NCBI GenBank assembly: GCA_963422465.1
Contig: OY730172.1
Span: 4,402,001 to 4,466,000, forward strand
Length of the DNA: 64,000 bases
Source: Lichina pygmaea
Lineage: Eukaryota > Ascomycota > Lichinomycetes > Lichinales > Lichinaceae
Direction: 5' to 3'
The notes under the pieces were generated by a model, which saw only the letters and a program-made list of their open reading frames with translations, was not told the DNA's origin and ran no database searches. A program made the position numbers and the translations under genes. Position 1 is the first letter of the stretch; each line of letters begins with the position of its first letter. This document shows positions 1 through 64,000 of the stretch, piece by piece.

Positions 1-197
1 TGGAATGCAGATACCCATGACCATGCCTTGTCCATATCAACACCTGATGCAATCCAGCGTGACGACAGTTGATAAGTGCACACGCACAAACCCCAGCCGG
101 ACTGGTCGGACTAGAACGCAAAAGCCCACGGTAGCCCGCACTAGCCGCCCGCCTACTACACTCTCCCCGCGAAAGAAAAAAGCTACTACTTGCTGCA

Positions 198-2868
<2,671 letters not shown>

Positions 2869-3194
2869 GATGAGTGATGGGTGGAAGTTGCAACTGAAAT
2901 GCCTGTATGGGTTTGCAGTGCTAGCAATATATAGCGTATCCGGTCGCATCCCTAGCACTCATAATGATGACTAAGCATTCGTCACAGTCATGTGAGCTAC
3001 GTAGCGTGAAGCCGGTACGTAAGTACATACGTACCGTAAGTTACGTACTACGGTACCGTATCGCGTGTACCGTCACGGAGCGGAAAATCATTCCGCCGAC
3101 GTCGTCAGCTCCTCCAGTACGTATGTACATACGTACGTATCTCTGCCTCGTAGAATCGACATCGTGGACATGTTTGTACGTAGGGGTGGCAGGC
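2869..3194. promoter_or_regulatory. Divergent CEF1/PEX12 promoter region with TAC/GTA-rich palindromic tract
   Basis: This 326-bp gap lies between two divergent start codons, so it should hold both promoters. From about 3013 to 3150 it is packed with TACGTA, GTAC and ACGTAC words that read nearly the same on both strands. A second cluster lies at about 3119-3139. Similar tracts recur near 10370-10420, 15900-15990, 16255-16285 and 18728-18745. I see no clear TATA box. A role in regulation is inference. Confidence 0.5.
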
Positions 3195-4671
3195 ATGGCA
3201 TCTCTCGGCGGTATCGAGACCGAATTCGACGACGTGAAGCCATCGCTATTCGGTATGTCGCACACGATCAGCAATTCCATTCCCATCTCAAGACAAGAGC
3301 CCCAGAGCTGACCTGACAGAGCTCCTTTCGGAGCAGAAGCTGGCTGCTCTCATACCGCCCTCGCTCCGATACGTGCTTGCGGTCGCCACTCATCGGCGTC
3401 CCCGATACCTCCTCCCGCTTCTGAACTCCTTCGATGAGCTTTACGCCGGGCTGATGCTCCTCGTGGAGCGTCATTTCCTCCTAACCTACGGCGGTGGCTT
3501 TATCGAGAACTTCTATGGCCTCAAGCGCGAGCTGGCCCTGCGGGTCCGCGGAGGAGAGCTCCCTCGGGCTCGTGGCGGTGTACCAAGCATAGTACGCGAG
3601 ACGCTGAAGCCCAGCGAGCGCGATGTCTGGAAGAACCTGGCCCTGATGGTGGGCCTGCCGTATCTCAAGCGGAAACTCGACGAGAGCTACGATATCTACA
3701 ACGCCCAGGCGAACGTCCTCGGACCGACGTACGCCCGGAACACGCTGCCGCACGATGCCGGTGTCAAGCAGCGCATATCGCATTGTTACAGATGGTTCTT
3801 GAAACGCATATACCCCAGCGTCAACGCAGCATATCACTTTTCCCTTCTTGCGTTCAACCTACTCTATCTCTTCGGCACGTCGAAGTATCACTCCCCGCTG
3901 CTGTGGTTGATCGGAACGCGCATCCGGCGCCTGGCAGAGGCTGATCGTCACGCCATCGCACATATCACGCAGCCCAAGGGGCCGGTGCTGCGTCGGCCGG
4001 CGACCAGACCAGGCCAGACGACCTCCATCTTCAACCCCCGTGTGCTCGCAGCAGGGGTCTACCCGCGGGCGCTTTCGTCCCTCAGGTTCCTTCTTCCAGC
4101 GTCGATCTTCGCGCTGAAGTTCCTTGAGTGGTGGCACGCCTCGGACTTTGCGCGGCAGCTGTCCAAGAAGGCGACGGAAGGGCTAGACCTGCCTCCTCCG
4201 ACCGTGTCGGGGATGTCCAGAAAAGCCGACTCGACCGCTGCCGCGTCATCTGAACCCGTCTCCGCCACAGAGACGGGACTCGCAGACCCCTCCTCATCTT
4301 CACCCTCATCTCCGCCCAAGAAAGCGACCCTCGCCGACCCACCACTGTCCAAAACAACCCGTCTGCCCATCCTGACCGTGCCCCCGAACGCGGCCTCGTC
4401 CACGTCCCTCTGTCCCATCTGTGGCTCCCACATCGTGACCCCGACCGCGTGTCAGACGGGCCACGTCTTCTGCTACACCTGCATCTTCCGCTGGATCGAC
4501 GGGTCGCACCCGCGCCAGACGGCCTTCATGGAAGGCGCCGCCAGCGACGAGGGCTGGGGCGCCGAACGCGGTTCGCGCCAGGGCGAGTGGGAGAGCGGCG
4601 AGGGCAGGTGTGCCGTCACGGGGAGACGCGTGCTCGGTGGCGCAGATGCGCTTCGGAGGGTGATTGTGTGA
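3195..4671 (+). CDS. PEX12: Peroxin-12 (PEX12), peroxisomal RING-finger protein, two exons
   Basis: Subunit of the peroxisomal membrane ubiquitin-ligase complex (with PEX2 and PEX10) that recycles the import receptor PEX5. Exon 1 is 3195-3252 (MASLGGIETEFDDVKPSLF), a 67-nt intron starts GTATGT and ends ACAG, and exon 2 is 3320-4671, giving 469 residues. The N-terminal Pex2/Pex12 domain contains PSLFELLSEQKL, RYLLPLLNSFDELYA and GGGFIENFYGLKRE, followed by hydrophobic helices (AYHFSLLAFNLLYLF and LRFLLPASIFALKFLEW). A Ser/Pro/Thr-rich linker of about 90 residues follows, then a C-terminal RING starting CPICG and continuing CQTGHVFCYTCIFRW. As usual for PEX12, the RING lacks the full set of eight zinc ligands. 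An insertion rich in Gly and Arg interrupts the last part of the RING. The start matches the family N-terminus. Confidence 0.93.
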
Positions 4672-5079
4672 TACCTAGGGCAGACACCACGGGTGCGTGT
4701 TCACATCAGGAGTTGTGCTGTCCATGCGGATTATCGGTGGGCTGGTTGGTTGATTAGGTAGACGTTGGAAGGACGAGATACCATTGCTGTCTTGGAAATC
4801 TGACGAATGACTGGAACGGCATAACCTGTGTTAAGTGCGCAATGATGCTTTTGTGGGTATAGCAAGTCAAGTCCAAACAGCGTTCAGGTAAACAGACCCC
4901 TGCTCCCCCCGGGCCAAGACGAACCACCACGTCACCAGTAGCTGCTATGCACGCCTCGAATCGCTCATGAGCCTCCGTGACGAAAGGACGCGGAAGAGGG
5001 CGCATACAAAAAAGGTTGAGAAAAACCGAAACGCCGACCGATGCGCCATGCAGACGAGTTTCCCGACGACCGACCCCCT
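4672..5079. other. Intergenic region between convergent PEX12 and LEU5-like genes
   Basis: About 400 bp between two stop codons that face each other. It should hold both 3' UTRs. Open frames here are antisense extensions of the carrier gene without family features. I see no RNA gene, repeat or strong terminator-like structure. Confidence 0.6.
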
Positions 5080-6330
5080 TCATATGCCTAGCCACAGCTT
5101 GGCGCGTTCGTAGACGAGGAAGCTGGTGGCCACCATGGGCACGACCTTGAGGTAGCCGATGGTCAGGCCGACGAAGAAGCCCCGCAGGCCCTTCTCGGCC
5201 CAGATGGCCTTGGTCGTCTCCGGGATGCGGAGGTGATGTCTGTCGCCGACGGCGCCGCCGACCTGCATCCGCCGCCGGATCACCTCGAACGGGTAGGATG
5301 CCGTCTGCGACACGAGCCCCGCGGAGCCGCCGGCCACCAGCTCGGCCCACGATGTTAGCGGCGCGGGCCTGTCCGTCAGAGTGCGTGCCGCCAGTGTCGT
5401 ATATCTCGCTATCGCCGGATGACGTAGAAGATCGCCGGCCGTGTCGTGAGTGAGGAATGACATGCCGGCGTACGGAAGCATACCCAGCAGCGTCGGCGAG
5501 AAGCCGCGGTAGAAGTTGGCCAGACCGGACCGTGGCGTGACTTTCTCGACGGTGGTGGCGGCGTAGCCAGACAATCCGGTGGGCGGCGTTCCAGAAGGCG
5601 ATGGAGCTTGGGGAGGCAACGGCCTTTCGTTATATATCTGCCCGCAGATGGACGAGAACGAAGAACGCAGGCCCTTCTTGGTCTCGAACGCCAGGCGAAC
5701 CCGTATGACATCCAACGGGTAGGTGAAGAAGACGGACGTGATCCCCGCCAAGCTTCCGCTGAGCAAGCGCCGCCACGGCGTCTCCTGCTGTTGCCCCTGT
5801 ATCAACGCAGCTCGAAACTGCTCGTAGGCCAAGAACTTGATGCCGGCGTAGGGGAAGATGCGGAGAAGGGTGGCCGAGTGACCTCTGAAGAGCCCGCGGA
5901 GACCATCCTCACGGTGGATCTCAGTCAGCGCCGTGGCAAGACCGAACCAGCTGCCTGTATACCGAGCAAACTGAGGATTCGAGGCCTGGAAGAGAATCTT
6001 GACCCGATCCAGCGGACCGACGACCGTCTTGGCCTGGCAAGGACTGGAGTCAGCTGAGATCTGGACTGAAGAAGCGGTGCTCAGTGCACCTACCGCACAA
6101 CCGGCGAGGCCACCAGCCAGACCACTACGCAGGACATATTCCAAGCTCTGCTTATTCGGTTGAGCCTGCGTCATGCCGTCGAGCTCACTTTCGGGCTTCG
6201 CTCTTGCTGGGCAGGTTTGTGTGCGGATTTGACTGTGCTCTGGTGCAAGTGCTGAGGCCGGGGGTAGTCGTCCCGAGCCCTCATTGTGACGGTCAGATGA
6301 CCTGGCATTGCCAAGGCCAGTTGCTGGCAT
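5080..6330 (-). CDS. LEU5: Mitochondrial carrier, LEU5/SLC25A16-42 type (CoA transport)
   Basis: Inner mitochondrial membrane carrier; the yeast family member LEU5 is needed for coenzyme A accumulation in the matrix. Three Solcar repeats are visible, each with the PX[DE]XX[KR] signature: GPLDRVKILFQ, YPLDVIRVRLAF and YPFEVIRRRMQV. Further signs are GLRGLFRGHSATLLRIFPYAGIKF and ANFYRGFSPTLLGMLPYAGMSF. The frame is open across 6034-6093, but that 60-nt stretch (GTAGGT...CAG) splits the conserved AGC-AKTVVGPLD sequence and is best read as an in-frame intron. Removing it gives 396 residues from the ATG at 6328-6330; an internal ATG at 6172-6174 gives about 344 residues and a more usual N-terminus. 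The loop between repeats 2 and 3 is long, as in LEU5 orthologues. Substrate is inferred from family only. Confidence 0.88.
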   Translation of the reverse strand: MPATGLGNARSSDRHNEGSGRLPPASALAPEHSQIRTQTCPARAKPESELDGMTQAQPNKQSLEYVLRSGLAGGLAGCAVGALSTASSVQISADSSPCQAKTVVGPLDRVKILFQASNPQFARYTGSWFGLATALTEIHREDGLRGLFRGHSATLLRIFPYAGIKFLAYEQFRAALIQGQQQETPWRRLLSGSLAGITSVFFTYPLDVIRVRLAFETKKGLRSSFSSICGQIYNERPLPPQAPSPSGTPPTGLSGYAATTVEKVTPRSGLANFYRGFSPTLLGMLPYAGMSFLTHDTAGDLLRHPAIARYTTLAARTLTDRPAPLTSWAELVAGGSAGLVSQTASYPFEVIRRRMQVGGAVGDRHHLRIPETTKAIWAEKGLRGFFVGLTIGYLKVVPMVATSFLVYERAKLWLGI

Positions 6331-6610
6331 TCCCACCGATGCATGTGGATATCAGTGTCATCAGCCTGTATATATATCCAGATCATGTACGGAAGTAGCC
6401 CTCAGCGCGAGCGGGTATCAACGGTTAGTGAATCGGCTCGGGAAGGAACGACGATTGGACGACTCGCCACCATGACGTAAGCACGGCATGGGACCACGTG
6501 ATCGTGTGAGGAGCTTCTAATTAGGCTGATGAGGCCTACGGCGTAGGCTTAACCTGACCCCTCCCACAGGCGGCTCTACCGCACTTCATGCTTAGACGGC
6601 AAACTCGACC
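6331..6610. promoter_or_regulatory. Divergent LEU5-like/METTL4-like promoter region
   Basis: A 280-bp gap between divergent starts. It contains TATATATA at about 6369-6377, close enough to the carrier ATG to serve as its TATA element on the minus strand, and a CACGTG E-box-type word at 6495-6500. No gene is seen. Functional use of either element is inference. Confidence 0.45.
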
Positions 6611-7936
6611 ATGTCCACACTCTACCAAAGCCCACAGGGGGAAACCACTCTCATCGACATCCCAGGCTCCATAGCCGATGCTCAGGGTCCTACGTCCCCG
6701 GATAACAGGTTGCACCTGTTGTCGAGATCACCGCTGCAAGCTCCGTTTGCAGTACACAATGAGCCCCGACTCGGCAAGCACGTCCATTTAAACATCGTCG
6801 AGGATGGATATTATAGAGATATCAGACATCTTGTAGTGTCTTGCTTGGAGGATATCAAAAGCTCATTTGAGGGGGACTGGTGTGGCCCCCGCAGGGTTAC
6901 AGGCTTGGGAGATGCCCGTCGACCATCCAAGCGGAAGAGGAAACTTGGGGAAGAAGTTGAAGCACTTCAGCCGCATCTCTGGATCGATAGCGATCTTGGC
7001 CTCGTTGCAATCAGTCTTTCCAAACAGCCTCTGATATTTCGTGGGTCGATTTGTCTCAATGCGATCTCGGACATCCACAACAAGCCGGTTCACAATGAAC
7101 ATGCTCAGATCTTACGGCTCTCCATCACTGGCAGCAAATCAGAAGCCTGTCAGACCTTTCTCATTCCGGGGCAATGCACCTTCATACTATCCCGCATTCA
7201 GGACTCTATTGGCACATTCAAAGATGCGGCTGCCAAATACCTATCTGAACCAACTCCATCGGCAGGGCCAGGTCAGTTTGACTTCATCTTGCTCGATCCT
7301 CCATGGCCCAACGCATCGGCAAAGCGGGCCAGGTCGTACCAGAGATCCAAGTCCGTGGACGACACGGTGTCGCTGCTGCGTTCGATGCAGCTAGAAGACC
7401 ATATAGCACCCGGGGGCTTTGTTGGGATCTGGATCACGAACAAGCGGAGCATCAGAGACGTGCTGGTACCGCCGGCGGAAAGCAGTCTCGACGCCAACTC
7501 TCTACTCGCGGACGACGGTGAAAGCACCCCTACTCGCAACGACCGCCTGTTCCGCCGATGGGGCGTCGAGGTGGTGGAGGAGTGGATATGGATCAAGACG
7601 ACGATGCACGGAGAACCGGCGACGGACATCGACAGCGCCTGGCGGAAACCCTACGAGATCCTGCTTCTGGCGCGACGCACGAAGGAACGGCAGGCTGGAA
7701 GCCCGCAGGCGAGACCACCGCTCCGGCGCCGAGTCATCGCCGGCGTGCCGGATCTGCATTCGCGCAAGCCCTCGTTGAGGTCGCTCGTCGAGCCGCTCGT
7801 GCCTGATCCCACGCGGTATCGTGCGCTGGAGCTGTTCGCTCGGAACCTCACGACTGGGTGGTGGGCGTGGGGCGACGAGGTCTTGAAGTTCGCTTGGGAG
7901 GGGGCCTGGTCTGCTGAAGAGACGGGCGACATGTGA
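6611..7936 (+). CDS. MT-A70 family N6-adenine methyltransferase, METTL4-like
   Basis: A 441-residue uninterrupted frame. The MT-A70 catalytic motif DPPW lies at about residues 228-231 within FDFILLDPPWPNASAKRAR. Downstream are the conserved blocks GGFVGIWITNKRS, EEWIWIKTT, WRKPYEILLLARR, VPDLHSRKPSLR and ELFARNLTTGWWAWGDEVLKF, all typical of the METTL4 branch (not METTL3/14). That branch methylates adenine N6 in DNA or in U2 snRNA in the organisms studied; which applies here cannot be told from sequence. An N-terminal region of about 200 residues is poorly conserved and has a basic patch (RRPSKRKRKLGEE) that could act as a nuclear localisation signal. No intron is needed. Shares a promoter region with the carrier gene. 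Confidence 0.88.
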   Translation: MSTLYQSPQGETTLIDIPGSIADAQGPTSPDNRLHLLSRSPLQAPFAVHNEPRLGKHVHLNIVEDGYYRDIRHLVVSCLEDIKSSFEGDWCGPRRVTGLGDARRPSKRKRKLGEEVEALQPHLWIDSDLGLVAISLSKQPLIFRGSICLNAISDIHNKPVHNEHAQILRLSITGSKSEACQTFLIPGQCTFILSRIQDSIGTFKDAAAKYLSEPTPSAGPGQFDFILLDPPWPNASAKRARSYQRSKSVDDTVSLLRSMQLEDHIAPGGFVGIWITNKRSIRDVLVPPAESSLDANSLLADDGESTPTRNDRLFRRWGVEVVEEWIWIKTTMHGEPATDIDSAWRKPYEILLLARRTKERQAGSPQARPPLRRRVIAGVPDLHSRKPSLRSLVEPLVPDPTRYRALELFARNLTTGWWAWGDEVLKFAWEGAWSAEETGDM

Positions 7937-8115
7937 TGGGATGAAGCGGGCATCTTCATGGGAGTGACATGGACTAGCTTCTTCCGATACATGCGTCGAT
8001 CAGCTACGCCTGCAGCTCCTACAGACATGAAGACCACCTAGTCCCAGGCGCAAAAGACGCGAGAGAGAGAGAGAGAGACTCTACGGGGCTGAATTGACAA
8101 GTTACGGTCGACCAA
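7937..8115. other. Short 3' intergenic region with GA microsatellite
   Basis: About 180 bp between the convergent stops of the METTL4-like gene and ATP25. It carries an uninterrupted GA-dinucleotide run at 8061-8078. Nothing else is recognisable. Confidence 0.7.
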
Positions 8116-10344
8116 TCACCGATCCTTGTACATCCCCAATCCTTCTTCACACAGCCTCCACCAGCGCACCCATTCCCCCTTGACGAACGGGACCTGATGC
8201 GCCTGTTCCTCGACGGCCGGATGGGCGATCTTCAAGCATCTCATGACGGCCCTCGCGACGTCGCCCGCGAGCCGCACCGGCGGTCTTTCCATGGCCATGT
8301 GGTGCAGACGGGTGCGCAAGACGGCCATGGCCTCGGACTGACGATCGAGACGCGCGAAGAGGTCGAAGAGGAAGACGTACATGGACGGGGACCGCGACAG
8401 GAGCTGCTGCGGCGGCATGGCCCAGACGTCCCAGAAGGCGTCCCAGCGGGCCTGGTTCGAGTACAGTTCGAGCAGCGCCAGGAGGTTCTTCTCCTTGGTG
8501 ATCCTCACCTGCAGCTGCTCCATCAGCACGTTCAGGCACGTCTGCCTTTCGTGCACGCCTTTGAGTATGGCCACGTGAGCGCTTTGCGCGCCCGGTAAGA
8601 CTGGTCCGCTGTCATTGCTGTTGTTGTTGTTGGGGCGCACGGGAAAGCGGAAGCCGACGGCCTTATGGAACATGACGAAGACGTCTTCCGTCATGAATTG
8701 GAGCCCCGTGTGATCCACCGTCTCGAGCACCTCCAAGGCCAACGAGAGATTTGCTTCGGAGTCCAGGCTGATCGGCCACACGCCCTTCGGCGACGGCCGA
8801 GCGCAGAGAACGGTCTCTAGCGCAAGCAGCAGCGTTTCGGGGGCGACGTCCACGGCGCAAAAATGCATGCGCCGGATAAGATCGGGCAGGTGGGCCTTGG
8901 TGTAGCCGGGATGACCCAGGTTGATGGCGAGACAGTGCAACTCCATTCGGAAGTGCCATTGGCGGCTAGGAGGTAGGGATACCGCCAGCTGGTAGAATGG
9001 GAACAGAAACGACGTGGACGAGTAGTCGTCCGGACCTTTGCCCAACAAACGAAGGGCTTCAGACTGCTCACGGCCACGTATATCGCTCAGCATGGCCGTC
9101 AGGAGCTGGGACTTTTCCTCTTCCAGCTCAACAGCACCAGCCGCCGGGCTCTCATCGCCTCCCTTTTCGTTGCATGCAGGTGCGTCGTCTGTCGCGTTGG
9201 GAATCCGCAGTCTCGCATAGCAGGTCGAGCCCAGCAGGGAGCTTGCGTCGGACGGTCTGGTGTCGACGTGGAGCCTTCTCAACTGCTGCCTAGCCGCAAA
9301 GGGGGACTCGAGAGGCGATGAATCAAAAGGCTTTGATATAGCACTCGGCTGTGGGATTGTCTCGTTCGAAGCTAGTGCCTGTACTTCTGGCATGTGCTCT
9401 TTAATGTCTGACGTCGAAGGGGGTACGGTATCCAGTACGCCGTCCCAGAGTCCCTCCAGGTCTATCTCTTCTCTCTTGTGGCTCGTAAGCAGCTGCACCA
9501 CGATATTCACGCCATAGCTCTCGCTGCCAAAGCCAACAACCCCTTCGCGACGGCTTGGTTGGCGCTGCAGCGAGGGGTCGGGCTCCACCATGCCGACATT
9601 AACGCAAACCCAGTCGGTCCGTATTCCATCGTCCACGTCCACGTCCAAGGACGGCGATTTCCCCGAGGCACCCAAAAGCTTGGCCTTTCGCATGTTCCTC
9701 CGTTTCTTGAGCTTGATCTCGTTGCGTCCCAGCAGTCCGTCGGCAAACGGTCTCAGCTTATATTCTGAACGTAACCATCGACATAGCCGGTCCGCGGATA
9801 CGTGCAGATGCTTCTCGCTCCGCGCCGTTCCGATGATCATGATGACGTCGGCCCCAAGCGCAGGAGCCGGGTCGACGTTGCGCAGATCCAGGAGGTTAAC
9901 GTCATCGAACCCCAGATCCACGGAGACATGCTGGAGCAACAGCTGCAACAGGGGGGGTGGATGTGCTGGCAGATCCGGTAGTTTTGGCGCCGACATTGGC
10001 GGTGATAGCTCGTCCTGATCCTCCGTTGGGCGAAGGTACCATGGAAGCTGGTCCTTGGACGCTCCAGCTAAGCTACTCCCGCCATCGGTAGCCTCCTCCG
10101 CCTTCTCCTGCGCGGCGATGTTGGCGATATGCCGGATCTCGTCATGGCCTATGTCGGATCTTGAAGAGAAAAACCGGCCTCTCGACACTCCCCGGTCGTC
10201 CGAGCCGGATCCGTCTGATCGTTGCGCGAAAGGGGATCTACAGCGAGTGGCAGGCCCCACTGGATGTGCAAAGCAGCGGAGAATGTACGTTCGACAGCCA
10301 TTGCAGAGTCGAGTGGCTCTGACTGCCGTCGCGGCTGTATTCAT
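8116..10344 (-). CDS. ATP25: ATP25, mitochondrial ATPase synthesis protein with RsfS domain
   Basis: A 742-residue intronless frame. The N-terminus is Arg-rich and free of acids (MNTAATAVRATRLCNGCR), as expected for a mitochondrial presequence. Residues about 120-270 form an RsfS/Iojap-like domain: PPLLQLLLQHVSVDLG, NVDPAPALGADVIMIIGTA, SEKHLHVSADRLCRWLR and the block WVCVNVGMVE. The C-terminal half matches the helical ATP25 region that stabilises ATP9 (subunit c) mRNA in yeast, where the precursor is cleaved into two functional parts. The distribution of this architecture supports an ascomycete host. A low-complexity Asn run (NNNNSND) lies near residue 575. Divergent from RPO41 across 411 bp, pairing two mitochondrial gene-expression factors. 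Confidence 0.9.
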   Translation of the reverse strand: MNTAATAVRATRLCNGCRTYILRCFAHPVGPATRCRSPFAQRSDGSGSDDRGVSRGRFFSSRSDIGHDEIRHIANIAAQEKAEEATDGGSSLAGASKDQLPWYLRPTEDQDELSPPMSAPKLPDLPAHPPPLLQLLLQHVSVDLGFDDVNLLDLRNVDPAPALGADVIMIIGTARSEKHLHVSADRLCRWLRSEYKLRPFADGLLGRNEIKLKKRRNMRKAKLLGASGKSPSLDVDVDDGIRTDWVCVNVGMVEPDPSLQRQPSRREGVVGFGSESYGVNIVVQLLTSHKREEIDLEGLWDGVLDTVPPSTSDIKEHMPEVQALASNETIPQPSAISKPFDSSPLESPFAARQQLRRLHVDTRPSDASSLLGSTCYARLRIPNATDDAPACNEKGGDESPAAGAVELEEEKSQLLTAMLSDIRGREQSEALRLLGKGPDDYSSTSFLFPFYQLAVSLPPSRQWHFRMELHCLAINLGHPGYTKAHLPDLIRRMHFCAVDVAPETLLLALETVLCARPSPKGVWPISLDSEANLSLALEVLETVDHTGLQFMTEDVFVMFHKAVGFRFPVRPNNNNSNDSGPVLPGAQSAHVAILKGVHERQTCLNVLMEQLQVRITKEKNLLALLELYSNQARWDAFWDVWAMPPQQLLSRSPSMYVFLFDLFARLDRQSEAMAVLRTRLHHMAMERPPVRLAGDVARAVMRCLKIAHPAVEEQAHQVPFVKGEWVRWWRLCEEGLGMYKDR

Positions 10345-10755
10345 TCTGTTGCTGTTGGCCGAACGGTGCTACAAACGTACGAAGGTTCGTATGTACTTAC
10401 GTACGATACCGTACTTCAAATCACGTGCACTAGTCCGGGCTGCCACCCTTAGTCAGCGGCACCGCGGGCCTTTGTAGATCACGTGGTGAGTTGCCTCTTT
10501 GGGATAGCTTCTTCGGCAATTTTTCTGCGTCCGTGGAGGTTTCAACTGTTCTAAAAGTCAGCGCTCCTTCTCCCACGCCACTTGGATTGCTGTGCGAGGA
10601 GAGGTCGTTTGCAAAGGACATCGAGGATCTTTCTGCAACTGTAGTGCACTGGGTTACCGCCTCGAAGTAGTCGATCTGCTCTTCAGCTCCCATGGCGCCT
10701 TGGCTGAATTGACAACAAGACCACCGCTAGGTCCTCCTTCGCCAAGCGGTGGACC
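10345..10755. promoter_or_regulatory. Shared divergent promoter region of ATP25 and RPO41
   Basis: 411 bp between divergent start codons of two mitochondrial proteins. A TAC/GTA-rich tract with ACGTAC and TACGTACG words lies at about 10374-10415, just upstream of ATP25, and a CACGTG word lies at about 10478-10484. No clear TATA box is visible. A small minus-strand open frame overlaps this region (listed separately). Confidence 0.45.
10430..10693 (-). CDS. Possible small hypothetical protein (87 aa)
   Basis: A minus-strand frame starting in a good context (GCCATGG). It reads MGAEEQIDYFEAVTQ and continues with a mixed hydrophilic composition. I recognise no domain. It lies entirely inside the ATP25/RPO41 divergent region and could be a short gene, a first exon or chance. 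Codon choice early in the frame resembles the neighbouring genes, which is the only support. Confidence 0.2.
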   Translation of the reverse strand: MGAEEQIDYFEAVTQCTTVAERSSMSFANDLSSHSNPSGVGEGALTFRTVETSTDAEKLPKKLSQRGNSPRDLQRPAVPLTKGGSPD

Positions 10756-13700
10756 ATGCATTCAAGAGCCGTGAACAGGAGGCTGACGGCGGACTCATTG
10801 CGCTACTTGCGAGCATGCGCGGATCAAGTGCAGCTGCCATGGCCGTGTCCAACACAAGCTACTGGCCGTCGAGACCATGGCGCCAATCGCAGCATCATGA
10901 CTGCTTCGTCAGCTGGGCGCGGAGGAGTGGATTGTGGCGGCCGAAAGGCCGTGGCACCGTCTCAGAGGCCCGGCTTGAAGAGACGCCGCGCCATGGCCAC
11001 GGCTGTGGCGGAGCAACAGATCTTCGAAGAGGACTACATACCATTCGATCCTCCTCATCCCGAGAGGGTGCCACAGCAGGACCTACGTCGGTCGTGGGAA
11101 ACCACGCGCAAGTTGACGGAGGTTCAGCCTATCAATGTCTCCTCGTTGGTGTTCATTGGTGATCCGCTCGCCAACTCTCCCTTTCGGGACGCGTCGCCCT
11201 TTAAGCACGCCGCTTTGACGGACGAAGTTGCCCAAATTTCCGGTCTGCTGGATGCCTGTCTTCGTGTGAACAGATTTGAAAGGGCCGCTGCGCTACTCAG
11301 CAGGCTGAGGAAGATTCTCCGACCTGGGACGTCGCAGTTGCTTCATGCCCACAACGCGTACATCGAGGCGAGCGTCAAGTTCCTCACGCCCAATCGGAGC
11401 GAGTCTCATCTGCAGTCATTGCAACGATGGTTTGAGATTGACTTCAAGGATGCCGGCGTGCCCGCCGATGCCACGACCTACGCCTTGATGCTAAAGGCAT
11501 CCCTGCAGGTTTTGCAGGGTTCCAAGCTGGCCCGCACGATACGGAGATATGTCGATCTGGCTGCTGCTAGCGGTCAAGACACCGAAGTGCTCAACTCGAC
11601 CATGTTGTCGGTCGTCGATCTGCACCGCATCACCAGCGTTCGTGAGCCACTTACTGCCGTCTTCAAGCCGCTGCTCACTCTTTGAGACAGGTGTGTCCTA
11701 CCGAGTACAACACCCTCCCCGAAGATGAAATCGAGCTCGCCGCGCAAGCCGAGGAGCAAGCGACAGACGACGACGGGGCCGCGACGCATGTTGTGTTGAA
11801 TCGAAAACGAACGCACAGAGAGAGGGTCGATCAGCCTCATCTGCGGCTCGTCTCGCAGAAAGGCCTTGGGCTCTCCTCTCTCAAGGCTGCCATCTCGCTC
11901 TTCTCGGACCCGTCTTCCGTGGACCCGTCCAACTATCCGGAGGGCTCCGAGGTCAGACCCGATGAGGAGTATGCTACGAGACGACAGATGAGGCTCGAGA
12001 GGGACTCGGTCACGTCCGCCATTCGCCGATGGCGAGAAGAGACAGACAAACTATCCAAGATCGGCGTCCACGGCGTCCTCCACGCCAAACCGGTCGGCGC
12101 CTTGATGTGGGAATGGCATCAAGCCTTGACGCGCGCTCTGGAAGAGGAGCTGAAACGCGTCAATGACACAGAAGGACTCTCGCCGAACAACCTTGAAGAG
12201 TCCGATCGCGCCTTCTACGGGCCTTTCCTACGGGTGGTCTCTCCGGAGAAGCTTGCCGCGACCACCGTCACGGTCATCACAACTTCCATTGCCTCTTCCG
12301 ACAACCACGATCGGATTCGGATAACGCAGCTTGTCATCGCCATTGGCCGAGCCGTGTCGAGGCTCCACGCTCAAGATCGCTTTCGGGAACGCCACGCGGA
12401 GAGTTCTGTGCGCTGGCGCCGCGCCGACGGGCGTGGCGTACAGATGGCCCATGTTCTAAAGGGAGGGCGCCGCTCCAGGGAAGACGCCACCGCAACCGGC
12501 GCTGCTGCTGCTGCTGCTGCTGCTGCTGCCCCGGAGGAGCGCAAGGCCGAAACCCTCGACCGTCTTGCTGACTCTGACAGGCCCCCCCATTGGCCCCTGA
12601 CCGTCCTCGTACGGGTCGGCACCGTACTGCTGACGACGCTTATGAGGATCGCCAAGATTTCGGCGCCCCGAACGAATCTCGACACGAACGAAGAGGTGCT
12701 GCAGCTGGTCCCAGCATTGACCCATCAGCGCCACTTGACACGTGGGAGGTGCGTCGGGATCTTGTCTGCCCATCCGGCTCTCACGAAGCTGCTGGCGAGA
12801 GAGCCATCCGGAAGCTTTCTGGCGAAGCATCTCCCCATGTTGGTGGAGCCAAGGCCCTGGACCAACTTTGACCGAGGCGGCTACCTTGAGAACACGCTCG
12901 AAGCAGTGCGGCACAAGGGAATACTGGCGGTGCGTCAGTACGCCGAAACAGCCATCGAGCGAGGCGACTTGGATCAGGTCCTGGCCGGCCTCAACGTGCT
13001 CTCCAAGACGCCGTGGAGGATCAATCGGGCCGTCTACGACGTCATGCTGGAAGCGTGGAACTCGGGCCAGGCTCTGGCGGACATCCCACCCGAGGAATCC
13101 AACGTCGAGCTGCCCCCGGAACCGGGCCCTTCCGTCGGCCCAGCCGAGCGACGGCGATGGTTCAGCGCGTTCCGTGAGGCGCGCAACAGACGTACCGGTC
13201 AACACGCCGAACGTTGCTTCCAGAACATGCAGCTCGCCGTCGCGCAGGCTTTTCTCGACGAGACCTTCTACCTGCCTCACAACATGGACTTCCGTGGCCG
13301 GGCGTATCCGGTACCGCCCTATCTCAACCAGATGGGCGCCGACAACTGCCGTGGGCTCCTCCTCTTCGCCGAGGGAAGGCCGCTCGGGTCCGCTGGCCTG
13401 GACTGGCTGAAGATCCACCTCGCCAACGTCTACGGCTACGACAAGGCCAGCCTGCCGGAGCGGATCGAATTCGTCATGGAGAATCTCTCGGGAGTTTACG
13501 ACTCGGCGCACAAACCGCTAGCGGGGCGACGGTGGTGGCTCCAAGCGGACGATCCGTGGCAATGCCTGGCCACCTGCATCGAGCTCACCCGTGCCCTGGA
13601 CTCGCCCGACCCTGCCGCGTTCGTTTCCCGTCTGCCAGTACACCAAGACGGCACGTGCAACGGGCTGCAGCACTACGCCGCGCTCGGCGGCGACGTGTTG

Positions 13701-15460
13701 GGAGCGCAGGAGGTCAACCTCGTGCCGGGCGAGCGGCCGGCCGACATCTACAGCGCCGTCGCGAACATGATCGAGGAGAGCATCCGGAAGGAGGTGGCGC
13801 AAGGGGGCGGGCACATCCAGAGCTTCTTGGCCGGGAGGGTCAAGAGGAAGATCGTCAAGCAAACGGTCATGACGAACGTCTACGGCGTGACGCAGTACGG
13901 CGGACGCAAACAGGTCTACAAACAGCTGTCCGAGTCGATCCCGGTCCTTCCGAAAGACGCGACCTTCGACCGCTCGCAGCTCGCAGGCTACATCAGCGAG
14001 AGGATCTTCGTGACGCTGTCGAACATGTTCGGCTGTGCCCACGAGATTCAAGCTTGGCTGACCGAGAGCGCCGGTCGCATCACTCGAGCCGTCACGCCGG
14101 AACAGATCGAGCGTGCCATGGCCGAGGCCGAGGCCGAGGGGCCGGCTCCGGCGTCGACCGCGCGTCCCTCTCGCGCCCGCCCGAAGAGGCTGAGTCCGGA
14201 GCTCCTGCAGTTCCAGACGAGCGTGGTGTGGACCACGCCGCTCAAGCTGCCCGTCGTGCAACCGTACTACGCCACGCCGAGACGCAGCGTCGTCACGCAT
14301 CTACAGCGCGTCACGCTGCGCGAGAGCCGACCCGTCGATCCCGTGGACCGGCGGAAGCAGATGAACGCCTTCCCACCGAACTTCATCCACTCGCTCGATG
14401 CGGCGCATATGTACCTGTCGGCGCTTCGCTGCTACGACGCCGGGCTCGCCTTCGCATCTGTGCACGACTCGTTCTGGACCCACGCGGCCGATGTCGACAG
14501 TCTGAACCAGGTAATCCGAGAGGCTTTCATCAGCATCCACCGGGAAGACGTGCTGGGCCGGCTCGCGGAGGAGTTCGCCGTGCGCTACAAGGGTTGCTTG
14601 TACATGACGCAGCTCAAGAGATCGAGCCCCATCGCCCACGAGATTGTGAAGCTTCGAAGATCTCGGAGCATGCCGTCGAAGTACGAAAATGGCCCCATGG
14701 TGTTCAACGAGCTGGCCATAGAGTACAAACGGCAGCAACTGCTGCGGTCCGAGAGCGAGGCGGATCGCGAGGAGGGACGGCGAATGAAGACGCCGGCGTC
14801 GATCTTCGAGGCCGCCGATGCCGCTGACCAGGCCCAGGCCCTACGCAGCGGTGCAGAGGACGGAGATCTTTCCGGGAAGCGGCGAGATGACGACGCCGAA
14901 GCAGCGGGAAGCGATCTTTCGTCCGACATGTCAACAGGGGACGAGGACGTTTCGGCAGCGACGGCGAACCAGGAGAAGGTGCAGGAGGAGGAGCAGGAGC
15001 TGGAGGAAGACGAAGAGGAAGAGGTCGGCGAAGGCGAGCTGGAACAAGGCACAAATTCGAAGACTCATCCCAATGACGAGACCGACAAAGGTGAAGCCAA
15101 GAAGGGCCACGGTTCTGCACCCGTCAAATCGAAAAGAAAACCACAGGAGCTTAAGACCAAGATCTGGCTTCCATTGACTTTCTCGCCAGTCCCAAAGAAG
15201 GTAATGCTCATCTCTTTTACTCTTCCTCTTCTTTCTTGCAAACTTCCCTCTACACTATACTTTCTCTCTGGTTATGACCTCGCTTGCAGTCCACATCATC
15301 ATCATCATCACCATCCCCCTCCTCCTCCTCCTCCTCCTCCTTCTAGCAGGAAGCTTCTCCCCTGGCTTCTCCAGATTAAGCTGACAAGACTTTTGCTCGC
15401 TATCCACAGGGAACATTTGATGTTGAGCGGCTCCGAAACAGTCTATACTTCTTCTGTTGA
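10756..15460 (+). CDS. RPO41: Mitochondrial DNA-directed RNA polymerase RPO41, three exons
   Basis: Single-subunit T7-like polymerase that transcribes mitochondrial DNA. The N-terminus is Arg-rich (MHSRAVNRRLTADSLRYLR), fitting a presequence. Catalytic blocks are visible: HNMDFRGRAYP, HQDGTCNGLQHYAALGGD (motif A Asp), KRKIVKQTVMTNVYG (Lys and Tyr of the O-helix), NAFPPNFIHSLDA and SVHDSFWTHA (motif C Asp). Two introns are inferred. The first, near 11638-11724, shifts frame; donors at 11638 or 11642 with acceptors at 11690 or 11724 respectively both keep phase. The second is 15201-15409 (GTAATG...CACAG) and joins PVPKK to a 51-nt exon ending in LRNSLYFFC, the expected C-terminus. The product is about 1470-1480 residues. 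An acidic, low-complexity stretch of about 130 residues sits just before the C-terminal block, and a poly-Ala run lies at 12501-12529. Confidence 0.93.
12501..12529. repeat. GCT trinucleotide microsatellite coding poly-Ala in RPO41
   Basis: An uninterrupted run of GCT units inside RPO41 that encodes nine to ten alanines. It lies in a poorly conserved linker upstream of the polymerase core, so length variation should be tolerated. Confidence 0.9.
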
Positions 15461-16737
15461 ACGGCAGCTCAATTTTTTTTTTCTTCTTGTGTTCTTCATC
15501 TTTCTTGTCTGGCATAAACTGGTGTATCCTCGGAATTACTTGCACAAATCTAGCCACACTTTCTATCTTTGTATTCATCAGACTTTCCATGTGTAAGTAC
15601 GTATTACTAGCATGTGGTTGGATCATCACTGTTGTATAATAGATCCTTCATTCTGCTTTGTTTCTTGCCTCAAGAAAGATTGATTGTTTGAAAAACCAAG
15701 TGTGGACAGGAAGAAAGAAGGCAGAGATAACTAGATTCTGGTCTTACATCGCATGGTGGTATCTTGCACCATCTATAAAGTTTAGCAAATGTCAAAACTA
15801 CTACTACTACTTCTTGGAGCCTTGTTTCAAATGCCCCAGGTCAGTAACAGTACCATCATCCCTGTCTCCTGATTATCACGGCGCGGGGAGGTGTAAGGGC
15901 GGTACGTATGTACCAGAGTACACTGTACTCCGTACTGTACCTCCTACGGAAGTACTTGCGTACATACGTACTGTACGTAATGGCTTTCAGCTGACGTCAT
16001 CACGCCCTCGAGCTGCGGCATCCACCCAATTGAGCGATGAGTTCTCTATAATTACCTGGAATCGAAGAGCTTGCATGCAGAGTTGAAGCCCTTGAAGTTC
16101 GCACTTCTCTTGAACGGGTTAGAGGCATACCTCCGCGGAGAGCTGCAGCATAAGAAACACAATATGACGTATGGCCATAGCAGACCGAGCCCCATCCCTG
16201 CGTGCCCCGCTCTTCATCGCTATCGAGGCTGATATCATCGTCAGACGTCATCACCACGTACTCCGTACACACGTACTGTACGACGGCAACTGGACGCCTG
16301 CACGGATAGCAGAGGATTGGTCGAGCGCTTATCACTTGTCTCGAGCCCTGCAAGATTTCGTCGGTGATCTTATCCGGCTACGTTAGACGACGGGTTAAGC
16401 CAGGTGTCGCTCGATCGACCGGGTAGCAGTGAGCTTCTTGGACCCGCCCGCTCGCCTTCCTAGCAGCGCGTCCGTAGTAGTTCTAGCCTAAGCTGTGGTC
16501 AAGAGCTGACGATTATCATGAAGAGCCAGAGACGAGGCAAGCTTTCCCGCGGCTGCCGCAGTATTCTCGAAGAGCTTGTCGTCGTCGTGACGTCTCGAGT
16601 CGGCACGAGACTGATGCAACAGCCGGCGGTGCACGACGACATGAGTTCCGAGACAGCAATTACTGATAGGCTCATCTACGTACAGGCCTACAACTGGCAG
16701 TGCAGCTCTGACGATGTGCCGGTGCTGTCGATGAAGA
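15461..16737. other. Gene-free region after RPO41 with dispersed TAC/GTA-rich tracts
   Basis: About 1.28 kb with no supported gene. It starts with the RPO41 3' UTR, including a T run near 15472-15482. From about 15901 to 15990 there is a dense TAC/GTA-rich tract (GTACGTATGTACC and TACATACGTACTG words); a weaker one lies at 16255-16285. Short open frames here lack any family feature. Confidence 0.55.
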
Positions 16738-16743
16738 TATAAA
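16738..16743 (+). promoter_or_regulatory. TATA box of the KGG stress-protein gene
   Basis: TATAAA inside GAAGATATAAACC, about 130 bp upstream of the ATG at 16871. That distance suits a TATA box with a 5' UTR of about 90-100 nt, as expected of a strongly inducible gene. Confidence 0.5.
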
Positions 16744-16870
16744 CCAGCCAATCTACCCTCGTCGAACGGGTTCAATTAGTATCGAAGCAGCTTTCGATTG
16801 TCATCCACAAGAATCTTCATTCAAGCATTTGAGACCAAGTCCCTTTACACGCAAGCCCACAACAGTCACC

Positions 16871-17188
16871 ATGGCTCAGAACACCAATCCCGGCAACTTC
16901 GCCAACCGACCCAAGGAGGAGGTGTTGGAGATTGCGCGCAAGGGCGGCCAGGCCTGGCGGTTTTGCGAGCATGGACCCCGATAAGCAGGTCCGTGCATGG
17001 CATCCCGAAGCCTCATCCAGTCTCTTACGGATATTCCCCCCCCCCTTAACAAACCCAATCTCCAACAGAAAGAAATCGCATCCATGGGCGGACACGCGTC
17101 GAGCGGATCCTTCGAGAAGGGCAGCGAGAAGGCCAGAGAGGCTGGCCGCAAGGGCGGTCTATCCAGCGGAGGCGGCGCCTCGGAATGA
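16871..17188 (+). CDS. Con-6/Con-10-type KGG-motif stress protein, apparent frameshift
   Basis: Small hydrophilic conidiation/stress protein of the KGG-repeat family. Exon 1 is 16871-16988 and begins MAQNTNPGNFANRPKEEV, followed by EIARKGGQA. The family continues with a Ser/His stretch and GGFASMDPDKQ; here GGFASMDPDKQ is present but in another frame, and the start frame stops at a TAA near 16982. An intron of 80 nt follows. Exon 2 (17069-17188) is intact and reads KEIASMGGHASSGSF, EKGSEKAREAGRKGG and LSSGGGASE. The two exons sum to 238 nt, one more than a multiple of three, which agrees with a small deletion at the KGGQA/GGF joint. Either a sequencing error or a recently broken gene. The ATG context CACCATGG is good and a TATA box lies upstream. 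The donor GTCCGT is weak. Confidence 0.72.
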
Positions 17189-17752
17189 ATGTATCCTCGT
17201 CCACCACCTACAATGCAATGCGCGATAACATCGCCGCTGGATGACTGGAATTGCATCATCGTCACTGGGTCTGAGCGTATGGCGCGCGGGCAAAGATGCA
17301 GTGAGACTGGGAATGGCACGAGTGATGATTGGAGGGGGTAAGAGTCTCTTGCGGCTTTATCTCGTTCCTTGAGTAAATCATGTTCGATCGAAAGCGCTGG
17401 GTTTTCATTTCAACTGCTTGAAGTCTGCAATGGAAGAGATTTGCAAGATGATACTGAGGCTGGGATTTGACATCTGCCTTGGCGGGAATTTTGAAAGATG
17501 GTCTTACTTGTTCAGACCCGTTCCGTGCAGCTATCCTTCAAAGTAATCCTCGTCCGCATGCCTGCCCCTTTTGACGTTTGATGCGTTCAACGGAGAAAAC
17601 ACCAAGAATATGGGAGGGAGGCGTCATGATCGATACTATTCCCACTCGCCCCTCCTCCTTTCTTCCTCTTCCCCCCCCCCCCCCCCTCCCCCGCGCGAGG
17701 ACCGACTCCGATGCCAATATAAAGCTCAGGGGCAACCCCTCAGCCAGACGCG
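17189..17752. other. Intergenic region with poly-C run
   Basis: About 560 bp between the convergent KGG gene and the 2OG oxygenase gene. It holds a 16-nt C homopolymer at about 17671-17686 in a pyrimidine-rich tract. No gene or structured RNA is recognised. Confidence 0.6.
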
Positions 17753-18722
17753 TCAAATCCTGCGGTACATGAGATCGGTACGCATGGTCAGCTTCGTGCC
17801 GGCGAGGACGTCGTCGCCAGAGTGCAGCAGGTCCGAGTGCTGGAAGATGAGCACGCGGCCGGTCTTCGGGTGGACGTCGAAACGGCGTTGCATGTTCCAC
17901 GAGTGGAAGGTCGTGGCGCCGCCGCGCAGATCGCTCGCCTCGTTCTCGACGGCCGAGTCGTTCAGGTACAGATGCAGCGTGAAGAAGGATCGTTCGGATC
18001 GGTCCGGCGTCACGTACGAGCCGTCGCAGTGGGCTTTTGAAAGGGAAGTGTTTAGCGGGTTGCTTTGGAGGTTGGAGTGCGAGGGGGAGGCGGCTGGGTT
18101 TGGGGAGTGGAGACGAGATCGACAGTAGGAGGAGCGGGAAAGGATGATCGTCGTCGTCGTCTTACGTCGGAAGAAATCCCCCGCGCCGTACTTCAGGAAC
18201 CGCATCCGCTCGTTCAGCCTGGGCGATTGAGGGTCAGCAGGGGGTCCAACGGTAGGAGGAGGGAAGGTCGGCGCGCCTCGTGAAGCGATAACGGTAGTCC
18301 AGCTTCGCTGTGCCGTTCCAAGGCGGCGAGCCCGAGTGCAGTTCGAGCAGCTCGGGCACGCTGGGGGCGATGCGGCGCCAGAGCCGCTCGACGATGTCGG
18401 GCGAGTCCCACATGATGCGCTCGCTGCTGCGCGTGTCCTTGTACATCTTCTGGTGGCCGCCGCCGGTGTTAACGAGCGCGGCCTCCCAGACGGCGCCCGT
18501 CGTGGCCTCGGCCGCCTGCACGAGCGCGTCGCATTCCTCCGCCGTGAAGACGCCGTCGAGCACGACGGCGTAGAGCCCGGCGTTCGCGGGCAGCTCCGTC
18601 TGCGCAAAGTCGATCTGCTCGCGCTTCACGTCCGCCGCTGCCACCGCGCTCGAGAGGAAGTCGGCCGGGAGCGCAGGGGCAGGCGCATGGCCCGAGGGCG
18701 CATCGGGAGCTGCTTCAGACAT
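17753..18722 (-). CDS. Prolyl-4-hydroxylase-like 2OG-Fe(II) dioxygenase, three exons
   Basis: Iron- and 2-oxoglutarate-dependent oxygenase of the P4H/Tpa1-like class. Exons on the minus strand are 18277-18722, 18166-18218 and 17753-18033, summing to 780 nt in phase (259 residues). The double-stranded beta-helix core shows LNERMRFLKYGAGDFFR, then PHCDGSYV (HxD iron ligands), LRGGATTFHS, GRVLIFQHSDLLHSG (distal His) and TKLTMRTDLMYRR (Arg for 2OG). The first intron (18219-18276) appears to use a GC-AG border, since the only phase-preserving donor is AG|GC. The second (18034-18165) is GT-AG. The N-terminal 35 residues are Ala/Pro-rich and no signal peptide is visible, so a cytosolic or nuclear protein is likely. 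The substrate is unknown. Confidence 0.85.
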
Positions 18723-19130
18723 CGTCGATACCGTACCGTAGGTATGGTGTTTGCGGCGCGCGCGCAGGTTCCGGTCCTTGAAGTCGGATGCTCCCGACGA
18801 GAACGATCGTGCTGCTACGGCGTAGACCCAGTGCGCCTCGCATGGAACGCACTTGTATGTAGAATTGCCAACATCGACTCATAATCCTTCCTGGTGGGTT
18901 GATTTCAGGCAACATACAGCGGACGATAGCTGACACTCCGACAAAACTCCACCCTGGCACCTGGGTACCCACCTCCCACAGAGACCTCCGCATTGTCGAG
19001 AGCCTGCTTATCCAATCACGGGCCAGCCTAAACACACCTCCCTGCCAACAGCGTGCCGATGGGCGGGGGATCTTTGCCGAGTGTCGCACAGCCCGGGGCT
19101 GGTTTGAAAACACCTGTGGATGTTGTAAGT
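18723..19130. promoter_or_regulatory. Upstream region of the 2OG oxygenase gene
   Basis: About 400 bp upstream of a minus-strand start. A small TACCGTACCGTA tract lies at about 18728-18745. No gene is seen. Base composition falls sharply to AT-rich just beyond, near 19.13 kb. Confidence 0.35.
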
Positions 19131-21989
19131 AACGTGATCAGGAAGATGTTTTCAAGGAGAAGAAGAGGTTGAGAGATAAGCAGGAAAGAGAGAAGCAGAC
19201 AAAGAAGACCACCACTCAGAGCGGTTGTACAACCAAGGCTCCTCTTAAGTATAGTCAATAGAACGATAATACTTACCTAGTTCTCAAGCTCCACCTTTGA
19301 CTTCTTATGTTGTAAGAAGGGGCTGATGCTAGGAGAGACCTTGCTATGGCCATGTTTTGAAGGGGAGAGTGGCGTGTGTGGTGGCTTCTAGTAATTAGCA
19401 GGATTAGTACAGTACCAGACATGTTACTATAGTAGAAGGGATGTAAACATACCAGTCCCTGGAAACATATCATGATCTTCTTCTCAGCTTGCTTGCTTGC
19501 TTCAGTACTGGTGGAGTGCTTTGCCTCAGTACTGGTGAGGTCCTTGGCCTTGTTGGCTTCAGTCTTCTTCTCAACAATGATATAAATCATTGTACCACCA
19601 TGGCCATGTGCTGGTCAGAAGAACTGAAAGAGTTCCTGGACATCTGTTGCCAGGTGGGCATCATGAGAAAGATGAGTTGGTCTAATCTTCTCATTCCAGT
19701 CAACCACCAGGTAGGGCTTCTCCCCATCTTGTATAAACTTGTCAACTTATTCAATTTGTCTGAGAAAGTCCTTGCAGATGAAATCCTCAAGGGAAGTTAT
19801 CATATAGTTAGGGATTGTCAGATATAACCAGGCTATATTATATCTCTATCAGTTAGTACGTAGTGTTGTACAAAGTAGTGATAGAAAGAACAAAAAGAAT
19901 ACAGTACATGATTACTTCCAGGAAGTCTATATCTGATCTTCTCCATCAGAGTCTGTTGAAGCTTCAAGCTTGTAATACCTCTTGCAAATTTGGACAGTTG
20001 TATAAAAGGACTGAACATTAAGTGTTGTTATTAGTGCAGTTATTGCTTAAGAGGAGACAGCCCCAGATTACTGCTTTTTAGTCAAGGATTTCTCAGCTTT
20101 GGTTCCTTCCTGACAAACTTTATCAGCTGTACAAGTACTGTAGCTCTCCCAACATAATAGGGGATTGATAATTTGCAGAGGTAGTTGATGGGGATCTGAG
20201 TCTGTGAGATCAATAGCCTCAACAGACAGGGACCTCTCAAAAGGTATTGAAGTACTGCCAGGTTGTTGTACAATTGTGTTGGGGTTCTGTACACCACACC
20301 CAGAGCAGTACTGATTATGGGTAAATTGAGAATAAGAAACACCTTTGGCAGAGCAGAACTGAGTCTAATTTGCTGACATTGTGGATGTGTTGTAGATGTT
20401 GTTGTTGTACAAGGTACTGGTACAGAAGAGATTTGGAGATCTCTATATACAACACTATTTTACACTTCTCTCAAAATCTTCTGGGGTTGCCAACTTATCC
20501 ACCCTCTTATTCAGCAGATCTATCTCTTCTACTTTACTGCCACCTGATCATACAATGTTGACTGGTGGTTCCCAGCTATATATACTATGGGGGGGTTCAC
20601 ACTGTATGAGAATTGGCTGTTCTAATTAGTTGATGTATGTTCTCACCACCTCCCAGAGTTGCAGATAAGCTTTGTGGCTTGTACAATCCAGGCTTGTTGT
20701 CAACACCCCTTCTGTATACTAACAGAAGTCAAGAAACACCAGAGTATTCTGGCACTATTTAAGTGTGGTTGGTGGAAGATATTCATCAGGATCTATACTA
20801 TATTAGTACTTCCTAAAAAAGAAAAAGTTATACAAACTCTATGCTTCAACATCATATTGTAGGCTAGTGAGGAGTGTGGAGTCTGGTGCAGACTCTTGGT
20901 GACTGATCAGCTTGGGAGGATGGCAGTAAAGCTTGAATAGTTGTCCAGAGATTGTATTAGGGCACTTTGGCTACTTCTGAATTTTGTGGACTGTCACAAG
21001 TGACTGAGCAACCCCATGTCACCTGACTGCACTTAGTCATCTGCTTAGCTTAGCAGCTCTACTTAGCAGCTTCTCACTGAGGATTAGAATCCTCAGTGAT
21101 CAATGAACCTACACATCCACTGCAGGCACTTCTGGCCCTGCCCCGACTCAGTCCCAACATCTCTAGAAGTGCCTCCTAGGGCCCACAGGACTGCCTTCTT
21201 CTCTCTACCTGCCACACTGCTATACTAAAACTCTAGAGAGGGCTGTTGCCTCTGACCCAGCTCTGACCAGGCATCACCAGGCCTCACCCTCTTACAATAT
21301 TGATCGCTCTACCCCAGGAAGGGAGGCAGTCCGGCAGGAGAAGAAGAAGAAGAAGAGAACTATCACCCTATTGTGATTCTGATTAAGACGCACTAGGCTA
21401 ACAAGATCCTACTGCAAGTTCTCAGAGAGATGGCTACTAGCCACAGTGCACTGGCATTCCAGAGCCACCACAAAGGTGCAGAGAAGCAGTCTACCAAAAG
21501 GCCTTCTACAAAAATCACCACGATGCCTCAACAAAAAGCCACCACAAAGGTGCACTGAAGCTGCTGCAAAAGTGCACCAAAACTGCGCTGAGCACCCACT
21601 GAAAACTCTGCAATCTCGACAAATACACTAAGCCAAATACGTACCTGATACAAACTGAAGCAAGATGAGCACCAGCACCACACTGCAAAGCAGGTGGACT
21701 CCGAGGACTTAGGCAGCTCTATGAAGCTCCAGTCCGACTGTGTGGGTGTGCGGGTACCTTGAAGGAGCTGCTCTCACACCCTGTGGGGGTGAGGCAGGCA
21801 GGCCCCTTCATGCAGAGACCACTGTGCCCCACACACCACAATGAAACCCTGGGCAAGCTGCATGTAGTACCACCACAAGGGCACACTCCTTGTCAGTCCT
21901 ATCAGCTCCCCTCTGGGACACATCAAAGACCCAGGCAACTCATTGAGCACTGGCAACAAAGGTGCACTTCTTTGTTGAATTGCATATTG
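19131..21989. other. AT-rich, gene-poor transition region
   Basis: About 2.9 kb of lower-GC sequence. Short open frames exist on both strands (for example minus strand 19273-19590 and 20082-20342), some with peptide-like composition, but none has a domain I recognise and neighbouring frames are full of stops. CAGTACTGGTG-type words recur near 19504-19545. The most likely reading is an old, decayed transposon or repeat-rich intergenic DNA; the class cannot be assigned by eye. Confidence 0.4.
21074..21099. repeat. 26-nt perfect inverted repeat
   Basis: Two 12-nt arms (TCACTGAGGATT and its complement) separated by AG. It could be a relic of a transposon terminus or a protein-binding palindrome. 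No partner copy is seen elsewhere in the window. Confidence 0.6.
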
Positions 21990-22262
21990 CCTTGTCTCTT
22001 GTTCATGAAGTCAATGGAAGTGTGGTGTGTCCAGCGGACCACCACTGACAGAGCACACTCTCTTGTTGTGACAATGCTATCACTTCCTTGATCAGTCAAC
22101 AGAAGTGTGGTGTGTTCAGAGAACCACTGCCAACAGAGCAAACTCTCTTTTTGTGACAATGCTATCACTTCCTTGTTCATGAAGTCAATGGAAGTGCGGT
22201 GCATCTGGAGGACCACTGCCAACAGGGCGTGCTCCCTTGTCATGACACTGCTATCACTTCCA
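21990..22262. repeat. Minisatellite, three diverged units of about 85-90 bp
   Basis: Three tandem units, each with a TCA(TG)AAGTCAATGGAAGTG-like start, a middle of the type GGACCACTGCCAACAG, and an end GACAATGCTATCACTTCC. Units begin near 21996, 22085 and 22169. The array keeps a minus-strand frame open (21923-22513, 196 residues with internal repeats) but the peptide resembles nothing known to me. Confidence 0.65.
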
Positions 22263-22618
22263 ATTGAGAACTGTTCCTGGTGACTTGTCAGCCAGACTGA
22301 CACCCAGATCTGTACAACAGTACTAGACTGGGTCACACCTCCATGTGGATGTTGTGTGCAACTCTGTGTCACTAGTACCCCACCACCAGGCCCAGGGCTA
22401 GCCCTACAGCACTGGGTTGGGACTAGTAACCTCTCATGGCTATGGGGACATGGCCACAGGTGGGGGGCAATGTCAGGAAAGACCAAAGCTGAAAGACTAG
22501 CTACCACTAGCACAGTGGGATAGCTGTGATACTGTGGTGCCCTTCAGAACTCTTCTGTCACTGAAGGCTAACCTATCAGCAAGCAACAGGAAGTCAAGAG
22601 ACTGGAGGCTGAGACTTA
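22263..22618. other. Unclassified flank left of element A1
   Basis: About 350 bp between the minisatellite and the target duplication of A1. No gene is recognised. It is the leftmost piece of the host locus that was split apart by the nested elements; further pieces are 31850-31898, 41305-41426 and 53131-53234. Confidence 0.5.
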
Positions 22619-22623
22619 CCTGC

Positions 22624-23217
22624 TGTTGCGGTCCGTACCGTACTGTCCTATCCGAGTATAGGATTAGGGCGAGAGGTGGAAGGCGGGTTGGTTCTCGCAG
22701 GAGAGGAGTGTCAAGGAGTGCGAAGGGGTTTGGTGGAACGTGGTGGTGGTGACACCTGATCAACGGCTTCGTACAAAAGGATTGTATTGAAGTAGATCTA
22801 GTTGTCTGGATCACAACATGAGTTGAAGATGATCGTTCCATAGGGGAACTATCGCCAGACTATATAGTGCCCAGTTCGTGAGCAGAGTGAGCTCTGCTCA
22901 CTTTGCTCACTTTTCATGCACGCTGCAGTGAGCTGGGTGAGCTCTGCTCACTTTGCTCACTTTTCATGCACACTGCAGTGAGCTGGGTGAGCTCTGCTCA
23001 CTTTGCTCACTTTTCATGCACACTGCGGCGAGCTGGGTGAGCTCTGCTCACTTTGCTCACTTGTTCGTGCATATGCATGCTGCGGCGAGCACCCCCTGGT
23101 TTGTCTCGCCGGTCACGTGACCGGTTCCCGTGTCACGCTGTCTGGTACTTCTGTCCAGTATCCTGTCTGCTGCTTTCTGTGAGTATATAAAGACTGTGTT
23201 CCTCCTGGGTCGTAACA
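22624..23217 (-). repeat. Left (3') LTR of A1
   Basis: 594 bp, TG...CA. Contains four tandem units of about 50 bp built around GCTCTGCTCACTTTGCTCAC, which also form hairpins with GTGAGCAGAG. TATATAAA lies at about 23184-23191 on the plus strand, pointing into the element in the antisense direction. Confidence 0.92.
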
Positions 23218-23260
23218 CTATCCTCCTCTCCATCTTTCATCATCTTGATGAAATCTGGTC

Positions 23261-23575
23261 ATGCCTCCAAAGTCACGTGCGACTGTTAGCCGAACTCAGC
23301 TGGCTGCTCAAATCCGCGATCAGGGTTTTGTTTCGTGTACGCCCTGCGACTTTTGTGTTCTCTGTGGTCGTCCGTGCTTCCAGATACCAGGAGAAGACGA
23401 TAAGTTGAAATGTACTGCGTGCACTCAGCGCGGAAGATCTTGTGTCTCTGTGTTCTGGGAATCTTTGAACATGTCCCGGGACAACCTCCGTGAGGATGTT
23501 GCCGCTGACGAGGCAACACGTGATGCACTCTTTGAACAACTTGCCACAGTGCAGGCTTGTCTGTCTCGGAAGTGA
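23261..23575 (+). other. Antisense Cys-rich reading frame of A1
   Basis: Lies between the left LTR and the end of pol, on the strand opposite to gag-pol. It begins MPPKSRATVSRTQLAAQI and holds two Cys clusters, PCDFCVLCGRPCF and CTACTQRGRSC, spaced like a small zinc-binding module, followed by a charged helical part. Its ATG is 77 nt downstream of a plus-strand TATA box in the LTR. The same frame occurs in A2 and A3. Function unknown. Confidence 0.6.
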
Positions 23576-26500
23576 AAGGTGTTGGAGGGTGCTGAGGTCT
23601 GTGCGAGGCAGAAGCTTCAGTGCTTGGTGAAAGAGATGGAGTCAGATGGCGAGGATTTGACTTGATTGGTCATTGACACATCCCTCCTGCAGGCCGAGCT
23701 GTTCAGTCCTGCTCCTGCCAAAACTGTCGCAGAAGAAGCCGGCAGTTCACGAGGTTCTTGAGTGGTTCCCAGGTATTTTCTGAGTCTGGGTATCCTTTCC
23801 ACTTGACGAAGTATTGCTGACCTTTTCTAGCCAAGATCTGTTCAACCTCAAACTCTTGTTCTTCTTCGGGTTAGTAATGGAATGTTTCCTGCAAGGGTGT
23901 GCTCTGGTCGGCTGGTTCAATCATTGATATATGAAAGTTTGGATGGACTCTGGCATCCCTTGGTAGTCGTATCTTGATGTTGACTGGTCCTGTTTTTTCT
24001 TCGACTGAAAATAGTCCGACCTTGATGTTGTCAAGTTTCTTTGTCTTTGGTTTCTTTATTTTCCAATTTCTTGTAAGGAGGTAGACTTTATCCCCCTTCT
24101 TTAGCTGAGGTGCTATTTTTGATTTCTTGTCTATTTGACGTTGCATTCTTTCTGAGGTCTCTTGAAGGTAGTGTCTCATCATCGTGTGTGTTTGTCGTAG
24201 GAGCTTGTCATGTTGGAGTGCTTTCTCCGTGTTTGGTGAAGCTCTGCTTGGTATCCTGATGTTCGCATGTTGTCTAAAATTGGCAAAAAATGGCGATTCC
24301 TTTGTTGAGTCTGATCTGTGCTGGTTGATTGCCAGCTGTGCCACCGGTAATAACTGTACCTAATTGCTGTGGGTCTAGTTGATGTAATGCTGTAAGTAAG
24401 TCTCCAGGACTTGGTTTGCTCACTCTGTCTGGCTGTCAGTTTATGGGTGATAGGCTGTAGACATTTTGGGTTTTGTTCCCATGGCTGCACTGATTGTCTT
24501 CCAGTAGTTGGATGTGAAGAGTTTGTCTCTGTCTGTAATGATCGTGATCAGAACTCCGTGGTCTCTGACCAATCTGTCCAGTAAAAAGTGTCCCAACTGT
24601 TCTGCTGTGTGGGTCTTCTTGAATAGTACCGCTATTAGATATTTTGTGAATCTGTCCACTATCACCATAATCAAGTTGTAGGTGATTCCTGTGACTGGGT
24701 CTTTGGACTTGGGTAGCTTTGTGATGAAGTCCATTGACATGTCTTCCCACAGGCCTCTCAGTATCGTGTTCGGGTGTCCTTCTCTGTATGGCTTGTGTCT
24801 TCCATGTTTGTTTTTCTGGCATAGTAGACACTTGCTGATGTAGTTTGTGACATGTTGTCAGAGGTTAATAATATTGTTCCCTGCCCGTTGGATAAGGTCT
24901 GTGGTCTTGGAGATTCCTGGGTGACTATGTGCTGGATTATCGTGGTAGTTCCTTATTAGTTCTTCAGTGTCTTCTGCCGTGAGCTTGTTGATCTGTGGTT
25001 GAGGCACCAGGTTTCCTTGCTAGTCCTGCTGTAAGATTGTTCCTTGGCGTTCATCATCTTCCATGTGGTCTTTTCGTCAGCTTAGTGTGTCTGCTCTCCT
25101 GTTGTCTTATCCAGGGGTGTACAAGATCTTGAACTTGTGTTGCCCTAGGAGTTCAGCCTATCTGACTTGCTGTCTGTTCAGCTTCTTGGTTGTTGTGAAC
25201 ATTGTCAGATTCTTGTGGTCTGTGAGAACAGTGAGTTCAGAACTGCTTTCTGCGTACACTCTCCAGTGTTCGAGTGCGTTGACGACTGCCAGTAGCTCTT
25301 TATTGTGGATATTATAGTTTTGTTCCGCTTGTGTTATTTTTTGTGAGTAGTAGGCAACTGGGTGCCACTTGCCGTCTGCCTGTTGGTATAGACATGCTCC
25401 CACTGCCTGATCTGAAGTGTCTGTCTTGATTCGTGTTGGTTGGCCTGTCTTGAAGTTGAGGAGAACTGGTTCCTTGGCACAAGTGTCCTTGAGCTGTTGG
25501 AATGCTTTTTGTTGTCTCTCCATCCACCAGTACTCCACGTCCTTCTTCGTGAGTTCTGTTAGTGGTGTTGCCATCTGTGAGTAGTTCTTAATGAACTGTC
25601 AGTTGAAGTTGGCAAATCCTAGGAAGGCTTGTACTTCCTTAACTGACATCAGTGTTGGCTATTGCTGAATCACTTTGATTTTCTCAGGGTCAATCTTGAT
25701 CTCTTCAATCCCTATGACATATCCAAGGAATTCAACTTCCAGTTTGTTGAACTCGCATTTCTTTGGGTTGAGCTTGAGCTCTGCCTGTTGTAGGCATCAT
25801 AGAACATCCTTCACATGTTTGGTATGTTCCTGTTGCGTGTTCGAGTAGACAAGAATGTTGTCCAGGTAGGCGATAGCTGTTTGGTCCAGGTGTGCTCTGA
25901 TGACGTTGTTGATCAATGCTTGACATGTTGCTGGTGTGTTTGTGAGTCTGAATGGCATAACCAGATACTCATAGTGTCTGTATCAGGTTCTGAAGGCTGT
26001 CTTCCATTCTTCTCCTTCTTTCATGCGTATCAGGTTGTATGCTCCTTTCAAGTCCAGCTTGGTAAAGATTGTAGCTTGGCTGATCCTGTCTCGCAATTTG
26101 TTCGCATTTGGCAACAGATATCAGTTCTTGATGGTAATGTTGTTGAGTTTCCTGTAATCCACACAAAGTCGAAGACTTCTGTCTTTCTTTGGTGCAAATA
26201 GTATCAGGTATCCTGCTGGTGATTGAGATTCTCTAATGAAACCCTTTTTCAGGTTTTCCTCCAGGTACTCGCGAAGTACTTGGAGCTCTTTCTCTGATAA
26301 CTGGTAAATTGGTCCAAATCCTGACTCTGTCCCTGGTTGCAACTTGATCTCATGATCCCAAGGTTGGTGCTTAGGCAACACTGCTGTTGTTGTCTCTTCC
26401 TGAAAGAGGTTATTATACCCAGGTCAGTACTCTTCAGGGATCTCCAGAGGGTTAACAACTTCCTCTCTCTTCATCTCTGACTGTTTGGCCACCTGGTTCT

Positions 26501-28141
26501 GGGGTATGCCTGTCAAGGCAGACCTCTTCTCTTGAGAGTTGTACTTTCTGTCAGTGAGGTTCCACTGAGGACTCCTTCCCTCATCTGTCCACACCTTCTG
26601 TGGCTGGTAACAGGTCTGAGCTGTGTTGTTAGTGCAGTTCCTAAATGTGAGTACTTCTGTCTTCCAGTTAACAACTGGGTTGTGCTTCTTTAGCCAAGGC
26701 ATCCCCAAATAGATATCCTGAGTGGCCAACTTGACAATATCAAGGTGGATCCTTTCAGCATGGTGTCCGGTAACTATTTCCATTGGCTGTGTCTCATGGC
26801 AGACTAGCTCTGTCTGTCTATTTGCCATCGTGAGCTGATAGGGCTGCTGCTTGTGTCTCCTTCCAGTGCCGAGGGTATTGTAAAGTTGTCTCAAGATGTA
26901 GTTTCCACTGGCTCCAGAGTCAACAAGTGCGTATGTCTGTACTGGCGTGTTGGTGTGTAGTGACACAGGCAATCGCAGGTGCTTTGTGTTGCTAGGGGTC
27001 ATGTTGTTGAGCTCCCGATGTCACCCCTTGACAAGGGAGTTCAGTCTTTTCCTGATTGAAGTGTCTTACCACTGACTGGGCAATGGGTCCAGCCATTCCC
27101 ATCAGTTCTGAGGAATCTGTTCATGAATTTGTCTTGCTGATGCTTGTCACATCCAGGCTTGAGGCAGTACTGCCAATTGTCGACGTAGCAGTTGTAGTTG
27201 TTGCCTTGCTGTAGGAATATAAGGTGTTCGTGCCAATCATGTGTGTGCCCGGGGAATGCGGTGTGTTGGTGTTTGTCCCAAAGATGGATCTCACACACAT
27301 CCTTCTCGCAATTGACCCAATGCTTGTGGTAGGTGGCGTGGTAGGGTGAATGTCCTCCGTACCTTCGTAGTTGTTCGTGGTAGGTGCAGTAGTGCTTTGT
27401 GCAAAACCTCCACTGTAGTTCGCCATGCTGTAGATTTCGTGGGTCCATGCTGTAAGCATAGCTTCCTTGTAGTATTTCTTCTTTGATAGACGCAGGTTCA
27501 TCTCAGTCCCCATCAGAGGTGGTTAAGAGCTCCTGTCCCTTGTCCTGACCTGTCTGTTCTGGTAGGTCCTTGCCTCCTGATGTTGCCAGTTGGTGGGCTG
27601 CTTCCAATGTCTGATCATAGTTGTCCTATTGTTCGAGGGATAGCTGAGCCTCTCCTGGTGGGTCCTCTGGCTTGATGACATTCCAGTCGCCGTCAAGTGT
27701 ATTAAGTTGCTGTCAGTGCACCTTGTTCTTTGAACAACAGTTTTTTGCCATGTGGCCTAGCTTGCCACAGGCATAGCACTTCAGTGCTTTCCCCTTTTTG
27801 TTGTTCCTTCCCTTCGTGAACCTTCCCTTGTGGTGGACTGCATCCAGTTCCATGGGTGCATAGCCATATGGGTCATGTGGTGGTGCCTTGTTAGGCAGCT
27901 TGTAGTGGTTGCTCACATGCCATGCGGGGTGGCTGTATCCTCTGTCGTGGCATTTCTCCATCACTCGCTTGAATAGCTTGTCATCAATGTTGATTGCTTG
28001 TGTGATGAGTTTGTCCAGTGTGTCGACTGCTTGTCTGTCAAAGGTGATTTCATCCTTCATGTTTTCCTTGAGTCCATGTCAGTACATGACCATCAGGGTG
28101 TCGTCGTCCCAGTCAGTCAGTACTGAGTATTGTTTGAACTG

Positions 28142-28254
28142 GGCCTGCAATGACTCGAACCTCCACGTGGTGCAGGCTGGGAACCTCGGGGCAGTCGATG
28201 GCGGGCGGCTTCCCAGGCTGCTCGTAGTCGCTGCACTGAGAGCTAATCGAGTCA
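28142..28254 (+). ncRNA. HDV-like self-cleaving ribozyme at the 5' end of LINE1
   Basis: 113 nt that fit the nested double pseudoknot. P1 pairs 28142-28148 (GGCCTGC) with 28172-28178 (GCAGGCT), with the terminal G-U pair characteristic of the HDV class. P2 pairs 28151-28157 (TGACTCG) with 28248-28254 (CGAGTCA). P3 is ACC 28159-28161 with GGT 28169-28171. P1.1 can form between CC 28163-28164 of loop 3 and GG 28179-28180. P4 pairs 28185-28187 with 28238-28240 and 28191-28194 with 28231-28234. The joining strand is CTAA at 28243-28246, with C28243 as the expected catalytic cytosine. G28142, the predicted cleavage site, is the first base after the target duplication. Fold made by hand; activity is not shown. 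Confidence 0.75.
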
Positions 28255-29259
28255 CCGGTCGAGCTGCTGGTGTTGCGGAGCGACGGGCCACCGGAGGTGT
28301 CGCGCAGGCACCCTGGACACCCCCGTGAAACAGCTACAGCAGAACAGAGGACTGCGACCAAGCTTGGGAGATGAAAACCACCCGACAGACGACTACCGTG
28401 TACGCTACAGCCTGAAGCCAGCCCCACAGCTGGTGGATGTGAAGTCTAGGCGTCTGATAGGGCACCTCTGGAGTAGTCGAGAGGAGTTCTCGTCACGTCA
28501 CCCTCCTAGCAGAGTCTCCAGCTAACGCGTGAGGATCTGCTAGGGGGGGAGTGGCCTTGGCACCGCGGCGTTGTTAATCGAACGCGGACCACCTGTTAAA
28601 GAAGGAGAGTGGTCGTACGAGGAGACGTCGCCGCTCCAGTGCCTAAGGGCTGTGTGATAGCCAAAGTGCTGGCTTGATGGTTTTGCCTAAGGCTTTGCCA
28701 CAAAGTCTCTTCGTACGATCCACAATCTGGGGCCAGGGGACTGGGTTATCCAGTGGGCCAACAGGTGCAACCGGGGCTCCACAGGCGACAGCGGACCAAG
28801 GAGAACTCCTCCCTACTTGGTTAGTGGACTGGAAAGGCGGCCCTGCAGGTGCTGGCACGGCCTGCAGGGTCCGTAAGGCCTGCGAGGCATGGTCGGCCTT
28901 CGTACAAGAGATCTGCGAAGGTAACGCGAAACAGTTAACAACTGCGAGGCGTGGCATATAATGGCAGTGACGGAGGTAGGGCCTGGGCCTACTACGAGAC
29001 TGTCTATATGGCCCGAGAGGACGGATGCGCATGCCGGTTCGTACGGAGTGCAGGCTTAGGCTGCAAACGACAAGCTCAGGGAGCAAACTACAGTTGGAGT
29101 GTGGGCTCTGGGCTGGTGACCCAGTGCTCCGAAGCAGGATCCCAGGGGTGAGCACGTACGGCAGAGTGCAAGAGACCTCGGGACTGTGGGAAAGCGTGGT
29201 AGAGACCCTGTGGGGGGGTGCCAACTCTACACTATGTTCTGGCATAGTACGACTGTGGT
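28142..29259 (+). repeat. Ribozyme-headed 1.1-kb module, copy 1
   Basis: GC-rich unit of about 1118 bp, much richer in G+C than the surrounding elements. A second copy of nearly the same length forms the 5' part of LINE2 (41155-41291 plus about 34533-35517, minus strand). Both copies start at the ribozyme G1 and stop at the same 3' sequence (GCATAG..CAACTGTGGT), after which LINE sequence begins at different ORF2 positions. Short open frames occur on both strands; the best plus-strand one includes WLVDWKGGPAGAGTACRVRK. I cannot decide whether the module codes for protein. Confidence 0.8.
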
Positions 29260-30649
29260 CTCTTTCTGTACCAGACGTACCACCACTCTAGTTTTTGATG
29301 ACTCTGAGTCCTCTTCTATTCCTATTCACTGTGGAGTTCCCCAAGGTTCCTCTTTGTCTCCTATTCTTTTTCTATTCTATATTTCTGAACTTCATGAGAC
29401 TGTACATTCTCCTACTACTGGTGTTTCTGCTCTGGGATTTGCAGATGATACAAATCTGCTTGCATTTGGACACTCTCTTAAAAGCAACCTTCTGAAGTTG
29501 AAGAATACACATCTTAAATGTCTATCTTGGGCTGCAAGACATGGAATGGTCTTCTCTCCTGAGAAATATGAAATACTTCATTTTTCCAGAAGAAGATCAG
29601 ACAATCTGCAGCTCAAGCTTAGACTTGGGAATGTGATTCTAAAACCAAAAGAAGAAGTGCGAGTATTGGGAGTGTACCTGGATGCCAAACTCCACTGGCA
29701 CAAACACCAGAGAATTATTCTTCAAAAAGCACAAAAAGCACTATCTTCTCTTTCTAGAACCTCTTACTCCACCTGGGGCTTTCCAGTTCTCACAGCACGC
29801 CTTGTGTACACTGCAATACTCAGATCTGTACTGAGCTATGCAGTGGGAATTTGGTTCAACCCACTCAGAAAATTCTCTAATATTTCCTCTCTTATCATAT
29901 TCCAAAACAAATGTCTGAGACTTATTGGGGGTGCTTTCAAAGCCACTCCTTCTTTTCTATTAGAGAGTGAGCTTTTTCTTTTACCTCTAGATCTCTATTT
30001 TAAATTTCGCACAGCTTGTTTTCTATCTTCTATCCAAACCTCCTCTCTGAAAGACTTTCTTGACAGTACCTTTTCTACTATTTCTTCCTATGCTTCTTCA
30101 CTGAGGAAACCTTTAAAGAAATCCTCAACTATCTCTCCTAATTGGAAGTTCACTTGGTTAAGTCAAATAACTACTAACCAGGCTAGTTCAAAGAAAGAAC
30201 TACAAATACTCTTTACTAAAGAGTGGGAAAACCAATGGGAGGAGAAGAAAAGAAAAGGCTATGCTGGATGGCAGGTGTTTTGCCAAAAACCTCACTACAA
30301 CAACCTAAAGCTCTACAAAGAGCTACAGAAAGCTGAGGCAAGTCTACTACTGCAAACCAGAACTGGGAGAATTGGTCTAGCAAGTTTTCTTTTCAGAGCT
30401 GGAGTCCCTGACTTTCCTACCCCCCTATGCATGTGTGGTCAAGCAGAAGAGACAGTAAAGCATATCACCTCTTCATGCTCTCTCTACTCAAGTCAAAGAC
30501 AACATGCTCTCTTTAACCCCCAAGATTTCACTACTATTATTTCAAACCCAGAGCTTCTACAGAAGTTTCTGTACTGGTTTATGTCTTTGAAAAGACTAAA
30601 CCAATTTAATCTGGCTTTCAAACTTCACTATTCACACTCCAACATCTAG
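29260..30649 (+). CDS. LINE1 ORF2 fragment (reverse transcriptase palm to C-terminus)
   Basis: An open frame continuing from the fusion point. It encodes RT blocks GVPQGSSLSPILFLFYIS and SALGFADDTNLLAFG, the thumb region and a C-terminal zinc-finger-like motif (CMCGQAEETVKHITSSC). Endonuclease and the N-terminal half of RT are absent because the module replaces them. It therefore cannot be autonomous. Confidence 0.85.
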
Positions 30650-31250
30650 AAGCTTTTCCTACCAGACACTACAAGATTTCCTTTTGCTACACTTTCTAGT
30701 CACCTCCCTGTCTTCAGTTTTTATTCCTTTAAAGGTTTTCTGAAGAAGTTCACTATTAGCTGGAAGATCTGCATGGCTGTAAAGCTACAAACAGTGTAAG
30801 AATCAAATCAAAAAAAAAAAATTGTTTGAACTGCGTGGTGTACTCTGCAGCTGAGTGTTGTTGTTTGATGTGCTGGATCATTCGTATAGCTACTTTGTCT
30901 TTGTTAGATAGTCCAAGGATCCTTTTGATCTTGTCCTTGAATCATGTCTATTTTGTCATCCATTCTGTTGTGCTGTCGTGGTCTCTGTTTCCTGAGAGAT
31001 GTTTGTTGACGTAGGGCTTGATCCATCAATAAGCATTACCTCTCATGTAAGTGGTTGCGAAGAGGGGCCACTTCTCCTTAGGCAGCTTTGTCTCTGGTTG
31101 GAATTGAAAGTAGACTTGGAGTTGCATGAGCCAGTCGTCAACCTTGTTCCTTTCACTGTAGAACAGGTCTGGCTTGGCGACACTAATCTTTCCATCTGGG
31201 AAGTTGGGGTTGGTTGCTCCTGAGGTACTCATCCTTGAGAGTCTTCAAAG

Positions 31251-31844
31251 TGTTGTGGTCTGTACTGTACTGTCCTATCTGAGTATAGGATTAGGGCGAG
31301 AGGTGGAAGGTAGGTTGGTTCTCGCAGAAGAGGAGTGTCAAGGAGTGCGAAGGGGTTTGGTGGAACATGGTGGTGGTGACACCTGATCAACGGCTTTGTA
31401 CAAAAGGATTGTATTGAAGTAGATCTAGTTGTCTGGATCACAACATGAGTTGAAGATGATTGTTCCATAGGGGAACTATCGCCAGACTATATAGTGCCCA
31501 GTTCGTGAGCAGAGTGAGCTCTGCTCACTTTGCTCACTTTTCATGCACGCTGCAGTGAGCTGGGTGAGCTCTGCTCACTTTGCTCACTTTCCATGCACAC
31601 TGCGGTGAGCTGGGTGAGCTCTGCTCACTTTGCTCACTTTTCATGCATGCTGCGGTGAGCTGGGTGAGCTCTGCTCACTTTGCTCACTTGTTCGTGCATA
31701 TGCATGCTGCGGCAAGCACCCCCTGGTTTGTCTCGCCAGTCATGTGACCGGTTCCCGTGTCACGCTGTCTGGTACTTCCATCCAGTATCCTGTCTGCTGC
31801 TTTCTGTGAGTATATAAAGACTGTGTTCCTCCTGGGTCGTAACA
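31251..31844 (-). repeat. Right (5') LTR of A1
   Basis: 594 bp, about 97-98 percent like the left LTR by eye, with four tandem units of about 50 bp. Flanked on the right by CCTGC. Confidence 0.92.
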
Positions 31845-32078
31845 CCTGCAAGTTGACATGGTACCTTCAGAGCCTAGTCACAAAGAAGTTGCTAGACTGG
31901 AAGCCACAACTGATTTTTGATTTGATTCTTACACTGTTTGTAGCTTTACAGCCATGCAGATCTTCCAGCTAATAGTGAACGTCTTCAGAAAACCTTTAAA
32001 GGAATAAAAACTGAAGACAGGGAGGTGACTAGAAAGTGTAGCAAAAGGAAATCTTGTAGTGTCTAGTAGGGAAAGCTT

Positions 32079-34532
32079 CTAGATGTTGGAGTGTGAATAG
32101 TGAAGTTTGAAAGCCAGATTAAATTGGTTTAGTCTTTTCAAAGACATAAACCAGTACAGAAACTTCTGTAGAAGCTCTGGGTTTGAAATAATAGTAGTGA
32201 AATCTTGGGGGTTAAAGAGAGCATGTTGTCTTTGACTTGAGTAGAGAGAGCATGAAGAGGTGATATGCTTTACTGTCTCTTCTGCTTGACCACACATGCA
32301 TAGGGGGGTAGGAAAGTCAGGGACTCCAGCTCTGAAAAGAAAACTTGCTAGACTAATTCTCCCAGTTCTGGTTTGCAGTAGTAGACTTGCCTCAGCTTTC
32401 TGTAGCTCTTTGTAGAGCTTTAGGTTGTTGTAGTGAGGTTTTTGGCAAAACACCTGCCATCCAGCATAGCCTTTTCTTTTCTTCTCCTCCTATTGGTTTT
32501 CCCACTCTTTAGTAAAGAGTATTTGTAGTTCTTTCTTTGAACTAGCCTGGTTAGTAGTTATTTGACTTAACCAAGTGAACTTCCAATTAGGAGAGATAGT
32601 TGAGGATTTCTTTAAAGGTTTCCTCAGTGAAGAAGCATAGGAAGAAATAGTAGAAAAGGTACTGTCAAGAAAGTCTTTCAGAGAGGAGGTTTGGATAGAA
32701 GATAGAAAACAAGCTGTGCGAAATTTAAAATAGAGATCTAGAGGTAAAAGAAAAAGCTCACTCTCTAATAGAAAAGAAGGAGTGGCTTTGAAAGCACCCT
32801 CAATAAGTCTCAGACATTTGTTTTGGAATATGATAAGAGAGGAAATATTAGAGGATTTTCTGAGTGGGTTGAACCAAATTCCCACTGCATAGCTCAGGAC
32901 AGATCTGAGTATTGCAGTGTACACAAGGCGTGCTGTGAGAACTGGAAAGCCCCAGGTGGAGTAAGAGGTTCTAGAAAGAGAAGATAGTGCTTTTTGTGCT
33001 TTTTGAAGAATAATTCTCTGGTGTTTGTGCCAGTGGAGTTTGGCATCCAGGTACACTCCCAATACTCGCACTTCTTCTTTTGGTTTTAGAATCACATTCC
33101 CAAGTCTAAGCTTGAGCTGCAGATTGTCTGATCTTCTTCTGGAAAAATGAAGTATTTTATATTTCTCAGGAGAGAAGACTATTCCATGTCTTGCAGCCCA
33201 AGATAGACATTTAAGATGTGTATTCTTCAACTTCAGAAGGTTGCTTTTAAGAGAGTGTCCAAATGCAAGCAGATTTGTATCATCTGCAAATCCCAGAGCA
33301 GAAACACCAGTAGTAGGAGAATGTACAGTCTCATGAAGTTCAGAAATATAGAATAGAAAAAGAATAGGAGACAAAGGGGAACCTTGGGGAACTCCACAGT
33401 GAATAGGAATAGAAGAGGACTCAGAGTCATCAAAAACTAGGGTGGTGGTACGTCTGGTACAGAAAGAGAAGATCCAAGAAGTTAGCCAGAGAGGGATTCC
33501 TTTTCTCTTCAGAATCTTTTGAAGAATCTCTGGGAGAACTCTGTCATATGCTCCTGAGATGTCCAGAGAAAGTAGAGATGCAACCATGCCTTCTTTCCAG
33601 ACTTTTTCCACTTGGGAAGTTAGAAGGAAAAGTGCTGATTCAGTTGATCTGCCTTTCCTGAACCCCATCTGGATTTCTGGCAAGAGTTTAGCCTCTTCTG
33701 CTACCTTGCTTAGTCTGGCTGCTGTAATAGCTTCCATCAGCTTGCCAGTTGTGTTTAGCAGAGCTATAGGGCGCCAGGCTTTAGCTTGGTTATAGATTCC
33801 CTTGCCAGGTTTTCTTAGACAGACTGTTTTTGCATTCTTGAATTTCTCTGGAAAGTATTCCAGTCTCCAGCATGTTGATGTGAGAACAGCTATAGCTTGG
33901 CAGAACTTGGGACCCAGAGCTTTCAGAAATCCATTTGGCAGCTTGTCTTTTCCTCCTGCTGTAAAAGGTTTCTTCTTGTTCAGAATTTGCTCCACTTCTT
34001 CAGTGGTAACCTCCTGAGAAAGCTGGATCTCTGGGGTACTCTGGTGACTTTCTGTACTTGGTTCTGGAACACGTGCTTCTGGAAAGAATTGACCTGAGAA
34101 AGATTTTGTCTTCTTCTCAAAGCTTTTGGCTAGTCCTTCTTGAGTCTCCAGATCAGGGACCAGAGGAAGATCAGAGGTCTTGTTAGCTTTTGATTTTCCC
34201 CACTTTGCAAGCTTCCAGAATTTTGAGGAACTGGCTAGCTCATGAACTTGTTTTCTGAAGGTGTTCTGTTTGCCTTCTCTGACAGCTTTCTTCTTGAGCT
34301 TAGTTGCTTCTTCTAGCTCTTCTTGGCTTGCCTGTCCTCTGAGCACTTGTTTTCTTATTCTTCTTTCCTGCTTAACTTTAGTTTGGATCTCTTGGTTCCA
34401 CCAGAGGACTGAGTGGCTAGATTGCTTCTGGAGTTCTGTGTATCTGTCTGCTATTTCTTGGAGAAAGTGGTTAAGATATTCCAAGTACTCATCCACTTCA
34501 TGTTTATCTTGAAAGTGGAAGGGCAGCTGCAA
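32079..34532 (-). pseudogene. LINE2 ORF2 (RT and C-terminal region), one nonsense codon
   Basis: Reverse transcriptase of a Tad/I-type LINE. The frame 32490-34532 (680 residues) carries KAWRPIALLNTTGKLMEA, GFRKGRSTESALFLLTSQVE, SLDISGAYDRV (motif A), GVPQGSPLSPILF and SALGFADDTNLL (motif C). A TGG-to-TAG change near 32487-32489 separates it from the C-terminal part at 32079-32453, which reads on in the same frame with the CMCGQAEETVKH finger. The endonuclease is missing because the module replaces it. No RNase H domain is recognised. Confidence 0.85.
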
Positions 34533-35517
34533 ATTACCACAGTTGAGCTATGCCGAGGTATAGCGCAGAGTCGCTATCCCTTGCAGGGTCTCTGCCACAC
34601 TTCCCCGCAGTCCTGAGGTCTTTTGCGCTCCGCCGTGTACGCTCACCCCTAGGTCCTGCTTCGGAGCGCCGGGTTGCCAGCCCGGAGCCCACACTCCAAC
34701 TGCAGTTTGCTCCTTGAGCCTGTTATTTGCAGCCTGAGCCTGCACTCTGTACGGACCAGCATACACTTCTGTCCTCTCGGGCTATATAGACAGTCTCGTA
34801 GTAGGCCCAGACCCTACTGCCGTCACTGCCATTATATGCCACGCCCCGCAGCTCTCGCTGTTTCGTGTTACCTCTGTAGATCTCTCGTACAGAGGCCGAC
34901 CATGCCTCGCAGGCTCTACGGACCCTGCAGGCTATGCCAGCACCTGCAGGACTGTCTTTCCAGCCCACTAACCAAGTAGGGAGAAGTCTCCGTCTGCCCG
35001 CTGTCACCTGTGGGGCCCCGGTTGTACGTGGTGGCCCACTGGAGATCCAGTGCCCTGGCCCCGGTCCGTAGGTGGCCTGAAGAGAATCTGTGGCAAGACC
35101 TTAGGCAAAACTATCAAGCCAGCACTTTGACTATCACACAGCCCTTAGGTACTGGAGTGGCGGAAACTCTTCGTGCCACCTGCTCACCTTTAACACGTAG
35201 TCCCTGTTCGATTAACAACACCGCAGTACAGACATCACTCCCCTTCTAGAACAAGATCCTCGATGCATCAGCTGCTGGAGACTCTGCTAGAAGGGGGGTG
35301 TGCGATAGGAACTCCTTTTGTCTACTCCAGAGGTGCCCTGTCAGGTGTCTAGACTTCACATCCACCAGTTGCAAGACTGGCTTCAGGCTGTAGCGTACAT
35401 GGTAGACATCTGTCGGGTGGTTTTCATAACCAGTTTGGTTGAAGTTCTCTGTTCTGCTGATGTCGCTTCACAGAGGTGTCCAGGGTGCCTGCGCGACACC
35501 TCCGGTGGCCTGTCACT
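34533..35517 (-). repeat. Ribozyme-headed module, copy 2, main part
   Basis: Minus-strand continuation of the module in LINE2 after the A2 insertion, about 980 bp. It matches 28.28-29.26 kb of LINE1 in opposite orientation, including the shared peptide-like stretch CRVRRACEAWSASVREI and the shared 3' end GCATAGCTCAACTGTGGT. Differences from copy 1 are mostly transitions. Confidence 0.8.
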
Positions 35518-36061
35518 TGTTGCGGTCTGTACTGTACTATCCTATCCGAGTATAGGATTAGGGCGAGAGGTGGAAGGCAGGTTGGTTCTCACAGGAGAGG
35601 AGTGTCAAGGAGTGCGAAGGGGTTTGGTGGAACATGGTGGTGGTGACACCTGATCAATAGCTTTGTACAAAAGGATTGTATTGAAGTAGATCTAGTTGTC
35701 TGGATCACAACATGAGTTGAAGACAATCGTTCCATAGGGGAACTATCGCCTGGCTATATAGTGTCCAATTTGTGAGCAGAGTGAGCTCTGCTCACTTTGC
35801 TCACTTTTCATGCACGCTGCGGTGAGCTGGGTGAGCTCTGCTCACTTTGCTCACTTTTCATGCACGCTGCAGTGAGCTGGGTGAGCTCTGCTCACTTTGC
35901 TCACTTGTTCGTGCATATGCATGCTGCGGCAAGCACCCCCTGGTTTGTCTCACCAGTCACGTGACTGGTTCCTGTGTCACGCTGTCTGGTACTTCCGTCC
36001 AGTATCCTGTCTGCTGCTTTCTGTGAGTATATAAAGACTGTGTTCCTCCTGGGTCGTAACA
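35518..36061 (-). repeat. Left (3') LTR of A2
   Basis: 544 bp, TG...CA, with three tandem units of about 50 bp. TATATAAA at about 36028-36035 on the plus strand. Confidence 0.9.
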
Positions 36062-36104
36062 CTATCCTCCTCTCCATCTTTCATTGTCCTGATGAAATCT
36101 GGTC

Positions 36105-36509
36105 ATGCCTCCAAAGTCATGTGCGGCTGTTAGCCAAACTCAGCTGGCTGCTCAAATCTGCGATCAGGGTTTTGTTTCGCGTACACCCTGCGACTTTTAT
36201 GTTCTCTGTGGTCGTCCGTGCTTCCAGATGCTGGGAGAAGACGATAAGTTGAAATGTACTGCATGCACTCAGCGCGGAAAGTCTTGTGTCTCTGTGTCCT
36301 GGGAATCTTTGAACATGTCCCGGGACAACCTCCGTGAGGATGTTGCCACTGACAAGGCAACACACGATGCACTCTTTGAACAACTTGCCACAGTGCAGGC
36401 TTGTCTGTCTCAGAAGCGAAAGGTGTTGGAGAGTGCTGAGGTCTGTGCAAGGCAGAAGCTTCAGTGCTTGGTGAAAGAGATAGAGTCGGATGGTGAGGAT
36501 TTGACTTGA
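36105..36509 (+). other. Antisense Cys-rich reading frame of A2
   Basis: The longest version of the antisense frame, 134 residues. It begins MPPKSCAAVSQTQLAAQI, holds two Cys clusters (CVLC...PC is degenerate in its first part here; CTACTQRGKSC) and continues into a charged, probably helical tail (KRKVLESAEVCARQK). The ATG is 77 nt after the plus-strand TATA box, as in A1. Confidence 0.6.
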
Positions 36510-39500
36510 TCAGTCATTGACATGTCCCTCCTGCAGGCTGAGCTGTTCAGTCCTGCTCCTGCTGAAACTGTCGCAGAAGAAGCTGGCAGTTCGCGAGGTT
36601 CTTGAGTAGTTCCCAGGTATTTTCTGAGTCTGGGTATCCTTTCCACTTGACAAGGTATTGCTGACCTTTTCTAGCCAAGATCTGTTCAACCTCAAACTCT
36701 TGTTCTTCTTCGGGTTAGTAATGGAATGTTTCCTGCAAGGGTGTGCTCTGGTCGGCTGGTTCAATCATTGATATATGAAAGTTTGGATGGACTCTGGCAT
36801 CCCTTGGTAGTCGTATCTTGACGTTGACTGGTCCTGTTTTTTCTTCGACTGAAAATGGTCTGACCTTGATGTTGTCAAGTTTCTTTGTCTTTGGTTTCTT
36901 TGTTTTCCAATTTCTTGTAAGGAGGTAGACTTTATCCCCCTTCTTTAGCTGAGGTGCCATTTTTGATTTCTTATCTATTTGACATTGCATTCTTTCTGAG
37001 GTCTCTTGAAGGTAGTGCCTCATCATTGTGTGTGTTTGTCGTAGGAGCTTGTCATGTTGGAGTGCTTTCTCCGTGTTTGGTGAAGCTCTGCTTGGTATCC
37101 TGATGTTCGCATGTTGTCCAAAATTGGCAAAAAATGGTGATTCCTTTGTTGAGTCTGATCTGTGCTGGTTGATTGCCAGCTGTGCCACCGGTAATAACTG
37201 TACCTAATTGCTGTGGGTCTAGTTGATGTAATGCTGTAAGTAAGTCTCCAGGACTTGGTTTGCTTGCTCTGTCTGGCTGTCAGTTCATGGGTGATAGGCC
37301 GTAGACATTTTGGGTTTTGTTCCCATGGCTGCACTGATTGTCTTCCAGTAGTTGGATGTGAAGAGTTTGTCTCTGTCTGTAATAATCATGATCAGAACTC
37401 CGTGGTCTCTGACTAATCTGTCCAGTAAAAAGTGTCCCAACTATTCTGCTGTGTGGGTCTTCTTGAATAGTACTGCTATTAGATATTTTGTGAATCTGTC
37501 CACTATCACCATAATCAAGTTGTAGGTGATTCCTGTGACTGGGTCTTTGGACTTGGGTAGCTTTGTGATGAAGTCTATTGACACGTCTTCCCACAGGCCT
37601 CTCGGTATCGTGTTCGGGTGTCCTTCTCCGTATAGCTTGTGTCTTCCATGTTTGTTTTTCTGGCATAGTAGACACTTGCTGATGTAGTTTGTGACATGTT
37701 GTCAGAGGTTAATGACATTGTTCCCTGCCTGTTGGATAAGGTCTGTGGTCTTGGAGATTCCTGAGTGACCATGTGCTGGATTATTGTGGTAGTTCCTTAT
37801 TAGTTCTTCAGTGTCTTCTGCTGTGAGCTTGTTGATCTGTGGCTGAGGCACCAGGTTTCCTTGCTGGTCCTGCTGTAAGATTATTCCTTGGTGTTCATCA
37901 TCTTCCATATGGTCTTTTCATCAGCTTAGTGTGTCTGCTCTCCTGTTGTCTTGTCCAGGGGTGTACAAGATCTTGAACTTGTGTTGCTCTAGGAGTTCAG
38001 CCCATCTGACTTGCTGTCTGTTCAGCTTCTTGGTTGTCGTGAACATTGTCAGATTCTTGTGGTCTGTGAGAATGGTGAGTTCAGAACTGCTTTCCGCATA
38101 CACTCTCCAGTGTTTGAGTGTGTTGACAACTGCCAATAGCTCTTTGTTGTGGATATCATAGTTTTGTTCCACTTGTGTTATTTTTTGTGAGTAGTAGGCA
38201 ACTGGGTGCCACTTGCTGTCTGCCTGTTGGTATAGACATACTCCTACTGCCTGATCTGAAGTGTCTGTCTCAATTCATGTTGGTTGGCCTGTCTTGAAGT
38301 TGAGGAGAACTGGTTTCTTGGCACAAGTGTCCTTGAGCTGTTAGAATGCTTTTTGTTGTCTCTCTGTCCACCGGTACTCCACGTCCTTCTTTGTGAGTTC
38401 TGTCAGTGGTGTTGCCATCTGTGAGTAGTTCTTTATGAACTGTCAGTTGAAGTTGGCAAATCCTAGGAAGGCTTGTACTTCCTTAACTGACATCAGTGTT
38501 GGCTATTGCTAAATCACTTTGATTTTCTCAGGGTCAATCTTGATCCCTTCAATCCCTATGATGTATCCAAGGAATTCAACTTCCAGTTTGTTGAACTCGC
38601 ATTTCTTTGGGTTGAGCTTGAGCCCTGCCTGTTGTAGGCATCGTAGAACATCCTTCACATGTTTGGTATGTTCCTGTTGCGTGTTCGAGTAGACAAGAAT
38701 GTTGTCCAGGTAGGTGATAGCTGTTTGGTCCAGGTGTGCTCTGATAACATTGTTGATCAATGCTTGACATGTTGCTGGTGTGTTTGTGAGTCCGAATAGC
38801 ATAACCAGATACTCGTAGTGTCTGTATCAGGTTCTGAAGGCTGTCTTCCATTCTTCTCCTTCTTTCATGCGTATCAGGTTGTATGCTCCTTTCAAGTCCA
38901 GCTTGGTAAAGATTGTAGCTTGGCTGATCCTGTCTCACAATTCATTCGCATTTGGCAACAGATATCAGTTCTTGATGGTAATGTTGTTGAGTTTCCTGTA
39001 ATCCACACAAAGTCGAAGACTTCTGTCTTTCTTTAGTGCAAATAGTATCAGGTATCCTGCTGGCGATTGAGATTCTTGAATGAAACTCTTTTTCAGGTTT
39101 TCCTCCAGGTACTCGCAAAGTACTTGGAGCTCTTTCTCTGATAACTGGTAAATTAGTCCAAATCCTGGCTCTGTCCCTGGTTGCAACTTGATCTTATGAT
39201 CCCAAGGTTGGTGCTTAGGCAACACTGCTGTCATTGTCTCTTCCTGAAAGAGGTTATCATACCCAGGTCAGTACTCTTCAGAGATCTCTAGAGAGTTAAC
39301 AACTTCCTCTCTCTTCATCTCTGACTGTTTGGCCACCTGGTTCCAGGGTGTGCCTGTCAAGGTAGACCTCTTCTCTTGAGAGTTGTCCTTTCTGTCAGTG
39401 AGGTTCCACTGAGAACTCCTTCCCTCATCTGTCCACGCCTTCTGCGGCTGGTAACAGGTCTGAGCTGTGTTGTTAGTGCAGTTCCTAAATGTGAGTACTT

Positions 39501-40555
39501 CTGTCTTCCAGTTAACAACTGGGTTGTGCTTCTTTAGCCAAGGCATCCTCAAATAGATATCCTGAGTGGCCAACTTGACAATATCAAGGTAGATCCTTTC
39601 AGCATGGTGTCTGGTAACTATTTCCATTGGCTGCATCTCATGGCAGACCAGCTCTGTCTGTCCATTTGCTATCACAAGCTGATAGGGCTGCTGCTTGCAT
39701 CTCCTTCCAGTGCTGAGGGTATCATAAAGTTGTCTTGAGATGTAGTTTCCACTGGCTCCAGAGTCCACAAGTGTGTATGTCTGTACTGGCATGTTGGCGT
39801 GTAGTGACACAGGCAATCGCAGGTGCTTTGTGTTGCTAGGGGTCATGTTGTTGAGCTCCCGATGTCACCCCTTGACAAGGGAGTTCAGTCTTTTCCCAAT
39901 CAAAGTGTCTTACCACTGACTGGGCAATGGGTCCAGCTATTCCCATCAGTTCTGAGGAATCTGTTCATGAATTTGTCTTGCTGATGCTTGTCACATCCAG
40001 GCTTGAGGCAGTACTGCCAATTGTCGACGTAGCAGTTGTAGTTGTTGCCTTGCTGTAGGAATATAAGGTGTTCATGCCAATCATGTGTGTGCCCGGAGAA
40101 TACGGTGTGTTGGTGTTTATCCCAAAGATAGGTCTCACACACATCCTTCTCGCAATTGACCCAATGCTTGTGGCAGGTGGCGTGGTAGGGTGAATGTCCT
40201 CTGTACCTTTGTAGTTGTTTGTGGTAGGTGCAGTAGTGCTTTGTGCAAAACCTCCACTGTAGTTCGCCGTGCCGTAGATTTTGTGGTCTCCGTTTCCTGA
40301 GAGATGTTTGTTGACGTAGGGCTTGATCCATCAATAAGTATTGCCTTTCATGTAAGTGGTTGCGAAGAGGGGCCACTTCTCCTTAGGCAGCTTTGTCTCT
40401 GGTTGGAATTGAAAGTAGACTTGGAGTTGCATGAGCCAGTCGTCAACCTTGTTCCTTTCACTATAGAACAGGTCTGGCTTGGCGACGCTAATCTTTCCAT
40501 CTGGGAAGTTGGGGTTGGTTGCTCCTAAAGTACTCATCCTTGAGGGTCTTCAAAG

Positions 40556-41149
40556 TGTTGTGGTCTGTACTGTACTGTCCTATCCAAGTATAGGATTAGG
40601 GTGAGAGGTGGAAGGTGGGTTGGTTCTCGCAGGAGAGGAGTGTCAAGAAGTGCGAAGGGGTTTGGTAGAACGTGGTGGTGGTGACACCTGATCAACGGCT
40701 TCGTACAAAAGGATTGTATTGAAGTAGATCTAGTTGTCTGGATCACAACATGAGTTGAAGACAATCATTCTATAGGGGAACTATCGCCTGGCTATATAGT
40801 GCCCAATTTGTGAGCAGAGTGAGCTCTGCTCACTTTGCTCACTTTTCATGCACACTGCAGTGAGCTGGGTGAGCTCTGCTCACTTTGCTCACTTTTCATG
40901 CACGCTGTGGTGAGCTGGGTGAGCTCTGCTCACTTTGCTCACTTTTCATGCACACTGCGGCAAGCTGGGTGAGCTCTGCTCACTTTGCTCACTTGTTCGT
41001 GCATATGCATGCTGCGGCGAGCACTCCCTGGTTTGTCTTGCCAGTCACGTGACCAGTTCCTGTGTCACGCTGTCTGGTACTTCCATTCAGTATCCTGTCT
41101 GCTGCTTTCTGTGAGTATATAAAGACTGTGTTCCTCCTGGGTTGTAACA
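40556..41149 (-). repeat. Right (5') LTR of A2
   Basis: 594 bp with four tandem units of about 50 bp. It ends TAACA and is followed by the target duplication TCACT. Confidence 0.9.
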
Positions 41150-41154
41150 TCACT

Positions 41155-41291
41155 CCGCGGGCACCAGCAGCTTGACTGGTGACTCAATTAGCTCTCGGTG
41201 CAGCAACTACAAGCAGCTTGGGAGACTGCCTGCTATCGCTACCCTGAGGTTCCCAGCCTGCACCACATGGAGGTTTGAGTCATCGCAGGCC
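41155..41291 (-). repeat. Ribozyme-headed module, copy 2, 5' part
   Basis: The first 137 bp of the module in LINE2, separated from the rest by A2. Together with 34533-35517 it gives about 1.12 kb, matching copy 1 in length. Confidence 0.82.
41179..41291 (-). ncRNA. HDV-like self-cleaving ribozyme at the 5' end of LINE2
   Basis: 113 nt on the minus strand with the same fold as in LINE1. G1 is at 41291, directly beside the target duplication that starts at 41292. P1 (GGCCTGC with GCAGGCT) and P3 (ACC with GGT) are unchanged. P2 is TGACTCA with TGAGTCA, where LINE1 has TGACTCG with CGAGTCA, so a G-C pair became A-U with pairing kept. In P4, GCAG became GTAG opposite CTGC, giving a permitted G-U pair. 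The CTAA joining strand is conserved. Both P2 changes sit at CpG sites, so independent deamination is a possible explanation. Confidence 0.75.
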
Positions 41292-41304
41292 GGAAGCCAC
41301 AACT

Positions 41305-41426
41305 ACCTAGTCAGCAAAAGTGACTACATCACCAACTGTTCTGTACTTGAACCAATTGAAGAGCTATAGCTCTTGTGGTGCTTTGCACAAAGAATAGTCT
41401 AGCTAGAGGTAAACTCTAGCTAGGCA
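41305..41426. other. Host fragment between LINE2 and LINE3
   Basis: About 120 bp that lie outside both target duplications. It contains the inverted words AGAGCTATAGCTCTT and CTAGCTAGAG...CTCTAGCTAG. It is a remnant of the original locus. No gene. Confidence 0.5.
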
Positions 41427-41613
41427 GGCAGGATTATTTTATTTATTTTATTTTATTTGATTCTTACACTGGTAGTAGCTTTACAGCCATGCAGATCTTC
41501 TAGCTAATAGTGAACTCCTTCAGAAAACCTTTGAAGGGATAAAAACTGAAGGCAGGGTGTGACTAGGGAATGTAACAAAAGGAATCTTGAAGTTTCTGGT
41601 AAGAGAAGAGAAT

Positions 41614-44404
41614 CTAGGTATTGGATTGGGAATAGTGGAGTTTGAAAGCTAGATTAAACTGGTTTAGTCTTTTCAAAGACATAAACCAGTACAAGAACTT
41701 CTGTAGTAGCTCTGGGTTTGAAATAATAGTGGTGAAGTCTTGGGGATTAAAAGAGACTTGTTGTCTTTGTCTTGAATAAAGAGAGCATGAAGAGGTGATA
41801 TGTTTTGCAGTTTCTTCTGCTTGGCCACACACACATAGTGGGGTAGGGAAGTCAGGAGCTCCAGCTCTGAAAAGAAAACTTGCCAGACCAATTCTTCCAG
41901 TCCTGATTTGCAGTAGCAGACTTGCCTCAGCTTTCTGTAACTCTTTGTAAAGCTTCAGATTGTTTTTGTGTGGCTTTTGATAGAAAGTCTGCCAGCCTGG
42001 ATAGCTTCTTCTTTTCTTCTCTTCCCATTGGTCTTCCCACTCTTTAGTAAAGAGCTTTTGTAGTTCTTTCTTTGAACTAGCCTGGTTAGTAGTTATTTGA
42101 CTTAACCAAGTGAATTTCCACTTAGGAGAGATAGTTGAGGATTCCTTTAAAGGTTTCTTCAAGAGAGAGGCATAGCTGGAAATAGTGGAAAAGATACTGT
42201 CAAGAAAGTATTTGAGAGGGGAGTTTTGAATAGAAGAAAGAAAACAGGCAGTGCAAAATTTAAAGTATAGGTCTAGAGGTAGAAGAAAAAGCTCACTCTC
42301 TAATAGAAAAGAAGGAGTGGCTTTGAAGGCACCCCCAATAAGTCTTAGGCATCTGTTTTGAAATGAAACAAGAGAAGAGATATTGGAGGATTTTCTTAGA
42401 GAGTTAAACCAGATCCCCACTGCATAGCTCAGTAGAGATCTCAGTATAGCAGTGTACACCAGACATGATGTGTGAACTGGAAAGCCCCAAGTAGAATAGG
42501 AAGTTCTAGAAAGAGAAGAGAGTGCTTTCTGTGCTTTTTGAAGAATAATCCTCTGGTGTTTGTGCCAGTGGAGCTTTGCATCTAGGTACACTCCAAGTAC
42601 TCGCACTTCTTCTTTTGGTTTGAGAATCACATTCCCCAGTCTGAGCTTGAGCTGAAGATTATCTGATCTTCTTCTGGAAAAATGAAGTATTTCATATTTC
42701 TCAGGTGAGAAGACCATTCCATGTCTTGCAGCCCAGGATAGACATTTGTGGTGTGTGTTCTTTAACTTCAGAAGGTTACTTTGCAAGGAGTGACCAAAAG
42801 CAAGCAGATTTGTATCATCTGCAAACCCCAGGGCAGATACACCAGAAGAGGGAGTATGCACAGTCTCATGCAATTCAGAAATGTAGAATAGAAAAAGAAT
42901 AGGGGATAATGGAGAACCTTGAGAAACTCCACAATGAATAGGAATAGAATAAGACTCAGAATCATCAAAGACAAGAGTGGTAGAGCGCTTATCACAGAAG
43001 GAGTAGATCCAGGAAGCTAGCCAGGCAGGTATTCCTTTTCTTTTCAGAATTTGCTGTAGTATCTTGGGGAGAACTCTGTCATAGGCTCCTGAGATATCCA
43101 GTGAGAGTAGGGATGCAACCATGCCTTCCTTCCAGACTTTTTCCACTTGGGAGGTTAGAAGGAAAAGTGCTGCTTCTGTGGATCTTCCTTTCCTAAAGCC
43201 TATCTGGATATCTGGCAATAGTCCAGCTTCTTCTGCTATCTTGCTTAGTCTGGCTGTAGCAATAGCTTCCATCAGCTTGCCTGTTGTGTTTAGCAGAGCT
43301 ATAGGGCGCCAGGCTTTAGCTTGATTGTAGGTTCCCTTGCCAGGTTTCCTCAAGCAGACTGTTTTTGCACTCTTAAATCTTTCAGGGAAGTACTCCAGTT
43401 TCCAGCATGTTGAAGTCAGAATAGCTAGAGCTTGGCAGAACCTAGGCCCCAGAGCTCTCAGAAATCCATTTGGCAGCTTATCTCTCCCTCCTGCTGTGAA
43501 AGGTTTCTTCTTGGCCAGAATTTGCTCCACTTCTTCACATGTTACCTCCTGGGAGAGCTGTATCTCAGAGATAGTCTGGGAGCTTTCTGAGCCTGGTTCT
43601 GGAACTAGAGCTTTTGGAAAGAACTGTTGTGAGAAGGCTTTAGTCTTTTCCTCAAAGGTTTTGGCTATTCCTTCTTGTGTTTCCAGGTCAGGAACCAGAG
43701 GAAGATCAGGAGTCTTGTTGGCTTTGGACTTTCCCCACTTTGCAAGCTTCCAGAACTTTGAAGAGCTGGCCAGCTCATGGATTTGGTGTCTGAAAGTGTT
43801 CTGTTTTCCATCTCTGACTGCCTTTTTCTTGAGCTTAGTTGCTTGCTCAAGTTCCTCTTGACTTGCTTGCCTTTTTTGCACTTTTCTTCTTACTCTTCTT
43901 TCCTCTTTAATCTTGTTTTGGATCTCTTGATTCCACCAGGGAACTGAGTGGCCAGATTGCTTCTGGAGCTGTGTGGATTTGCTTGCTATTTATTGGAGAA
44001 AGTTGTCAAGATACTCCAAGTACTCATCCACTTCATATTTGTCTTGGAAGTGGAAGGGCAGGTGTAGCTTCTCACACTCTACTCTTGCAAGGTTTGAGTC
44101 CAGTGTTCTCCAGTTTCTTTCTGGTTTCCAGATTTTCCTTGGAGGATCCAGGTCCAGGCAGGTTAGTACAGGTCTGTGGTCAGACCCATGAAAGAACTGA
44201 AGAGCCACTTTAGAGAAAATCAGAGAGTTAGAAAGAGAAGAAGAAATAAAAGACAGATCAATAGAAGAACATGGTTTTTCAGAAAGAGATCTTGCTCTGG
44301 TAGGGGTGAAAGGTGCAATAGCTAAATCCAGATTTAAGTCTTTCATTAGGTCTTGAAACTTGTTTGCAGTCTCAGAGTACAGTCTTCTTTTCTTTGACCA
44401 GTCT
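41614..44404 (-). pseudogene. LINE3 ORF2, endonuclease C-terminus plus reverse transcriptase, one nonsense codon
   Basis: The part of ORF2 left of A3. It starts in the APE-type endonuclease, with GSDHRPVLTCLDLD as the catalytic SDH block near 44190. A single TAA (43990-43992) replaces a Glu codon that is intact in LINE4. From 43881 to 41614 the frame is open for 755 residues: KAWRPIALLNTTGKLMEA, SLDISGAYDRV, GVSQGSPLSPILF, SALGFADDTNLLAFG, and the terminal finger CVCGQAEETAKHITSSC. Except for A3 and the one stop, ORF2 is about 1080 codons in one phase. Confidence 0.87.
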
Positions 44405-44409
44405 GGGTG

Positions 44410-44925
44410 TGTTGTGGTCTGTACCGTACTGTCCTATCCGAGTATAGGATTAGGGCGAGAGGTGGAAGGCAGGTTGGTTCTCGCAGGAGAGGAGTGTCAA
44501 GGAGCGCGAAGGGGTTTGGTGGAATGTGGTGGTGGTGACACCTGATCAACAGCTTCGTACAAAGGATTGTATTGAAGTAGATCTAGTTGTCTGGATCACA
44601 ACATGAGTTGAAGATGATTGTTCCATAAGGGAACTATCGCCGGACTATATAGTGCTGGCCTGTCAAGACAATTGAGATTGTCTTGACAGTCTTGACATCA
44701 AGACAGGTGAGATTGTCTTGACAGTCCCACCATGTTATGCACCCTGTGTCAAGACTGGTGAGATTGTCTTGATGCTTCATGCATGCTGTGTTGAGACTCC
44801 TGTGTGTGTCTCGACAGTCACGTGACCCCTTGTTGGTCAGTCACTTGACTTCCATGGTGTCCTCTTGCCTGGCCTGCGGCCTGATTGCCTATAAATGAGT
44901 GGCTCCCATCCCCTGGGTTGTAACA
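44410..44925 (-). repeat. Left (3') LTR of A3
   Basis: 516 bp. The first 250 bp match the A1/A2 LTR. The rest has its own array of TGTCAAGACAAT / ATTGTCTTGACA inverted words in place of the GCTCTGCTCAC units. TATAAAT at about 44890-44896 on the plus strand. Confidence 0.9.
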
Positions 44926-44969
44926 CTACCCTCCTCTCCTTCATTCATTGTCCTGGTGAATTCTTGAGT

Positions 44970-45278
44970 ATGTCTGCAAAATCACATGCCTCTGCTTACT
45001 GAAACCAACTGGCAGCCCAGATCTGTGATCATAACTTTGTGTCACTTGCTCCGTGTGACTTCTGTGTTTTGAACCACAAGCCCTGCTTCCGAATGTCTGA
45101 CGACAACAATAAGTTGAAGTGTGCTGAATGCACTTGTCGTGGGAAGTCCTGTGTGTCACTTTCTTGGGAGTCGCTGAACATGACTCAGGATAACCTTCGC
45201 AAGAATTTGGCTGTTGATGAGGCCAAGTGGGATGCTCTTGTTGAGCAGCTTGCCGAGCTGCAGGCTCGTGTGTCCTGA
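44970..45278 (+). other. Antisense Cys-rich reading frame of A3
   Basis: Diverged version of the antisense frame of A1 and A2, broken in this copy. The conserved core is PCDFCVLNHKPCFRM and CAECTCRGKSCVSLSWESL. Its first ATG is 80 nt downstream of a plus-strand TATA box, although the LTR sequence carrying that box is unrelated to the one in A1 and A2. Confidence 0.55.
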
Positions 45279-48200
45279 AAGTGAAAGGTTCTTGAGAGTG
45301 CTGAGGGTTGAGCAAAGAAGAAGCTCCAGTGCCTTGTTGCTGAAATGGAGGCAGATAGTGAAGACTTGTTGGCGACAGTCATTGACATGTCCGCGCTGCA
45401 GGCCAAGCTGTTCAGTCCTGCTTCTGCCAGAACTGCTGCAGGAGGAGCTGGCAGTTTGCGAGGTTCCTGAGTGGCTCCCAGGTATTTTCCGAGTCTGGGT
45501 AGTTTTTCCACTTGACAAGATATCGCTGACCTTTTCTCTTCAGGATCTGTTTGGCCTTGAATTCCTGTTCTTCCTCTGGTTGGTAATGAAATGTTTCCTG
45601 CAAGGGTGTGCTCTGGTCAGCTAATTTGATCATTGAGATGTGAAAGTTTGGGTGTACCTGAGCGTCTCTCAGTAGTCGCAGTCTGACGTTGACTGGTCCG
45701 GTTTTTTCTTCAACTGAAAATAGTCTGACCTTGACATGGTCCAGTTTCTTTGTTCTTGGTTTCTTTGTTTTCCAATTTCTTGTGAGGAGGTAGACTTTAT
45801 CCCCCTTCTTTAGCTGAGGTGCCATTTTCGATTTCTTGTCCATTTGACATTGCATTCTTTCTGAGGTCTCTTGAAGGTAGTGCCTCATCATCGTGTGTGT
45901 TTGTCGTAGGAGCTTGTCGTGTTGGAGTGCTTTCTCCGTGTTTGGTGAAGCTCTGCTTGGCATCCCGATGTTTGCATGTTGTCCAAAATTGGCAAAAAAT
46001 AGCAATTCCTTTGTTGAGTCTGATCTGTGCTGGTTGATTGCCAGCTGTGCCACCGGTAATAACTGTACCCAATTGCTGTGAGTCTTGTTGATGTAATGCC
46101 ATAAGTAAGTCTCCAGGACTTGGTTCACTCACTCTGTCTGGCTGTCAGTTCGTGGGTGATAGGCTGTAGACATTTTGGGTTTTGTTCCCATGGCTGCACT
46201 GATTGTCTTCCAGTAGTTGGATGTGAAGAGTTTGTCTCTGTCTGTAATGATTGTGATCGGAACTCTGTGGTCTCTGACTAATCTGTCCAGTAAGAGGTGT
46301 CCTAACTGTTCTGTTGTGTGGGTCTCCTTGAATGGTACTGCTATTAGATATTTTGTGAATCTGTCCACTATCACTATAATCAAGTTGTAGGTGATTCCTG
46401 TGACTGGGTCTTTGGACTTGGGTAGCTTTGTGATGAAGTCCATTGACACGTCTTCCCACAGACCTCTCGGTATCGTGTTCAGATGTCTTTCTCTGTATGG
46501 CTTATGTCTTCCATGTTTGTTTTTCTGGCATAGTAGACACTTGCTGATGTAGTTTGTGACATGTTGTCAGAGGTTAATGACATTGTTCCCTGCCTGTTGG
46601 ATAAGGTCTGTGGTCTTGGAGATTCCTGGGTGACCATGTGCTGGATTATCATGGTAGTTCCTTATTAGTTCTTCAGTGTCTTCTGCCGTGAGCTTGTTGA
46701 TCTGTGGTTGAGGCACCAGGTTTCCTTGCTGGTCCTGCTGTAAGATTGTTCCTTGGCGTTCATCATCTTCCATGTGGTCTTTTCATCAGCTTAGTGCGTC
46801 TGCTCTCCTATTGTCTTGTCCAGGGGTGTACAAGATCTTGAACTTGTGTTGCCCTAGGAGTTCAGCCTATCTGACTTGCTGTCTGTTCAGCTTCTTGGTT
46901 GTCGTGAACGTTGTCAGATTCTTGTGGTCTGTGAGAATGGTGAGTTCAGAACTGCTTTCCACGTACACTCTCCAGTGTTCAAGTGTGTTGACGACTGCCA
47001 GTAGCTCTTTATTGTGGATATCATAGTTTTGTTCTGCTTGTGTCATTTTTCGTGAGTAGTAGGCAACTGGGTGCCACTTGCCGTCTGCCTGTTGGCATAG
47101 ACATGCTCCCACTGCCTGATCTGAAGTGTCTGTCTTGATTTGTGTCGGTTGGCCTGTCTTGAAGTTGAGGAGAACTGGTTTCTTGGCGCAAGCGTCCTTG
47201 AGCTGTTGGAATACTTTTTGTTGTCTCTCCGTCCACCAGTACTCCACGTCCTTCTTCGTGAGTTCTGTCAGTGGTGTTGCCATCTAAGAGTAGTTCTTGA
47301 TGAACTGTCAGTTGAAGTTGGCAAATCCTAGGAAGGCTTGTACTTCCTTAACTGATGTCAGTGTTGGCCATTGCTGAATCACTTTGATTTTCTCAGGGTC
47401 AATCTTGATCTCTTCGATCCCTATGATGTATCTGAGGAATTCAACTTCTGGTTTGTTGAACTTGCATTTCTTCAGGTTGAGCTTGAGCCCTGCCTCTTGT
47501 AGGCATCATAGAACATCCTTCACATGTTTGGTATGTTCTTGTTGTGTGTTCGAGTAGACAAGAATGTCATCCAGGTAGGCGATAGCTGTTTGGTCCAGGT
47601 GTGCTCTGATGATGTTGTTGATCAATGCTTGACATGTTGCTGGTGTGTTTGTGAGTCCAAATGGCATAACCAGATACTTGTAGTGTCTGTATCAGGTTCT
47701 GAAGGCTGTCTTCCATTCTTCTCCTTCTTTCATGTGTATCAGGTTGTACACTCCTTTCAAGTCCAGCTTGGTAAAGATTGTAGCTTGGCTGATCCTGTCT
47801 CGCAATTCGTTCACATTTGGCAACAGATATCAGTTCTTGATGGTAATGTTGTTGAGTTTCCTGTAATCCACACAAAGTCGAAGACTTCTGTCTTTCTTTG
47901 GTGCAAATAGTATTGGGTATCCTGCTGGCGATTGAGATTCTTGAATGAAACTCTTTTTCAGGTTTTCCTCCAGGTACTCGCAAAGTACTTGGAGCTCTTT
48001 CTCTGATAACTGGTAAATTGGTCCAAATCCTGGCTCCATTCCTGGTTGCAACTTGATCTCATGATCCCAAGGTTGGTGCTTAGGCAACACTGCTGTTGTT
48101 GTCTCTTTCTGAAAGAGGTTATCATACCCAGGTCAGTACTCTTCAGGGATCTCCAGAGGGTTAACAACTTCCTCTCTCTTCATCTCTGACTGTTTGGCCA

Positions 48201-50267
48201 CCTGGTTCTGGAGTGTGCCTGTCAAGGCAGACCTCTTCTCTTGAGAGTTGTCCTTTCTGTCAGTGAGGTTCCACTGAGGACTCCTTCCCTCATCTGTCCA
48301 CACCTTCTGCGGTGGGTAACAGGTCTGAGCTGTGTTGTTAGTGCAGTTCCTAAACGTGAGTACTCCTGTTCTCCAGTTAACAACTGGGTTGTGCTTCTTT
48401 AGCCAAGGCATCCCCAAATAGATATCCTGAGTGGCCAACTTGACAATATCAAGGTGGATCCTTTCAGCATGGTGTCCGGTAACCATTTCCATTGGCTGCG
48501 TCTCATGGCAGACTAGCTCTGTCTGTCTATTTGCCATCGCGAGCTGATAGGGCTGCTGCTTGCGTCTCCTTCCAGTGCTGAGGGTGTCGTAAAGTTGTCT
48601 TGAAATGTAGTTTCCACTGGCTCCAGAGTCAACAAGTGTGTATGTCTGTACTGGCGTGTTGGCATGTAGTGACACAGGCAATCGCAGGTGCTTTGTGTTG
48701 CTAGGGGTCATGTTGTTGAGCTCCCGATGTCACCCCTTGACAAGGGAGTTCAGTCTTTTCCTGATTGAAGTGTCTTTCCACTGACTGGGCAATAGGTCCA
48801 GCTATTCCCATCAGTCCTGAGGAATCTGTTCATGAATTTGTCTTGCTGATGCTTGTCACATCCAGGCTTGAGGCAGTACTGCCAATTGTTGACGTAGCAG
48901 TTGTGGTTGTTGCCTTGCTGTAGGAACATGAGGTGTTTGTGCCAATCATGTGTGTGCCCGGGGAATGCAGTGTGTTGGTGTTTGTCCCAAAGATGGATCT
49001 CACACACATCCTTCTCGCAGTTGACCCAATGCTTGTGGCAGGTGGCGTGGTAGGGTGAATGTCCTCCGTACCTTCGTAGTTGTTTGTGGTAGGTGCAGTA
49101 GTGCTTTGTGCAAAACCTCCACTGTAGTTCACCGTGCTGTAGATTTCGTGGGTCCATGCTGTAAGCATAGCTTCCTTGTGGTATTTCTTCTTTGATAGAC
49201 GCGGGTTTGTCTCAGTCCCCATCAGAGGTGGTTAAGGGCTCCTGTCCCTTGTCCTGACCTGTCAGTTCTGGTAGGTCCTTGCCTCCTGATGTTGCCAGTT
49301 GGTGGGCTGCTTCCAATGTCTGATTGTAGTTATCCCATTGTTCAAGGGATAGCTGAGCCTCTCCTGGTGGGTCCTCTGGCTTGATGACATTCCAGTCTCT
49401 GTCAAGTGTATTAAGTTGCTGTCGGTGCACCTTGTTCTTTGAACAACAGTCTTTCGCCATGTGGCCTAGCTTGCCACAGGCATAGCACTTCAGTGCTTTC
49501 CTCTTTTTGTTGTTCCTTCCCTTTGTGAACCTTCCCTTGTGGTGGACTGCATCCAGTTCCATGGGTGCATAGCCATATGGATCATGTGGCGGTGCCTTGT
49601 TAGGCGGCTTGTAGTGGTTGCTCACATGCCATGCGGGGTGGCTGTATCCTCTGTCGTGGTGTTTCTCCATCACTCGCTCAAATAGTTTGTCATCACTGTT
49701 GATTGCTTGTGTGATGAGTTCGTCCAGTGTGTTGACCACTCATCTATCGAAGGTGATTTCATCCTTCATGTTTTCCTTGAGTCCACGTCAGTATATGACC
49801 ATCAGGGTGTTGTTGTCCCAGTCAGTCAGTACTGAGTATTGTTTGAACTGCGTGGTGTACTCTGCGGCTGAGCGTTGTTGTTTGATGTGCTGGATTATTC
49901 GTATAGCCACTTTGTCTTTGTTAGATAGTCCAAGAATCCTTTTGATCTTGTCCTTGAATCGTGTCTATTTTGTCATCCATTCTGTTGTGCTGTCGTGGTC
50001 TCTGTTTCCTGAGAGATGTTTGTTGATGTAGAGCTTGATCCATCAATAAGTATTGCCTCTCATGTAAGTGGTTGCAAAGAGGGGCCACTTTTCCTTAGGC
50101 AGCTTTGTCTCTGGTTGGAATTGAAAGTAGACTTGGAGTTGCATGAGCCAGTCATCAACCTTGTTTCTTTTGCTGTAGAACAGGTCTGGCTTGGCGACAC
50201 TAATCTTTCCATCTGGGAAGTTGGGGTTGGTTGCTCCTGAGGTACTCATCCTTGAGGGTCTTCAAAG

Positions 50268-50783
50268 TGTTGCGGTCTGTACTGTACTGTCCTATCCGAG
50301 TATAGGATTAGGGCGAGAGGTGGAAGGCAGGTTGGTTCTCGCAGGAGAGGAGTGTCAAGGAGTGCGAAGGGGTTTGGTGGAACATGGTGGTGGTGACACC
50401 TGATCAACAGCTTTGTACAAAGGATTGTATTGAAGTAGATCTAGTTGTCTGGATCACAACATAAGTTGAAGATGATCATTCCATAAGGGAACTATCGCCA
50501 GACTATATAGTGCTGGCCTGTCAAGACAATCAAGATTGTCTTGACAGTCTTGACATCAAGACAGGTGAGATTGTCTCAACAGTCCCACCATGTTATGCAC
50601 CCTGCGTCAAGACTGGTGAGATTGTCTTGATGCTTCATGCATGCCGTGTCGAGACTTCCGTGTGTGTCTCGACAGTCACGTGACCCCTTGTTGGTCGGTC
50701 ACTTGACTTCCATGGTGTCCTCTTGCCTGGCCCACAGTCTGATTGCCTATAAATAAGTGGCTCCCATCCCCTGGGTCGTAACA
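50268..50783 (-). repeat. Right (5') LTR of A3
   Basis: 516 bp, same length and structure as the left LTR, including the TGTCAAGACAAT array. Confidence 0.9.
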
Positions 50784-50788
50784 GGGTG

Positions 50789-51235
50789 GTGAAGATTTGA
50801 GTCTGTGAGAAGAATATGTTGTCCTTGTTCTTGTAAAGTATTTTGGAGTAAACAGAGAAGAGCTTCTGATGCCTCTGTGTAGTTTTCTTGACTTGATGGG
50901 GTGAAGTAGAGATTATGTACCCAAAGAGAAGTAGAAGAGTTTTCCAAGTAGATTTCAAGAGAAACAAAGTCTTTATTCCAGAAGGTAGGATGAAGAGAAG
51001 AGAGTTTCAGATTTTTATTAATAAGAAAAAGTGTTCTGCCAATCTCTGAACAGTAGAGAGGAAGAAAGGAAGAGAAAACAGTTGAAGTGCTTGTTTCTAG
51101 GTGAGGGTTTTTCCAGGGCTCTTGAAGTGCAATAATGTCCACCTCTTGGAGAGCTGAGGTTGCTAGCAGTAGCTCTTGGACTGATTGGCTTTTTTGCACA
51201 TTATACTGGAGAAGTGTCAGCTTTGTGTCTTTCAT
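50789..51235 (-). CDS. LINE3 ORF2, N-terminal endonuclease part
   Basis: Start of ORF2, MKDTKLTLLQYNVQKSQ, followed by VDIIALQEPWKNP, the glutamate block of APE-type LINE endonucleases, and HILLTDSNLHHP near the A3 insertion. The start codon overlaps the ORF1 stop as ATGA (51232-51235), which suggests stop-and-restart translation. ORF2 continues left of A3. Confidence 0.85.
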
Positions 51236-52623
51236 GCAGACATCTCAGCATCAAAGATCTTGAAGCAGTTAGCTGGTAGCTTTCCTCCAGAGTTGGCTGA
51301 TCTTGAAGAAAGAATTTGCACTTCTGGGAGTGCACCTCTGAGTCTCTCTGAGCTTCTGCTTGGCTCAGCTGTTTTACGTTTTTTCCCCCCTGGTAGAGAC
51401 TGAGAGAGAGGGAAAGACATAACTGGGGAGGGTTGTAGAGCTGGAACAGAGGTAGCTGTTGGGATCTCATATTTTCCTGGGCGTGTGTTCCATGCTTCTC
51501 TTGCCTTCTTGGCTGCTTCCTGGCGTACTGGACAGACACTGGCCCAGGCTGGGTGAGCTCCTCTGCAGTTGCAGCATTTTGGCTTGAGAAGCTGTTCAGG
51601 AACTTGGCAGACTCTCCTTTCATGCTGGCCTCCACAGGCACCACACACAGCTTTGTTCTTGCAGAAGTGTGCTTGGTGCCTATAGCCAAAGCACTTGAAA
51701 CATTGTGCAATAACTGTGTCTGCCAGAAAAGGTTCTGCTTCATGCATCCTGTGCCCCAGCACTAGCCCACTCTCAATCAAAAGATTGGCTTGTTCAGGGG
51801 TAGCCAGATCCAGGTGGAGAGAGGTAACTGGCTTCTTTTGAGCTATAGCCTTCTTAGACCAGTAGACTCTCAGGATGGTGATTTGCTTGCTCAGAGATGG
51901 GTTGCTGTTCTGGATTATCTGGCGGGTTTTCTCCAGGTCTTCAGGTTGGATATCTTCTGTTCTGACTCCATGGATCAGAACTGGAAATCTCTTGGGCTGG
52001 ATGGTTGCTTCCTTTGTGAAGATAGCTGATACCCAGGCAGGGTTTTTCTCTAGGAAGACTTTAGTCTCTTGGCTTTCTGTGTTAATAAGGATATCCCCTG
52101 AAGGAAGTTTCCTTACTGCTCTGACCTGCTTGTTGTAGGGGCTGGGTAGTCTGTCTTGAAGAGCCTGGAAAAGCTGGATGTGAGTTCTATTAGCCATGTC
52201 TGGTGGCTGGATACCAGGATGTACAAGAACTTCTTTGAGAATTCTTGCAGGTAGAGGGATTTGTGCTGGAATAGATTTTTGGACAGCCTGGGCATATGAT
52301 GGCTTGGCTTCTTGTTTGTCCAGCCGCTTGTTGATATTCTCCAGCTCCTGGAAGATTCTGTTGGTGAGGCCAGTGGAGCTAGACTGGGCTTCTGTAGGGA
52401 AGGAGTTCTTTTTGATATTTTCCCCGCTTTTCAGAATAGATTCTGGGACTGGTTGAGTTTTGATCCAGGAGTCTACTAGTTTGTAGTCACTCTGGGGAGC
52501 TGGTTGGGGGGTAGGAGAGCTGGACTGGGTGCTAGCCAGACTGGGAGCTGGTTGGGAGAGTATAGCTGGTGTAGCTCTGGTGTTACTTTCTGAAAAGGTG
52601 GGTTTTTTCTTCTTGGGAGCCAT
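51232..52623 (-). CDS. LINE3 ORF1, gag-like RNA-binding protein
   Basis: An intact frame of 463 residues beginning MAPKKKKPTFSES. The N-terminal 130 residues are Ser/Pro/Gln-rich, followed by a conserved domain including GDILINTESQETKVFLEK and FPVLIHGVRTEDI. Near residues 290-350 there are three zinc-knuckle-like motifs: CFKCFGYRHQAHFC, CGACGGQHERRVC and CCNCRGAHPAWASVC. This arrangement is typical of ORF1 in fungal Tad-clade and insect I/Jockey LINEs, where it binds element RNA. Confidence 0.9.
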   Translation of the reverse strand: MAPKKKKPTFSESNTRATPAILSQPAPSLASTQSSSPTPQPAPQSDYKLVDSWIKTQPVPESILKSGENIKKNSFPTEAQSSSTGLTNRIFQELENINKRLDKQEAKPSYAQAVQKSIPAQIPLPARILKEVLVHPGIQPPDMANRTHIQLFQALQDRLPSPYNKQVRAVRKLPSGDILINTESQETKVFLEKNPAWVSAIFTKEATIQPKRFPVLIHGVRTEDIQPEDLEKTRQIIQNSNPSLSKQITILRVYWSKKAIAQKKPVTSLHLDLATPEQANLLIESGLVLGHRMHEAEPFLADTVIAQCFKCFGYRHQAHFCKNKAVCGACGGQHERRVCQVPEQLLKPKCCNCRGAHPAWASVCPVRQEAAKKAREAWNTRPGKYEIPTATSVPALQPSPVMSFPLSQSLPGGKKRKTAEPSRSSERLRGALPEVQILSSRSANSGGKLPANCFKIFDAEMSA

Positions 52624-53120
52624 GTTAGAGATTGTTTGGCACTGGTTGGGTGTTTCCTGTCTGCAGAGTACTGCCAGAAAGAAGAGTCACCTGGTTTCCC
52701 AGCAGTAATAATCTAGTCCTGGGACCAATCCCCAAGACTAGACTTTCCTGGGCAGCTTTTTCCAACTAAGCTCTGGGCAAAGCTAGAAGTATTAACCTAG
52801 ACTAGGGACCAGACCCCCTATCTAGACTTTCCTTGAGCCAAAGACTCTGCTAGCTCCAGAGTCAGTCAGACTCTAACTATTCCTCTTATCCTGAGACTCT
52901 CTCTCTGGTTGTGGGTAGATTGCTGGTTGTTGAAGAAGATCGTGGATTCAAGATCACAACTTTTGACAAACAGGTCTGATTCTCAAAGGTGATGGGTTTT
53001 CACCTTAAGGTTTGGGTGGTTTCAGAGAGGAACTCGGCTGTTTTCCAGAACATATGACAAATTGTGGCGTTTGTCAAAATTGATGGTCCTTGAAGAACGT
53101 GGTTCTGGGAAGAGTTTTTG
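52624..53120 (-). other. LINE3 5' UTR
   Basis: About 500 bp upstream of ORF1, ending at the target duplication. It starts CAAAAACTCTTCCC on the minus strand. Such regions usually hold an internal promoter; I see no named motif and no ribozyme fold. Confidence 0.6.
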
Positions 53121-53130
53121 GGCAGGATTA

Positions 53131-53234
53131 GGAGTGACCTACTAAGAAGAGCTATAGCAAGACTATAGCAGAGACTATTGCAATGTCAGGATGATGTTGG
53201 AGGGGGGAGATGACAGTGTCACAAGTGACCAAGC
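53131..53234. other. Host fragment between LINE3 and B1
   Basis: About 100 bp of sequence outside the LINE3 target duplication. It is the rightmost identifiable piece of the pre-insertion locus. No gene. Confidence 0.45.
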
Positions 53235-53510
53235 TGTCACGGTTCTGGTCCTGTTGTATATCTGGCACAAGTCACACACCTTGCCGGGAAGTTCCATCTG
53301 CACTGTTGCCTGTTTGCTCCGCTGTTGCCTGATCCCCTGCCTATAAGAACTTCTTCTGCTCCCCCAGCTTCTTCTCTTCTTTTCTCTTTTTTTCTTCCTT
53401 CCTTGTCTTTCATCTTGTACATCAATCCAAGTCTCAAGTCTCAAGCCAAGTCAGGTCAAGGTTACCAAATCAGTTAGGCTTGAGTTCTGCTCTGCTATTG
53501 CCTTGTCACA
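53235..53510 (+). repeat. Left (5') LTR of B1
   Basis: 276 bp, TG...CA, containing CTATAAGAACTTC (TATA-like) at about 53340 and a pyrimidine-rich tract. Confidence 0.85.
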
Positions 53511-56500
53511 CTATGAAAGACCTACCCAACCATAACACACTTCACCAAGCCATGTTCACATCCTTGTTATGTCTCAACAACCAGACCAAGCCATGCCAGT
53601 TGCTGGAAATGACAAGTTCCTTCGCAACATGTTTGCAGAGTTCATGTGAATTCAAGCTACTAACACCACTCCCAAGTCCAAGTCTGAACACACTGCTGAT
53701 CTAGAGATCTTCAGTGGCGATAGTGGAAACACAGAAATCACGCATGAGAAGCTTGAGAGCTTCATCACGTCACTGTCACTCAAGATGACACTCAACACTG
53801 ACTGGTACCCCACGGAAGTATTGTGGATTACGTACGTCTTTTCATGCACAACTGGCACTGCGCAGTCCTACATCTCAGCTAAGATCACAGCTGGCCAGTA
53901 CATTGACTGGCATAACATCATCCAAGATCTCCAGAACACCTTCTCCAACCCAGACCCAGAGTTCCTAGCTCAGAGGAAGCTTATCATCTTGTGTCAGGCC
54001 AACCATTCCTTTGCCAAGTTCTTCACAGAGTTCAATCAGTATGCTCCACGCACAGGCTTCAACAACAAGGCCTTGAAGTGCCATCTTCAATGTGCTGTCT
54101 CTGAAGAGCTTGCCAAGCAGCTTGTCAATATCAACCTCAAGGACATCAGCTATCAGAAGCTTGTTGAGGAATGCCAGCTGCAGGACAACCAGTTGCGTGC
54201 CACTTCTGCCAACTCTTGCCATCCATGTCAAGCACCTCCCACCCAAGCCTCAGTTCCACAGTCAGGAGCTTCAGTTCTGTGTCCAGGGTTCATCAAGCCA
54301 GCCTTCATGCCACAGCCACCAAGTCCTACTATGGATCTCAGCCGCTCTAAGCTGATGCCAGAAGAGCAAGAACATCACTGAAGCAAAGGCCTCTGCTTCT
54401 ACTGTGGGAACCAAGGTCATGTCTTAACCTTCTGTCCAGTGAAAAGTATACCTGTTGTTACCACCACCACAACCACCACCAAGTCTGCCACTGTTGAGAC
54501 TACTCCAGAGTCAGAAAACAAGTAGTCCTTGGTCATCGTCACACCCAAGGACATGAAAAAGATCTCCATGTTGGCTATCTATCTCCAGACCAGCAGTTAG
54601 ACAGTAAGTGCTTGTTTCTTCCTTGTATCCTAGATGGGAAATTCAAGTGTAATACTCTTATTGACTCTGGCTGTTCAGTATTTGGCTGTATTGGTGCTTC
54701 CTTTGCGTAATCTCTTCACCAAGAACCTCTTCCCTACCCACACACATTGTGATTGTTCGATGGCAAGATGTCACAAACCACACATCTTGCCAAGACAATC
54801 ATGACCACAGCACATGGCGTGCACCAGGAAGAAGTTGCTCTCTTTGTGTCTCCTGGTCTTCACTATGATGTGATTCTGGGGATGCCATAGCTCCAGAAGC
54901 ACAGGCCACACATTGATTGGACAAACACCTCAATCATGTTCAAGTCAGATCACTGCCGATCCACATGCCTCAAGTCAAACAATGGCTATCCAATCTCTTT
55001 GGATCTTGAAGCCAAGACATCTGCTGGAAAGCCTCAGAATCCCAAGCCTCTTTCTACCACGCCAATCCCCATCAATGCTGCCACATTTTCTCTCCTTGCT
55101 GCCAAGCCAGATCACCAGGTGTTCAGTGTTTCTCTGAGAGACATTGAGCAGGTGTTGAAGCCAAAGAAGTGTGTGGATCCTGCCACACTTCTCCCTGCTC
55201 AGTACCACAAGTTCCTGGACATCTTCAGCAAGGATGACGCTGACAAGCTTCCTCCTCTACACCCAGGAGTTGACCACGAGATCAAGATGGAACCAGGAAC
55301 CCAGGCACCCTCTGGACCTCTGTACAGCATAAGCAGAGAAGAACTTGAAGTTCTCAAGAAGTACCTGACAGAGAACCTGAACAAGGGCTTTATTCAAGTA
55401 TCTTCATCACCTGCTGCTACACCAGTCCTTTTTGTCAAGAAGCCAGGAGGTGGATTGTGTTTCTGTGTAGACTACAGAGTACTCAACACCATGACTATCA
55501 AGAACTGTTACCCCCTGCCACTGATCCAGGAGATGTTGGACCAGCTTTGCAAAGCTGTGTGGTACACCAAGCTTGACATTGTTGGTGCCTTCAACTGTAT
55601 CCAGATGAAGGAAGGTGAAGAATAGAAGACTGCGTTCCGCACACACTCAGGCCTCTACAAATACCTTGTCATACTCTTTGGTCTTACCAATACTCCAAGC
55701 ATGTTCCAGAACTACATCAATGATGTTTTGGGATCTGACATCCTTGATGTCTTTGGCACTGCCTATGTGGATAACATCTTTGTCTACAGTCAGACACTCA
55801 AGAAACACTGGAAGCACGTCAAGCTTGTTCTCAGTTGACTACAAGATGTAAGCCTGCAAGTTAACATCTCCAAGTGCGACTTTGAAGTACATCAAGTCAA
55901 GTACCTTGGCCTCATCATTCAGTCTGCCACTGAAGACAGCTGACCTGGATCTGTGAGTATGGACTCAGCCAAGACTGACACCATCAAGGAGTGGAAGCCT
56001 CCTACCAGTCTCAAGGAAGTACAGAGCTTCATTGCCTTTGTAAACTTCTACCACCAGTTCATCGAAGACTTTGCCAAGCTTGTATCCCCACTCACAGCTC
56101 TGACCAAGAAGCATGTTACCTTCAAGTGGGAAACCCCAGAGCAGCACTTGTTTGAAAGTATCAAGAAGGTGTTCAGCACTGCACCCATCCTGCAGTACTT
56201 TGATCCAGAGAAGGAGTGTGTTGTTGAGACTAACACTTCTGACTATGTCTCTGGTACTGTCCTGTCACAGCCAGACCATGAAGGAGTTCTACACCCTGTT
56301 ACCTTCTTGTCATGCCACCACCTGCTGGCAGAATGCAACTACAAGATCTACAACAAAGAGTTGCTGGCAATTGTCTGTACCTTTGAAGAATAGCGAGCAG
56401 AGCTTGAAGGATCTCCAGAACCTGTCAAGGTGATCTCTGATCATAAGAACTTGGAGTACTTCATGTTATCAAAGTGCCTTTCCTGCTGTCAAGTCTGTTA

Positions 56501-58286
56501 GAGCGAGTTCTTATCACACTTCAATTTTAAGATCAGCTACTGTCCAGGCAGTCAGTGCAAGGCTGACACCCTCACTTGATATTCCCAAGATCTCCTGTCA
56601 GACAGTGATCTCTGTCAAGACTTCATGGAGTAAGTCATCCTCAAGCCCAAGAATCTTGCACATTCAGAGGTTCAAGTCAAGCCTATCCAGATCCTGAGAC
56701 ATTCAGAAGCTGCACCACTTGACACTGAACCTGATGCTGCCCCTCTTTCAGACGTCATCCAAGCTGCCTATAATAATCTTGCTGAAGGTGATCCAGTGGT
56801 AACAGTATCACAGATGCTAAGGGATAGTGTCAGGCACAGTCAAGAAGTGTCTCTCTCAGACTGCAGCTTGGAAAATGACTGTCTCTTCTACAAGAACTGA
56901 CTCTGGATCCCTGAGAACGATGAGCTACACCTACACCTATTCCAAGAAGCCCATGACCAAGCAATGGCTGGCCACACTGGGATTGCTAAGACCCACAATC
57001 TCCTGTCTTGTTAGTACTATTGGCCAAAGATGGTGAACATCATACAGCAGTACATCAGGAATTGTCATGTCTGCTCTCAAGCAAAGCCTGCCCGTGATTG
57101 CCAAGAAGAGCTGCTGTCTCTTCCCATACCTCAGCAATGTTGGCAGGATCTGGCTATGGATTTCATTACTGACTTGCCCAAGTCAAGAGATACCTGCTTC
57201 CCTGGTGCCAAGCACATCTGGGTCATCACTGACTGTCTCACCAAAGAACACCACTTTGTGCCATGTGCTGAGATAACAACCTCACATCTTGTCCAGATTT
57301 TCATCCAGTTTGTTGTCTGTACCCATGGCTTACCCAGGAGTATTGTCTCAGACAGAGGAGGTCAGTTTGTCAGCTTATTCTGGAAAGCACTCTGTGCCTA
57401 TCTTGATGTCATGCTACGACTATCCTCAGAACACCACCCAGAGACAGATAGTCAGACAGAACAAGAGAATCAGAAGCTTGAATGCTACCTGAGATTCTAT
57501 GTCAACTATCTCCAAGATGACTGGGTCCAATAGCTTCCTCTGGCAGAGTTCACACAGAACAACTCCCAGTCTGATTCCTCTGGTATGTTATTGTTCTTTG
57601 CCAACAAAGAGTTCCATCCACAACTCAGTATCATACCCATAAGTGAAGCCTGCAACCAAGATGCTATGGAAATCTCTGGAGAAATAACACAGATTCTGGA
57701 ACAGTTGCAAGCTGAACTCCGACTATCCCAGGAAGCTTAAGCTCACACTGCCAATTTGCATCAAGTCCTGTCACTGTCCTATTAAACTAGAGATCTTGTT
57801 TGGCTGAATACCAAGAACATCAGGACACGCCACCCATGCAAAAAGCTTGACAACAAGTGGATTGGACTATTCAAGGTGTTGAAGACAGTCGGAAGCTATG
57901 CCTACTATCTGGAGCTTCCACACACTCTCAAGATCCACCCTGTCTTTCATGTTTCCTTTCTACGTCTGACACCTGCTAATCCTATCCCTGGCCAATCAAA
58001 TGAACACCCTGGCCCTGTCATTGGTCAAGACACAGATGAAGAGTTCCAGGTTGAAGAAATCCTTGACTCCAAGCCAGCAACATCTTGACAGAAGTTCAAG
58101 TACCTGGTCAAATAGTCTGGATGGCCAATTAAAGATGCCACTGAAGAGTCTATTAAGCATCTTGAAAACACTAAAGACACCATCTACAACTTCCATGAGA
58201 AATACCCAAGGAAACCACAGCCACAGAACTACACTCACAAGTGGCCTGAGGCTCACAGGAGTTTGCTATGTGAAGAAGGGGGGTAA

Positions 58287-58639
58287 TGTCACAGTTCTGG
58301 CCCAGTTGCATATCTGGCACAAGTCACACACCTTGCCAGGAAGTTCCATCTGCACTGTTGCCTGTTTGCTCTGCTATTGCCTTGTTGTATATCTGGCACA
58401 AGTCACACACCTTGCCGGGAAGTTCCATCTGCACTGTTACCTGTTTGCTCCACTGTTGCCTGATCCCCTGCCTATAAGAACTTCTTCTGCTTCCCCAGCT
58501 TCTTCTCTTCTTTTCTCTTTTTCTTCCTTCCTTGTCTTTTGTCTTGTACATCAATCCAAGTCTCAAGTCTCAAGCCAAGTCAGGTCAAGGTTACTGAATC
58601 AGTTAGACTTGAGTTCTGCTCTGCCATTGTCTTGTCACA
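58287..58639 (+). repeat. Right (3') LTR of B1, with an internal tandem duplication
   Basis: 353 bp. It is longer than the left LTR because a segment of about 79 bp beginning TATCTGGCACAAGTCAC is present twice (from about 58311 and from about 58390). Confidence 0.85.
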
Positions 58640-58866
58640 GTGTGTTCAGCCTGAAGAGCTATTTGCTCCAGCTATCTGGGTCTTCTTATATACAGAAGCC
58701 TGAGAGGGGGGTTCTCTCTGAGGAGTATCAGCTTTTCTGTGTGGTGGAGTTGGCAGAGCTTGTTGCATCTCTGCCACCTCTGCCACCAGGTCAGGTGAAC
58801 ATTGTTCTGTGTACCTCTGTACACTCACTTAGGTAGGCTCAGCTGTTCCAGCCTGGGCCTTAACAC
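58640..58866. other. Unclassified spacer between B1 and LINE4
   Basis: About 227 bp with no match to the other elements in this window. It contains TCTGCCACCTCTGCCACC. It begins TGTG and ends near TAACA, so a fragment of another LTR is possible but unproven. Confidence 0.35.
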
Positions 58867-59528
58867 TTAGCTGTTCCTTCTTGAGCTTCTAGATCAGAAA
58901 CCAGAGGAAGATCAGAAGTCTTGTTAGCTTTGGACTTTCCCCACTTTGCCAGCTTCCAGAACTTTGAAGAGCTGGCCAGTTTATGGATTTGGTGTCTGAA
59001 GGTATTCTGCTTTCTATCTCTGATTACTTTTTTCTTGAGCTTGGTTGCTTGCTCAAGTTCCTCTTGACTTGCTTGCCTTCTTTGCACTTTTCTTCTTAGT
59101 CTTCTTTCTTCTTTGACTTTGTTTTGGATCTCTTGATTCCACCAGAAGACTGAGTGGCAAGATTGCTTCTGGAGCTGTGTGTATTTGCTTGCTATTTCTT
59201 GGAGAAATTTGTCAAGATACTCCAAGTACTTATCTATTTCATATTTGTCTTGGAAGTGGAAGGGCAGCTGTAGCTTCTCACACTCTGATCTTGCAAGGTT
59301 TGAGTCCAGTGTCTTCCAGTTCCTTTCTGGCTTCCAGGTTTTCCTTGGAGAATCCAGATCCAGGCTAGTTAGTACAGGTCTGTGGTCAGACCTATAAAAG
59401 AACTGGAGAGCCACTTTAGAGAAAATCAGAAAGTTAGAAAGAGAAGAAGAAATAAAAGACAGATCAATTGCAGAACATAGTTTTTCTGAAAAAGATCTTG
59501 CTCTGGTGGGAGTGAAAAGTGCAATAGC
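58867..59528 (-). mobile_element. LINE4: internal fragment of the same LINE family
   Basis: About 660 bp matching LINE3 43.66-44.33 kb. It covers the endonuclease C-terminus (RSDHRPVLTSLDLDSPRK) and the linker before RT. The frame 58860-59414 is open for 184 residues. The fragment is cut on the right by insertion of B2 at the word GCAATAGC, and its left end joins unclassified sequence. It retains the Glu codon that is a stop in LINE3. Confidence 0.85.
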
Positions 59529-59805
59529 TGTGACAAGGCAATAGCAGAGCAGAACTCAAGCCTAACTGATTCAGTAACCTTGACCTGACTTGGCTTGAGA
59601 CTTGAGACTTGGATTGATGTACAAGACGAAAGACAAGGAAGGAAGAAAAAGAGAAAAGAAGAAGAGAAGAAGCTGGGGGAGCAGGAGAAGTTCTTATAGG
59701 CAGGGGATCAGGCAACAGTGGAGCAAGCAGGCAACAGTGCAGATGGGACTTCCCGGCAAGGTGTGTGACTTGTGCCAGATATGCAACTGGGCTAGAACTG
59801 TGACA
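59529..59805 (-). repeat. Left (3') LTR of B2
   Basis: 277 bp, reverse complement of the B1 LTR type, with a single copy of the segment that is doubled in the B1 right LTR. Confidence 0.85.
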
Positions 59806-62800
59806 TTACCTCTCTCCTTCACATGGCGAACTCCTGTGAGCCTCAGGCCACTTGTGGGCGTAGTTCTGTGGCTGTGGTTTCCTTGAGTATTTCTCATGGA
59901 AGTTGTAGATAGTGTCTTTGGTGTTGTCAAGATGCTCAATAGGCTTTTCAGTGGCATCTTCAATTGGCTATCCAGACTATTTGACCAGGTACTTGAACTT
60001 CTGTCAAGATGTTGCTGGCTTGGAGTCAAGGATTTCTTCAACCTGGAACTCTTCATCTGTGTCTTGACCAATAACAGGGCTAGAGTGTTTATTTGATTGG
60101 CCAGGGATAGGATTAGCAGGTGTCAGATGTAGAAGGGAAACATGAAAGACAGGGTGGATCTTGAGAGTGTGTGGAAGCTCCAGATGGCAGGCACAGCTTC
60201 CAACTGTCTTCAACATCTTGAATAGTCCAATCCACTTGTTGTCAAGCTTTTTGCATGGGTGGCATGTCCTGATGTTCTTGGTATTCAGCCAAACAAGATC
60301 TCCAGTTTGATAGGACAGTGACAGGACTTGATGCAAATTGGTGGTGTGAGCTTGAGCTTCCTGGGATAGTCAGAGTTCAGCTTGCAACTGTTCCAGAATC
60401 TGCGTTATTTCTCCAGAGATTTCTATAGCATCTTGGCTGCAGGCTTCACTTGTGGGTGTGATGCTGAGCTGTGGATGGAATCTTTTGTTGGCAAAGAACA
60501 GTGACATGCCAGAGGAATCAGACTGGGAGTTGTTCTGTGTGAACTCTGCCAGAGGAAGCTATTGGACCCAGTCATCTTGGAGATAGTTGACATAGGATCT
60601 CAGGTAGTGTTCAAGCTCCTGATTCTCTTGTTCTGTCTGACCATCTGTCTCTGGGTGGTGTCCTGAGGATAGTTGTAGAATGATGTCAAGATGGGCACAG
60701 AGTGCTTTCCAGAATAAGCTGACAAACTGACCTCCTCTGTCTGAGATAATACTCCTGGGCAAGCCATGGGTATAGATAATAAACTGGATGAACATCTAGA
60801 CAAGATGCGAGGTTGTTATCTCAGCATATAGCACAAAGTGGCATTCTTTGGTGAGATGGTCAGTGATGACCCAGATGTGCTTGGCACCAGGGAAGCAGAC
60901 ATCTCTTGACTTGGGCAAGTCAGTAATGAAATCTATAGCCAGATCCTGCCAACATTGCTGAGGCACAGGAAGAGACAGCAGTTCTCTTTGGCAATCACAG
61001 GCAGGCTTTGCTTGAGAGCAGACATGACAATTCCTGATGTACTACTGTATGATGTTTACTATCTTTGGCTAATAGTACTAACAAGACAGGAGATTGTGAG
61101 TCTTGGCAATCCCAGTATGGCCAGCTATTGCTTGGTCATAGGCTTCTTAGAATAGGTGTAGGTGTAGCTCATTGTTCTCAGAGATCCAGAGTTGATTCTT
61201 GTAGAAGAGATAGTTATTTTCCAAGCTGCAGTCTGAGAGAGACACTTCTTGACTGTGCCTGACACTATCCCTTAGCATCTGTGACACTGTTGCCACTGGA
61301 TCACCTTCAGTAAGGTTGTTATAGACAGCTTGGATGATGTCTGAAAGAGGTGTAGCATCGGGTTCAGTGTCAACTGATGCAGCTTCTGAATATCTCAGGA
61401 TCTAGATAGGCTTGACTTGAACCTCTGAATGTGCAAGATTCTTGGGCTTGAGGATGACTTGCTCCATGAAGTCTTGACAGGGATCACTGTCTGACAGGAG
61501 GTCTTGGGAACATCAAGTGAGGGTGTCAGCCTTGCACTGACTGCCTGGACAGTAGCTGATCTTGAAACTGAAGTGTGACAAGAACTCACTCCAACAGGCT
61601 TGACAGCAGGAAAGTTGCTTTGACAACATGAAGTACTCCAAGTTCTTATGATCAGAGATCACCTTGACAGGTTCTGGAGATTCTTCAAGCTCTGCTCACT
61701 ATTCTTCAAAAGCACAGACAATTGCCAGCAACTCTTTGTTGTAGATCTTGTAGTTACATTCTGCTGGCAGGTGGTGGTGTGACAAGAAGGCAACAGGGTG
61801 TAGAACTCCTTCATGGTCTGGCTGTGACAGGACAGCACCAGAGACATAGTCAGAAGTGTCAGTCTTAACAACACACTCCTTCTCCAGATCAAAGTGCTGC
61901 AGGATAGGTGCAGTGCTGAACACCTTCTTGATACTTTCAAACAAGCACTGCTCTGGGGTTTCCCACTTGAAGACAATATTCTTCTTGGTCAGAGCTGTGA
62001 GTGGGGATGCAAGCTTGGCAAAATCTTTGATAAACCAGTGGTAGAAGTTTGCAAAGGCAATGAAGCTCTGCACTTTCTTGAGACTGGCAGGAGGCTTCCA
62101 CTCCTTGATGGTGTCAGTCTTGGCTGGGTCTATACTCACAGATCTGGGTTGGCTGTCTTCAGTGGCAGACTGAATGATAAGGCCAAGGTACTTGACTTGA
62201 TGCACTTCAAAGTTGCACTTGGAGATGTCAACTTGCAGGCTTGCATCTTGTAGTTGACTGAGAACAAGCTTGACGTGCTTCCGGTGTTTCTTGAGTGTCT
62301 GACTGTAGACAAAGATGTTATCCACATAGGCAGTGCCAAAGACATCAAGGATGTCAGATCCCAAAACATCATTGATGTAGTTCTGGAATGTGCTTGAAGT
62401 ATTGGCAAGACCAAAGGGCATGACAAGGTATTTGTAGAAGCCTGAGTGTGTGCAGAACACAGTCTTCCATTCTTCACCTTCCTTCATCCAGATACAGTTA
62501 AAGGCACCAACAATGTCAAGCTTGGTGTACCACACAGCTTTGCAAAGCTGGTCCAACATCTCCCGGATCAGTGGCAGGGGGTAACAGTTCTTGATAGTCA
62601 TGGTGTTGAGTGCTCTGTAGTCTACACAGAAACACAATCCACCTTCTGGCTTCTTGACAAAGAGGACTGGTGTAGCAGCAGGTGATGAAGATGCTTGAAT
62701 GAAGCTCTTGTTCAGGTTCTCTGTCAGGTACTTCTTGAGAACTTCAAGTTCTTCTCTGCTTATACTGTACAGAGGTCCAGAGAGTGCCTGGGTTCCTGGT

Positions 62801-64000
62801 TCCATCTTGATCTTGTGGTCAACTCCTGGGCGTAGAGGAGGAAGCTTGTCAGTGTCATCCTTGCTGAAGATGTCCAGGAACTTGTGGTACTGAGCAGGGA
62901 GAAGTGTGGCAGGATCCACACACTTCTTTGGCTTCAACACCTGCTCAATGTCTCTCAGAGAAACACTGAACACCTGGTGATCTGGCTTGGCAGCAAGGAG
63001 AGAAAATACGGCAGCATTGATGGGGATTGGTGTGGCAGAAAGAGGCTTGGGATCCTGAGGTGTTCTAGCAGATGTCTTGGCTTCAAGATCCAAAGAGATT
63101 GGATAGCCATTGTTTGACTTGAGGCATGCAGATCAGCAGTGATCTGACTTGAACATGATTAAGGTGTTTGTCCAATCAATGTGTGGCCTGTGCTTCTGGA
63201 GCCATGGCATCCCCAGAATCACATTATAGTGAAGACCAGGAGACACAAAGAGAGAGACTTCCTCCTGGTGCACACTATATACTGTGGTCATGATTGTCTT
63301 GGCAAGATACATAGTTTGTGACATCTTGCCATCAAACAATCACAATGTACGTGGGTAGGGGAGAGGTTCTTGGTGAAGAGATTACGTAAAGAAAGCACTA
63401 ATGCAGCCAAATGCTGAACAGCCAGAGTCAATGAGAGTATTGCACTTGAATTTCCCATCTAGGATACAAGGAAGAAACAAGCACTTGCTATCCAACTGCT
63501 GGTCTGGAGACAGATAGCCAACATGGAGATTCTTTTCATGTCCTTGGGTGTGATGATGACCAAGGACTACTTGTTTTCTGACTCTGGAGTAGTCTCAACA
63601 GTGGCAGACTTAGTGGTGGTCATGGTGGTGGTAACAACAGGTATGCTTTTCACTGGACAGAAGGTTGAGACATGACCTTGGTTTCCACAGTAGAAGCAGA
63701 GGCCTTTGCTTCAGTGATGTTCTTGCTCTTCTGGTGTCAGCTTAGAGTGGCTGAGATCTATGGTAGGACTTGGTGGCTGTGGTGTGAAGACTGGCTTGAT
63801 GAACCCTGGACACAGAACTGAAGCTTCTGACTGTGGAACTGAGGCTTGGGTGGGAGGTGCTTGACATGGATGGCAAGAGTTGGCAGAAGTGGCACGCAAC
63901 TGGTTGTCCTGCAGCTGGCATTCCTCAACAAGCTTCTGATAGCTGATGTCCTTGAGGTTGATGCTGACAAGCTGCTTGGCAAGCTTTTCAGAGATAGTAT
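59529..64000 (-). mobile_element. Element B2: Ty3/gypsy LTR retrotransposon, second family (fossil), cut by the window edge
   Basis: Inverted relative to B1. The 3' LTR is 59529-59805 and the rest runs off the right end, so neither the 5' LTR nor the target duplication can be seen. Parts on the minus strand: chromodomain-like region about 59950-60090, integrase about 60560-61070, RNase H about 61700-61880, reverse transcriptase about 62150-62900, protease near 63430, CCHC knuckle about 63660-63715, and gag from about 63711 onward. A long open stretch (61699-63093, 464 residues) covers RT and RNase H. It looks broken, with several breaks, but is better kept than B1. Confidence 0.88.

Follow-up and report, generated by a model that had tools for sequence, protein, structure and literature searches.

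A predicted HDV-like ribozyme at the 5' end of a WEIRD-like non-coding module joined to truncated LINEs in Lichina pygmaea

The window analyzed here, a 64-kb stretch of the Lichina pygmaea genome (C4:4402001-4466000 in an assembly of 32.5 Mb and 8 contigs, all of which was searched), carries a sequence at 28142-28254 that fits an HDV-like self-cleaving ribozyme and stands at the edge of a LINE insertion, which raises the question of whose 5' end such a ribozyme would make. The first-pass annotation had assigned it to the 5' border of the LINE, by analogy with R2. The element border is indeed exact, but it is not the LINE's own end, as a non-coding module of about 1.1 kb intervenes. We correct the earlier reading accordingly: on the modeled fold and its genomic context, the ribozyme probably forms the 5' end of a WEIRD-like hitchhiker module. 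The features concerned are collected in Table 1.

Table 1. Features of the two chimeric insertions in the window; ribozyme parts and guide are predictions from sequence.
Feature	Position in window	Strand	Remarks
5' copy of 13-bp target-site duplication, ATTGTTTGAACTG	28129..28141	+	exact repeat at 30821-30833
HDV-like ribozyme	28142..28254	+	RF00094 36.7 bits, E 6.7e-4; 116-copy alignment
P1 of ribozyme	28142-28148/28172-28178	+	7 bp, first pair G-U
P2 of ribozyme	28151-28157/28248-28254	+	7 bp in window copy
P3 of ribozyme	28159-28161/28169-28171	+	
L3 of ribozyme, TCCACGT	28162-28168	+	
P1.1 of ribozyme	28163-28164/28179-28180	+	
P4 of ribozyme	28185-28240	+	
J4/2 of ribozyme	28241-28247	+	predicted catalytic C28243 precedes UAA
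Non-coding module, WEIRD-like, subfamily A, 1117 nt	28142..29258	+	fixed ends GGCC.. and ..CTGTGG
Candidate guide GGAG (GGUU in subfamily B)	28367..28370	+	complementary to LINE joining site across joint
5'-truncated LINE 3' part	29259..30820	+	partial RT frame, then A-rich tail; donor site ATCT|TCTC
3' copy of target-site duplication, ATTGTTTGAACTG	30821..30833	+	
LINE 3' part of second chimera	31912..34536	-	RT frame 34547-32490, RVT_1 E 1e-34
Module B nt 141-1124, past insertion	34537..35514	-	joins LINE at 34537/34536
Insertion splitting module B, 5.6 kb, LTR-element-like repeats	35515-41149		type inferred from repeats
Module B nt 1-142, ahead of interruption	41150..41291	-	
Second HDV-like ribozyme copy, subfamily B, G1 at 41291	41178..41291	-	RF00094 34.3 bits, E 0.002; descriptor match
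13-bp target duplication AGTTGTGGCTTCC, second chimera 5' end	41292..41304	-	partner 31899-31911; read by eye

Every part of the HDV-class nested double pseudoknot that the first-pass annotation had named can be read in the letters of the window copy: P1 with its leading G-U pair, the three-pair P3 with its loop, P1.1 formed by CC with GG, P4, and the CTAA active-site strand. Cleavage is predicted just before G28142 (hereafter G1), which is, as described there, the first base behind the exact 13-bp target duplication. In 359 nt around the site, RF00094 aligned over its full model length (36.7 bits, E 6.7e-4), the second-best model being drz-agam-1 at 18.2 bits. The covariance-model check that the annotation had proposed therefore came out favorably in its E value and short in its score, which lies below the Rfam gathering cut-off of 50 bits, a curated threshold that stands for no structural feature; hence we call the sequence HDV-like and not an Rfam member, and hence also a gathering-level RF00094 scan of the 64-kb window gave no match. 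Without two 5' flanking bases and with more sequence scanned, the score falls to 27.6 bits (E 0.12). The descriptor search proposed at the same time recovered the window copy: our own strict descriptor has 2 starts in the window, the second being another copy of the same element, versus 1 in 20 dinucleotide shuffles. The minimum free energy fold, a method unable to represent the pseudoknot, recovers P1 and P4 (z -1.6).

What decisively lifts the fold above chance is its repetition, with 244 ribozyme cores genome-wide at no more than 2 mismatches in 25 nt and 0 for the reversed-pattern control. Scanning the genome with RF00094 scored 86 candidates, of which 85 were matches; all 85 are copies of the module, and even the best, at 43.9 bits, stays below the cut-off. 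Four of the 14 control genomes also give weak matches to this model. When the first 200 nt served as query, at least 40 places were found, and 38 of the 40 matches listed begin at query position 1. The union of these places and the RF00094 places forms a set of 116 copies, which carry 116 different 20-nt 5' flanks and agree closely at the predicted cleavage site: 113 start with GG and two with AG, and L053 is altered at the first two bases. Because both searches select copies by their 5' ends, the boundary was retested with module nt 801-980 as the query. Among the 40 copies picked in this way, 35 reach G1; 31 coincide with known starts, and four of the other nine also begin at G1 (L126, L128, L132, L134). 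The five truncated copies are L127, L129, L130, L131 and L133, two of which lie directly behind the 3' end of another module. In the flanks before G1, T stands at -14 in 66 of the 116 copies and A at -13 in 63; the bases from -14 to -12 may reflect a weak target-site preference, which would lie roughly at the far end of the duplication.

The same 116 copies agree on the catalytic core, as the CC of L3, its GG partners and the C-U-A-A strand (C102, U103, A104, A105) are invariant throughout. Measured as the share of cells paired over the 65 distinct rows of this alignment, pairing reaches 99.1% in P1, 100% in both P3 and P1.1, 95.8% in P4 and 82.6% in P2. The seven-pair P2 of the first-pass annotation holds for the window copy and not for the family, where it usually has 6 bp: the outermost pair is missing in 59 of 65 rows and present in six, and a C-A mismatch occupies pair 15-108 in 15 of 65. 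Two-sided changes affect 5 of 43 ribozyme pairs (15-108 and 16-107 in P2; 47-96, 55-89 and 62-82 in P4), most clearly 16-107, which is G-C in subfamily A and A-U in subfamily B, and 62-82. These represent few events, since copies within a subfamily are closely related, and the P4 tip in subfamily B requires a different register.

The module behind the ribozyme has a fixed 3' end as well. In subfamily A the first 1117-1118 nt are common to 20 long copies at 98% identity or more, and the sequence beyond differs from copy to copy; subfamily B modules (30 copies) are 82-88% identical to A and measure 1121-1161 nt. Identity within the subfamilies is 0.980-1.000 to the A reference and 0.908-0.963 to that of B. 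The terminal ..CTGTGG is kept in 48 of the 50 copies with enough sequence (L012 has ..CTCTGG), and module 3' ends number 263 genome-wide at no more than 1 mismatch in 16 nt, against 3 for the control. In L019 and L025 the module stops before its end is reached; L031 has an internal deletion and retains the end. We found no long reading frame common to the two subfamilies, and a protein-coding module was rejected, the longest frames (204 aa on the minus strand in A, 139 aa in B) not being shared. The predicted minimum free energy is lower than that of 40 shuffles each (z -4.1 for A, -3.0 for B), and a consensus fold of 21 module copies has 372 pairs, 44 with two-sided changes and 33 broken by more than two sequences. 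These sequence features mark the module as a structured RNA, not as a gene. A non-exhaustive look for a free-standing source copy found none. Modules are also joined to one another: L058 is an A module on a B module truncated in the ribozyme, and L129 and L130 are B modules on truncated A modules.

Both chimeras in the window (28142-30820 on the plus strand; 41291 to 31912 on the minus strand) have 13-bp duplications that touch G1. Of the 20 long copies, 10 have module and LINE together flanked by exact duplications of 11-14 bp, and the other 10 showed no exact duplication of at least 11 bp in the range examined. The LINE part of the first chimera is supported by an RVT_1 match (E 1.9e-13 on 29120-30646). 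Elsewhere, the LINE part of L057 carries a single 1083-aa frame with endonuclease and RT, and the downstream part of L040 encodes RT; the partners in L051, L052 and L045 are not proven LINEs, because Pfam found no LINE domain in the first two or in one frame of L045. The minus strand of L045 at 3488-4657, downstream of the module, holds a frame with DDE_1 and Tc5 transposase domains. The LINE truncation point behind the module differs in nearly every copy and the 3' tails are of several kinds, by which modules appear to ride on other LINE families also.

The surroundings of the window chimeras are themselves repetitive. Around the first (27713-28078; 30834 onward) runs an LTR-element gag-like frame on the minus strand, with the zinc knuckle CYACGKLGHMAKNC, and the chimera appears from the sequence to have inserted into it. 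A 4.3-kb inverted repeat occupies 54095-58382 and 59710-63997, its arms 94% complementary and 1.3 kb apart, one of them holding RT and RNase H domains.

Where the module meets the LINE can be studied wherever the un-joined LINE donor is present among the retrieved loci. From 53 distinct downstream stretches we excluded L125 and a false match in L002, five rows without donor, two site repeats (L053, L031) and seven rows whose donors fell below 93% identity (L044, L050, L056, L057, L026, L034, L037), leaving 37 unique joining sites (13 A, 24 B) with donors at 93% or more. The LINE part is flush, its first four bases equaling the donor in 31 of 34 mapped cases and being one base off in the rest, and module and donor share no base at the joint in 33 of 37 sites and one base in four. 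The first LINE base (+1) is C or T in 37/37 sites of both subfamilies. Just upstream lie two donor bases that the chimeric product lacks: of the A sites 12 of 13 have CT here, of the B sites 0 of 24 (Fisher 7e-9), and 13 of the 24 B sites have purines at both positions. Among the dropped A rows, two donors have CT and two CC at this place, and L052, which has no donor, begins with G after the joint, against the motif. Within one LINE family (98.5-100% identical to the L057 LINE), eight sites read atct, ttct and cttt for A and gtaa, aaag, gcaa, gtag and tgta for B; the split thus holds on a single partner, and the joining motif therefore goes with the module. That modules of subfamilies A and B are attached to one LINE family at sequences that differ between them is a new observation. 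We regard a module-dependent choice of joining site as strongly supported, and the pattern suggests RNA-guided joining rather than random template jumping.

Such a guide was sought by comparing every 4-6-nt window of the aligned modules with the sites. The top window, GGAG at A226-229 and GGTT at B224-227, is centered on the joint with z 11.66; the next separate position reaches 9.1, the same scan with swapped A/B labels 9.73, and in 60 draws of random sites from the same donors the value never exceeds 4.97. GGAG fully fits 11 of 13 A sites and no B site (0/24), GGUU 10 of 24 B sites and no A site (0/13), a fit that label shuffling never equaled in 20,000 trials. No other of the 256 possible guides does as well as GGUU on the B sites; on the A sites GGAG shares first place with GGGG. 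The candidate position is largely unpaired in the consensus module fold. GGAG occurs at 14 places in the A module and GGUU at five in B, and as 25 of 368 alignment shifts score equally well, the chance probability of this location is about 0.07; a guide at this particular position is thus suggestive. Beyond four bases, positions +3 to +5 and -3 are slightly above background in A and not in B, and we limit the claim to four bases for this reason. In L020 and L029 (GATT) and in L030 (GATG) the guide is altered, and these variants are inconsistent as predictors of the sites in their own copies; this either speaks against the guide or means that the mutations came later. L031 has a normal guide and a site without fit. 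In L030, module nt about 220-235 carry AGAACCAC beside the altered guide, the exact complement of its own site GTGGT|TCT; L031 has the same joining site without the change in the guide region, so this complement may be due to chance.

We give a probability of roughly 0.8 to a model in which an HDV-like ribozyme makes the exact 5' end of an RNA of about 1.1 kb, which is joined 3'-end-first onto 5'-truncated LINE RNA and then co-inserted with it. What the sequence shows directly is the fold, the constancy of both ends, the chimeric structure, the duplications and a joining motif specific to each subfamily; that the RNA is cleaved, that it is joined as RNA and that a guide takes part we infer. 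Read-through or the module's own transcription would yield the RNA, and the ribozyme would cut before G1, leaving it with a 5'-OH. Joining of the free module with its fixed 3' end to LINE RNA would follow, be it between the two RNAs via the guide or through a reverse transcriptase that switches templates at the guide-held site. Target-primed reverse transcription would then run from the LINE tail through the joint up to G1, where it would stop because the template ends, and insertion of the chimera by the LINE reverse transcriptase would leave about 13 bp of target sequence duplicated.

How far the module RNA itself takes part in the joining is where the explanations diverge. Under plain template jumping, the LINE reverse transcriptase leaves the LINE RNA and continues on the 3' end of an ordinary, abundant module RNA; the 5' end would still be the work of the ribozyme, the joint sequence would mark pausing of the enzyme, and A and B would have spread at different times with different enzymes. 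We rate this at somewhat short of an even chance. It is the published model for MINE, with motif GCC*A/U and no shared bases (in the accessible part of PMC2104539), and it is favored by the +1 pyrimidine common to both subfamilies, by the suggestive nature of the guide location and by the differing divergence of A and B, from which different ages are possible. It accounts poorly for upstream bases that are never copied and yet differ by subfamily within one LINE family, and for flush joints. Jumping enzymes often add bases at joints, as work on R2 has shown. At the other extreme, and in our view a tentative proposal that is probably too far-reaching, the module would be a self-liberating parasitic RNA whose ribozyme frees the 5' end and whose internal guide directs its 3'-terminal G onto a LINE fragment. 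GGAG or GGUU and their neighbors would pair across the site in the LINE RNA, and the joining would resemble the first step of reverse splicing, without a recognizable group I or II core. The reverse reaction could free the module whenever a chimera is transcribed, and the absence of a WEIRD source gene in Magnaporthe would be explained thereby. The module shares with group I introns a 3'-terminal G, and a guide across the joint would resemble P1/P10 pairing, but it differs in lacking an RF00028 core. A group I intron was rejected, RF00028 being absent among module matches at E up to 10; genome-wide this model gave three weak matches, none above the cut-off and two of them distant from the listed module ends.

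Other origins for the module or its 5' end seem far less probable. HDV-like ribozymes do open R2 and L1Tc/ingi elements, as the accessible parts of that literature describe, so that the module might be the native 5' region of one such LINE lineage and the copies internal deletions of it; the constant module 3' end, together with the many LINE truncation points and several kinds of 3' tail, the module-to-module joins (L058, L129, L130), and the lack among the copies seen of a full-length LINE whose module continues into the first ORF make this very unlikely, and the same constancy set against variously truncated LINE starts disposes of the R2-type reading of the first-pass annotation. A viroid-like circular or tandem RNA with one ribozyme making both ends would suit a unit-length structured RNA with fixed ends and a ribozyme at its 5' end, and also the lack of a known solo gene for WEIRD (in the accessible part of PMC2104539). 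Exact patterns for a head-to-tail unit junction, however, hit one and six places, and the junction-like ones listed proved to be chance or a LINE joint: in L125 a module end runs into other sequence, and L135-L137, three of the six, hold no module. The module fold is branched, with a pairing fraction of 0.673 versus 0.656 in shuffles, which rules out a rod-like viroid fold, and one conserved 22-mer had no match in viral_contigs; we find such an RNA improbable. Little probability likewise attaches to a chance resemblance, with a transcription start setting the 5' end. The score below the Rfam cut-off and the single descriptor start in 20 shuffled windows would allow it, against which stand the core that is invariant in 116 copies, the five two-sided pair changes and an element border that equals the predicted cleavage site to the base.

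The closest known counterpart of the hitchhiking module is found in Magnaporthe. As far as the accessible text of PMC2104539 goes, MINE consists of a full-length 1113-nt WEIRD and a truncated MGL; 31 MINEs were described, with no solo WEIRD copy and nothing similar in other genomes at the time, and WEIRD had no known source or function. MINE of M. grisea/oryzae and the Lichina pygmaea chimeras, the latter in a different ascomycete that is not close to Magnaporthe, resemble each other, on that text, in a non-coding 5' module on a 5'-truncated LINE, in target duplications, in near-equal module length (1113 nt versus 1117-1161 nt), and in a short joining motif without shared bases and with more than one partner. 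The motifs themselves differ, being GCC*A/U in MINE (PMC2104539, same portion) and CT|YC (A) or purine-rich|YC (B) here. As for the host, the mitochondrial RNA polymerase gene of this assembly has one relative at 81% and further matches at no more than 48%, of which the named ones come from ascomycetes of several classes; this points to a pezizomycotine fungus at some distance from Magnaporthe. The accessible part of PMC2104539 mentions no ribozyme for MINE, and our literature search, which covered few subscription papers and preprints, found no report of an HDV-like ribozyme in a WEIRD-type module. Two published 20-nt WEIRD primers (from the accessible part of PMC3978060) are no more similar to our module than to shuffles. 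By our reading of the portion of Table 3 of the MINE paper available to us, G-Y-Y predominates among the upstream bases left uncopied, and a guide of sequence WRRC could pair with it if wobble is allowed.

The ribozyme, too, has relatives with a different affiliation. Those of R2 and L1Tc/ingi, so far as the accessible descriptions go, likewise form a nested double pseudoknot at the very 5' end with predicted release of the RNA 5' end, but belong to the LINE or its deletion derivatives, whereas the one described here belongs to a separate hitchhiking module. In fungi, the accessible part of PMC5640933 reports 230 HDV variants with C-G at the cleavage site, a loop-E in P4 and varied gene associations, two of them shown to cleave, and only 11 ribozymes of ordinary layout known before; that part contains no word on transposition. 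The window ribozyme, with G-U at the cleavage site and the ordinary layout, is unlike these 230 variants.

Since 2005-2007 WEIRD has stood as an orphan: it is expressed and non-coding, and is met only as the front half of a LINE chimera, with neither a source gene nor an explanation of its joining motif. An HDV-like ribozyme opening a similar module in a distant fungus would provide a mechanism for its exact 5' end. Since the joining site tracks the module and not the LINE, it becomes testable whether the RNA chooses the joining site or performs the joining, and there is an open chance that this is RNA-guided joining of a new kind. If it is true that the RNA performs the joining, the module would be a catalytic RNA of a new kind and would parasitize LINEs in a novel way.
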